Assembly: GCA_003141435.1 (NCBI GenBank)
Contig: PLLW01000082.1
Location: 1 to 42,143, forward strand
Direction of reading: 5' to 3'
DNA: 42,143 bases
Origin: Ignavibacteriales bacterium
GTDB lineage: Bacteria; Bacteroidota; Ignavibacteria; Ignavibacteriales; Ignavibacteriaceae
Below, piece by piece: positions 1-42,143 of the stretch (position 1 is the first letter of the stretch; every line of letters begins with the position of its first letter). The position numbers and the translations under genes were made by a program. The notes beneath the pieces are model-generated. The model made no database searches. It had not been told where the DNA came from and was given only the letters and a program-made list of their open reading frames with translations.

Positions 1-165
1 ATATTTGATACTGATTTAGAAGGTACTTTAAGACCACAAGGTGCAGGATGGGATATGGGGGCATTTGAATATATACAACCTATCCCACCTATTGGTTCTG
101 TTGGTTCTGTAATAATCCAATTAGGCAAAAAAGGACTTCAATCATTTAGGATAAACTCTCGGTAG
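1..165 (+). CDS. C-terminal end of a beta-helix type protein (partial)
   Basis: The first 54 codons are open and stop at TAG (163-165); the start lies left of the window. The visible sequence contains RPQGAGWDMGAFEY, the signature that closes many right-handed parallel beta-helix proteins (the 'choice-of-anchor Q' type ending). It is followed by a Pro/Gly-rich linker and a basic tail of about 30 residues. Beta-helix proteins in phages are often tailspikes or fibres that bind or cut surface polysaccharide, and the gene stands directly upstream of phage structural genes, so a virion surface protein is a reasonable inference. Catalytic residues cannot be judged from this fragment. The tail after the EY motif does not look like a T9SS sorting domain. 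Confidence 0.6.
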   Translation: MFDTDLEGTLRPQGAGWDMGAFEYIQPIPPIGSVGSVIIQLGKKGLQSFRINSR

Positions 166-198
166 GGATAACCTTTTCGCAAATAAATAAGGATAATT

Positions 199-1056
199 AT
201 GATTGAACAGAATATAAATATTTTAAGACTAAACAAGCAGACGCTACTTTTTGTTAGCGAGGGAAGCGAGGACGTAACCGCTCACAAATTTACTTTTGTG
301 GTAAAGCGTGACACCGAGCTAACATCACCGAGAGTAATTGAGAAGAAAAATTTAGTAGCGGGCGGCAGCGATAGTGAGCTCGCAGTTGTTTACGACAGCG
401 TGTCTAAGACCCTCACTATTAACGTGTATCTTACAAAGTCAGACACCGAAGGGCTCACAAGTCTGAATTATTACTACGATATTTTAGAGGAAATTCCAGA
501 CGATCTTAATTCCGGTACAACTTTATTTATGGGCTCTGCTACTTTGGAACCGACAGTACAGTCACCGTCGGACGGTGTTAGCTTGCCAGAAAATTCACTG
601 AGGTACGCAGCCGTGACCGCTTCGGACTTTAACGATAACGATATTATCGTAAAAAAAACTATTGGAGGTATTCCGGTATTTACAGGTCAGTCTCCTGCCG
701 AATTAAACGCCAGTCTCCCAGTTGCTAAAAGATACGTCAATACTATAGACATGGATAGTGGAGTACCCACCCCAGCAACCCCTATGGTAAATACGATTGG
801 GGCTATTGATTGGCAAAAAAGTACGGCAGGGATTTTAAGAGGAACATTAACTGGGGCATTTCCCAATACAAAAACATTTGTGAGCATAAATAATATTGTT
901 ATGGGGGATGGAGAGATTCCCTTTTATGTCTCCCATAATCCAGCGGGTAATGATTATGTGGAGATCGAATTTCAATCTTCCGCTAATCCGGGCGTACCTG
1001 CGGATGTTGACCTGCCATCTCGATTTGAAATATCTATAGAAGTTTTCCCCGCATGA
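199..1056 (+). CDS. phage baseplate/fibre-like structural protein
   Basis: A 285-residue protein without signal peptide or membrane segment. The first ~100 residues are a beta-rich domain with alternating hydrophobic strands, similar in style to the N-terminal Ig-like domain of BppU-type baseplate proteins; this is a resemblance, not a firm family assignment. The remaining half is another beta-rich region. An ATG preceded by AAGGAT (189-194) supports the start. Its stop overlaps the next start (ATGA). Base composition changes inside the gene: the first half is rich in CG-containing codons like the tail genes, the last third is more A/T-rich like the following gene. A head decoration or fibre protein is an equally possible role. 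Confidence 0.5.
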   Translation: MIEQNINILRLNKQTLLFVSEGSEDVTAHKFTFVVKRDTELTSPRVIEKKNLVAGGSDSELAVVYDSVSKTLTINVYLTKSDTEGLTSLNYYYDILEEIPDDLNSGTTLFMGSATLEPTVQSPSDGVSLPENSLRYAAVTASDFNDNDIIVKKTIGGIPVFTGQSPAELNASLPVAKRYVNTIDMDSGVPTPATPMVNTIGAIDWQKSTAGILRGTLTGAFPNTKTFVSINNIVMGDGEIPFYVSHNPAGNDYVEIEFQSSANPGVPADVDLPSRFEISIEVFPA

Positions 1057-1946
1057 TAACCAATATTTACATATATGGCAATGATGAACACGCTTTAGAT
1101 GTCTATGGTTCTTTTTGTCAAGGACTTGCTGATTGTGGTTCTGGTTGGACTGGAAGTGTAGTCTATGGAGCTTCTAATATAGCAACCGCTTTAGGATTAG
1201 GTTGTCAATTATATATTAAAAGCTATACGGGAATGTCGGGTATGATTGCAGAGGCATTAGCAAGTTATCCTGATATAGTTACTTTTATGCCAGCAGGCTC
1301 GAATACGCCAAACGATCATGTATATAATTCAAATGGAATATTACCAAATATAATTGTAACGGGTGCGGGGATAACATCAAATTTAACAGGATATGATATT
1401 GAATTTTATAGTCATGACTCCATAGATAATGATAGTCCCGATTTAAGTTCATTTTCAAATGGATATATAGCGGGAGTACTGACTTACATTACAAATTATT
1501 TGAATGTGAATATTTGGACAGCAAGATATTTATTAAGAGTGGCTTTAGGCAATAGTTGGACTCCGCAAAATGGATATGGGAAAGTAACCCCTCAAATTGC
1601 AGAAACAGCGATGGGATTATATAATCCATTAACTGATTATAATGCTTTAGACCCATTTATTGCTCGTCTCGGAACTATAGGAACAATTACCGGAGTAAAG
1701 ACAGATCAAAACGTCGTGCTAACTTTAAGCCCTGTTACCAATGCGACCAGCTACGAGATCAGGAAAAATGGAGTTTTACTCGCGGTTCAATCAGGGTTAA
1801 CATATACGGACGCACTTACGGCGAGTTCTGTTTACGATTACAGGGGGAAGTTTACAAATATATATGGAGAGGTAGAGTATTCGGAGTATTCGGATTCAAT
1901 CGAAATAAAATTTTGCACTTTTAATACCATAGCGATAAGGAGTTAA
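1053..1946 (+). CDS. degenerate subtilisin (S8)-fold protein with C-terminal Fn3-like domain
   Basis: This 297-residue protein shows the order of landmarks of an S8 peptidase core. Residues 18-41 (YGSFCQG...VVYGAS) match the HGTHVAG...GVAPGA block, with Tyr18 where the catalytic His should be. Residues 79-106 (MPAGSN...PNIIVTGAG) match the AAGN...vi.VGA block, with Ser83 in place of the oxyanion Asn. Residues 131-142 (LSSFSNGYIAGV) match GTSFATPYVAGV, so the catalytic Ser position is kept. Residues 174-178 (GYGKV) match the usual GYG.V. No Asp block is evident before residue 18. Residues ~213-286 look like a fibronectin III domain (TDQNVVLTLSPV...YEI). Most likely an inactive protease fold used as a phage structural or binding module. 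ATGA overlap with the upstream gene places it in the phage late operon. Confidence 0.5.
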   Translation: MITNIYIYGNDEHALDVYGSFCQGLADCGSGWTGSVVYGASNIATALGLGCQLYIKSYTGMSGMIAEALASYPDIVTFMPAGSNTPNDHVYNSNGILPNIIVTGAGITSNLTGYDIEFYSHDSIDNDSPDLSSFSNGYIAGVLTYITNYLNVNIWTARYLLRVALGNSWTPQNGYGKVTPQIAETAMGLYNPLTDYNALDPFIARLGTIGTITGVKTDQNVVLTLSPVTNATSYEIRKNGVLLAVQSGLTYTDALTASSVYDYRGKFTNIYGEVEYSEYSDSIEIKFCTFNTIAIRS

Positions 1947-2252
1947 ATGTTTAGCGCAGCCACAGTTAAAAAAGTTTTACAAATAAATGATACGTCAAAA
2001 GACGTTGTACTCGATACTTTAATTTTATCAGTCAGCGACTTCATAAGAATATACTGCAAAGATACGTTTGAGACTATCCCTGCGGGCTTGCTATTACCCT
2101 TCTCTCAAATGATTGGACATATACTTAATACTAAATTTATGAGCGGTACAAGCAGCGAGTCTTTGGGAGATCACAGCATAAGCACGAGCGCTGACTTTCC
2201 TCCGGCTATGCTTAAGATGCTATCACCGTATAGAAAAGTGAAGTGCTTTTAA
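1947..2252 (+). CDS. head-tail connector protein, gp6-like
   Basis: A 101-residue, mainly helical protein. The pattern V.KVL.I.D.SKDVVLD.LI..VSDFI..YC...FE near the N-terminus is typical of the HK97 gp6-type adaptor family, which forms a ring below the portal. A strong ribosome binding site (AAGGAG, 1937-1942) sits five bases before the ATG. The next gene starts inside its stop codon (TAATG). Position ahead of a head-closure-like gene and a gp10-like gene agrees with connector function. Identification rests on pattern and context rather than on an invariant motif. Confidence 0.55.
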   Translation: MFSAATVKKVLQINDTSKDVVLDTLILSVSDFIRIYCKDTFETIPAGLLLPFSQMIGHILNTKFMSGTSSESLGDHSISTSADFPPAMLKMLSPYRKVKCF

Positions 2253-2566
2253 TGGTACAAGATTTTTTTGACAATACCGTTTTATATGAGAAGAAAACTA
2301 AGACGAGTGACGGACTCGGAGGCTTTACGGCTGTATGGGGAGGCACAGGCAATCAGTTTTCAGTTAAATGCTATAAGAGGCAGCTAAACGCTAACGAGAT
2401 CAGAGTTGACGATAAACTTAAGGCTATCTGTACTGAAAGAATTTATTCAGAATTAGTCACAGTCGATAATACTTGGAGAGCAACCGTGAACGGAAAGATT
2501 TATGAAATAACCGGCGTCTTAAACCGTCCTGATTATACTCAGGCAGACGTAAGGATTCTCGAATAA
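2252..2566 (+). CDS. head closure / head-tail adaptor protein
   Basis: About 104 residues and rich in beta strands. The core has the layout of small phage head-closure proteins (gp16/HK97 gp7-like): an N-terminal 'F.D.TVLYEKK..TSDGLGGF...W' strand-loop, and a C-terminal 'GKIYEITGV.NRPDYTQADVRIL' strand pair that resembles the ending of this family. The ATG at 2252, overlapping the previous stop as TAATG, is preferred over the GTG at 2243 because translational coupling of this kind recurs throughout the operon. The next gene again starts with TAATG. Confidence 0.6.
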   Translation: MVQDFFDNTVLYEKKTKTSDGLGGFTAVWGGTGNQFSVKCYKRQLNANEIRVDDKLKAICTERIYSELVTVDNTWRATVNGKIYEITGVLNRPDYTQADVRILE

Positions 2567-2976
2567 TGAACGAAAATTTATACGACTCGTTATTTATTAA
2601 ATATGGAATACTCCGCAGTATTGATCCCTTGTTGTTAAAGGCTCAGGTCAAACAGGAAAGTGCTTTTAATCCTCTGGCAGTATCGAAGTGCGGAGCGAAA
2701 GGATTAGCTCAATTTATGCCCGCTACATGGGCTCAGGTCGGAAAGGGTGATATATTTAACCCTGACTCAAATATCAGAGCGCAGGCAGCCTATATGAGTG
2801 CTCTGATGAGAGAATTTAAGGGAGATACTGAGAAAGTTCTCGCTGCTTATAATTGGGGAATGGGAAACGTATTGAAATTAAAAGTTTTTGCTCTCTTGTA
2901 TTTACCGGAGGAAACACATCACTACGTTTTGAATATTGAAAAATATTATGATGAATATAAAAAGGGGTCCGTATGA
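2566..2976 (+). CDS. SLT-type lytic transglycosylase (phage endolysin or tail muramidase)
   Basis: A 136-residue single-domain soluble lytic transglycosylase. Family landmarks are clear: Glu31 in KQESAFNP is the catalytic acid, GLAQFMPATW (46-55) is the substrate-groove motif, and AAYNWG (93-98) is the third conserved block. Such enzymes cleave the MurNAc-GlcNAc bond of peptidoglycan and form 1,6-anhydro ends. There is no signal peptide or transmembrane segment, so export would need a holin, or the protein acts from the virion. Directly downstream are three small membrane proteins, which makes a lysis role likely. Its place between head-closure and gp10-like genes is unusual. Coupled by TAATG upstream and ATGA downstream. 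Confidence 0.85.
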   Translation: MNENLYDSLFIKYGILRSIDPLLLKAQVKQESAFNPLAVSKCGAKGLAQFMPATWAQVGKGDIFNPDSNIRAQAAYMSALMREFKGDTEKVLAAYNWGMGNVLKLKVFALLYLPEETHHYVLNIEKYYDEYKKGSV

Positions 2977-3062
2977 TAACAGGAATAATAATCTTTGTAG
3001 TAGGATTGGGAAGTTACATAGCGTTTTTGCTGTTTCCTCCAAAAGACAAAAAGACAAAATAA
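2973..3062 (+). CDS. 29-residue single-span membrane peptide
   Basis: A very short gene starting inside the stop of the transglycosylase gene (ATGA) and ending with TAA at 3060-3062. It encodes one hydrophobic segment (ITGIIIFVVGLGSYIAFLLF) followed by a basic tail (KDKKTK). The topology suggests a small inner-membrane protein with its C-terminus in the cytoplasm. A role as accessory holin or holin regulator is inferred only from position between a lytic enzyme and a larger membrane protein. The GGGG stretch at 2964-2967 could act as its ribosome binding site. Confidence 0.5.
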   Translation: MITGIIIFVVGLGSYIAFLLFPPKDKKTK

Positions 3063-3068
3063 TCTTAA

Positions 3069-3641
3069 ATGGATTTAACTAATAAAAATAAAAGTTTTTT
3101 TGAACTCAATGAGCAAGATAGCAATGTCGGACACGAGTTACCCGATTACGTAAAAGCCGACTCACTTGCTCATTCTGAGTTAAATAGTAAGTATGAAATT
3201 GTAAAAAATAATTCTATCAATTCAATAATAAAAAAAGAGGTTCAAATGACAAATTTATTAAAGCCTATTGGCTATTTAATAGCTTTGGTTGCAGCTTTCG
3301 TATTCGCATTATTCTTTCCTCACACTACTTTTGAGGGTTCCGCTATCGGTATCGTAACAACCCTTACAGGATTGTTAGGTCTTACCGATTGGAGAACTCA
3401 GTTCGATAATTTCGAGGGTTACTTCAAATCTAAAACACTTGTCGGAGCTCTGTTAGCTTTAATCCCTGCCTTGGGCTTTTGCGTAATAAGTCTATTCGGT
3501 GTTGTGCTCCCTTCATGGGTGCAGACTCTTTTGACATGGATACTAACTGCGGGAGGCGGTACTTCCCTAGTTGGAATATTTGCGGCTAACGCTAAAGCGA
3601 CTCCTGTATCTACGACTCCACCCACAGGTTTGAGTAAGTAA
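3069..3641 (+). CDS. holin-like membrane protein with possible dual start
   Basis: A 190-residue protein. Residues 60-190 contain a hydrophobic hairpin (NLLKPIGYLIALVAAFVFALFF), then a segment near 75-115 and another long pair (~120-172), ending in a Thr/Pro-rich tail. The first 59 residues are polar and charged. Two starts are possible: ATG 3069 has no visible ribosome binding site, whereas the in-frame ATG 3246 has AAAGAGG (3233-3239) at good distance and would give a 131-residue, membrane-only form. Holins often make two products from nested starts, but that is an analogy here. It lies next to a lytic transglycosylase and is coupled by TAATG to a membrane/coiled-coil protein. No specific holin family is recognised. 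Confidence 0.5.
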   Translation: MDLTNKNKSFFELNEQDSNVGHELPDYVKADSLAHSELNSKYEIVKNNSINSIIKKEVQMTNLLKPIGYLIALVAAFVFALFFPHTTFEGSAIGIVTTLTGLLGLTDWRTQFDNFEGYFKSKTLVGALLALIPALGFCVISLFGVVLPSWVQTLLTWILTAGGGTSLVGIFAANAKATPVSTTPPTGLSK

Positions 3642-3955
3642 TGGTAGCAATCAATCTGACCGCTATTCAGTTACTAATCGGCATAATTACCGCTATTGGT
3701 TGGGTTGGTATTCAGGTTGGGCTTCAATGGGCTTTTAAGAAAGATGTTAATATCAGACTGAAAGCCCATGAGGACAAAATTAAAGAACTCGACGCAGCCA
3801 GAGAGAGTAATAATCTCTTATTGGTTAAGATCAGTACAATACTTGAAATTGTACAGGAGCACACCTTAACCGTACAGGCAGACACAAAAGAGAACGGTAA
3901 GAAACTCGATGCTATGAAAGATTTTTGCAGAGTTAATGAGATAATACCGAAATGA
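3641..3955 (+). CDS. membrane-anchored coiled-coil protein (phage lysis block)
   Basis: A 104-residue protein with one N-terminal transmembrane segment (residues ~7-31) followed by a charged helical region (LKAHEDKIKELDAARE...LLVKISTILEIV) that looks like a coiled coil. This resembles haemolysin XhlA-type or i-spanin-like phage proteins in layout, but there is no diagnostic motif. It starts in the stop codon of the holin-like gene (TAATG) and overlaps the next start (ATGA). Role in lysis is inferred from topology and neighbours. Confidence 0.5.
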   Translation: MVAINLTAIQLLIGIITAIGWVGIQVGLQWAFKKDVNIRLKAHEDKIKELDAARESNNLLLVKISTILEIVQEHTLTVQADTKENGKKLDAMKDFCRVNEIIPK

Positions 3956-4383
3956 GTGAAGTAAAAGTAACAAGCACTTGGAGAATACCTGAGTTCATGG
4001 TTAAGGTAAAAGAAAATTTAAGAGATAAACTTATCCTTGTCGGTGTATTCGTACAAGGCGAGGCTGTTAGCCGTTGTGTCGTGGGTTCATATCCACAGGG
4101 AAGCGGCAGAGTGGGAGGACGGCTAAGAGGCTCGATCACTTACGCAACTGAAAATGAACGTTCGGGGGTGAGACCCGAAGGTCAGCCAGCAGCTTCATCA
4201 GGAGACGGACTTCAAAATAACGCTCCTGAATTATCGGTACGTATCGGCTCTAACGTAGAGTACGCTCCTTACGTGGAGCTTGGTATCGGGGGTAACGCTC
4301 CAAATGCAATGTTTTTAAGAGGAGCGGTTGAGGAAAATCTTGACAGAATAAAACAGCTATTAAACTTGGAGGCTTCTTCTTAA
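3952..4383 (+). CDS. HK97 gp10-like neck / minor tail protein
   Basis: A 143-residue protein with the recognisable C-terminal block of the HK97 gp10-like family: GRLRGSITY, then VRIGSNVEYAPYVELG and a terminal FLRGAVEENLD helix. This family builds the neck where head connector and tail meet. Between the two blocks there is a Ser/Gly-rich insert (residues ~68-90). Start ATG overlaps the previous stop (ATGA), and the following gene begins in its TAA (TAATG). Function fits its position ahead of the tail terminator and major tail genes. Confidence 0.75.
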   Translation: MSEVKVTSTWRIPEFMVKVKENLRDKLILVGVFVQGEAVSRCVVGSYPQGSGRVGGRLRGSITYATENERSGVRPEGQPAASSGDGLQNNAPELSVRIGSNVEYAPYVELGIGGNAPNAMFLRGAVEENLDRIKQLLNLEASS

Positions 4384-4853
4384 TGAATAACATGTATAAT
4401 AAAACTAAAGCTCAAATTATGGCTGTTTATAGTGCTAACACGGACGCAGGCTTTTTGAAAAACTTGCTCGGAGATAATTTTTTCTATGCAGAGAAACCAG
4501 ACGATAATTTGGAGAAAACTTACGGAGTATTCCAATTAACCTTTCCCGATAATAAAAAGGATTCAGCAGATAAATTTGAAACGGTTTTAATGCAGATAAA
4601 TTTATATGACGAGTCGGAAAGTTCGGAGGCGGTCGGAAATTTAGCGGCAGCAGCAGAAAAAACTTTTAACGCAATTCAGTCTTTAATGAGTTTTACTCAG
4701 ATAAGCGGGACAGTCGGGCATACCGTAACTACAACTATTGCATACGTAACGAAATCCAAAAGAGATTTTACTCGTTTCGTTCCACGTGTGGATAAGGTTT
4801 GGACTTCGGTACTTCAATACCGGATTAACTTACAAATTTTTGATGAACAGTAA
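4383..4853 (+). CDS. tail terminator / tail completion protein
   Basis: A 156-residue protein between the gp10-like neck protein and the major tail protein, the normal place of the tail terminator (lambda gpU / DUF3168-like). The sequence has a helical N-terminus followed by strands such as YGVFQLTFPDNK and VLMQINLYDE and ends with LQYRINLQIFDE, consistent with this small alpha/beta fold. No catalytic motif is expected. Assignment is mainly by order and fold-like pattern. Translationally coupled to the upstream gene by TAATG; a short gap of 30 bases with its own ribosome binding site follows. Confidence 0.6.
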   Translation: MNNMYNKTKAQIMAVYSANTDAGFLKNLLGDNFFYAEKPDDNLEKTYGVFQLTFPDNKKDSADKFETVLMQINLYDESESSEAVGNLAAAAEKTFNAIQSLMSFTQISGTVGHTVTTTIAYVTKSKRDFTRFVPRVDKVWTSVLQYRINLQIFDEQ

Positions 4854-4883
4854 TTTTTTTTAATCACTTAAGTAGGAGACATA

Positions 4884-5270
4884 ATGACAGGCGACGTAAT
4901 CACAGGGATTTTAGGGACTATATCTTTCGGCAGCACGCCGACAGCAGTTAAAATAACAAAGTGGAGCTTGAAAAAATCAGCTTCACCGATAAACGTAAGC
5001 GATAACGGCTCGGCTGGCTTCGAGGAATTTAAGCCCGCTAAAAATATCGGCTGGACTGGTTCATTCACAGGGTTTATGAGAGTTGGCGTAACACCTCCTG
5101 CTATAAACTCAATAGTAGCGTTCTCAGGTGTAGCCGACACAGGCTCGACTTACTCCGGTAACGTTATTATAACTGAGGAAGGCTTTGACGTTGACACCGT
5201 TGGCGGCAACGCCGTACAGGTCAGCAGAAACTTCACCGGAACAGGAACTTTAACGGAAGTACATACCTAA
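4884..5270 (+). CDS. major tail (tube) protein
   Basis: A 128-residue, nearly all-beta protein that begins with TGDVITGILGTISFGSTPTAVKITKWSL, a pattern typical of small siphovirus tail tube proteins. It is preceded by a clear ribosome binding site (TAGGAG, 4872-4877). It is followed at once by the tail assembly chaperone and tape measure genes, the conserved order around the major tail gene. The protein would polymerise into the tube on the tape measure. At 128 residues it is small but within the range of tube proteins lacking an extra Ig domain. Confidence 0.7.
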   Translation: MTGDVITGILGTISFGSTPTAVKITKWSLKKSASPINVSDNGSAGFEEFKPAKNIGWTGSFTGFMRVGVTPPAINSIVAFSGVADTGSTYSGNVIITEEGFDVDTVGGNAVQVSRNFTGTGTLTEVHT

Positions 5271-5273
5271 TAT

Positions 5274-5636
5274 ATGATTAGAGCCACGAAATTTATCGAA
5301 GGCTTTGGCGTCCTCTCTGAGCGATCAGCAGAGGACGTTTTATCACTTGCGGAATTTGCTAAAAAGAACGCAGATAAGCCAGCAAGTAATTTAATTGTAT
5401 GCGCTACTACTATCAGTCAGTCGCTCAGGTATAATTATGACTGTATCAAGTGGCATGGATTTATTAAAAAATGGGAAATGAGAAAACTGCTTAAACCAAA
5501 TTATTTGCTTAAAATATTTTCTCAGTCTCAAATTTTTGATCTGTACGCAGAGGCTTTATTACTTGAGGGCGTGGACGTAAAAAAAAAAGTAGCGGAGATA
5601 GCAAACGAATTAGTCGAGTCACCTCAAACACCTTAA
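5274..5636 (+). CDS. tail assembly chaperone, short (gpG-like) form
   Basis: A 120-residue helical protein located between the major tail and tape measure genes, the place of lambda gpG. The ATG lies four bases after the upstream stop. Residues 102-106 (VKKKV) are encoded by a run of ten A (5579-5588). There the ribosome can slip to the -1 frame and make the longer product described separately. Tail assembly chaperones bind the tape measure and guide tube protein addition; they are usually not part of the mature virion. The assignment rests on gene order, size and the frameshift signature rather than a conserved motif. Confidence 0.7.
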   Translation: MIRATKFIEGFGVLSERSAEDVLSLAEFAKKNADKPASNLIVCATTISQSLRYNYDCIKWHGFIKKWEMRKLLKPNYLLKIFSQSQIFDLYAEALLLEGVDVKKKVAEIANELVESPQTP

Positions 5637-5836
5637 TAGCTCACTACTGTAATATATCTTACGAAAAAACAGAGAAGCGTTTAATAACTGAATACAGAGA
5701 ATTACTTGACAGGGCTATTGCTTTAATGAGTTACGTGCATAGCGGAAAAATTGATCTTGAAACATACACGGATAGAAAACAATCGGCAGAAATGGACTAT
5801 CAGAAATTCATAAACGAAGGAGGCACTCTTGAGTGA
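5274..5836 (+). CDS. tail assembly chaperone, -1 frameshift (gpGT-like) form
   Basis: Reading shifts by -1 at the A-run 5579-5588. The -1 frame is closed by TGA at 5564-5566, just before the run, and is then open without interruption to TGA at 5834-5836. The fusion has 187 residues: ~105 of the short form plus ~82 of extension (SSGDSKRISRV...SAEMDYQKFINEGGTLE). The extension is charged and helical and looks coding. No convincing independent start or ribosome binding site serves it. The extension ends inside the tape measure start region, exactly as in lambda G-T/H. An SD-like AGGG (5566-5569), about 12 bases before the probable slip heptamer, could stimulate slipping. Confidence 0.75.
5579..5588 (+). 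promoter_or_regulatory. -1 ribosomal frameshift slippery site (A10)
   Basis: A run of ten A read in frame as GTA AAA AAA AAA GTA. Several A-AAA-AAA heptamers are in correct register for a tandem -1 slip. The -1 frame opens only after 5566, so the overlap of the two frames upstream of the site is minimal, as expected for a functional site. A purine-rich AGGG at 5566-5569 lies at a distance that stimulates -1 slipping in the dnaX case. No strong downstream stem-loop is obvious. Confidence 0.7.
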
Positions 5837-8228
5837 TAGTGGAAATAGTTTAGGCGAGACCTATGTCGAGATCAGCGCTAAGGTCGATAAAATGGAACAG
5901 AGCCTTAACGATCTTAAGAGTACGACAGCCACAAAGGCAGAGGAAATAGGGAGCGTATTCTCCGATAAAATCGGTGCGGGTATAACTAAAGTCACCGGCA
6001 TGTTAGCGGGATTTTTCGCAGCTGCAAAGATTTTTGATTTTCTCAAGGAAGGTGTTGACCTATACGGAAAGTCTGAGACCGCTCTCACTAAATTAAATTT
6101 CGCTGTTGGCGCAGCTTCAAAGGAGCTTGATAAATACGCAGACTCGTTAGATAAAACTACAAGATTTAAGAAAAATGATTTGCTTGAGGGCATGTCATTT
6201 ATGGGCATGTACACAAGAAACGCAGATACAATTAAACAGCTTACTCAGGCTGCAATGGACTTAGCAACCGCAAGGGGAATGAGCTTTGAAGCCGCAGGGA
6301 CAATGATAACACGGTCTTTCGGTTCTCAGGCAAACGCTTTAAGACGTATGGGTATTGACGTACAGGGAGTGAGCGGCTCTGAGGAACGTCTTAAGATGAT
6401 AACCGAAGGCATATCTAATCACTTCGGGGGAGTGGCTCAGGCAAGTGCTAACACGTACGCCGGACGTATGGAAATTCTCAGCCATAAGGTCGAGGAGCTT
6501 CAAAAGGGAATGGGAGCGGAGCTTGTACCGGCTATCGAAGCAGTAACAGGCAGCTTTAGTGGAGCAATCGACAAGGGAAATAACACTACTGCCATGATGC
6601 AAGGGCTCGGAATTGCAGCGAAAATTATAGCCGGAGCTTTCTTACTTATTAAAATTGCCATTTTAGAGACTGGTGACATCATGGGAACTTTCGGAGCTTC
6701 TTTTGTCGCTTTTGCTATGGGAGATTTTAAGCATGCAGTTCAAATATGGGGGAGTGGTTTAACTGCAATGAAAAATGACGCAGTGGACTCATACGACTCG
6801 ATAGCAAGTTTATTCAAGGCTAATCAAAAACTTGAAATGAATGTTAAAGTGAAACCTCTTAACATGGGAGACCCCACAAAAGCAGATCAGAAAGCCGCAG
6901 CCGACTTAAAGAAAGAAGCGGAGGCTCAGGCTAAAGATCAACTTGACGTACAATATCAGCTCATGGAAGCATACGGAAAACTTTACAGAGACGATATAAA
7001 AAACAAATATGATAAAGACGAGAAAGAAGCAAGTGACGAGTATAATATCGGTATGCTTAAACTTGAGAATGAAGAAAAGGTTGGCGGGCTCAGTGTGGCT
7101 CAGCAGCAAATTATTAACGATAAGAAAAAACTTTTAGGAGTCGCTTTAGAAACCGCTCTCAAGGAAGCTAATCAGGGCAGAGTCGACGATGAGAAAAAAG
7201 CGGAGGAAGAATTACTCGCTAAAAAAATAGAATTTGAAAAGTCGTACGACGCTCAAATAACATCACTTGAGAAAGAAAGAGTTGACACTCAGATCAGAGA
7301 CCATACTCTCTCACTTGAGGAATATAAAACATATTTAGCGAAACTTCTCGCAGCAAAATTGAAATCTTTGGAAGAAGAAAACGAAAAAATTAAAGCAAAG
7401 AATAAAGAGCTTGGTACTAATAAACCCTTAATCGACATCACTCAGCAGAAACAGTTTGGAGAGAAAGAGGACAAATCAAATGTAAGCGATTATCAAAAAG
7501 CGCAACAGGATAAGTTAGTCGTAGCATGGAAAAAGAATAATTCCTTTATGTATGACTCGACTACGAATCTTACAAAATCACTTGTGAGTAATTGGAAAAG
7601 TACAATAACTCAAATGATGAATGGGACAAAGAATTTAGGCGAAGGTCTTAAAAGCATTTTCAAAGATGCTGGCGCAAGTATTATCGACTCCATAGTGACA
7701 GCACTTGGAAATATTGTAGAGAAATACATTGAAAGTATTTTTATTCAAGAAGCAGTGTCAGAGGGAGCACAGACGACGGCTGTTATTGCGGGCGTGACAA
7801 CGGGAGGGCTTTTGGCGGCTGCATATGCAGAGCCAGCTATGTTAGCAAGTATAATGAGTTTTGGAGGTGCGGATACTGCGGGAATGGCTGGATTTTCTAT
7901 GGCAATGACTTTAGCACGCGGTTTTAGTATAGCTCCGAAATTAGCGCAGGGAGGCGATTTTACAGTACCGCCAGGTTTTCCTAATGACTCTTACCCGATC
8001 TTAGTAGAAAGCGGGGAACACGTACAAGTTACACCCGCAGGGCAGAGCTCAAATAATAACATGGATATTGTGAACGCCATACTTGCACTTAATCGAAATT
8101 TAATAAATAAAAACATGAGTCCGATTGTAAACGTGCATGCTAACATAGACGGTTTGACGTTCACAAGGGAGACTGTTAATAAAAGTCAGCTACGATTAAA
8201 TAACGCAGGGGTTAGGAATGTCGTATAG
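5829..8228 (+). CDS. tail tape measure protein
   Basis: A 799-residue protein, the longest of the tail block after the fibre. It has an N-terminal heptad-like region (VEISAKVDKMEQSLNDLKS) and hydrophobic stretches near residues 50-70 and 255-300 and again at 650-700. A long charged helical region (~residues 370-540) is rich in Lys/Glu/Ala, and a Gly-rich C-terminus follows. This composition and its position after the chaperone identify a tape measure, which sets tail length and helps DNA entry. The start is TTG with GAAGGAGG (5816-5823) five bases upstream; it overlaps the end of the frameshift product. No peptidase or lysozyme domain is visible. At the usual ~0.15 nm per residue the tail would be roughly 120 nm (estimate). 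Confidence 0.85.
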   Translation: MSDSGNSLGETYVEISAKVDKMEQSLNDLKSTTATKAEEIGSVFSDKIGAGITKVTGMLAGFFAAAKIFDFLKEGVDLYGKSETALTKLNFAVGAASKELDKYADSLDKTTRFKKNDLLEGMSFMGMYTRNADTIKQLTQAAMDLATARGMSFEAAGTMITRSFGSQANALRRMGIDVQGVSGSEERLKMITEGISNHFGGVAQASANTYAGRMEILSHKVEELQKGMGAELVPAIEAVTGSFSGAIDKGNNTTAMMQGLGIAAKIIAGAFLLIKIAILETGDIMGTFGASFVAFAMGDFKHAVQIWGSGLTAMKNDAVDSYDSIASLFKANQKLEMNVKVKPLNMGDPTKADQKAAADLKKEAEAQAKDQLDVQYQLMEAYGKLYRDDIKNKYDKDEKEASDEYNIGMLKLENEEKVGGLSVAQQQIINDKKKLLGVALETALKEANQGRVDDEKKAEEELLAKKIEFEKSYDAQITSLEKERVDTQIRDHTLSLEEYKTYLAKLLAAKLKSLEEENEKIKAKNKELGTNKPLIDITQQKQFGEKEDKSNVSDYQKAQQDKLVVAWKKNNSFMYDSTTNLTKSLVSNWKSTITQMMNGTKNLGEGLKSIFKDAGASIIDSIVTALGNIVEKYIESIFIQEAVSEGAQTTAVIAGVTTGGLLAAAYAEPAMLASIMSFGGADTAGMAGFSMAMTLARGFSIAPKLAQGGDFTVPPGFPNDSYPILVESGEHVQVTPAGQSSNNNMDIVNAILALNRNLINKNMSPIVNVHANIDGLTFTRETVNKSQLRLNNAGVRNVV

Positions 8229-9438
8229 CTTAAAATTATATGTCGGCTCTGCATGGCAGGACATAAGCGATTATGTCGATATAACGAATAGCGTATTTCC
8301 AATTCAGGAGCATACGGACAGGGGAGAGCCTGTTATTTCGACTTTTGATTTAAGCATATTTGATAAAATCCCGTACGCTTTAACAGTCGGCGCAGACGTT
8401 AGGTTATTTCTGGACTCGGTAGTTCTAAAAAAATACGTTATAACAAAAGCGAATAGGGATATAGAGACTTCGTTCTGGACAGTGTCTCTTAGTTATGCTT
8501 ACCAAAAGCTAACAGTGAAAAAAATATGTTCGAGCGTGCTGCAAGCTCAGTTAGACGCCTCAAATATGGCATTTAATTACTCCACAGATAACACAGGACA
8601 CGAGAATGTAACATATTTGTATTTACTGCAATGTATGTTTCAGGCGTGCGGTTTTCCTCTTAGTATTATGCCTGACGTATGGAAAGCGGTTATTTTTAAT
8701 ATTGACCTAACGAGCGGACTTCCAATGACAGGCTCGACACAGATTGAACTTGCTCAGGTGTGCCTTGATATGCAAATGGTCTGGGCGTTGAATCAGGACA
8801 CCATATTTCATGGAGCGGGAAGCGTAAATGATAAAGCGGTGAATGTCTTAAGACCGTACCTATGGGACTTTGTAAGAATGACGTTGCCAATTTTCAAATT
8901 AACAATAATAGACGACCCCGATAATCCAGACGGCTATAGACTTATAAGAAATGATTGGCTTCCCCTGATAACGGTCGACTGCAATTATTTATATAAAAGT
9001 CAGATTTTCGGCTATCAGACTGCGGGACAGCCAGCTCAGGGGGACGGTGTGAGTGTTGGTTTCAAGGCTGCTAACAGATCAGATTATTATACGTACACTT
9101 TCGCCGCTAAAATCGACCCGAGTATTCAGAGGGATTATGTCGAGTCGGCAGCATCAAATGATTTACTCTCTCTCGATTGGTATAATAATTTAAGATTTTT
9201 ATTTCGCACCTCTCCGTCCCCTTCGGACTACATTCACGTGTATATGATAGGTGATGATTGTATTTGGTTCGATATGGTTGATTATGCGACACACGGTCGC
9301 CTTTGTGTCGTTCGGATATTATCAGACTATACTCTCCAGACTATTACAGGCGCGATAAGTATAGGACACTACTTTCAAGTGCTCTCGTTACAGTATGACC
9401 TTAATGGCGAATTTATGTTAATAACGCAAAATGTTTAA
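8218..9438 (+). CDS. tail tip / baseplate hub-like protein
   Basis: A 406-residue, beta-rich protein directly downstream of the tape measure, overlapping it by 11 bases, with GGGGTTAGGA before the ATG. The N-terminus (SLKLYVGSAWQDISDYV) resembles tail-tip proteins that open with a domain binding the tube end, and the middle (YLLQCMFQACGFPLS; LDMQMVWALNQDTIFHGAG) recalls hub proteins of the gpD/gp27 kind. This is judged by position and style only; no catalytic motif is present. Probable distal tail or hub component. Followed nine bases later by a gene with a strong ribosome binding site. Confidence 0.5.
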   Translation: MSYSLKLYVGSAWQDISDYVDITNSVFPIQEHTDRGEPVISTFDLSIFDKIPYALTVGADVRLFLDSVVLKKYVITKANRDIETSFWTVSLSYAYQKLTVKKICSSVLQAQLDASNMAFNYSTDNTGHENVTYLYLLQCMFQACGFPLSIMPDVWKAVIFNIDLTSGLPMTGSTQIELAQVCLDMQMVWALNQDTIFHGAGSVNDKAVNVLRPYLWDFVRMTLPIFKLTIIDDPDNPDGYRLIRNDWLPLITVDCNYLYKSQIFGYQTAGQPAQGDGVSVGFKAANRSDYYTYTFAAKIDPSIQRDYVESAASNDLLSLDWYNNLRFLFRTSPSPSDYIHVYMIGDDCIWFDMVDYATHGRLCVVRILSDYTLQTITGAISIGHYFQVLSLQYDLNGEFMLITQNV

Positions 9439-9447
9439 GGAGGAATA

Positions 9448-9954
9448 ATGTTTTTTGGAATGGGCAGCCCTGCGCTAATCAACGGCGGTAATACGGTAGT
9501 TTTAGATCATGCAGTTCTAACGCCGACGTTTTCAGTACCGGACGAAGTGCTATCGACCTCACTATTTACGAGAAAGAGAAATTGGAAAACTTACGGAGAT
9601 TATGCAGAATTTGAGATTGTAGTTAATCTCCACAAATATTGCGTGGAGATTGACGGTATAACTCCGAGAGATAAATTTATCCAAATATACGCCCTCAATC
9701 ATGCGGACGTCTATTTTAAGGCTTGCGCAGACGGAGCAATTTTGAAAGACGGAAGTGGAGCGAGTGTGTTTTTTCACGTTACAGACATTACGCCTTATTA
9801 CTTAAACGATATTATTGATTATGACATGGTAATTATCAAATTGCAAAGTGCTACGTATGTCGATCTTGCAGCGTGTCTCGCTGACCCCGCTACATGGACG
9901 CTTGAGGGTGGCGGGCATGTTGTTGACGAGAATGGCTGGCATGTTATATTATAA
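9448..9954 (+). CDS. tail-associated protein of unknown function
   Basis: A 168-residue protein with mixed alpha/beta pattern, no signal peptide and no membrane segment. A perfect AAGGAGG (9437-9443) lies four bases before ATG. It lies between the hub-like protein and the fibre, so a distal tail or fibre-attachment role is likely. The centre (FTRKRNWKTYGDYAEFEIVVNLHKY) resembles strands of tube-like or Dit-like domains, but this is not firm. No further motif recognised. Confidence 0.45.
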   Translation: MFFGMGSPALINGGNTVVLDHAVLTPTFSVPDEVLSTSLFTRKRNWKTYGDYAEFEIVVNLHKYCVEIDGITPRDKFIQIYALNHADVYFKACADGAILKDGSGASVFFHVTDITPYYLNDIIDYDMVIIKLQSATYVDLAACLADPATWTLEGGGHVVDENGWHVIL

Positions 9955-9982
9955 AATTTTTAATAAATAATTAGGAGATAAA

Positions 9983-12460
9983 GTGAAACTCAGACACATA
10001 ATTTTTACGTTACTTTTATCGGTGTTAACATTTCCAACGTTAGCGCAGGACAAAAGAATAGATCAGTTTCCACCGGCAACGGTGATCAATAGCGCAGACC
10101 TAATTCCTATTTTTCAGAATGGCGTAACTAAGAAAATTACAGATTCATTATTCAATGCGGGAAATGATACTACTAAGTACCAACCTAAAGGAAGTTATCT
10201 AACTGCATCTTCTACTTTGAATGCTTCCAAATTGACAGGGACGATCAATGATTGTACAGTTGGTAAATTAACTTTCGGTGTTGAGGCGTATGATTGGAAT
10301 CAAGCTGATGCTAATTCGTCTGTCTTTGATGTTAGTTCGTATGGAAATTATACTTACTTCATTATGAGTGGGACAAATACACAGGAAGGAGTCACAATCG
10401 CTACCATTAACGGCGGAGTGAATGGAAGACAGATCATACTTCAATATAATGATACAAACCCTTTTGGATTGGAAATAGACTCAACAGCATCGATACACCT
10501 TGCAACCCATTCGTACGTTATGGCTAAGGGCTATAATATCACATTGATATATTATAGTGGTATATGGAATGAAGTTTCAAGGAATGTCACACCTTCGAGT
10601 GGGGGTAGTATAACCGGTACCCCTTGGGCATCAATGGGGTATCTTACCTCTTCCAGTACTTTAGATGCTTCCAAGCTGACAGGAACGATCAATAATTGTA
10701 CAATTGGTAAATTAACTTTCGGTGTTGAGGCGTATGATTGGAATCAAGCTGATGCTAATTCGTCTGTCTTTGATGTTAGTTCGTATGGAAATTATACTTA
10801 CTTCATTATGAGTGGGACAAATACACAGGAAGGAGTCACAATCGCTACCATTAACGGCGGAGTGAATGGAAGACAGATCATACTTCAATATAATGATACA
10901 AACCCTTTTGGATTGGAAATAGACTCAACAGCATCGATACACCTTTCAACCCATTCGTACGTAATGGCTAAAGGCTATAATATCACATTGATATATTATA
11001 GTGGTATATGGAATGAAGTTTCAAGGAATGTCACACCTTCGAGTGGGGGTAGTATAACCGGTACCCCTTGGACATCGATGGGTTATCTTACATCTTCCAG
11101 CACATTAGATGCCTCCAAGTTAAATTCAGCTCCTTGGACATCAATGGGCTATCCGAGAACAGCGACGGACAGTTATCCGGCTTCTCCGAACATTGGAGAT
11201 TTCAGTTATGATAATAATAGCACCTCTCTGAGTTACTATAACGGTGGTTCATGGACACCAATATCTAGCGGTTCAGGAGCGTTTCCAGGATTCGGTACTT
11301 CCAGTTCTACTGCTTGTGTTGGTAACGATTCAAGATTATCAAATTCAAGGACAGCCTCGGATGTTTCTGCGTGGGCTAAAGCATCTACTAAACCTACTTA
11401 CACTTATTCGGAAGTAGGAGCTGCACCAGCTGGAAGCTATTTAACTTCTTCTTCTACTTTGGACGTTTCGAAATTAAGCAGTACTCCGTGGACATCAGCA
11501 GGGTATGTAACCGGAACTCCGTGGACTTCAATGGGCTATCCGAGAACAGCAACAGACAGTTATCCGGCTTTTCCGAACATTGGAGATTTCAGTTATGATA
11601 ATAATAGCACCTCTCTGAGTTATTATAACGATGGTTCATGGATACCAATAGCTGATTCTAATTATGCTTATAAAAAAGCAATGAGTGATGCCAAATATCA
11701 GCCACTTGGTAGGCAAAGTTCCAATATTACTACTTTTAGTTGCAATCTAATTGGCACTGATTCGGTATTTAATATTAGTGGATATGCAAATTACAGTTAC
11801 TTCCTTGTGAAGCCTGGAGCGGATGCTTCGCACACACGATTTATTGCGCATATTATTGGCGGTACGACGAATGGGAGACAGATCACGCTTCAGTATCACG
11901 ATTCAACAGACCAACTTTTTTTGGTAATAAAATCGGGAGCAAACTTAAAACTTGCAACTACTGATAACTATATAATGCACGACCAATTTGTCTTAACATT
12001 AATATATTATAACGGCATCTGGTCTGAGGTTTCAAGAGCAACTGACCCGCACCTATCTGGCTTTGCGCAAACAAGTCAAGAATCTGGTGATACCTGGCCA
12101 TCTTCTCCTAATGAGGGAGATATTGTCGTTAATGAAGATAATAGCAATGCTTTTATGTTAATATCCGGTGACTGGACGCAAATCAGTTCACAATTTCCAG
12201 GATTCGGTACTTCCAGTTTTACTGCTTGTGTAGGTAACGATTCAAGATTATCAGATTCAAGATATGCTAAGGGTACAGGAACGGCAGATGTTACAACTGC
12301 TTTAAGGGGAAATAATACATGGGTAAAAACTCCGAGAGTAATGAGTGTTAATGGTGCGCACTCAAGCAATCCTAATCAGGGCGATATGGATATAGATACT
12401 GAGAATAATAATCTCTACATGTATATAAATAGCGCGTGGAAAACCATTACACATAATTAA
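9983..12460 (+). CDS. repeat-built tail fibre / adhesin with Sec signal peptide
   Basis: An 825-residue protein starting at GTG after AGGAG (9972-9976). Residues 1-21 form a clear signal peptide (basic start, LLLSVL core, TLA|Q). The following RIDQFPPATVINSADLIPIFQNGVTKK segment is the 'interaction with tape/shaft' style opening found in many phage fibres. A ~148-residue module occurs twice almost identically (about residues 73-220 and 221-368) and a third diverged copy lies near 578-688. Two shorter modules (MGYPRTATDSYPA.PNIGDF...; FPGFGTSS.TACVGNDSRL) also occur twice each. Content is rich in Ser, Thr, Asn, Gly and Tyr, as in fibres. The signal peptide is unexpected for a virion protein. 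It may instead be displayed or secreted by the lysogen. Confidence 0.6.
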   Translation: MKLRHIIFTLLLSVLTFPTLAQDKRIDQFPPATVINSADLIPIFQNGVTKKITDSLFNAGNDTTKYQPKGSYLTASSTLNASKLTGTINDCTVGKLTFGVEAYDWNQADANSSVFDVSSYGNYTYFIMSGTNTQEGVTIATINGGVNGRQIILQYNDTNPFGLEIDSTASIHLATHSYVMAKGYNITLIYYSGIWNEVSRNVTPSSGGSITGTPWASMGYLTSSSTLDASKLTGTINNCTIGKLTFGVEAYDWNQADANSSVFDVSSYGNYTYFIMSGTNTQEGVTIATINGGVNGRQIILQYNDTNPFGLEIDSTASIHLSTHSYVMAKGYNITLIYYSGIWNEVSRNVTPSSGGSITGTPWTSMGYLTSSSTLDASKLNSAPWTSMGYPRTATDSYPASPNIGDFSYDNNSTSLSYYNGGSWTPISSGSGAFPGFGTSSSTACVGNDSRLSNSRTASDVSAWAKASTKPTYTYSEVGAAPAGSYLTSSSTLDVSKLSSTPWTSAGYVTGTPWTSMGYPRTATDSYPAFPNIGDFSYDNNSTSLSYYNDGSWIPIADSNYAYKKAMSDAKYQPLGRQSSNITTFSCNLIGTDSVFNISGYANYSYFLVKPGADASHTRFIAHIIGGTTNGRQITLQYHDSTDQLFLVIKSGANLKLATTDNYIMHDQFVLTLIYYNGIWSEVSRATDPHLSGFAQTSQESGDTWPSSPNEGDIVVNEDNSNAFMLISGDWTQISSQFPGFGTSSFTACVGNDSRLSDSRYAKGTGTADVTTALRGNNTWVKTPRVMSVNGAHSSNPNQGDMDIDTENNNLYMYINSAWKTITHN
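10204..11091 (+). repeat. two tandem copies of a ~444-bp repeat inside the fibre gene
   Basis: Copies lie at about 10204-10647 and 10648-11091, in frame (148 codons) with an offset of exactly 444 bases. From about 10262 to 10620 they are nearly identical, with only scattered single-base differences such as GATTGTACAGTT versus AATTGTACAATT. A third copy at about 11717-12045 is recognisable mainly at protein level. High identity at DNA level indicates recent duplication or homogenisation by recombination. Confidence 0.9.
11141..11647 (+). repeat. dispersed ~120-bp repeat pair inside the fibre gene
   Basis: Two close copies at about 11141-11260 and 11528-11647 begin TCAATGGGCTATCCGAGAACAGC and encode the MGYPRTATDSYPA.PNIGDFSYDNN module. 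A further short pair (FPGFGTSS.TACVGNDSRL) lies at about 11281-11340 and 12195-12250. Together with the 444-bp tandem repeat the gene is a mosaic of shuffled modules. Confidence 0.8.
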
Positions 12461-12483
12461 TAATTTAATAGAAGGAAACAAAC

Positions 12484-12726
12484 ATGAAATCATGGAGAAT
12501 AATCGTCCTTGTTATATTACTCATATTGAGTTGTGTGGCATATAAATTGTCGGCACAGGTTCGGGAGGATTCAGTAAAACAAGTTGAATTGAAAAATGAT
12601 TTTGAATTTTTCCAGAAACAAAAAGCTGCTATTGATTCCCAGAGTATTGGGTATTCATATATAATGCATTATCTATATCAAAAATCTCTGATGATTGAAG
12701 AGAAGAAACGATTTAAGGAAAAATGA
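12484..12726 (+). CDS. small exported or membrane-anchored phage protein
   Basis: An 80-residue protein with an N-terminal hydrophobic segment (WRIIVLVILLILSCVAYKLSAQ) that can be a signal peptide ending near SAQ or a membrane anchor; the Cys at residue 17 gives a weak lipobox-like context (LILSC). The rest is charged and helical (VKQVELKNDFEFFQKQKAAI...EEKKRFKEK). It follows the fibre gene with AGAAGGAA (12471-12478) as ribosome binding site and is the last gene before the attachment site. Possible fibre assembly helper, spanin-like or lysogen-expressed protein; none can be shown. Confidence 0.5.
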   Translation: MKSWRIIVLVILLILSCVAYKLSAQVREDSVKQVELKNDFEFFQKQKAAIDSQSIGYSYIMHYLYQKSLMIEEKKRFKEK

Positions 12727-12761
12727 TAACGTTGTCACCCATTTGTCACCCAAACGTTATC
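12725..12761 (+). repeat. 9-bp inverted repeat enclosing two 10-bp direct repeats
   Basis: GATAACGTT (12725-12733) and AACGTTATC (12753-12761) are perfect inverted copies, separated by 19 bases. Inside and overlapping lie two copies of TTGTCACCCA (12732-12741 and 12743-12752), 11 bases apart, i.e. about one helical turn. There is no T-tract, so it is not a terminator. Position 70-100 bases from the tRNA-Phe remnant suggests integrase/excisionase arm-type binding sites. This is inference. Confidence 0.5.
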
Positions 12762-12829
12762 GGGAGAGGGCAATCAACTTACATCCAGGGTATAAAAAGC
12801 GTATTTTAGCATGTGTTTTAGGGATAGTT

Positions 12830-12876
12830 AAGGACTGAAAATCCTTGTGTCGGGGGTTCAATTCCCTCTCTGCCCA
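12830..12876 (+). other. prophage attachment site: displaced 3' half of tRNA-Phe(GAA)
   Basis: The sequence folds as the 3' half of a tRNA: anticodon stem AAGGA/TCCTT around loop CTGAAAA (anticodon GAA), variable loop GTGTC, T-stem GGGGG/CCCTC around TTCAATT, 3' acceptor strand TCTGCCC and discriminator A. The matching 5' acceptor (GGGCAGA) and D-arm are missing upstream, so this is not a working tRNA. Phage integration into the 3' end of a tRNA gene leaves such a fragment at the far end of the prophage. The host terminator of the original gene follows directly. An intact tRNA-Phe carrying the same 3' half is expected left of the window. Confidence 0.75.
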
Positions 12877-12884
12877 CGTTCGTT

Positions 12885-12910
12885 AAGGCGCTTACCGAAG
12901 CGCCTTTTTA
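12885..12910 (+). terminator. rho-independent terminator of the original tRNA-Phe gene
   Basis: Stem GGCGCTT (12887-12893) and AAGCGCC (12898-12904) with loop ACCG, extended by two A-T pairs and followed by a short T-run. It lies eight bases after the tRNA-Phe fragment and was probably its native terminator before prophage integration. Confidence 0.8.
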
Positions 12911-12976
12911 ATTTCAAATAGCCCACTCTTTTCTTCCTTCTTCAAAAGCGGCTATTTAAGTTAATAGACAGAAAAA

Positions 12977-13008
12977 TTTGATTTTGCATTAACAGTCCCA
13001 TATATTTC
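12977..13008 (+). promoter_or_regulatory. possible Bacteroidota-type promoter for tRNA-Asp
   Basis: TTTG (12977-12980), 20 bases, then TATATTTC (13001-13008) fits the -33/-7 consensus TTTG-N19-21-TAnnTTTG with one mismatch. Transcription would start some 30 bases before the tRNA. The consensus comes from Bacteroides; its use here is assumed. Confidence 0.35.
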
Positions 13009-13043
13009 GACCTATATTTTTTAATAAGTTCTTAAATGGAATT

Positions 13044-13117
13044 GGGGTCGTAGTTCAGTTGGTTAGAACGCCTGCCTGTCACGCAGGAGGTCGCGAGTTC
13101 GAGTCTCGTCGGCCCCG
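13044..13117 (+). tRNA. tRNA-Asp (GTC)
   Basis: Complete 74-base cloverleaf. Acceptor GGGGTCG pairs with CGGCCCC (with one T-G pair), the D-arm contains GTTCAGTTGGTTAGAAC, and anticodon stem CCTGC/GCAGG encloses loop CTGTCAC with anticodon GTC. The T-arm is CGAGTTCGAGTCTCG and the discriminator base is G. CCA is not encoded. It is intact and lies just outside the prophage. Confidence 0.95.
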
Positions 13118-13122
13118 CTCAG

Positions 13123-13157
13123 TAAGCCCTTGTAAGTGAATAACTTACAGGGGTTTA
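13123..13157 (+). terminator. long hairpin after tRNA-Asp
   Basis: TAAGCCCTTGTAAGT (13123-13137) pairs with ACTTACAGGGGTTTA (13143-13157) over 15 positions with wobble pairs, closing a 5-base loop. It begins six bases after the tRNA. It lacks a long T-run, so termination is likely but not certain. The rest of the gene-free stretch up to 13342 is A/T-rich and shows nothing further that can be named. Confidence 0.5.
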
Positions 13158-13342
13158 CCATGTTAAAGGTACTACAACCGGCACAATTCTTCATTTCAAT
13201 CTCTTCCTGAATAAATTAATTAATCCCATATATACATTATATTATTAAAATAAAATATTTATTGAAACATTAGTTTTTAATAGCTATATTATTTACATAA
13301 TTTTACATAAAATTTTATTTCATTTAAAATAACGAGGTTCAA

Positions 13343-13999
13343 ATGAAAGTTATAATTACTTCTCTATTCCTTTTTTCCATACAGCTTTTTGCTGGTATCG
13401 GGGTAGGTTATTCTGATGTCGGATCTTTACCTGTTGAACTAACTTCGTTTACTGCAAAGCAAAGCGTAAGCGGTATAGAGCTTCAATGGGCAACAGCAAC
13501 TGAAGTCAGTAACTTCGGATTTGACGTTGAGAGAGCCTCTCTTGTTACACAAAACAACCAAACAAATTGGGAAAAGATTGGATTTATTAATGGACATGGT
13601 AATAGCAATTCACCAAATAAGTATAGCTTCATTGATAATAAACCACTGAATGGGAAATCCCAATATCGCTTAAAACAGATTGACAAGGATGGAGCTTTCA
13701 AATACTCAAAAACAGTAGAAGTTGTGTCCGTAATTTTGAAATATGATTTAGCCCAAAACTACCCCAATCCTTTCAATCCAACTACAGTTATTACATATTC
13801 CATACCTGCATCATCAAATGTACTGATAAATGTATATAACGTAATAGGTGAACGTATAAAAACCCTTGTAAATCAATATCAGGAAGCTGGTAGTTATAAA
13901 ATTAATTTTAATGCCGTGGGTTTAAGCAACGGGATTTATTTTTACAAAATACAATCTGGCAATTTTGTTGAAATAAAGAAAATGTTGTTATTAAAATAA
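13343..13999 (+). CDS. short secreted protein with T9SS type A sorting domain
   Basis: A 218-residue protein with a signal peptide (residues 1-17, ending QLFA). A middle module opens LPVELTSFTAKQ...LQWATATEVSNFGFDVER, and a C-terminal sorting domain of ~80 residues contains YPNPFNPTTVITYSIP, NVYNVIGERIKTLVN and GIYFYKIQSG. The C-terminal domain sends proteins through the type IX secretion system and is typical of Ignavibacteria and other Bacteroidota. The usual large passenger is missing: the protein consists almost only of the two accessory modules. A purine-rich stretch (AACGAGG, 13331-13337) precedes the ATG. The following gene begins 13 bases downstream, so they may form an operon. Confidence 0.85.
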   Translation: MKVIITSLFLFSIQLFAGIGVGYSDVGSLPVELTSFTAKQSVSGIELQWATATEVSNFGFDVERASLVTQNNQTNWEKIGFINGHGNSNSPNKYSFIDNKPLNGKSQYRLKQIDKDGAFKYSKTVEVVSVILKYDLAQNYPNPFNPTTVITYSIPASSNVLINVYNVIGERIKTLVNQYQEAGSYKINFNAVGLSNGIYFYKIQSGNFVEIKKMLLLK

Positions 14000-14012
14000 A
14001 AGGAATAAAAAA

Positions 14013-15002
14013 ATGAAATTGAAAAATATATTATATTATTTAGCCGTAATTGTTTTGTTAACCTCACAATTATGGGCACAGAATACTAATCCTGTAGTTA
14101 CAAATGTAACATTCAGTATTTCCGGTACAACAGTAACGGTTCATTACGATGTAGCAGACGCAGACGTATTACCAGGCACAGTTACCATCAGTATGCAAGT
14201 ATCAAGTAATGGTGGAACTACATGGGATTATAATTATAATTCTCCTACAACCGCTACTGGCGATATTGGTCCTGGTATAAATAGCCAAGATGGTCTCATC
14301 AAAACAATTACATGGACATACTCCGGTGTTGAGAATAGTAATTTCAAAATAATGATTTTAGCGAATGATAATACCGCTGACGGAAGCCCTTGCGTTGGAA
14401 CAGAAAAGGTGTATTATGAAGGGGGTCCTAATAATGATGGTGCTGCTTATTACAACACTATACAAATCGGCGGCCAATGCTGGTTAAAAGAAAATCTTAA
14501 TGTAGGCACAATGATAAATAGCACAACCGGCGGTTCAAATAGCGATGGTAGTCAAACAAACAACCCCACAATAGAAAAATACTGCTATAATAATAATGAA
14601 GCTATTTGCACAACTTACGGCGGCTTATACCAATGGGATGAAGCGATGCAGTATGTAACAACGGAAGGGGCACAAGGAATATGTCCAACTGGTTGGCATA
14701 TACCTACAAATGCTGAATTCGCAACATTGTCAACTATAGTAGGTGGAGATGGCAATGCATTAAAGGCTATCGGACAGGACAACACAAATACTAATACCAG
14801 CGGTTTTTCAGCCTTGTTTACTGGCTACCGCCTTGAAGCTGGGACCTTCAACGCTTTAGGATACGACACTTTCTTTTGGCCTTCTACGGAGCACGATGCG
14901 GCTTACTCATACGACATTTCCCTATCCTACGATAATAGTAATATCCATCTCGACTTCAATACTAAGATATTTGGATTCAGTGTCCGGTGCCTTAAGAATT
15001 AA
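14013..15002 (+). CDS. secreted FISUMP-domain protein
   Basis: A 329-residue exported protein. Signal peptide at residues 1-22 (ending LWA|Q); residues ~25-125 form an Ig-like domain. The C-terminal ~190 residues are the Fibrobacter succinogenes major paralogous domain (TIGR02145 type), with its marks IGGQCWLKENLNVG, GGLYQWDEAM, GICPTGWHIPTNAEF, FWPSTE and the ending FSVRCLKN. The function of this family is not known; members are abundant surface proteins in Fibrobacteres and Bacteroidota. AAAAGGAATA (13999-14008) supports the ATG. Six Cys residues lie in the C-terminal domain and probably form disulfides. The gene ends before a strong hairpin. Confidence 0.85.
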   Translation: MKLKNILYYLAVIVLLTSQLWAQNTNPVVTNVTFSISGTTVTVHYDVADADVLPGTVTISMQVSSNGGTTWDYNYNSPTTATGDIGPGINSQDGLIKTITWTYSGVENSNFKIMILANDNTADGSPCVGTEKVYYEGGPNNDGAAYYNTIQIGGQCWLKENLNVGTMINSTTGGSNSDGSQTNNPTIEKYCYNNNEAICTTYGGLYQWDEAMQYVTTEGAQGICPTGWHIPTNAEFATLSTIVGGDGNALKAIGQDNTNTNTSGFSALFTGYRLEAGTFNALGYDTFFWPSTEHDAAYSYDISLSYDNSNIHLDFNTKIFGFSVRCLKN

Positions 15003-15020
15003 CTTATTATTAATATCAAG

Positions 15021-15050
15021 ATATTGGCCAGGTGATGGCCTGGCTAATAT
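15021..15050 (+). terminator. terminator hairpin after the FISUMP gene
   Basis: ATATTGGCCAGG (15021-15032) pairs with CCTGGCTAATAT (15039-15050), 12 pairs with one G-T, around loop TGATGG. It lies 19 bases after the stop codon; the U-tract is weak (ATTTAAT). Confidence 0.65.
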
Positions 15051-15440
15051 TTAATCACTGGCAAAAGAATAAAGATAATAAATCATCCTCTCTATAATTC
15101 AAAGTTTAACTTGAATAGCGTATTATAATATTTTACTGTCTGAATTATAGAATAATATTCCCAAAATGAGAATAACACTTCCAAATCATCTTCATTTCTT
15201 TAATTTTATGCCGTTAAGTAAATTGGCACTTTAATTGGTAGCTATTGTGTAGTTGTTCTAAATAAATTAAAAAAACTGTGCAAATAGATCCTTTTAAAAA
15301 TTTGTATTTAATCAAACAAAATGTTTTATATTTATCAGGCAAATAATATAGCATTGATGGACATCACACCTAAAACTAAAAATCAATGGATAATAGCGCA
15401 AATGTTACATAATTTTCATTTATTAGAGTAATAGAAAATC
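15051..15440 (+). other. gene-free A/T-rich leader before the polysaccharide locus
   Basis: No coding frame, RNA or repeat could be supported here. It precedes the first gene of the polysaccharide locus and should carry its promoter. One weak candidate is TTTG at 15301-15304 with TATATTTA at 15327-15334, but the 22-base spacing is longer than the Bacteroidota norm. No JUMPstart-like element is seen. Confidence 0.4.
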
Positions 15441-17018
15441 ATGAAAAGATATATTCAACATAACAAATTATCTATTGAATATTTTCTTATTGATGGCTTA
15501 ATACTAACAATGTTCTGTTATATTGGAATTATATCAAACTTGACCCCGGATAATTTTATAGAAAAGGGATTTCCATTACTGGTATTAATATATTTAGGTT
15601 GGTTGATTTCAGCTGCCACAACAAATAAATTCATTCCTGTAGTACGTCCACCTAAAAAATTGAAATCATTTGAATTTAAAGTAAGATTTTATTTGTGGTT
15701 CATTACACTGATTGTCCTATCAATGATTTTTGTGCAGCTAGGATTTAACAGCTCTGCTGGTTTTATCAAAACATTAGTAGGCTATGCAATATTGTCTTCA
15801 TTGGTTTCGATGGCTTTGTTTGCAGCAAAGAAAGAAATCAGAACTGATGACCCCACTATAAAATTCTTAAAAGCTTATGAGATAGAGGATTTTAGAAAAT
15901 TGCCCAACGGCAAGGAACATGATTTGAAGTACAGTTTTAAGAGCACGGAGGCATCTGAATCTGTAGTTAAGGAGCGGATGCAATTTGAATATCTGAAAGA
16001 ATACGGAGAAGTATTTTTACTTCTCGACAACGTACTTGATTTCAAATCATTTGATACTCGTAAAACAATAATAATAAAATCTAGTGGTCCAAATGGTTTC
16101 TCCTCTGCGCCGCCTGAATCATATCAATTATTTGTAAACCTGCATATTTTGAATGAACAAAATCAAATAAATAGTTATTTACTTGATGTAAGAAAAACAT
16201 TAGTACAGGGGGGGGTATTTGTTGGAGCTTTACACCCTAACCATTATAGGTATCACAGGTTTATAAAAAAATACTCTCTTGTGATTGGGAAGACACTTTA
16301 TTTCTTTAATTTTATTTGGAATAGAATTTTTCCCAAGTTGCAAATTACAAGAAAGCTCTATTTTATGTTAAATAGGGGAAAAGACCGTGATATCTCTCTG
16401 GCTGAAGGATTAGGTAGAGTAGTATATTCTGGTTTTAGAGTATTAGACCTTGTTGTAGTTGGTGAAGTTGTTTATTTTGCAGCAGTTAAAGATAAAGGAT
16501 CTGTACCTGAAAAGAAATTATTTTACAGCATCGTCTTTAAAATGCAGAGAATTGGCCAAGGTGGAAAACCGATTTATATTTATAAGTTAAGGACTATGCA
16601 TCCTTATTCAGAATATATCCAGGATTTTGTACGCAATTTAAATGGGCTGGGGGAGGGACTTAAAATAAAAGATGATTTCAGAATTGCACCATGGGGGAAA
16701 TTTTTAAGAAAATATTGGATTGATGAACTGCCTAATTTATTTAATTTTCTGAAAGGCGATATTAAGTTAGTGGGGGTACGTCCATTAAGCCGCAATAAGT
16801 TTGATCAATATCCTCCGGATTTACAAAAATTACGGATATTCACAAAGCCTGGTTTGATACCTCCATTCTATAAAGATCTTCCTAAAAACTCTGATGAATT
16901 AGTGGCATCCGAAAAAAAGTATCTGTTAGCTTTTCAAAAAAATCCAATCAAGACAGACATCAAATATTTCTTTATATGTTTGTATAACATTTTAATAAAA
17001 CACGCAAGAAGTTCATAA
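15441..17018 (+). CDS. sugar transferase with N-terminal membrane and methyltransferase-like regions
   Basis: A 525-residue protein. Residues ~10-130 hold four hydrophobic segments. Residues ~225-285 contain YQLFVNLHILNEQNQINSYLLDVRKTLVQGG, which resembles the end of a SAM-methyltransferase-like fold. Residues ~365-510 form the bacterial sugar transferase catalytic core: KMQRIGQGGKPIYIYKLRTM, FRIAPWGKFLRK, and the Asp-Glu pair in WIDELPNLFNFLKGDIKLVGVRPLS. These enzymes attach the first sugar-phosphate to undecaprenyl phosphate. The re-entrant hydrophobic helix normally just before the core (as in the next gene) is not obvious; the sequence there reads VVVGEVVYFAAVKDKGS. It opens the polysaccharide locus, with a second such enzyme 188 bases downstream. 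Confidence 0.75.
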   Translation: MKRYIQHNKLSIEYFLIDGLILTMFCYIGIISNLTPDNFIEKGFPLLVLIYLGWLISAATTNKFIPVVRPPKKLKSFEFKVRFYLWFITLIVLSMIFVQLGFNSSAGFIKTLVGYAILSSLVSMALFAAKKEIRTDDPTIKFLKAYEIEDFRKLPNGKEHDLKYSFKSTEASESVVKERMQFEYLKEYGEVFLLLDNVLDFKSFDTRKTIIIKSSGPNGFSSAPPESYQLFVNLHILNEQNQINSYLLDVRKTLVQGGVFVGALHPNHYRYHRFIKKYSLVIGKTLYFFNFIWNRIFPKLQITRKLYFMLNRGKDRDISLAEGLGRVVYSGFRVLDLVVVGEVVYFAAVKDKGSVPEKKLFYSIVFKMQRIGQGGKPIYIYKLRTMHPYSEYIQDFVRNLNGLGEGLKIKDDFRIAPWGKFLRKYWIDELPNLFNFLKGDIKLVGVRPLSRNKFDQYPPDLQKLRIFTKPGLIPPFYKDLPKNSDELVASEKKYLLAFQKNPIKTDIKYFFICLYNILIKHARSS

Positions 17019-17206
17019 TTAGTTGAGGACTTCCCTCAGGAAATTATAGAGGATCATCAGAAGAGATTCAATTGGAACTCAAGAGGCGAAGCTGTGAGAA
17101 ATTCAAGAGGTTGAATTAAAAGAATTTCACACAAAAATAAATTATTATTTTAAGAATTTTATGAAATTATTTCAAGAAGAATGATAAAAAAACTCTCGAG
17201 GTCTAA

Positions 17207-17911
17207 ATGGAAAAAAATATTATAGCACATCAAATTAAAGGAATAAAAAGTGGGTACTATCAACGTATAGATCTTGCATGGAATACCTTCCTTAGTAAAC
17301 CTGAGAGAAAATATTATTTAATAATTAAAAACATCATGGATTATTTTGTGGCATTAATTGCAATAATAATTTTAATGCCTATTTTTATTTTAATACCTAT
17401 AATTATTAAGATAGATTCAGAAGGTCCGGCTCTATTTAAACAAAAAAGAATTGGTAAAAACTGCAAGCCATTTTATATATATAAATTCAGAACAATGATA
17501 AAAGATGCGCATACCAAACAGATCGAGTTACAAAATATTAATGAAATGCAAGGTGGTAAGTTATTTAAAAGTAACAATGATCCGCGAATAACACGAATTG
17601 GGAAATTTTTAAGAAAATACAGCCTTGATGAATTACCACAGTTATTTAATATATTGCAAGGTGAAATGTCAATTATTGGACCAAGACCATTATCAACACC
17701 AATTTCTGCATATGAAAAATACCAGTTGAAAAGATTTATAATAAAACCTGGGTTAGGTTGTATCTGGCAGGCATATTATAGGGATGAAACAAACTTTACG
17801 AAATGGATGAAAACTGATCTGCTATATGTTAAAAAAATTAGTCTTTTGTTTGATATTAAAATCTTTTTATTAGTAGCTAAAATTGTTATTCTAGGTAAGG
17901 GCGCTAGATAG
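17207..17911 (+). CDS. undecaprenyl-phosphate sugar phosphotransferase
   Basis: A 234-residue enzyme of the PglC/WcaJ catalytic family. It has the full core: a hydrophobic re-entrant segment with Pro breaks (FVALIAIIILMPIFILIPII, ~47-66), GPALFKQKRIGKNCKPFYIYKFRTM, DPRITRIGKFLRK, and the catalytic Asp-Glu in SLDELPQLFNILQGEMSIIGPRPLS, then KPGLGCIWQ. It transfers a hexose- or HexNAc-1-phosphate from a UDP-sugar to undecaprenyl phosphate, starting repeat-unit synthesis at the cytoplasmic face. The substrate cannot be read from sequence. A gap of 188 bases without a supported gene separates it from the first sugar transferase. Confidence 0.9.
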   Translation: MEKNIIAHQIKGIKSGYYQRIDLAWNTFLSKPERKYYLIIKNIMDYFVALIAIIILMPIFILIPIIIKIDSEGPALFKQKRIGKNCKPFYIYKFRTMIKDAHTKQIELQNINEMQGGKLFKSNNDPRITRIGKFLRKYSLDELPQLFNILQGEMSIIGPRPLSTPISAYEKYQLKRFIIKPGLGCIWQAYYRDETNFTKWMKTDLLYVKKISLLFDIKIFLLVAKIVILGKGAR

Positions 17912-18045
17912 TCTTAAGAGAACATCTTGAAAACAAAGTACATTTTGGAAAGATAAGCTTAGGGTGAATCATAAGCAGGTAACCTTAAAAGTTTATTTAA
18001 TTTTTAATTAAATTCAACATTTCATAACATTAATTTTAATTTTCT

Positions 18046-18570
18046 ATGGAAACAAAAAGCTTACTTCTTACCGGTATTTTATTATTCGTAGTTTTAACTA
18101 CTAATATTTTTGCACAGGAAGATATACAAATCGGGAAAAGCCTTAAAGAGAATACGCAGCATAACGGTGCATTATACGATTATTCCAATCCGGAGGGCAT
18201 TAATATTAAAGTAATGATCTGGGGATACGTACAATTTCCCGGTCAGTATATTGTTCCCTCTGCAAGCGGTGTAAATGATCTGCTTTCATTAGCAGGCGGA
18301 CCGACTCAGGACGCTAATGTTGATGATCTAAAGTTATTCAGAATTAACCCGGATTCCAGCCAAACAATTGTTAGGTTTAATTACAGCGACCTTTTATGGA
18401 ATAACAGCGATTTGTCTAAACCGTTAAAAATTCCAGGATTGCATCCAGGTGATATACTTCTGGTTCCCGGAGCACCCAAATGGTACCTTAGAGATTACTT
18501 AAGTCTCGTTCTTTCAATAGTATCAACCGTCGCATCCATCGCTACTCTTCTGGTTTACATCTATAAATAA
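18046..18570 (+). CDS. minimal SLBB-domain polysaccharide export protein
   Basis: A 174-residue protein with a signal peptide (residues 1-23, ending IFA|QE), one SLBB beta-grasp domain (VMIWGYVQFPGQYIVPSASGVNDLLSLAGGPTQDANVDDLKLFR...LHPGDILLVPG) and a C-terminal transmembrane helix (SLVLSIVSTVASIATLLVYIY). Wza-type outer-membrane exporters have an additional N-terminal poly-export domain, which is absent here. The next gene, 20 bases downstream, is the Wzc-like co-polymerase, so the protein probably bridges it to the export channel. A separate full Wza would be expected elsewhere in the genome. Confidence 0.8.
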   Translation: METKSLLLTGILLFVVLTTNIFAQEDIQIGKSLKENTQHNGALYDYSNPEGINIKVMIWGYVQFPGQYIVPSASGVNDLLSLAGGPTQDANVDDLKLFRINPDSSQTIVRFNYSDLLWNNSDLSKPLKIPGLHPGDILLVPGAPKWYLRDYLSLVLSIVSTVASIATLLVYIYK

Positions 18571-18590
18571 AATAATAATTAGGGAATGTT

Positions 18591-20837
18591 ATGCAAAACA
18601 CGGATTTTGACTTCAAAAATTATTCATTCGGCTCTACTAAATCAATCAAGGATTACATCCTGCTGATCCGTACAAATCTTAAGACTTTCATGATTATTCC
18701 GATAATTATTTTTATCCTTTCTCTGGCTTATGCTATGTATCCGCCAAACATCTATCGATCCACCGTTACTTTAAAAATAATCGTTCAGCAGCAAACTGTT
18801 TTAAAAGACGGATCATTACCTGAAGTAAAAACTGAGAATAGCGATAGATTTATCGCAAATGAAATTGAGGTTATTCAGAATTATGATACCAGAGAAAGAG
18901 TTGCTAAAGCCCTAATTGATACTATTGAAAATGCGAAAAATAAAAAAGTTTTTAATTTATTGACACTTGACAAGAATGAAGAAGGTATAAACGGACATAA
19001 AACACTTAGCGATATTACCGGACTTTTATTAACTAAGGTTAAAACCGAGCAAAAAGCGGGTATGGATGTTATTGAGATTTCAGCAGAATCACCTTCACCA
19101 GAAGAAGCTTCCCTAATTGCCAATACATATGCAGAAAAATTTTTACAATTTAATCTTGAAGAAAACCGCAACCAGCTTAATGTAGTAAGAAAGTTTTTGG
19201 AAAATCAAAGCAAGGAAAAATTGACCGAATTGAATAACGCAGAAAATGAATTATCAAATTTTAAGGAAAAAGGCGGAATAGTATCTTTAGACGCTCAATC
19301 GTCAGAATTAATAACACAGCTTTCACAGCTGGATGCACAGAGGGATGCTGCAAAAATCGACTTGATGACTTCTAAGGGGGTATTGGATCAATATAAAAAA
19401 GAAATAGGCAATCAGAATCCATATCTCGCTAATTATCTTGAAAGCCAGACTTCACAAGCCTATATAGATGTGCTTCAAAAACAGATAGCCGAACTTCAGA
19501 TGAACAGGGACATGGCTATGGCTAATAAAAGCCCTAATATGGATGTCTCAGTTAAAATAAATGAATATGATCGGAAAATAAACGAACTAAAGCAGAAATT
19601 GAGTTCCAAAATTAACGGCATTAAGACAGGGGCATTTTCAGGCAGCCCGGACCAGATAAAGGACCTTGCACAGAAACTAATAGAAGAGGAAGTAAGAAAT
19701 CATTCTCTTTCAATAAAATTGAATGAATTACAAACAATAATTAATAAATATGAAGGTAGTATTAGTAGATTACCCAAAAAATCTATGGAATTTGCCGGGT
19801 ACCAAAGAAATATGGAGTCTTTGCAGCAACTATACACGCTTGTGCAACAGAAGTACCAGGAAGCTTTGATCAATGAACTTTCGCAGCCGGGAAATTTGGT
19901 AATTATTGGTGTGGGCAGGGTTCCGGATAGTCCTGCAAAACCAAACAGATTAATGATTATTCTTATTGGATTAATGATATCGCCTGTAATTGCTTTCGGT
20001 TATATTTTAATTAAGGATTATTTCGACGATACGATTAAATCACCCGATGATATTGAGAAGAATGATATTAGTTTTCTTTCATGGATACCTCATTCAATTT
20101 ATAATATCAATAATTATCACGACAATGAGGAATTATTAGCTTTATATGAATCGGATTCTCCTGTAAGTGAGTCATTTCGGGCCATTAAAGCGCGTATTCT
20201 CCATTCCAAAGCCGATTCCGGGATTCCTAAAATAATATTAGTAACCTCAGCGGCAGAGGGTGAAGGTAAATCTTTTGTTTCTTTTAATTTGGCAGGAAAT
20301 TTTGCTCAATCAAATAAGAGAACTTTATTATTAGACTGTGATTTAAGAAGACCTAGAATTCACGCTATTATGGGAGTTGATAAAAAACCGGGACTTGTAG
20401 ATTTTTTACTTCACAAAACAAAATTAGAAGAGATAATAAGAAAAACCCGAAAGAATAATTTAAGTTATATAACGTCAGGTTCAATTATCAAAAATCCAGC
20501 TGAATTGTTAGAATCTAAAAAAATGGACGATTTCTTAAAAATAATACGAGATTTTTTTGATGTAATAATTATTGATTCCGCCCCAATAGTCGCCGTTATC
20601 GATACTGAAATCCTTACAAAGTTTGTTGACGGAACTATTTTGGTTGTATGTGCTGATAAAACTAAAAATCAATTAATGATGGATGCAGTTGACATAATTA
20701 AACGCAATAAGATTCCATTCCTTGGTACCGTACTAAACGATTTTAGATATAAGAGCGGTTATGGTTATTATTACAAATATTATTACAACTATTCATCAAA
20801 TGGGAATGGGGGTAAAAAACATAAAGTTAAACCATAA
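18591..20837 (+). CDS. Wzc-like polysaccharide co-polymerase / tyrosine autokinase
   Basis: A 748-residue protein. Wzz domain with first membrane helix (~residues 32-50, IPIIIFILSLAYAMYPP) and start of the periplasmic part; long periplasmic coiled coil (~190-420); GNVR-like region and second membrane helix (~455-475, IILIGLMISPVIAFGYIL). The cytoplasmic BY-kinase domain follows, with Walker A TSAAEGEGKS (~549-558), Walker A' LLLDCDLRRPR and Walker B FDVIIIDSAP. The C-terminus has nine Tyr in YKSGYGYYYKYYYNY, the autophosphorylation cluster. It controls chain length and export of capsule or O-antigen, regulated by cyclic phosphorylation. Forms an operon with the SLBB protein. Confidence 0.93.
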   Translation: MQNTDFDFKNYSFGSTKSIKDYILLIRTNLKTFMIIPIIIFILSLAYAMYPPNIYRSTVTLKIIVQQQTVLKDGSLPEVKTENSDRFIANEIEVIQNYDTRERVAKALIDTIENAKNKKVFNLLTLDKNEEGINGHKTLSDITGLLLTKVKTEQKAGMDVIEISAESPSPEEASLIANTYAEKFLQFNLEENRNQLNVVRKFLENQSKEKLTELNNAENELSNFKEKGGIVSLDAQSSELITQLSQLDAQRDAAKIDLMTSKGVLDQYKKEIGNQNPYLANYLESQTSQAYIDVLQKQIAELQMNRDMAMANKSPNMDVSVKINEYDRKINELKQKLSSKINGIKTGAFSGSPDQIKDLAQKLIEEEVRNHSLSIKLNELQTIINKYEGSISRLPKKSMEFAGYQRNMESLQQLYTLVQQKYQEALINELSQPGNLVIIGVGRVPDSPAKPNRLMIILIGLMISPVIAFGYILIKDYFDDTIKSPDDIEKNDISFLSWIPHSIYNINNYHDNEELLALYESDSPVSESFRAIKARILHSKADSGIPKIILVTSAAEGEGKSFVSFNLAGNFAQSNKRTLLLDCDLRRPRIHAIMGVDKKPGLVDFLLHKTKLEEIIRKTRKNNLSYITSGSIIKNPAELLESKKMDDFLKIIRDFFDVIIIDSAPIVAVIDTEILTKFVDGTILVVCADKTKNQLMMDAVDIIKRNKIPFLGTVLNDFRYKSGYGYYYKYYYNYSSNGNGGKKHKVKP

Positions 20838-20892
20838 TATGAAACTGATTATTTAAAGTAGCTTATTTTTTAACTAACAAACCAAAATAATT

Positions 20893-21834
20893 ATGAGCGA
20901 TACGAAATTCCTTGTCACTGGTGGAGCTGGTTTTATCGGTTCCAATATTGTGGAAGAATTATTAAAACGGGGGCACTTTGTTAGGGTATTGGATAATTTG
21001 GCCACAGGCAAAAGAGAAAACCTAAAAGAATTTGAAAAAGATATTGAGTTTCTGGAAGGGGATATTAGAAGCTATCATATTGTGCGGCAGGCTGTAAAAG
21101 ATATTGAAGTAATTCTTCACCAGGCAGCTTTACCCTCCGTTCCCCGTTCAATAAATGATCCCATAACTACAAATGAAGTAAATGTTATGGGTACATTAAA
21201 TATTCTCGACGCATCTAAAAATGCGGGTGTAAGAAGAATAGTTTATGCTTCCTCATCTTCAGTATACGGAGATAACCCCAAACTTCCCAAAAGCGAAGAT
21301 ATGTTTCCCAATCCTCTTTCGCCTTATGCAGTTTCCAAACTCGCGGGTGAAAAATACTGTAATGTTTTCTCCAGACTTTACGGTATGGAAACAGTTACGC
21401 TAAGATATTTTAATGTTTTCGGCCCTAAACAGGACCCAAACTCTCAATATTCAGCGGTTATACCTAAGTTTATTGAAGCGATAAAAGCAGACAAGCAGCC
21501 GACTATTTACGGCGATGGAACACAAAGCCGTGACTTTACTTATGTTGCAAATGTTGTTGAAGCCAATATACTGGCTGCAACTAAAGATATTGAGAGTGGA
21601 TTAGTTATGAATTGCGCTTGTCACGGGCAAATTACATTAAATGAACTTGTGATACAGATTAATAATCTTTTAGGAAAGAACATTGAGGCAATATATGCTA
21701 AATCTAGAGAAGGGGATATTAAGCATTCGTTTGCAGACATAAGTTTAATAAAGGAAAAACTAAATTTTATCCCTAATATAAGTTTTGCGTTAGGATTAAA
21801 AAAAACAATAGAATTTTTTACCAATAGAAAATAA
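20893..21834 (+). CDS. UDP-sugar 4-epimerase, WbpP/Gne-like SDR
   Basis: A 313-residue extended short-chain dehydrogenase. NAD-binding GGAGFIGSN near residue 10; the 'SSSSVYGD' Ser/Thr motif; catalytic Tyr145 and Lys149 in YAVSK; RYFNVFGPKQDPNSQYSAVIPKF is the substrate-binding stretch typical of UDP-GlcNAc(A) 4-epimerases such as WbpP/TviC. It likely converts UDP-GlcNAc or its uronic acid into the galacto form for the repeat unit. The exact substrate is uncertain, and UDP-glucose 4-epimerase remains possible. Followed four bases later by the flippase gene. Confidence 0.8.
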   Translation: MSDTKFLVTGGAGFIGSNIVEELLKRGHFVRVLDNLATGKRENLKEFEKDIEFLEGDIRSYHIVRQAVKDIEVILHQAALPSVPRSINDPITTNEVNVMGTLNILDASKNAGVRRIVYASSSSVYGDNPKLPKSEDMFPNPLSPYAVSKLAGEKYCNVFSRLYGMETVTLRYFNVFGPKQDPNSQYSAVIPKFIEAIKADKQPTIYGDGTQSRDFTYVANVVEANILAATKDIESGLVMNCACHGQITLNELVIQINNLLGKNIEAIYAKSREGDIKHSFADISLIKEKLNFIPNISFALGLKKTIEFFTNRK

Positions 21835-21838
21835 AATT

Positions 21839-23233
21839 ATGAAAGTGGTTTTGGGCTGGCGGACTTGGAACCCGTTTGTGATTTTTAATCAATTTGCATC
21901 TTTTTTTTCCAAAGGCTCCGAAAGAAGCAATCTGGCAAAGAAACAAATTTTGTACTCTTTTTTCTTGAAAGCGATAAGTGTTGTTATTGGTTTACTATTT
22001 GTCCCATTGCTTCTCCATTACCTTGATGCTGAAAGATATGGTATTTGGCTGACGCTAACTTCAATTGTGGGTTGGTTCACATTTTTTGATGCGGGTTTAG
22101 GAAATGGCTTACGAAACCGGCTTACTGAAGCGCTTGCACAAGGAGAACAACAACTTGCCAAAGAATATGTTAGTACAACCTATGCAATTATTTCAATTAT
22201 TTTCATTGTAGTATTAATAGTTTTTTATTGCGTAAACCCTTTCTTGCACTGGAATGAGATATTAAACACTTCCCTTGTTCCTGCTAAAGAACTTAGCCTA
22301 TTGGCATTAATTGTTTTTACTTTTTTTCTATTAAGATTCATCTTTCAGTTAATAGGAATTATTTTGATGGCAGACCAAAGGCCTGCCTTAAACAACGCTT
22401 TTGGCCCTATTGGTAATATTGTTTCTTTAATTCTCATATATATACTTTCCCTTACTATGAAAGGGGCATTTGTAATTATGGGATTTGTTTTAAGTATTGT
22501 TCCTGTTATTGTTTTGTTGATTGCAACCTTTTTTTTATTTCGAAAAAGATATCGGTATTTGGCTCCAAGCATAAAAAATATAAAATGGGAACACACTCAT
22601 TCCCTCTTGGGGTTAGGTGTTAAATTTTTCTTAATTCAAATTGCATCCATTATTCTTTTTACCTCCTCCAATATGATTATAACACAAATTTTAGGGGCTG
22701 AGCAAGTAGCAGTATATAATATAGCTTTTAAATACTTTCAGGTGCCTGTTATGCTTTATGGTATAATTATGACTCCTATCTGGTCCGCAGTAACAGATGC
22801 CTACTTTCGAAAAGATTTTGCTTGGCTCAAAAATACTTTAACAAAATTGAATAAATTTTCTTTGTTGGTTTTTGTTGGTATTATTTTTATGCTGATTGCT
22901 AGTCCATATGTTTTTTCATATTGGGTTGGAAAAAAAATCGATATACCTTTTGCTGTTTCTGCCACAATGGCATTATATGCTGCTATTAATGTCTTCCTTT
23001 CTCCCTATTCTCAATATATTAATGGAATGGGGAAACTTTATCTGAGTACAAGATTAGTTGTTATTATTTTTATCGTATATATACCTCTTGCTATAATATT
23101 AGCCAAAAGCCCTTTACAATTAGCCGGAGTTATGTTAGCCACTTGTATAATTAATATTCTGAACATACCATTCGAAGTTTATCAAACTAATAAACTCATA
23201 AACCAAAAAGCACATGGAATCTGGAACAAATAA
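21839..23233 (+). CDS. wzx: Wzx-type oligosaccharide flippase
   Basis: A 464-residue protein with about 12 hydrophobic segments and the N-terminal pattern of the polysaccharide transporter (MOP) family: QILYSFFLKAISVVIGLLFVPLLLHYLDAERYGIWLTLTSIVGWFTFFDAGLGNGLRN. This is followed by paired helices throughout. It moves undecaprenyl-PP-linked repeat units across the inner membrane. Short spacing to the epimerase and a 20-base overlap with the next glycosyltransferase show co-transcription. The first ~30 residues before the family's conserved start are extra; a later start is possible but no better ATG with a binding site is seen. Confidence 0.88.
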   Translation: MKVVLGWRTWNPFVIFNQFASFFSKGSERSNLAKKQILYSFFLKAISVVIGLLFVPLLLHYLDAERYGIWLTLTSIVGWFTFFDAGLGNGLRNRLTEALAQGEQQLAKEYVSTTYAIISIIFIVVLIVFYCVNPFLHWNEILNTSLVPAKELSLLALIVFTFFLLRFIFQLIGIILMADQRPALNNAFGPIGNIVSLILIYILSLTMKGAFVIMGFVLSIVPVIVLLIATFFLFRKRYRYLAPSIKNIKWEHTHSLLGLGVKFFLIQIASIILFTSSNMIITQILGAEQVAVYNIAFKYFQVPVMLYGIIMTPIWSAVTDAYFRKDFAWLKNTLTKLNKFSLLVFVGIIFMLIASPYVFSYWVGKKIDIPFAVSATMALYAAINVFLSPYSQYINGMGKLYLSTRLVVIIFIVYIPLAIILAKSPLQLAGVMLATCIINILNIPFEVYQTNKLINQKAHGIWNK

Positions 23234-24422
23234 AAAATTTAGAGTTGTTTGGCTTTGTCATTTTGCCAATGCACAAATGAAAGCTTTCTTTCACACACCA
23301 CACGTAAATGAATTTGCACCGTGGATAGATAATCTGATTGAATTATTTCAAGATAGAACTGACATTGAACTTCATATTGTGGCACCCAATATTTTTACGA
23401 ACAAACAACAATATGTTAAGATAAAAAATGTGCAATACCATTTTTATCAACATGCACCAAATTTTATTCCTGGGAAAGTTTATAATCGACTACGCATAGA
23501 ATCAAGGACAAATTATTGCTATGCAAAACAGAGAATTAAAAAAATAATAAGGAATATTAATCCAAATATCATTCATCTGCACGGTGCCGAAAACCCATAT
23601 TATTCTGTCGGCATTCTTCCGCTTATAGACCAGTTTCCTACATTTGTAACAATACAAGGATTTGTAAGAAATGCAAGTGCACGCGATTTTAGTACAAATA
23701 AAAGGATAAAAATAGAAGAAGAAATCCTTAAAAGAACGAAGCATATCGGTGTGAGAACTAAGGAAATGGCTCAAATTTCATTATCATTAAACCCACATGT
23801 ACAATTGCATTTTCACGAATATTCGGAGACAATTCCTACTATTACAAAGGATAGCAGTATAGAGTCAACCTTTGATATTATTTTTTTTGCTAAGGTATGT
23901 AAAGATAAAGGAATTGAAGATTTGCTGGAAGCACTGGCGATTGTTAAAAAGAAAAAACCCAACATAACTTTGCATATAATTGGCTATGCTGGTCAATCTT
24001 ATTTACAGCATCTTATAAAAATGACAAAACTGCTTAATATTGAAGCCAATGTAAAGTTTTTGGGTTTTATGGCGTCACAGCAAGACGTTTTTAAACATGC
24101 AATACATGCAAAAATAAACGTGCTGCCGACATATCATGATATTATTCCGGGCACTATCACAGAAAGCATGTTTATGAAATTGCCTGTAATTGCCTATAAT
24201 GTAGGGGGCATACCGGAACTAAATGATAAAGGTCAGGCAATCGTGCTGGTAGAGAAGAATAATATACAACAACTTTCTAATGAAATAGCTGCCTTGCTAG
24301 AAAATGAAAGCAAAAGAAATTCTCTTGCAGAATTTGCATATACTTATGCACAAGAAAGATTTAAAAATAATTATTTGGTAAACGACATAATAAAAGCATA
24401 TAATGAAACATTATCTATATGA
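23214..24422 (+). CDS. GT4-type glycosyltransferase
   Basis: A 402-residue GT-B glycosyltransferase. The C-terminal half carries the GT4 marks: FDIIFFAKVCKDKGIEDLLEAL, NVKFLGFMASQQDVF, VLPTYHDIIPGTITESMFMKLPVIAYNVGGIPEL with the E-x7-type sugar-nucleotide site. The N-terminal half has a Rossmann-like start (FRVVWLCHFANAQMK) and IIHLHGAE. It adds one sugar of the repeat unit at the cytoplasmic membrane face. Donor and acceptor are unknown. It overlaps the flippase gene by 20 bases and the next gene by 20 bases. Confidence 0.85.
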   Translation: MESGTNKKFRVVWLCHFANAQMKAFFHTPHVNEFAPWIDNLIELFQDRTDIELHIVAPNIFTNKQQYVKIKNVQYHFYQHAPNFIPGKVYNRLRIESRTNYCYAKQRIKKIIRNINPNIIHLHGAENPYYSVGILPLIDQFPTFVTIQGFVRNASARDFSTNKRIKIEEEILKRTKHIGVRTKEMAQISLSLNPHVQLHFHEYSETIPTITKDSSIESTFDIIFFAKVCKDKGIEDLLEALAIVKKKKPNITLHIIGYAGQSYLQHLIKMTKLLNIEANVKFLGFMASQQDVFKHAIHAKINVLPTYHDIIPGTITESMFMKLPVIAYNVGGIPELNDKGQAIVLVEKNNIQQLSNEIAALLENESKRNSLAEFAYTYAQERFKNNYLVNDIIKAYNETLSI

Positions 24423-25758
24423 AATAAGAAAGTCGTTTGATAAACGAGGCTATTTTTATTTCATCAGTTTCATGCTTATGGCGAGTACTTTTTTACCACT
24501 TGTGACGAATAATGTCCGCTTTATAACAAACGATTTTTGGTGGTCAATTATATGGCTATTTTCTTTAATTGTATTTAAACCACAAGTATTCCAAAATAAG
24601 CTAATACTATTTGTTATTTTATACGGTGTAATATTTATTTTAATATTACTTAATACTTTGTGGGTTAATGTTGATGAGGGGAATAAACATCAAATAACTG
24701 AGGAGTGGTATGATGTTTTAGTGGCATTATCTGTCTTAACCTATTTCAGAATTGAGCAGGATTATTTTCGGTTTGCAAAATTAGTAAAATGGATAATGAT
24801 ATTTATTTTTATTACGGCAGTGATGTCCATAGTTGTTTCATTGATGGATCCCATGTATGTTAGAGATTTAACAGGTATAGCTGATTATAAATTAAATAGT
24901 GAAGTAGAAACAATTTTAAGTTATAAAAAATACGGTGGAGGTGACTATAGTTTTGCTAGTGGTCTGGTCTGTTTATTCCCTATATTAATTTATTATTTCA
25001 AAAATAATCATAAGTGTATTATAAAAAAGCAATATGTGCTAATATTTGCGGTTGTTTGTTTCTTTGCCTTGTTAAGAATACAAATATTTGCAAATATTTT
25101 AATTTCTTCGTTTATAATTGCTTTTAGCATTTTAGGGACTAAAAACTTAAAAAGAAATATTATCATCTTAAGTTTTGTAATTGTTGTGATATTATGTATT
25201 CCAATGCGATTTTATACAGATATAATGATTTACGCAAGCACATGGTTCCCGAGCAATTCCGAAATTCATTTCAAATTAAATGAAACAGTAAAATTTTTAC
25301 TAGGAAATTATGCCGGTTCAGATATAACTGCTAGAGCTGACCGCTATCCATTATTACAGAAAGCTTTTATTGCAAATCCTTTATTGGGGCATTTTATCTC
25401 TGGTCGCACTAACGATATATTTCTCGGTTACCATTTATATTGGATGAATAAACTGGCAGTTTACGGGCTTTTAGGAACAATACCCTTTCTTTATATTATA
25501 TATAACTTTATAAAAGGAAGTTTGAAATATTTTGATAAAGAATTTACATTCTATTTTTCGCTTTCCATTTTTTCAATTGTCGTCTTAGGGTTAATGAAGG
25601 CGCTTGCGGGACGAGCAACATGGTACGTTTTTTTTATTATAGTACCAGGGCTTTATTATTTGCCCATACTCAGAAAAAGAGATAAGCAGTATAATAACAC
25701 ACACAAAAATGATATTAATTTACAAGGCAATAAATGGTCTGGTATTAATGAATACTAA
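24403..25758 (+). CDS. Wzy-like polysaccharide polymerase
   Basis: A 451-residue membrane protein with about 10-12 hydrophobic segments and a larger extracytoplasmic loop (~residues 285-340, WFPSNSEIHFKLNETVKFLLGNYAGSDITARADRYP...LLGHFISGRTNDIFLGYH). This layout, with Arg-containing loops and a late LGH-like motif, is that of Wzy polymerases / O-antigen ligase superfamily. Wzy proteins share little sequence, so assignment rests on topology and on lying next to Wzx and glycosyltransferases. It would polymerise flipped repeat units in the periplasm. Confidence 0.75.
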   Translation: MKHYLYEIRKSFDKRGYFYFISFMLMASTFLPLVTNNVRFITNDFWWSIIWLFSLIVFKPQVFQNKLILFVILYGVIFILILLNTLWVNVDEGNKHQITEEWYDVLVALSVLTYFRIEQDYFRFAKLVKWIMIFIFITAVMSIVVSLMDPMYVRDLTGIADYKLNSEVETILSYKKYGGGDYSFASGLVCLFPILIYYFKNNHKCIIKKQYVLIFAVVCFFALLRIQIFANILISSFIIAFSILGTKNLKRNIIILSFVIVVILCIPMRFYTDIMIYASTWFPSNSEIHFKLNETVKFLLGNYAGSDITARADRYPLLQKAFIANPLLGHFISGRTNDIFLGYHLYWMNKLAVYGLLGTIPFLYIIYNFIKGSLKYFDKEFTFYFSLSIFSIVVLGLMKALAGRATWYVFFIIVPGLYYLPILRKRDKQYNNTHKNDINLQGNKWSGINEY

Positions 25759-26926
25759 AATAATATATATAATTACCGATAGTCCTATACCCATGGGGAT
25801 GGCAGAAGCTAGTAGAATTTTTTCATATGCTAAAGGATTCCTTTATCATAAATTACCTTGTGAAATAGTAGTATTTAGAAAAACAGAATCTAGACAAAAT
25901 ATTATAAATTTTAATGTAGAAGGTGAATCAGAAGGTGTAAAATTTAGATATTTATTTAAGTCCACTATAAAAGCAAAATATTTCTTCAAACGAAGACTCG
26001 ATGCTTTTATTGGAATTGTTAAGTTATTCTTATTTTCAGCTTTGTATGTCAAACCTGAATCTGTAATAATTTATTATTCTTCATACACCATGCCGGTTGT
26101 TGCTTTAAGGCTAGCTAAAGTGTTTAATAAGGTAATTCTTCTAAAGGAAGAGGGCGAACATCCTTCTGTCCGTAAAAGAAATCATAATCTATTTAGTCGT
26201 TTAATAATTGACCATATTCATTATCGCTTATTTAATGGGTTTCTTTTGATAACTCAAAATTTAATGCAATATTTTGATAAAAAATATCCTGGGAAAGCCA
26301 AAATTCACGTCACTTTGACTGTCGATCAAGAAAGATTTTTAAATTTAAATACAGAGAAGAAAAATTTTATTACATATTTAGGACAATTAAATGACAAAAA
26401 AGATGGGGTTGGTATTTTGATAAAAGCATTTGCAAAGGTCGTTCAAAAATTTCCGGGCTATTATTTAAATTTAATTGGAGAGGCTGAAAGCAAAGAATTG
26501 AGAGATAAATATGAAAAAGACGTTCTCAATTATGGGATAGAAGAAAATGTAGTTTTTAGAGGAAGTATTGATAGAAATACAGTTCCAAATGTATTAATGG
26601 AGTCAACAGTATTAGTTTTACCAAGACCGGATAGTATTCAAGCTAGGAATGGCTTTCCAACTAAGCTTGGTGAATATCTAGCGACGGGCAATCCAGTAGT
26701 GGTTACCTCAGTTGGAGAAATTCCCAATTATTTAATAGATAAAAAAAGTGCATTTTTAGCAATTCCTGGAAGTGTAGAAAATCTGGCAGAAAAAATTTGT
26801 GAGGTATTAAACAATTTAGAATTTGCAAAAAAAGTAGGGTTAAATGGTCAGAAAGTTGCCGCAAAACATTTTAATAAAAACGACGAAACCAAAAAAATTA
26901 TTGAATTCATAAGGGAAAACTTTTAA
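25748..26926 (+). CDS. GT4-type glycosyltransferase
   Basis: About 392 residues from ATG 25748 (MNTKIIYIITDSPIPMG), which gives the usual beta-strand start; an upstream in-frame ATG at 25709 would add 13 residues. C-terminal GT4 domain: FITYLGQLNDKKDGVGILIKAF, YLNLIGEAESKELRD, NVVFRGSIDRNTVPNVL, VLPRPDSIQARNGFPTKLGEYLATGNPVVVTSVGEIP. In this subgroup the site is GFPTKLGEYLA, with the second Glu of the EX7E motif in GEYLATG. Overlaps the polymerase gene by 11 bases. Adds one sugar of the repeat unit; donor unknown. Confidence 0.83.
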   Translation: MNTKIIYIITDSPIPMGMAEASRIFSYAKGFLYHKLPCEIVVFRKTESRQNIINFNVEGESEGVKFRYLFKSTIKAKYFFKRRLDAFIGIVKLFLFSALYVKPESVIIYYSSYTMPVVALRLAKVFNKVILLKEEGEHPSVRKRNHNLFSRLIIDHIHYRLFNGFLLITQNLMQYFDKKYPGKAKIHVTLTVDQERFLNLNTEKKNFITYLGQLNDKKDGVGILIKAFAKVVQKFPGYYLNLIGEAESKELRDKYEKDVLNYGIEENVVFRGSIDRNTVPNVLMESTVLVLPRPDSIQARNGFPTKLGEYLATGNPVVVTSVGEIPNYLIDKKSAFLAIPGSVENLAEKICEVLNNLEFAKKVGLNGQKVAAKHFNKNDETKKIIEFIRENF

Positions 26927-27010
26927 TTAATTTGCAGAATAGTCGAATCCATTCCCATTTCTTCTGATCAGAAACAATTCAATAAATTATTAACATAAAA
27001 ATATTAACTT

Positions 27011-27721
27011 ATGAAAGCAGTAATTTTAGCTGGTGGTCTTGGGACAAGGTTAAGACCTTTCACAGAAATTATACCCAAACCTTTATTACCAATTGGTGAA
27101 AAAGCAGTTCTGGAAGTTCAGATTGAACAGCTCAAGAAATATGGATTTGATGAAATTTTCCTAGCCACAAATTATAAATCTGAATATATTCAAAATTATT
27201 TTGGAGATGGTTCTAAATATGGAGTAAAACTTCATATTAGTAAGGAATCTAAGAAATTAGGCACTGTTGGTCCTATTACGCTGCTTAAAGAAAAGTTAAC
27301 TGAACCATTTCTCGTTATGAATGGTGACATTCTTACTTCAATGAACTACGAAAAACTATTTAATTTTGCCTTAAATATTGATTCCGATTTAACAGTTACG
27401 GTAAAGGAAATAATTACCCCTTTCCAGTTCGGTAATATTTTTTATGAGGGTGATTATGTAACCGGTATTCAGGAAAAACCAAATATCAGAACAGAAATAT
27501 TAGCAGGGATTTACATATATAAACCAAAAATATTTGAAATAATTCCTGAAAATGAGTCGTTTAGTATGGATCATCTGATAAATAAAATGATAGATTTGAA
27601 GCTGCCGATTGCAAAATATGAAATGCATGAATATTGGTTGGATATTGGAAGTGAAGATGATTATAAAAAAGCACAGGAAGCATATAAAAATAATTTTACT
27701 ATAGATGAAAACAATGAGTAA
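27011..27721 (+). CDS. sugar-1-phosphate nucleotidyltransferase
   Basis: A 236-residue enzyme with the NTP-transferase signature GGLGTRLRPFTEIIPKPLLPIGEKA (residues 8-32), which contains the activating Arg and Lys, and the metal-binding Asp in VMNGDILT. It lacks the C-terminal CBS or left-handed helix parts present in PtmE or GlmU. The start is 84 bases after the preceding gene and it overlaps the LegB-like gene by 17 bases, so it likely supplies the NDP-sugar used by LegB/LegC. In Campylobacter the analogous PtmE makes GDP-glucosamine; whether this one uses GTP, UTP or another nucleotide cannot be told. Confidence 0.82.
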   Translation: MKAVILAGGLGTRLRPFTEIIPKPLLPIGEKAVLEVQIEQLKKYGFDEIFLATNYKSEYIQNYFGDGSKYGVKLHISKESKKLGTVGPITLLKEKLTEPFLVMNGDILTSMNYEKLFNFALNIDSDLTVTVKEIITPFQFGNIFYEGDYVTGIQEKPNIRTEILAGIYIYKPKIFEIIPENESFSMDHLINKMIDLKLPIAKYEMHEYWLDIGSEDDYKKAQEAYKNNFTIDENNE

Positions 27722-28706
27722 TGCTAAAAGGAAAATATTAATAACCGGTGCAGATGGTTTTATAGGTTCCCATTTAACAGAGCAATTATTGGAACAGGGA
27801 TATCTGGTAAAAGCACTGTCCTATTATAATTCTTTTAACAATTGGGGCTGGCTTGAGAATATTAAAGAAACCAGGAATCTGGAAATAATAACCGGCGATG
27901 TGCGTGATCCTCACTTTTGCCAACATGTTGCTAAGAAAATTGATATTATTTTTCATTTAGCTGCCCTAATAGCAATTCCATATTCATATATAGCCCCTGA
28001 TTCATATATAGATACAAATATTAAAGGGACATTGAATATTTGTCAGGCAGCTAAAGAAAATGGTGTAAGCAGGGTTTTAGTCACATCAACCTCTGAAGTA
28101 TATGGAACTGCTAAATATGTTCCAATAGATGAAAATCATCCAAAACAGCCTCAGTCACCATATTCTGCTTCAAAGATTGCAGCTGATGCAATGGCTTTAA
28201 GTTTTTATAATGCATTTAATTTACCCGTTGTATTAGTCAGACCATTTAACACATATGGTCCAAGGCAATCAGCCCGGGCGGTTATTCCTACTATAATAAC
28301 ACAGATTGCTAATGGTAAACGCAAAATAAATTTGGGTGATTTAAGTCCTACCAGGGATTTTAATTATGTAAATGATATATGTAATGGTTTTAATCTTTTA
28401 TCCCGGTGTGATGCTGCTATTGGACAGGAAATAAACATTGCAAGTAATACAGAAATATCGGTATATGACCTTTCCCGAATGATAGCTGAAATGATGAATG
28501 TGGAAGTAGAATTTGTTGAAGATGAACAGCGTATAAGACCAAAAAATTCAGAAGTATTCCGTTTAAATGGTGATAATACCAAACTCAGGTCATTAGTAGG
28601 ATATGAACCAAAATATACTCTGCGGGATGGCTTAAAGGAAACTATAAAATGGTTTACAAATTCAGAGAATCTGAAAAAATACAAAGCAGATATTTATAAT
28701 GTTTAA
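27705..28706 (+). CDS. legB: NAD-dependent 4,6-dehydratase, LegB-like
   Basis: A 333-residue extended SDR. GADGFIGSHL (residues 15-24) is the NAD site; the stretch ALSYYNSFNNWGWLENI after the first beta-alpha unit is characteristic of LegB-type NDP-GlcNAc 4,6-dehydratases; STSEVYGTA and Tyr153/Lys157 in YSASK complete the active site; RPFNTYGPRQSARAVIPT follows. It makes the 4-keto-6-deoxy sugar for the aminotransferase encoded next (8-base overlap). A second in-frame ATG at 27714 (MSNAKRK) could be the true start. In legionaminic acid pathways LegB-LegC act together, but the later enzymes are not seen in this window. Confidence 0.85.
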   Translation: MKTMSNAKRKILITGADGFIGSHLTEQLLEQGYLVKALSYYNSFNNWGWLENIKETRNLEIITGDVRDPHFCQHVAKKIDIIFHLAALIAIPYSYIAPDSYIDTNIKGTLNICQAAKENGVSRVLVTSTSEVYGTAKYVPIDENHPKQPQSPYSASKIAADAMALSFYNAFNLPVVLVRPFNTYGPRQSARAVIPTIITQIANGKRKINLGDLSPTRDFNYVNDICNGFNLLSRCDAAIGQEINIASNTEISVYDLSRMIAEMMNVEVEFVEDEQRIRPKNSEVFRLNGDNTKLRSLVGYEPKYTLRDGLKETIKWFTNSENLKKYKADIYNV

Positions 28707-29841
28707 AGATGTAGTTGATTTTATAAGGGAATTATATCATACTGAAGAGTTCATCCCTCTGCACGTACCCAGATTTATTGGGAATGAGAAGAAATATCTT
28801 GTTGAATGTATTGACACTACATTTGTTTCAAGTGTGGGTAAATTTGTAGATAAGTTTGAAGAAATGACAGAACAATATACCGGGTCGAAAAAAGCTGTTG
28901 TATGTGTAAATGGTACAGAAGCCCTGCATATGGCATTAATGCTTTCAGGAGTAAAGGCAGGAGATGAGGTAATTACTCAACCTATTACTTTTGTTGCTAC
29001 TGCAAATGCTATTTCATATACTGGTGCACATCCGGTATTTATCGATGTTGATATGGACACTATGGGATTATCCCCATTCAGTGTTGAAGATTTTCTTGTT
29101 GACTTTGGTGCTATGAGAAATGATGGGTTTTGCTATAACAAAATATCTGGAAATAGAATAAGTGCATGTGTACCTATGCATACATTTGGACATCCTGTTA
29201 AAATTGAAGCCTTAGTGAAGATATGTGAAAAGTATAATATCGCTTTGGTTGAAGATGCAGCCGAGAGTATTGGATCAAAATATAAAGGAAAGCATACAGG
29301 GACGTTTGGGAAGTTTGGAATAATAAGCTATAATGGAAATAAAACCATTACTACGGGCGGGGGAGGGATGATCTTAACAAATGATGAAGAGCTGGGTAAC
29401 CTGGCAAAGCATCTTACAACCCAGGCTAAAATACCTCATCCCTGGGAGTATGCACATGATTATATCGGTTATAATTATAGAATGCCGAATATAAATGCTG
29501 CTCTTGGAGTTGCTCAAATGGAATCGCTAGATACTTTTATTGAAAAGAAAAGGGAAATTGCAGCGATGTACAAATCTTTTTTTGATTCTAAAGGGATTCA
29601 TTTTTTTAGTGAACCTGAAGACTGCTATTCAAATTATTGGTTAAATGCAATAATTCTCAATAGTAAAATAGAACGAGATCAATTTCTTGAATTTACTAAT
29701 GCAAATGGTGTAATGACAAGACCCATATGGAAATTAATGAATAGATTATCAATTTTTAATAACAATAATTATAATGATTTGTCTAATGCAGGATGGCTTG
29801 AAGAAAGGGTTGTGAATCTTCCAAGTAGTTATAGGCTTTAG
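28699..29841 (+). CDS. legC: LegC-family PLP-dependent sugar aminotransferase
   Basis: A 380-residue DegT/DnrJ/EryC1-type aminotransferase. The N-terminus (FIRELYHTEEFIPLHVPRFIGNEKKYL.ECIDTTFVSSVGKFV) is the LegC signature. GTEALHMAL, the cofactor Asp in ALVEDAAESIG, and Lys215 in SYNGNKTITTGGGG (the Schiff-base lysine) are present. The C-terminal WLEERVVNLPSS is complete, so the gene is intact. It aminates C4 of the keto sugar made by LegB. The next gene, 91 bases downstream, encodes a FemAB-like acyltransferase that could modify this amino group. Confidence 0.9.
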   Translation: MFKDVVDFIRELYHTEEFIPLHVPRFIGNEKKYLVECIDTTFVSSVGKFVDKFEEMTEQYTGSKKAVVCVNGTEALHMALMLSGVKAGDEVITQPITFVATANAISYTGAHPVFIDVDMDTMGLSPFSVEDFLVDFGAMRNDGFCYNKISGNRISACVPMHTFGHPVKIEALVKICEKYNIALVEDAAESIGSKYKGKHTGTFGKFGIISYNGNKTITTGGGGMILTNDEELGNLAKHLTTQAKIPHPWEYAHDYIGYNYRMPNINAALGVAQMESLDTFIEKKREIAAMYKSFFDSKGIHFFSEPEDCYSNYWLNAIILNSKIERDQFLEFTNANGVMTRPIWKLMNRLSIFNNNNYNDLSNAGWLEERVVNLPSSYRL

Positions 29842-29932
29842 CTGTCTTAGTTTTAAGCTTGTCAAATTTAATAATGATATCTATTCCCAATGAATATAGA
29901 AATAGAAATAAATGGTATCAAGGATTTTATAA

Positions 29933-30994
29933 ATGAACGATTATGAAATATTCTATCTAACAGATTCAGATAAATGGAATAAATACCTCAAAATGCTTCC
30001 TAGAGAAATGCAAGATATCTATTTTACTCCTGAGTATTATTCTCTCTATGAAAATAATAATGATGGAAAAGCCTTTTGTTTTTTTTATAATGAAGGGGAT
30101 AATATTGCACTATATCCTTTCTTGAAAAACTCAATTAGGGATTTAGGCTATGACCTTGATAAAGAATACTATGATATACAAGGAGCTTATGGCTATAATG
30201 GGGTGTTAACAAATAATACCTCACAAACCTTTTTACATTCTTTTTTTGATTGCGTTAATGAGTTTTGCAAACAAAACAATATTATTGCTGAGTTTTTAAG
30301 AATAAATCCGATTTTACAAAATCCGCTATTATTTCGAACAAATTTTGAACTTATCTATGACAGAGATAATATTAATGTTAACCTGTTAAATGATAATGTA
30401 TATGAAACCGAATATGAATATTCTACAAGAAAGAACATTCAAAAAGCCAAAAGAAGTGGCTTGACTTATAAATGGGTATTTGGGAATGGAATTAACGATA
30501 CCGATTTAGAATTGTTTCGCAAAATATATTATTACACAATGGATAGAAATGGTGCGGATAGTTATTATTATTTCGGCACAGATTTTTTCAATAATATTTT
30601 AAAATATTTGGGGAAAAATTCATTATTTGTTTTTGTATTGATTGATGGTCAAGTTATATCATGTGAACTCGTTATGTTAGGCAAGGGAATTGCCTACTCA
30701 TTTTTGGGAGGGACACTTAGTGATTACTATCAATATAGACCAAATGATTTTTTAAAACATGAAACAATTAAACTTCTGAAAGTTAAGGGATTTTCTAATT
30801 TTTTACTTGGGGGAGGGTCTGAAGGAGTTTTTAAATATAAAAAATCATTTTCCAAAAATGGCGTGGTTCCTTTTTATATTGGGAAAAAAATTCATAATCA
30901 GAAAATATATGACTCTATTATCCAGCAATGGTCCCAAAAAAAACATTCTGAAAGCAATCGTTTATTAAAATATAGAGAAATAAGTGATGAATGA
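29933..30994 (+). CDS. FemAB/GNAT-like acyl- or aminoacyltransferase
   Basis: A 353-residue protein with the two-lobed GNAT layout of FemAB-like proteins. The N-lobe contains YFTPEYYSLYE and FLKNSIRDLGY...YYDIQGAYGYNGVL. The middle has the hallmark basic segment YEYSTRKNIQKAKRSGL, and the C-lobe YSFLGGTLSDYYQYRPNDFLKHETIKLLKVKGFSNFLLGGGSEGVFKYKKSFSK. Such enzymes transfer an acyl or aminoacyl group to an amino group. Next to LegB/LegC, the likely acceptor is the 4-amino sugar; this is inference. A decayed relative lies 160 bases downstream. Confidence 0.75.
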   Translation: MNDYEIFYLTDSDKWNKYLKMLPREMQDIYFTPEYYSLYENNNDGKAFCFFYNEGDNIALYPFLKNSIRDLGYDLDKEYYDIQGAYGYNGVLTNNTSQTFLHSFFDCVNEFCKQNNIIAEFLRINPILQNPLLFRTNFELIYDRDNINVNLLNDNVYETEYEYSTRKNIQKAKRSGLTYKWVFGNGINDTDLELFRKIYYYTMDRNGADSYYYFGTDFFNNILKYLGKNSLFVFVLIDGQVISCELVMLGKGIAYSFLGGTLSDYYQYRPNDFLKHETIKLLKVKGFSNFLLGGGSEGVFKYKKSFSKNGVVPFYIGKKIHNQKIYDSIIQQWSQKKHSESNRLLKYREISDE

Positions 30995-31152
30995 ATTAGT
31001 GGTAATGACAAGTCAATTTCTAGCATAAAAAACATGACCAAAAGTGAAGTCCAAATAATGCATATTACTATTATTACAAAATGTAGCCTAATTAATAAAT
31101 ATATTTGTCACTTTTGTGAATAAATATCAAACTGCAATGAGAATAATCAACA

Positions 31153-31491
31153 ATGAACAACCAATATCTCTTTAATGAAAGATACTTTATAAATACTTTC
31201 GAAAGTTTAGGTCCAAGTGCAATTCTTTTTGAAGTGCTAAATAGTCAAATAAAGGTTGAGTGTGTAGCAATTATTTTTATTTACGGTATTTATGTGCAAT
31301 ATCATCTTTCAGGTCAAATACAAGGTTCTGACAACTCAGTTAATAATTTTATTTTAGACGAAGCAGTAAAAAACGCGTTTAAAAACGGTGCTAAATATTT
31401 TCATTTTGGTATTGGTACTACTTCACATTTTGATGATCCTCTTCTGAAATTCAAAACAAGTTTTTCAAAAGATAAGGGGGGATTTTTATAA
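31153..31491 (+). pseudogene. remnant of a second FemAB-like acyltransferase
   Basis: Open for 112 codons, this stretch matches only the last part of a FemAB/GNAT-like protein. YLFNERYFINTFESLGPSAILF, then VQYHLSGQIQGSD and FILDEAVKNAFKNGAKYFHFGIGTTSHFDDPLLKFKTSFSKDK correspond to the C-lobe of the preceding intact gene (compare LGGGSEGVFKYKKSFSK). The N-lobe is missing upstream and the end is cut short just after the KTSFSK motif. No ribosome binding site is visible. It is best read as a truncated duplicate or a relic of an earlier gene; a short functional protein is less likely. Confidence 0.65.
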
Positions 31492-31532
31492 CTTTTGTCT
31501 ACTCACAAATTTTTATTTATTAAATCATTAAC

Positions 31533-31673
31533 ATGAGCTTTGCTTATAATATTGAACTATTCCAGGAACAAAAACCGATGGGCACGGCGGGAAGCAATTC
31601 TTTGCAAAAAGGGAAAATTTGCAATACATTATTTTTTCAACTATGGTATAAAAAATGGGGGCTAACAAAATGA
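31533..31673 (+). pseudogene. remnant of a sugar nucleotidyltransferase
   Basis: A 46-codon open frame whose translation contains YNIELFQEQKPMGTAGSNSLQ followed by KGKICNTLFF. This matches the internal block 'e.kPLGTAGsl.l......ffV.N.D' of NTP-transferase enzymes such as PtmE or RmlA/GlmU relatives. The N-terminal GG.GTRL motif and everything after the strand are gone. It ends in TGA overlapping the next glycosyltransferase start (ATGA). With the FemAB remnant just upstream it marks a deleted piece of an older sugar pathway. Confidence 0.6.
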
Positions 31674-32767
31674 AAATTCTTTTCTTCATTGGCGCATTAT
31701 GTCTGGGCGGCGCAGAAAGGCGCCTTATTGAGCTATTATCATATTTGAAAAAAAACACAGATTACTCCTTAATGCTTGTAGTTAGAAGAGACCAAATAGA
31801 TTACCCTGCTTTTAATAAATTAAATATTCCATGCATATTTCTTACCAAAAGGTATTATAAAGGAGATAGAACACTTCATTATAGGTTCTATAAAATATGT
31901 AAGGAATACAAACCAGACATCGTTCATACATGGGCCCCCATGCCGGCATTTGTTTCACTATTAGCTATTATACTTTTAAAAATACCTCATGTTAATAGTC
32001 AAATTACTGATGCCCCTCTAAATATTAATAAATGGAGTATTAAAAATTTAATAAATAAAACTAACTTTCTGTTTTCAACAATCATTCTCGCAAATTCCTA
32101 TGCTGGTTTAAAAGCATACAATGTAGAAAATAAAAAGAGCAAAGTTATATACAATGGTGTTTATTTGGATCGATTTAGTAATTTGCCCGATAAAAAAGAA
32201 ATACGATCAAAATATCGGGTATTTTATAATCTCGCTGTAACAATGGTTGCTGAATTTTCCGATAATAAAGATTTTGATCTTTTTATAGAAATCGCAAAAA
32301 TTATAAATTTAAAAAGAAATGATGTATCCTTTCTTGCTGTAGGAAATGGTATTAATTTAGAAAAAATTAAGAAGAGAGTTTTTGATGAACAAATTCAGAA
32401 TGTTATCTTTACCGGGAAAATCGATGATGTTGAAAGTCTCGTTAACCTGGCTGATATTGGTGTTCTATTTTCTACAAATGGAGAAGGAATTTCAAATGCT
32501 ATAATTGAATACATGGCTTTGGGTAAACCTGTAATCGCAAATGATGCCGGTGGGACAAAAGAAATTGTAAAACATAGGGTTAATGGTTATTTAATTTCCA
32601 CTGAGACCACAAAAGAAATAGCCGAACTGATCAATAACTTACTTAATGATAAAGAGAAAAGACAGAAAATGGGCGATGCTGGGAAAAAACTAATCCATGA
32701 ATTTTTTACAATTGAAAGAATGGGGAAAGAATTTGAAAAGGTTTATCAGGAGATAGCAATTTTATAA
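31670..32767 (+). CDS. GT4-type glycosyltransferase
   Basis: A 365-residue GT-B enzyme. ATG 31670 (MKILFFIGALCLGGAERRL) is chosen because GGAERR is the usual glycine-rich opening of GT4 enzymes and starts right after the first beta strand; an ATG at 31655 would add five residues. C-terminal marks: NLAVTMVAEFSDNKDFDLFIEIAKI, FLAVGNGINLEKI, NVIFTGKIDDVESLVNLADIGVLFSTNGEGISNAIIEYMALGKPVIANDAGGTKEIV, including the E-x7-E motif. Adds one sugar of the repeat unit; donor unknown. It starts inside the stop codon of the nucleotidyltransferase remnant. Confidence 0.86.
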   Translation: MKILFFIGALCLGGAERRLIELLSYLKKNTDYSLMLVVRRDQIDYPAFNKLNIPCIFLTKRYYKGDRTLHYRFYKICKEYKPDIVHTWAPMPAFVSLLAIILLKIPHVNSQITDAPLNINKWSIKNLINKTNFLFSTIILANSYAGLKAYNVENKKSKVIYNGVYLDRFSNLPDKKEIRSKYRVFYNLAVTMVAEFSDNKDFDLFIEIAKIINLKRNDVSFLAVGNGINLEKIKKRVFDEQIQNVIFTGKIDDVESLVNLADIGVLFSTNGEGISNAIIEYMALGKPVIANDAGGTKEIVKHRVNGYLISTETTKEIAELINNLLNDKEKRQKMGDAGKKLIHEFFTIERMGKEFEKVYQEIAIL

Positions 32768-32896
32768 GTTCAAACTTAATCAATCAATACCAAAATATAA
32801 ATTTCCTCAAGCATAACCTGTACTTTCTAATTATGAATTTCCATTTGAAGCATCCCTAACAACTATATTTCATTGTTCTAATAAGAAATAATTAAG

Positions 32897-33778
32897 ATGA
32901 AGCTAGTACTTTTTAAGATTCTAAGAATTTCTGGGATTCCTTTCATAATAAAAGAAAGTATTCAAAAAAGAAATGTAACTATAATTACTTTTCATCAACC
33001 ATTAGTTGATACTTTTGAAATCTGCACTAGATATTTAAAGAAGTATTACAATATTATTCCCTTATGGCAGTATATTGAATACTTACAAGGGATAAGATCA
33101 ATTCCTAATAAATCTATAATCATTACTTTGGACGATGGTCTTAAAAATAATTATAAATTACTTAATATTATAAAAGAATATAAAATACCTATTACTATTT
33201 TCCTTTGTTCCGAGATAGTTGGTACAACCCGACATTTCTGGTGGACCCATGAGATAGTTGGATATAGTCTGAAGGAATTAAAGAGAATGCCGGAAATTGA
33301 AAGAAGAAATCTTTATAAACAAAATGATTTTGATTATGTAACTGATTATGGAGAAAAAAGCCGACAAGTTCTTAATATGGAAGAAATATACGAAATGTTT
33401 TTATCCGGATATGTGGATTTTCAGTCCCATACAATGTCACATGTTCTTTTAGATAAATGTGATGATTCTTTGGCCCTTGAAGAAGTACAATATTCAAAAA
33501 TAAATCTTGAAAAGAAATTAAATAAACCTGTCTATGCATTAGCATATCCAAATGGGTTTTATTCAGATCGGGAAATCATAAATGTCCAAAAATCCGGTTA
33601 CCTATGTGCCCTAACTATGGACCCAGGCTTTAATACAAAGAAAACTAATCAATTTAAATTAAGAAGATTAGGTATAAGTGATAAAGCTAACATAGACGAG
33701 ATTATAGTTAGAACTTCTGGTTTATGGGGATTTATTAAAAAAATAAAAAAAATAATAATGCCATCTTCAATAGATTGA
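32897..33778 (+). CDS. NodB-type polysaccharide deacetylase family protein
   Basis: A 293-residue protein with carbohydrate esterase 4 motifs: TLDDG (residues 77-81, catalytic base and metal Asp), SHTMSH (177-182, the two metal-binding His) and AYPNG as motif 3. An insert rich in charged residues (~112-165) separates motifs 1 and 2. Members remove N-acetyl groups from sugars in polysaccharides. There is no clear signal peptide, so it may act on cytoplasmic lipid-linked intermediates or remain membrane-associated through the hydrophobic N-terminus. It lies between two glycosyltransferases. Confidence 0.8.
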   Translation: MKLVLFKILRISGIPFIIKESIQKRNVTIITFHQPLVDTFEICTRYLKKYYNIIPLWQYIEYLQGIRSIPNKSIIITLDDGLKNNYKLLNIIKEYKIPITIFLCSEIVGTTRHFWWTHEIVGYSLKELKRMPEIERRNLYKQNDFDYVTDYGEKSRQVLNMEEIYEMFLSGYVDFQSHTMSHVLLDKCDDSLALEEVQYSKINLEKKLNKPVYALAYPNGFYSDREIINVQKSGYLCALTMDPGFNTKKTNQFKLRRLGISDKANIDEIIVRTSGLWGFIKKIKKIIMPSSID

Positions 33779-33812
33779 AATATTATAAGGTTTCAAATTG
33801 TTTAGATATAAA

Positions 33813-34970
33813 ATGTTGAAATTAAAATCAGAGATCCCTATTAAAAAATTAGTGCTGATGAAAAATACTGGTGCTTCAAAAATCCTTATAACTTCTCCTT
33901 CTTTTAACGTTGATGAAAACATAGGTGGTATTTCCAGCTTTACTAAGCTTCTAATAGAAAACAATCATTCTATTGAATACGTCCTTTTTGTTAGAGGCAA
34001 AAAAGATTTTGAGAGAAGAGGGTTTATTTGGTTAATTAGACAACCTATTGTATTATTAAATTTTATTAAAATTTTAATAAATGAAAAAAGTATAAAGATT
34101 GTGCATATTAATATGCCATTAGATAGTATTGGTGTTGTTAGGGATTCATCATTGGTTGTAATTGCTGGGTGTTTTAGAAAAAAAGTTATTCTGCATTTTC
34201 ACGGTGGAAATTATAATCTCAATAAAAGAATTCCGTTATTTCTAAAAACATTTTTAAATATTTCAATTTTGTTATCTAAAAAAATAATAACGCAGGGGAA
34301 AAAAGAAGAAGAATTCTTTATCGATTATTTTAATATAAATTTTAAAAATATTTTATTTATTTCTAATTCTGTAAAAGTTCCCATCCCCCCCCCAATTAAA
34401 TCAAAAAGTACACTCAAAATACTATATTTAGGTCGCATTGATCGAAACAAGGGTTTGAAGGAAATTGCACTGGCTCTGGAACAATTGAAAAATAAAATTG
34501 ATTTTCAATTTATTATTGCTGGTGATGGACCAGATAAAGATGATTTCATTGGTGATTGCAAAAGACGAATTCCAAATAATTATCATTATATGGGCATAAT
34601 AACTGGAAAAAAGAAAGAGATGGTTCTTGATGAAACAAATATTTTTTTGATGCCATCCTATTATGAAGGATTACCATATGCTCTTTTAGAAGCTATGGCA
34701 TATAAATTGGTACCAATTGTAACGCCTGTTGGTTCAATCCCGGAAATTGTTGAAGATGGTAAAAATGGATTTTTAGTACCGATTTATAATTATAAAGCTA
34801 TAATTAATTCTATAATGGAGTTAGATAAAAATCCAAAGAAATTTGAAGAACTGGGTCATAATGCATACGAAACTATTAAATCAGATTATTCATTAAGTAG
34901 TTACCTAAATAAAATAAATGCTGTATACTCAAATTTGTATCCGAAAATTTTAAATATTAAAAAAATATAG
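33813..34970 (+). CDS. GT4-type glycosyltransferase
   Basis: About 385 residues from ATG 33813. A TTG at 33798, with AAGG eight bases upstream, would add five residues, and the ATG at 33861 (MKNTGASKILITSPSF) gives the canonical first strand; the true start is uncertain. GT4 marks: GGISSFTKLL near the N-terminus; VIITGK-like FFS; LKILYLGRIDRNKGLKEIALAL; FIIAGDGPDKDDF; YHYMGIITGKKKEMVLDETNIFLMPSYYEGLPYALLEAMAYKLVPIVTPVGSIPEIVEDGKNGFLV, the classic EX7E region. Adds one sugar of the repeat unit; donor unknown. Confidence 0.88.
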   Translation: MLKLKSEIPIKKLVLMKNTGASKILITSPSFNVDENIGGISSFTKLLIENNHSIEYVLFVRGKKDFERRGFIWLIRQPIVLLNFIKILINEKSIKIVHINMPLDSIGVVRDSSLVVIAGCFRKKVILHFHGGNYNLNKRIPLFLKTFLNISILLSKKIITQGKKEEEFFIDYFNINFKNILFISNSVKVPIPPPIKSKSTLKILYLGRIDRNKGLKEIALALEQLKNKIDFQFIIAGDGPDKDDFIGDCKRRIPNNYHYMGIITGKKKEMVLDETNIFLMPSYYEGLPYALLEAMAYKLVPIVTPVGSIPEIVEDGKNGFLVPIYNYKAIINSIMELDKNPKKFEELGHNAYETIKSDYSLSSYLNKINAVYSNLYPKILNIKKI

Positions 34971-35085
34971 TTTTACAAATAGGAATAAATCTTCCATAGA
35001 AGATTTTATACTTTCTTAATAATATTTATTTAAAACTAATTGTAAGAAATATTTAATATAAAAATAGTTCAAAGGAAGTAATAAT

Positions 35086-35859
35086 ATGAAAGTATTAATC
35101 TTGGCAGGTGGTTATGGTTCACGAATTAGTGAGGAAACTATTTTGAAACCAAAACCTATGCTGGAAATAGGTGAAAATCCTATCCTGTGGCATATTATGA
35201 AATATTATTCGTGCTATGGATTCAATGAATTTATTATTCTTCTTGGTTATAAGGGATATCTAATTAAAGAATATTTTGTCAATTACTTCATACATAACAG
35301 TGACTTGACGATTGATTTAACAAACAATCATATTGAGTTACACAAAAATAAGTCCGAAGGTTGGAAAGTTACTTTACTTGATACTGGTTTAAACACATTA
35401 ACTGGTGGAAGAGTAAAGCGTGCACAAGATTTTATTAAGAAAGAAAGATTCATGTTAACGTATGGTGATGGTATTTCGGATATTAATATAAACGAACTTA
35501 TTAAATTTCATGAAAAACATAAAAAAACAGTCACTATTACGGCAGTTAAGCCCGAAGGAAGATTTGGCGCGATTGATATAGGAGAGGGCAATCGTATTCT
35601 TAAATTTAATGAAAAGCCAAAGGGAGACGGTGCGTGGATAAATGGAGGCTATTTTGTTTGTGAACCAAAGGTATTGGATTATATAACTGAAGGTGATAGT
35701 ACAATTTTCGAAAAAACACCCTTAGAAAATCTTGCTAATGATGGTGAGTTGTTTGCTTATAAACATAAAGGGTTTTGGAAACCGATGGATACTCAAAGGG
35801 ACAAAAATGAATTAGTAGAATTATGGCAAAAAGGCAAAGCACCATGGAAAATTTGGTAG
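35086..35859 (+). CDS. rfbF: glucose-1-phosphate cytidylyltransferase
   Basis: A 257-residue enzyme with GGYGSRISEETILKPKPMLEIGENPILWHIMKYYS at the N-terminus, the RfbF/DdhA form of the nucleotidyltransferase signature. YGDGISDIN holds the metal Asp, and EGRFGAIDI...FNEKPKGDGAWINGGYFVCEP is characteristic of this subfamily. Length matches RfbF. It makes CDP-glucose from glucose-1-phosphate and CTP. The next gene encodes CDP-glucose 4,6-dehydratase and overlaps it slightly, which confirms the assignment. AAAGGAAG (35072-35079) precedes the ATG. Confidence 0.93.
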   Translation: MKVLILAGGYGSRISEETILKPKPMLEIGENPILWHIMKYYSCYGFNEFIILLGYKGYLIKEYFVNYFIHNSDLTIDLTNNHIELHKNKSEGWKVTLLDTGLNTLTGGRVKRAQDFIKKERFMLTYGDGISDININELIKFHEKHKKTVTITAVKPEGRFGAIDIGEGNRILKFNEKPKGDGAWINGGYFVCEPKVLDYITEGDSTIFEKTPLENLANDGELFAYKHKGFWKPMDTQRDKNELVELWQKGKAPWKIW

Positions 35860-36953
35860 GTTATAAATTATTTAAAAATATTTATTATGGAAAAAGAGTT
35901 CTAATCACAGGTCATACGGGATTTAAAGGTTCGTGGTTAGCTTTTTGGTTGAAACTAATGGGAGCAGAAGTAATAGGATATTCACTTGAATCGCCAACTC
36001 AACCAAATCATTTTTCCCTTTTAAATTTAGATATTGTTCATTTAATCGGTGATATATTAGACGAAGAAAAATTAGATGTGGCATTCAAGACTCATAATCC
36101 GGAGATAGTCTTCCACTTGGCCGCTCAACCACTTGTTAGACAATCTTTTAATGATCCAATATTAACATATAAAACTAATGTTATTGGTACCTTAAATGTT
36201 TTTGAAGCATGCCGAAAAACACCTTCAGTAAAAGTAATTATTAATGTAACTAGTGATAAGTGTTATTTGAATAAGGAGTGGATTTGGGGATATAGAGAAT
36301 CAGATGAAATGGGTGGATATGATCTTTATAGTTCTTCAAAAGGGTGTTCAGAAATATTAACACAATCATATCGAAATTCATTTTTCAACTTTGAAACATT
36401 TCAAGATCATGGGGTATCTTTGGCAAGCGTAAGGGCGGGTAATGTGATCGGTGGCGGTGATTGGGCACAGGATCGATTAATCCCGGATATAGTACGTGCG
36501 ATTTCACAAAATCAAGTTGTATACCTTAGGAATCCAAAAGCTGTTCGTCCTTGGCAGCATGTGCTCGAGCCATTGAGTGGATATCTTTTGTTGGCATCAG
36601 AACTTAGTACTGGGAAGAATGAATATGCAGATGGATGGAATTTTGGTCCCAGTGATGGCGATGCAATCACTGTTGAAGACGTTGTGAAAAGTATTAAAAA
36701 TAATTGGGCTGATCTGAAATATGAAATTAAATCGATAGTGAATCAGCCTCATGAAGCGACGCAATTGAAATTAGATTGTTCAAAAGCTGTGTCATTACTA
36801 TTGTGGAAACCAATTTGGAATAGCAAAAAAACATTTAATATTACAACGGAATGGTATAAAAAATATTATTTGGAAAATAAGATATTAACTAGAGAAAATA
36901 TTTTTAATTTTATCAATGATGCTATTGACAATAATACAATATGGACAAAATGA
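35844..36953 (+). CDS. rfbG: CDP-glucose 4,6-dehydratase
   Basis: About 369 residues from ATG 35844 (MENLVGYKL); an upstream in-frame ATG at 35823 would add seven residues. GKRVLITGHTGFKGSWLAFWLKLMGAEVIGYSLESPTQPNHF is the RfbG signature, followed by FHLAAQPLVRQSFNDP, NVTSDKCYLNKEW and YSSSKGCSE (the Tyr-x-x-x-Lys pair lies in DLYSSSKG). VIGGGDWAQDRLIPD is also typical. It makes CDP-4-keto-6-deoxy-glucose. Overlaps the cytidylyltransferase gene by 16 bases and the epimerase-like gene by 13 bases. Confidence 0.93.
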   Translation: MENLVGYKLFKNIYYGKRVLITGHTGFKGSWLAFWLKLMGAEVIGYSLESPTQPNHFSLLNLDIVHLIGDILDEEKLDVAFKTHNPEIVFHLAAQPLVRQSFNDPILTYKTNVIGTLNVFEACRKTPSVKVIINVTSDKCYLNKEWIWGYRESDEMGGYDLYSSSKGCSEILTQSYRNSFFNFETFQDHGVSLASVRAGNVIGGGDWAQDRLIPDIVRAISQNQVVYLRNPKAVRPWQHVLEPLSGYLLLASELSTGKNEYADGWNFGPSDGDAITVEDVVKSIKNNWADLKYEIKSIVNQPHEATQLKLDCSKAVSLLLWKPIWNSKKTFNITTEWYKKYYLENKILTRENIFNFINDAIDNNTIWTK

Positions 36954-37492
36954 AGTTTATTGAAACAGAAATTAAAGGGGTTTTCTTAATACAGAATTTA
37001 TTATTTCAGGACGAAAGGGGTAAATTTATAAAAACATTTCAGCGAAGTATATTCAATGAAATGGGACTTAAATTTGATCAAAAGGAGAATTTTTTTTCCG
37101 TTTCGGCTTTAGGAGTTATAAGAGGATTACATTTTCAATATCCTCCTTTTGCTCAGGAAAAGTTAGTATATGTGCCCAAAGGAAGAATTATGGATATAGT
37201 ACTAGATATTAGAGTTGATTCTCCAAGTTATAATAAACACATAGTCGTTGAGTTATCTGAAAAAAATTGCTATTCTATATACATTGCGGCTGGTTGTGCG
37301 CATGGTTTTCAAAGTCTTGAAAACGATACAGTAACTGTTTATTCTCAAGGCACAGAATATGAAGCATCTGCTGATGGAGGAATAAATCCATTATCGTTAG
37401 GTATAGAATGGCCTATTAAAGAATATATTCTTTCTCAAAAGGATAAAAAATTTATACACATTTCGGATTTTGAATCTCCATTTAAGTTTTAA
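36941..37492 (+). CDS. RmlC-like NDP-4-keto-6-deoxyhexose epimerase
   Basis: A 183-residue cupin of the dTDP-4-dehydrorhamnose 3,5-epimerase family. DERGKFIKTFQ, FSVSALGVIRGLHFQYPPFAQEKLVYVPKGRIMDIVLDIRVDSPSY and IYIAAGCAHGFQSLENDTVTVYSQGTEYEASADGGI are the family blocks, with the catalytic His in GLHFQ and Tyr near VYSQ. It lies among CDP-sugar genes and there is no rmlA/B/D set here, so the likely substrate is CDP-4-keto-6-deoxyglucose, epimerised at C3 and/or C5. That is inference from context. Confidence 0.85.
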   Translation: MDKMKFIETEIKGVFLIQNLLFQDERGKFIKTFQRSIFNEMGLKFDQKENFFSVSALGVIRGLHFQYPPFAQEKLVYVPKGRIMDIVLDIRVDSPSYNKHIVVELSEKNCYSIYIAAGCAHGFQSLENDTVTVYSQGTEYEASADGGINPLSLGIEWPIKEYILSQKDKKFIHISDFESPFKF

Positions 37493-37499
37493 AAAATAT

Positions 37500-38408
37500 A
37501 TGAGAATGATAATTACAGGCTCAACAGGTTTTGTCGGAAGAAATCTACTTCCAAAATTAATTCAAGCTAACCATGAAATTTTTGAAATCACAATTAATCC
37601 TGATATATCAAAAGAACTTTATGGTGATAACACAAGACAATTTTATTTTATCAATGATAATCTTAATGATCTGAAGAATGAACTGAATAACTTTAAACCG
37701 GAAGCATTAATCCATCTTGCTTCTTATCTTACTTCCTCGGATGATACTAAAGATATGAGAAAACTAATCAACTCAAACATAATTTTTTTATGCCATGTAT
37801 TAGATGCAGTAAAAGAATCTGGTCTTAAATGGTTTATTAATACTGGAAGTTTTGCTGAGTATTATAAAGGCGACGGGGTTCTTGATCCAGCTTACCTATA
37901 TTCAGCAACAAAAACAGCCTCCAGAATTTTTGTTGATTATTACAGTAAAGCTTATAAATATAATTATATTACAATAGTTCCATATACAATTTATGGGGGA
38001 GTGGATACACAAGAAAAAATAATTGATTTAATTTTTAATTCCTTAGAATCGGAGAAATCAGTAACTCTTACAGCGGGTAATCAAGTTTTGGATTTTATTC
38101 ATATTGAAGATGTTGTTGATTTTTATATCACCTGTTTGTTAAATCTTCATAAAATCCCAAATAGAACTAGTTTTCAATTGGGAACAGGAACTGGACATAC
38201 ATTAAGAGAAATTACTGCTATAATGGAAATGTCTACTAATAGATCTTCAAATATCGCCTGGGGATCAAAGTCTTATCGTCCAAGAGATGTTATGTATGCA
38301 GTTGCCAATATTTCAAAACAAAATTATCTATTTGATTGGAAACCCAAAATTCAAATAGAAGATGGAATTAAAAAATACTTAGCAGAAAGAAACATTAGTC
38401 TTAAATGA
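37500..38408 (+). CDS. SDR-family NDP-4-keto sugar reductase
   Basis: A 302-residue extended SDR from ATG 37500 (MRMIITGSTGFVGRNLLPKL); an ATG at 37470 would add ten residues inside the previous gene. GSTGFVGRN is the NAD(P) site; INTGSFAEYY and YLYSATKTASRIF (Tyr-x-x-x-Lys) form the active site; VLDFIHIEDVVDFY follows. It probably reduces C4 of the epimerised CDP-4-keto-6-deoxy sugar to give the final CDP-6-deoxyhexose. Its stop overlaps the next start (ATGA). Confidence 0.8.
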   Translation: MRMIITGSTGFVGRNLLPKLIQANHEIFEITINPDISKELYGDNTRQFYFINDNLNDLKNELNNFKPEALIHLASYLTSSDDTKDMRKLINSNIIFLCHVLDAVKESGLKWFINTGSFAEYYKGDGVLDPAYLYSATKTASRIFVDYYSKAYKYNYITIVPYTIYGGVDTQEKIIDLIFNSLESEKSVTLTAGNQVLDFIHIEDVVDFYITCLLNLHKIPNRTSFQLGTGTGHTLREITAIMEMSTNRSSNIAWGSKSYRPRDVMYAVANISKQNYLFDWKPKIQIEDGIKKYLAERNISLK

Positions 38409-38818
38409 AATTAGAAGACAGGATTAAAATTATTGAACGCCAAATAGTAATGGATTCCCGTGGTTGGTTTCTCAAAGTAATCACTGGTAAGGAAGAACAT
38501 CTTCCACAATTTACAGGTGAAGTTTATCTCATTTCGGCTAACCCGAGCGAAAGTAGAGCCAATCATTATCATAATGAAGCAAATGAATGGTTCACTTTAG
38601 TGCAAGGAAAAGCTGAGATGATAATTGAGGATATTGAGACAAAGGAAAGAATCGTTTTACAACTTGATTCAGAAAAACCTCTTACGATTTATATACCGCA
38701 TCATATAGCACATACTTTTAACAATCTTTCTGATGTCCCTTATATTATAGTAACATATACTGATCGATTATTCTCGCCCAAAGATACAGTATCATACTCA
38801 TTATGCAACCATAGTTAG
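38405..38818 (+). CDS. cupin protein resembling the CapF C-terminal domain
   Basis: A 137-residue single cupin. DSRGWFLKVI, then SRANHYHNEANEWFTLVQGKAEMIIEDIET carries the metal-binding His pair, and IPHHIAHTFNNLSD supplies the later His. This pattern resembles the C-terminal cupin of CapF/FnlB-type enzymes, where it follows an SDR reductase domain in one chain; here the two parts are separate adjacent genes joined by ATGA. A C3 epimerase or isomerase role on the CDP-sugar is possible, as is a FdtA-like ketoisomerase role. Substrate unknown. Confidence 0.7.
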   Translation: MKLEDRIKIIERQIVMDSRGWFLKVITGKEEHLPQFTGEVYLISANPSESRANHYHNEANEWFTLVQGKAEMIIEDIETKERIVLQLDSEKPLTIYIPHHIAHTFNNLSDVPYIIVTYTDRLFSPKDTVSYSLCNHS

Positions 38819-38834
38819 TGATAATAAAATATAA

Positions 38835-39920
38835 ATGAAAATACTTATAGATATTGGTCATCCTGCTGCTGTTCATTTGTTTAAAAATTTGATAAAAGAA
38901 TTATCTCTAAATGATCACGAAATATTAGTGACAGCTAGAGAAAAAGATGTAACAATTAATCTGCTAAAAAAATATAATATTAATTATATTTCCTTTGGTC
39001 CTCCTAAAAAAGGATTACTTAGAAAAATATTGGGGACTATTTCCTTCACTTATAAATTATTTAAAGTTATTAAAAGATTTAAACCTTCTATAATACTAAG
39101 CTCAACTACTATATATCCAGTAATATTAAAACCATTAATCAAAACACCTGTTATATCTTTTCACAATACAGATTCAGATCTTGCCTTAAATTTATTAAAA
39201 TACGTGAATAATATTTATATTACACCAAATAGATTTAAAACAAGCTTAGGAAAAAATCATATAAAAATTAATAGCTATCACGAATTAGCGTTCCTTCATC
39301 CAAATCAAGTAAATACTGAACTTTATGATAAACAAAAAGAAAACATATTTGGTTTAAATACCAGAATAATTTTGATTCGCTTTGTTTCATGGGAAGCTAG
39401 TGATGATAGAGGTCTTAAAGGTTTTTCTTTAGAAGAAAAGTTACGATTGGTTGAAAAAATGAAAAAATATGGTAGAATAATTATTTCATCAGAAGTAGAT
39501 TTGCCAAATGAGCTCGAAGAATATCGTTTAGAAAGTAATAAGTTTCTTAATAATTTGGAAATGCAATTTATAGAATATTGCTCTTCAATTTTTATAGGTG
39601 AGAGTGGGGCAATGGCAGCTGAATCAGCATTATTAGGGGTCCCTGCAATATTTTATAGTAATAAATATCTTGGATTTATTAATGAACTAAATGAAAAATA
39701 CCAATTAATCTTGAAGGTATCTAATATGGATGATTTATTTAGAGTATCAGAATCTTTATTAAATGATGAACATAGCTCCGAAATATGGGATAGTAGATTA
39801 AAAAAATTATTATCTGAAAATATTGACCTAACAGCCTTCATGATATGGCTTGTAAAAGAATACCCTTCGAGTTATTTAATGTTGAGAAAAAATATAAAAA
39901 TTTTAAATCGCTTTAATTAA
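38835..39920 (+). CDS. DUF354-family protein (predicted GT-B glycosyltransferase-like)
   Basis: A 361-residue protein that begins MKILIDIGHPAAVHLFKNLIKELSLNDHEILVTAREKDVT, the hallmark of the DUF354 family. FHNTDSD, FKTSLGKNHIKINSYHELAFLHP and FIGESGAMAAESALLGVPAIFYSNK are further family blocks; the last is similar to the donor-binding region of GT-B enzymes. Members occur in surface polysaccharide and archaeal glycan loci and are thought to be glycosyltransferases or epimerase-like, without established biochemistry. Sixteen bases separate it from the cupin gene. Confidence 0.85.
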   Translation: MKILIDIGHPAAVHLFKNLIKELSLNDHEILVTAREKDVTINLLKKYNINYISFGPPKKGLLRKILGTISFTYKLFKVIKRFKPSIILSSTTIYPVILKPLIKTPVISFHNTDSDLALNLLKYVNNIYITPNRFKTSLGKNHIKINSYHELAFLHPNQVNTELYDKQKENIFGLNTRIILIRFVSWEASDDRGLKGFSLEEKLRLVEKMKKYGRIIISSEVDLPNELEEYRLESNKFLNNLEMQFIEYCSSIFIGESGAMAAESALLGVPAIFYSNKYLGFINELNEKYQLILKVSNMDDLFRVSESLLNDEHSSEIWDSRLKKLLSENIDLTAFMIWLVKEYPSSYLMLRKNIKILNRFN

Positions 39921-40014
39921 ATAGATTTTCTAAAAAAATATTTTTATATCAATAATTAGCAATGATATTTTCAATTTCCAAGAAAAACATTATTAAGAGA
40001 ATCTGGTAAATAAG

Positions 40015-40433
40015 TTGCCCAAAATACAAACTGTTTTTAAAGGAAAGACCAACAATACATTATTACAATTAATCAGATATAGTTTTGTAGGTGGTTTTGC
40101 TTTTTTAGTTGATTTCGGAACTTTAGCCTTTCTAACTGAATATTTTCATATTCATTATTTAGTTTCAGCTGGCATAGCATTTATATTAGGTTTAATGATA
40201 AATTATTATTTGAGTGTGAAATGGGTTTTTAATAGCAGAGCAATGGAAAATCGATGGTTGGAATTTTTATTATTTTCGCTTATTGGGCTTGTTGGTTTAG
40301 GTTAAATGAACTTTTCTTATGGATACTTACAGACATTTTGTCTATTTATTATCTCCTTTCAAAGATAATTACAACTTTCATCGTGTATTTTTGGAATTTC
40401 TTTGCACGTAAAGTAATGCTTTTTAACAAATAA
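40015..40433 (+). pseudogene. GtrA-family membrane protein, frameshifted
   Basis: From the TTG at 40015 the frame encodes [26 protein letters not shown]...[17 protein letters not shown], the typical GtrA N-terminal three helices, and stops at 40303-40305 after GLVGLG. The -1 frame from 40302 continues without gap as [21 protein letters not shown]...VYFWNFFARKVMLF and ends at TAA 40431-40433, which is the expected fourth helix and family ending. One missing base near 40298-40303 (for example GGG shortened to GG) explains it. Together ~139 residues, the normal length. GtrA proteins probably help move lipid-linked sugars. Confidence 0.8.
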
Positions 40434-40444
40434 AAATCTTAACT

Positions 40445-42030
40445 ATGAATACAACCGCTATAATTATTGGAGCTGGCCCAGCTGGGTTAACTGCTGCTTA
40501 CGAACTTATAAAAAAAACAGATATTAAACCAATAATAATTGAGCAATCAAATGATATTGGTGGAATTTCGAAGACAATTGTCCACAATGGAAATCGTATG
40601 GATATTGGAGGCCATAGATTCTTCTCGAAATCCGATATGGTTATGAAATGGTGGCAAGAAATCTTGCCAATACAAGGTTCTGATTCTAAAGATGATATTC
40701 TTAAAGATATTTATTATCAGAAAAAAGAATTCAGGTAAAACTTTCACCTAAAGGCCTTGATCCTGAAAAGATAGATCGGGTAATGCTTATCAGAACCAGG
40801 TTATCACGTATTTTCTTCCTTAGGAAATTTTTTGATTATCCCATCACACTTAATGGAAAGACAATATCTAATTTGGGGATTATCAGAATTATTAAAATTG
40901 GTTGGTCCTATATTTGGATTCAGATATTCCCTGTTAAAAATGTAAATTCACTAGAAGATTTTTTTATCAGTAGATTTGGGAAAGAACTGTATAAAACCTT
41001 TTTCAAAGATTATACTGAGAAAGTATGGGGCGTACCATGTACTGAAATTGCTGCTGAGTGGGGAGCTCAGAGGATTAAAGAATTATCTGTCAAAAGAGCA
41101 TTGCTTCATGCTGTAAAATCTATATTTAAAAAAGAAAGCTCAATTGAACAGAAAAATACAGATACCAGCTTGATTGAACAGTTTATGTATCCCAAATTAG
41201 GTCCCGGACAAATGTGGGAAACAGTTGCAAAAATTGTTGAAGAAAAAGGAGCAATAATTATTAAAAACTCCGAAGTTGTTAACCTAAATATCGCAGAGAA
41301 TCAAGTTACTGAATTGAGTTATTATAATCATACAACTAATTTGAAATCTGTGGTAAAAGGGGATTACTTCATTTCTACTATGCCAGTTAGAGACCTTATA
41401 ACTGCAATGGAAGATAAAGTACCCGCTGATATAAAAACGGTAAGTGAAGGGTTGCAATATCGTGATTTTATAACTGTTGGATTACTTTTGAACAAGCTGA
41501 AAATAAAAAATGGAACAAAAATTACCACTTTAAATGGATTAGTTCCGGATAACTGGATTTATATACAGGAACGAGATGTAAAAGTTGGCAGATTACAGAT
41601 ATTTAATAATTGGTCACCTTATATGGTAGCTGACCTCGACAAAGTTTGGATTGGCCTCGAATATTTCTGCAATGAAGGTGATGAATTATGGGAAATGACG
41701 GATTCGGAATTTATTCAATTTGCAATAAATGAATTACATAGCATTGATATCATTGATAAAAATGAAGTAATTGATAGTGCAATTATTCGAATGCCCAAAA
41801 CTTATCCCGCCTATTTTGGAACATATCCACAATTTAATTTAATCAGAGATTTCACTGATAAGCTTGAGAATCTGTTTTTAATTGGAAGGAATGGAATGCA
41901 TAAATACAACAATCAGGATCATTCCATGCTTACTGCAATAATGGCGGTAAACAATATTATTACAGGATCAAAATCAAAAGATAATATTTGGAATATTAAT
42001 ACTGAGGAAGAGTATCATGAAGAAAAATAA
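40445..42030 (+). pseudogene. FAD-dependent oxidoreductase (UGM/amine oxidase-like), frameshifted
   Basis: The first frame (40445-40738) has the FAD-binding start [42 protein letters not shown]...[19 protein letters not shown] and stops after YYQKKEFR. The -1 frame continues as [43 protein letters not shown] and runs to TAA at 42028-42030, including FISRFGKELYKTFFKDYTEKVWGVPCTEIAAEWGAQRIK and the C-terminal FAD-site LIGRNGMHKYNNQDHSM. A one-base loss between 40721 and 40738 (A6 run or GG) restores one ~527-residue protein. This family accompanies O-antigen loci; substrate is unknown. The second piece could be read from ATG 40783. Confidence 0.85.
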
Positions 42031-42143
42031 AGTTTATCAGTTTTTTACTACCAACGGACTTCTTTTAATCATTCTTTTAGCATTTATTATTAGAATGGTT
42101 TATTTTGTGTCTTTACAACCTTGGAATAACGAGGTAGTTAACA
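42017..42143 (+). CDS. start of a membrane protein, possibly GT39/ArnT-like (partial)
   Basis: Begins ATG 42017, overlapping the oxidoreductase end by 14 bases, after GAGGAAGAG as binding site, and is cut by the right edge after 42 codons. A short basic start (MKKNKVYQFF) is followed by one hydrophobic segment, GLLLIILLAFIIRMVYFVSL, then QPWNNEVVN. The RMVY after the first helix and the following acidic/polar turn resemble polyprenyl-phosphate-dependent glycosyltransferases of the GT39/ArnT type, but the visible part is too short to decide. Confidence 0.45.
   Translation, partial: MKKNKVYQFFTTNGLLLIILLAFIIRMVYFVSLQPWNNEVVN

Follow-up and report, generated by a model that had tools for sequence, protein, structure and literature searches.

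A tRNA-Phe(GAA) 3' fragment very probably marks the right attachment site of a temperate tailed phage in an Ignavibacteriales genome

Elements integrated at tRNA genes are recognized by the Islander criteria of an intact tDNA, an end fragment, an integrase gene inside the interval and a length of 2-200 kb (PMC4383910). One class of tRNA sites is centred on the anticodon and fits the start of the duplicated block described here (PMC4383910; PMC8371274). For the arrangement in which integrase and tRNA genes are convergent (OC), the two integrases examined showed no autoregulation (PMC2951348). The stretch of DNA analysed here (the window, 42,143 nt) is contig C64 of a 3.08-Mb genome in 123 contigs (G000), and with its partner contigs it presents a regenerated tDNA, a displaced 3' fragment, an internal integrase, a size in the above range and an empty site in the relative G001. 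The host tRNA-Phe(GAA) gene very probably harbours a temperate tailed phage of about 40.4 kb, with positions 12830-12878 as its right attachment site (attR; Table 1). At the sequence level, a duplicated 49-nt core, an intact tRNA with an integrase, a switch between native and foreign terminators and a bridging contig are apparent; from the assemblies we infer integration, and the element would presumably be able to excise. It is a textbook tRNA-integrated prophage of the ordinary kind, with a chain of evidence that is unusually complete for a fragmented genome.

Over 49 nt, the proposed attR core matches the 3' part of tRNA-Phe(GAA) letter for letter, and the 5' half is absent. This block (AAGGACTGAAAATCCTTGTGTCGGGGGTTCAATTCCCTCTCTGCCCACG, with termini AAGGACTGAAAATCC...CTGCCCACG) begins with the first anticodon-stem base, ends just beyond the tRNA 3' end and comprises the anticodon stem-loop (anticodon GAA), the variable loop, the T arm and the 3' acceptor strand. 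The earlier note had described a 47-base tRNA-Phe(GAA) 3' half lacking its 5' half; the fragment stands, and its length is corrected to that of the shared 49-nt block. No tRNA was called at these positions by ARAGORN or Rfam, and folding of 74 nt containing the fragment gave a z of 0.27 relative to shuffles, compared with -3.07 for the intact gene. In 100 shuffled versions of the window, a 45-nt core pattern was never matched by chance, even with up to three mismatches allowed. The second copy of the block, with 100% identity, is found on contig C20 inside an intact tRNA-Phe, and no third copy is present in the own genome. The third own-genome hit, on contig C97, is a tRNA-Met.

In agreement with the boundary proposed earlier, the genes to the left of the core are those of a phage (tail tape measure, tail, head-tail adaptor and SLT lysozyme) and those to the right belong to the host (tRNA-Asp, a T9SS sorting domain protein and a sugar transferase), with a step in G+C content from 39.9% on the left to 31.3% on the right. 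The tail gene at 9983-12460 contains internal near-identical repeats (162 nt, 96%), and an IMG/VR contig breaks there. On the host side, 15441-42030 form a long biosynthesis cluster of polysaccharide or capsule type with genes for sugar transferases, a Wzz-like kinase, glycosyltransferases and a flippase, mostly judged by reading the translations.

Table 1. Coordinates of features in the window and on associated contigs and loci, named according to the favoured reading
Feature	Location	Strand	Remarks
Prophage right part, late genes	1..12829	+	1-10374 identical to IMG/VR UViG_3300036885_000082
Head-tail adaptor	1947-2252	+	
SLT lysozyme	2566-2976	+	
Neck	3952-4383	+	
Tape measure	5829-8228	+	
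Tail	8218-9438	+	
Tail	9983-12460	+	
Last ORF on phage side	12484..12726	+	80 aa
Perfect inverted repeat, 9 bp	12725..12761	.	GATAACGTT...AACGTTATC; encloses the two left arm sites exactly
Probable arm-type integrase site 1	12734..12741	+	GTCACCCA; 88 bp left of core; putative function
Probable arm-type integrase site 2	12745..12752	+	GTCACCCA; 77 bp left of core; putative function
Probable arm sites right of core	C20:4252-4245, C20:4239-4232		GTCACCCA; 74 and 87 bp from core
Proposed attR core: the host's own tRNA-Phe(GAA) 3' part, displaced	12830..12878	+	Identical to C20:4327-4375(-)
Native host tRNA-Phe terminator, stranded at attR	12885..12909	+	Stem AAGGCGCTT / ACCG loop / AAGCGCCTT + T-run
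Host tRNA-Asp(GTC)	13044..13118	+	First host gene right of attR, outside the phage
Hexapeptide-repeat gene pieces	L034 1-264; L200 13638-14144		
ACCGA-loop terminator loci	Window 12885-12909; L037, L039, L042, L047, L048, L050, L051, L055, L099, L119, L122		
Prophage-sized elements of G012 and G050 in tRNA-Asp	L067, L071, L221, L222		Tandem TATAACACTTTT sites

A restored tRNA-Phe and the integrase had been predicted at the left end, the intact gene repeating the segment at its 3' end with a tyrosine integrase nearby, and both were found on contig C20. The intact tRNA-Phe (C20:4328-4401) is the best-scoring tRNA in the genome (75.3 bits) and the sole tRNA-Phe found in it; its 3' half is identical to the fragment, and the two copies are separated by a phage-sized distance of about 40.4 kb along the element. 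The gene for a 373-aa tyrosine integrase (C20:3117-4238) reads towards the tRNA, and its stop codon is 89 bp beyond the tRNA-Phe 3' end. The protein matches Pfam Phage_integrase (2.4e-26) and the PHROG integrase (1.4e-38) and contains the catalytic R...HxxR...H...Y residues (R230, H319, R322, H345 and Y355), with R230, R322, H345 and Y355 invariant in integrase alignment A1. Its catalytic domain superimposes on the lambda Int core 1ae9 with a Z of 14.0 and an rmsd of 2.8 (VIA-align). The N-terminal region has no Pfam match, and residues 2-51 are predicted to form a beta-beta-beta-alpha arrangement in a middling AlphaFold model (pLDDT 73, pTM 0.50). No relatives of this integrase were found in IMG/VR. 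The host side of the C20 tRNA contains a 439-aa gene, glmS and a gene for a large T9SS-like protein.

The terminator that the earlier note had placed after the fragment is borne out as a hairpin with a 9-bp stem, an ACCG loop and a T-run (AAGGCGCTT ACCG AAGCGCCTTTTTAATTTCAAA; -13.4 kcal/mol, z -3.1). Downstream of the intact tRNA-Phe, many related genomes of this order have a terminator with an ACCGA loop, a T-run and usually a ATTTTAAA tail; the intact gene of C20 has an unrelated hairpin there, AAAGAGTCTCTGGAAACGGAGGCTCTTTTT, and lacks the window-type terminator. Because the native-type terminator stands behind the window copy and a foreign one stands on C20, the window is assigned as attR and C20 as attL. 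The 3' half and terminator of the window are thus the host's own, displaced, and those of C20 are phage-borne. When a tRNA gene has been split, a conserved terminator can in this way distinguish its original half from the one brought by the phage. The empty site is seen in G001, whose contig C76 is phage-free and carries glmS, the 439-aa gene and tRNA-Phe together with the native terminator. The host side of C20 is syntenic with this region (80% identity over 3334 nt), and the alignment ends at the tRNA 3' end. Across many Ignavibacteriales, the stems of the tRNA-Phe terminator vary with both arms still pairing while the ACCGA loop is kept, and the loop may serve a separate function. A search of the own genome for the terminator pattern returned four other matches, by pattern alone.

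To the right of the native terminator, the host DNA is not syntenic with G001, the one same-genus genome, and homology to the tRNA-Asp region of that genome begins at window 12962. The tRNA-Asp with about 80 bp upstream (window 12962-13118; L097 8944-9113; L116) lies after pfkA in G001; in the own genome it adjoins the tRNA-Phe terminator, and both of its flanks differ from those in G001. A joined empty-site query found tRNA-Phe and tRNA-Asp adjacent in none of 58 relatives, so the right-flank synteny test reaches only as far as the terminator. The rearrangement of tRNA-Asp relative to G001 leaves the attR argument untouched. An apparent internal deletion in the own-genome pfkA was rejected, as it corresponds to an NN gap of the assembly.

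The two ends are bridged by IMG/VR contig UViG_3300036885_000082 (G059; 33,643 bp), which shares 100% identity with the left part of the window and overlaps C20:1-93 exactly at its far end. Such identity suggests separate assemblies of a single phage population. Joining the window, the IMG/VR contig and C20 gives an element of about 40,380 bp, a length that is approximate because the joint between C20 and the IMG/VR contig falls within an 18-nt tandem array. The array belongs to a phage gene for a hexapeptide-repeat protein of the left-handed beta-helix type, and both assemblies break there. The fragment has the same orientation as the tRNA, with the 3' fragment downstream, and the order of the element is set by the bridging contig. 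In a draft metagenome-style assembly, a 49-nt repeat may be mis-resolved with short k-mers, and both ends of the IMG/VR contig fall inside the phage; the attL and attR joins could accordingly be assembly choices, with the phage of the population mostly circular and the chromosome empty. This reading is unlikely, however, as two contigs cross the core with unique sequence on either side and the circular attP pattern has no match in IMG/VR. Neither a circular attP nor an empty attB of the same population was found, and searches of IMG/VR with exact attP and single-junction patterns gave 0 matches.

A tRNA-targeted genomic island or satellite, that is, an incomplete phage, would leave the same signature of tRNA and fragment, and a 9.9-kb element with DnaB-like helicase and integrase genes occupies tRNA-Phe in G054. 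Against this very improbable alternative, the bridging contig encodes large and small terminase, portal and major and minor head proteins, as well as an SSB (PHROG matches), and the window contributes tape measure, tail and lysozyme genes. The hallmark genes of tailed phages (large terminase, portal, major head protein and tail tape measure; PHROG) are therefore all present. Pfam Phage_capsid has no match in the own genome, which fits a major head gene located in the assembly gap. The G054 element (L099 ~5300-15340) is independent, has its own integrase, located at the fragment end, and has duplicated the 3' part of the tRNA together with the terminator. Least probable of all is that the fragment represents a decayed or phage-encoded tRNA within a phage genome and marks no boundary: tRNA genes are common in phages and the fragment adjoins phage DNA, but the host's native tRNA-Phe terminator directly follows it, its letter-for-letter identity to the host gene is limited to exactly the 3' part, host genes and lower G+C lie to its right, and the existence of a matching end with an integrase (attL) and the terminator switch contradict it.

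For integration of a temperate phage at tRNA-Phe, the favoured reading, the phage attP would carry a copy of the 3' part of the tRNA, which the phage tyrosine integrase would recombine with the tRNA gene. The anticodon loop is the most likely place of the exchange, given that the anticodon stem is where the identity block starts. The left end on C20 would keep a working tRNA-Phe composed of the host 5' half plus a 3' half and a replacement terminator that were both supplied by the phage, and the original 3' half with its native terminator would be pushed to the right end, which is the window. Counting both strands, the element contains four copies of the motif GTCACCCA, two beside the core on each side and none elsewhere. 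The left pair has a spacing of 11 and is about 92 nt from the anticodon; on the right, the copy at C20:4239-4232 overlaps the integrase stop codon. These tandem pairs are probable arm sites of the integrase, to which its N-terminal arm domain would probably bind to assemble the intasome, and the inverted repeat that brackets the left pair is a possible accessory-factor site.

Integrase relatives with 32-33% identity adjoin tRNA-Asp (G012 and G050), tRNA-Lys (G048) and tRNA-Val (G039). In all four, a tandem TATAACACTTTT pair with 12-nt spacing follows the tRNA, at a distance of 67-73 nt in three of them and of 12 nt in G039. In G012 and G050, the displaced tRNA-Asp fragment is preceded, at a distance of about 90 nt, by a second pair with 11-nt spacing; the distance and spacing of this pair are nearly equal to those on the left of the window core. 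A clade of Ignavibacteriales tyrosine integrases might thus have kept one attP layout (a left pair with 11-nt spacing and a right pair with 12-13-nt spacing, mostly ~70-75 nt past the tRNA end) while the tRNA targets (Phe, Asp, Lys and Val) and the arm motif changed, such that arm recognition and target choice would evolve separately; we put this forward tentatively, at slightly less than an even chance. The arm-site layout is testable in related integrases and is a point for specialist follow-up.

The literature searched contained no dedicated prophage paper on Ignavibacteriales. For a temperate phage of this uncultured lineage, the locus identifies the host exactly and supplies both attachment sites along with most of the phage genome. 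Relative to the 3'-fragment class of Islander, it has in common the intact tDNA, the downstream 3' fragment in the same orientation, the internal tyrosine integrase, the 2-200 kb size and the identity block from the anticodon arm. Nothing essential differs; the present phage additionally supplies a terminator, leaving the native one stranded. The Phage_integrase catalytic domain and the direct-repeat arm sites flanking the core on either side, here recognized from sequence only, resemble those of lambda Int and KplE1 IntS (PMC2951348). In contrast to lambda-type systems, the arm motif is GTCACCCA in a 2+2 tandem layout, and the integrase and tRNA genes converge (OC), unlike KplE1 argW-intS. 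Because the OC integrases examined lack autoregulation (PMC2951348), none is expected here. Finally, the elements of G012 (tRNA-Asp, ~44 kb), G050 (tRNA-Asp, ~38.5 kb), G048 (tRNA-Lys) and G039 (tRNA-Val) share a related integrase beside the tRNA and a tandem pair of sites, but differ in their target tRNA and in an arm motif that is TATAACACTTTT rather than GTCACCCA.
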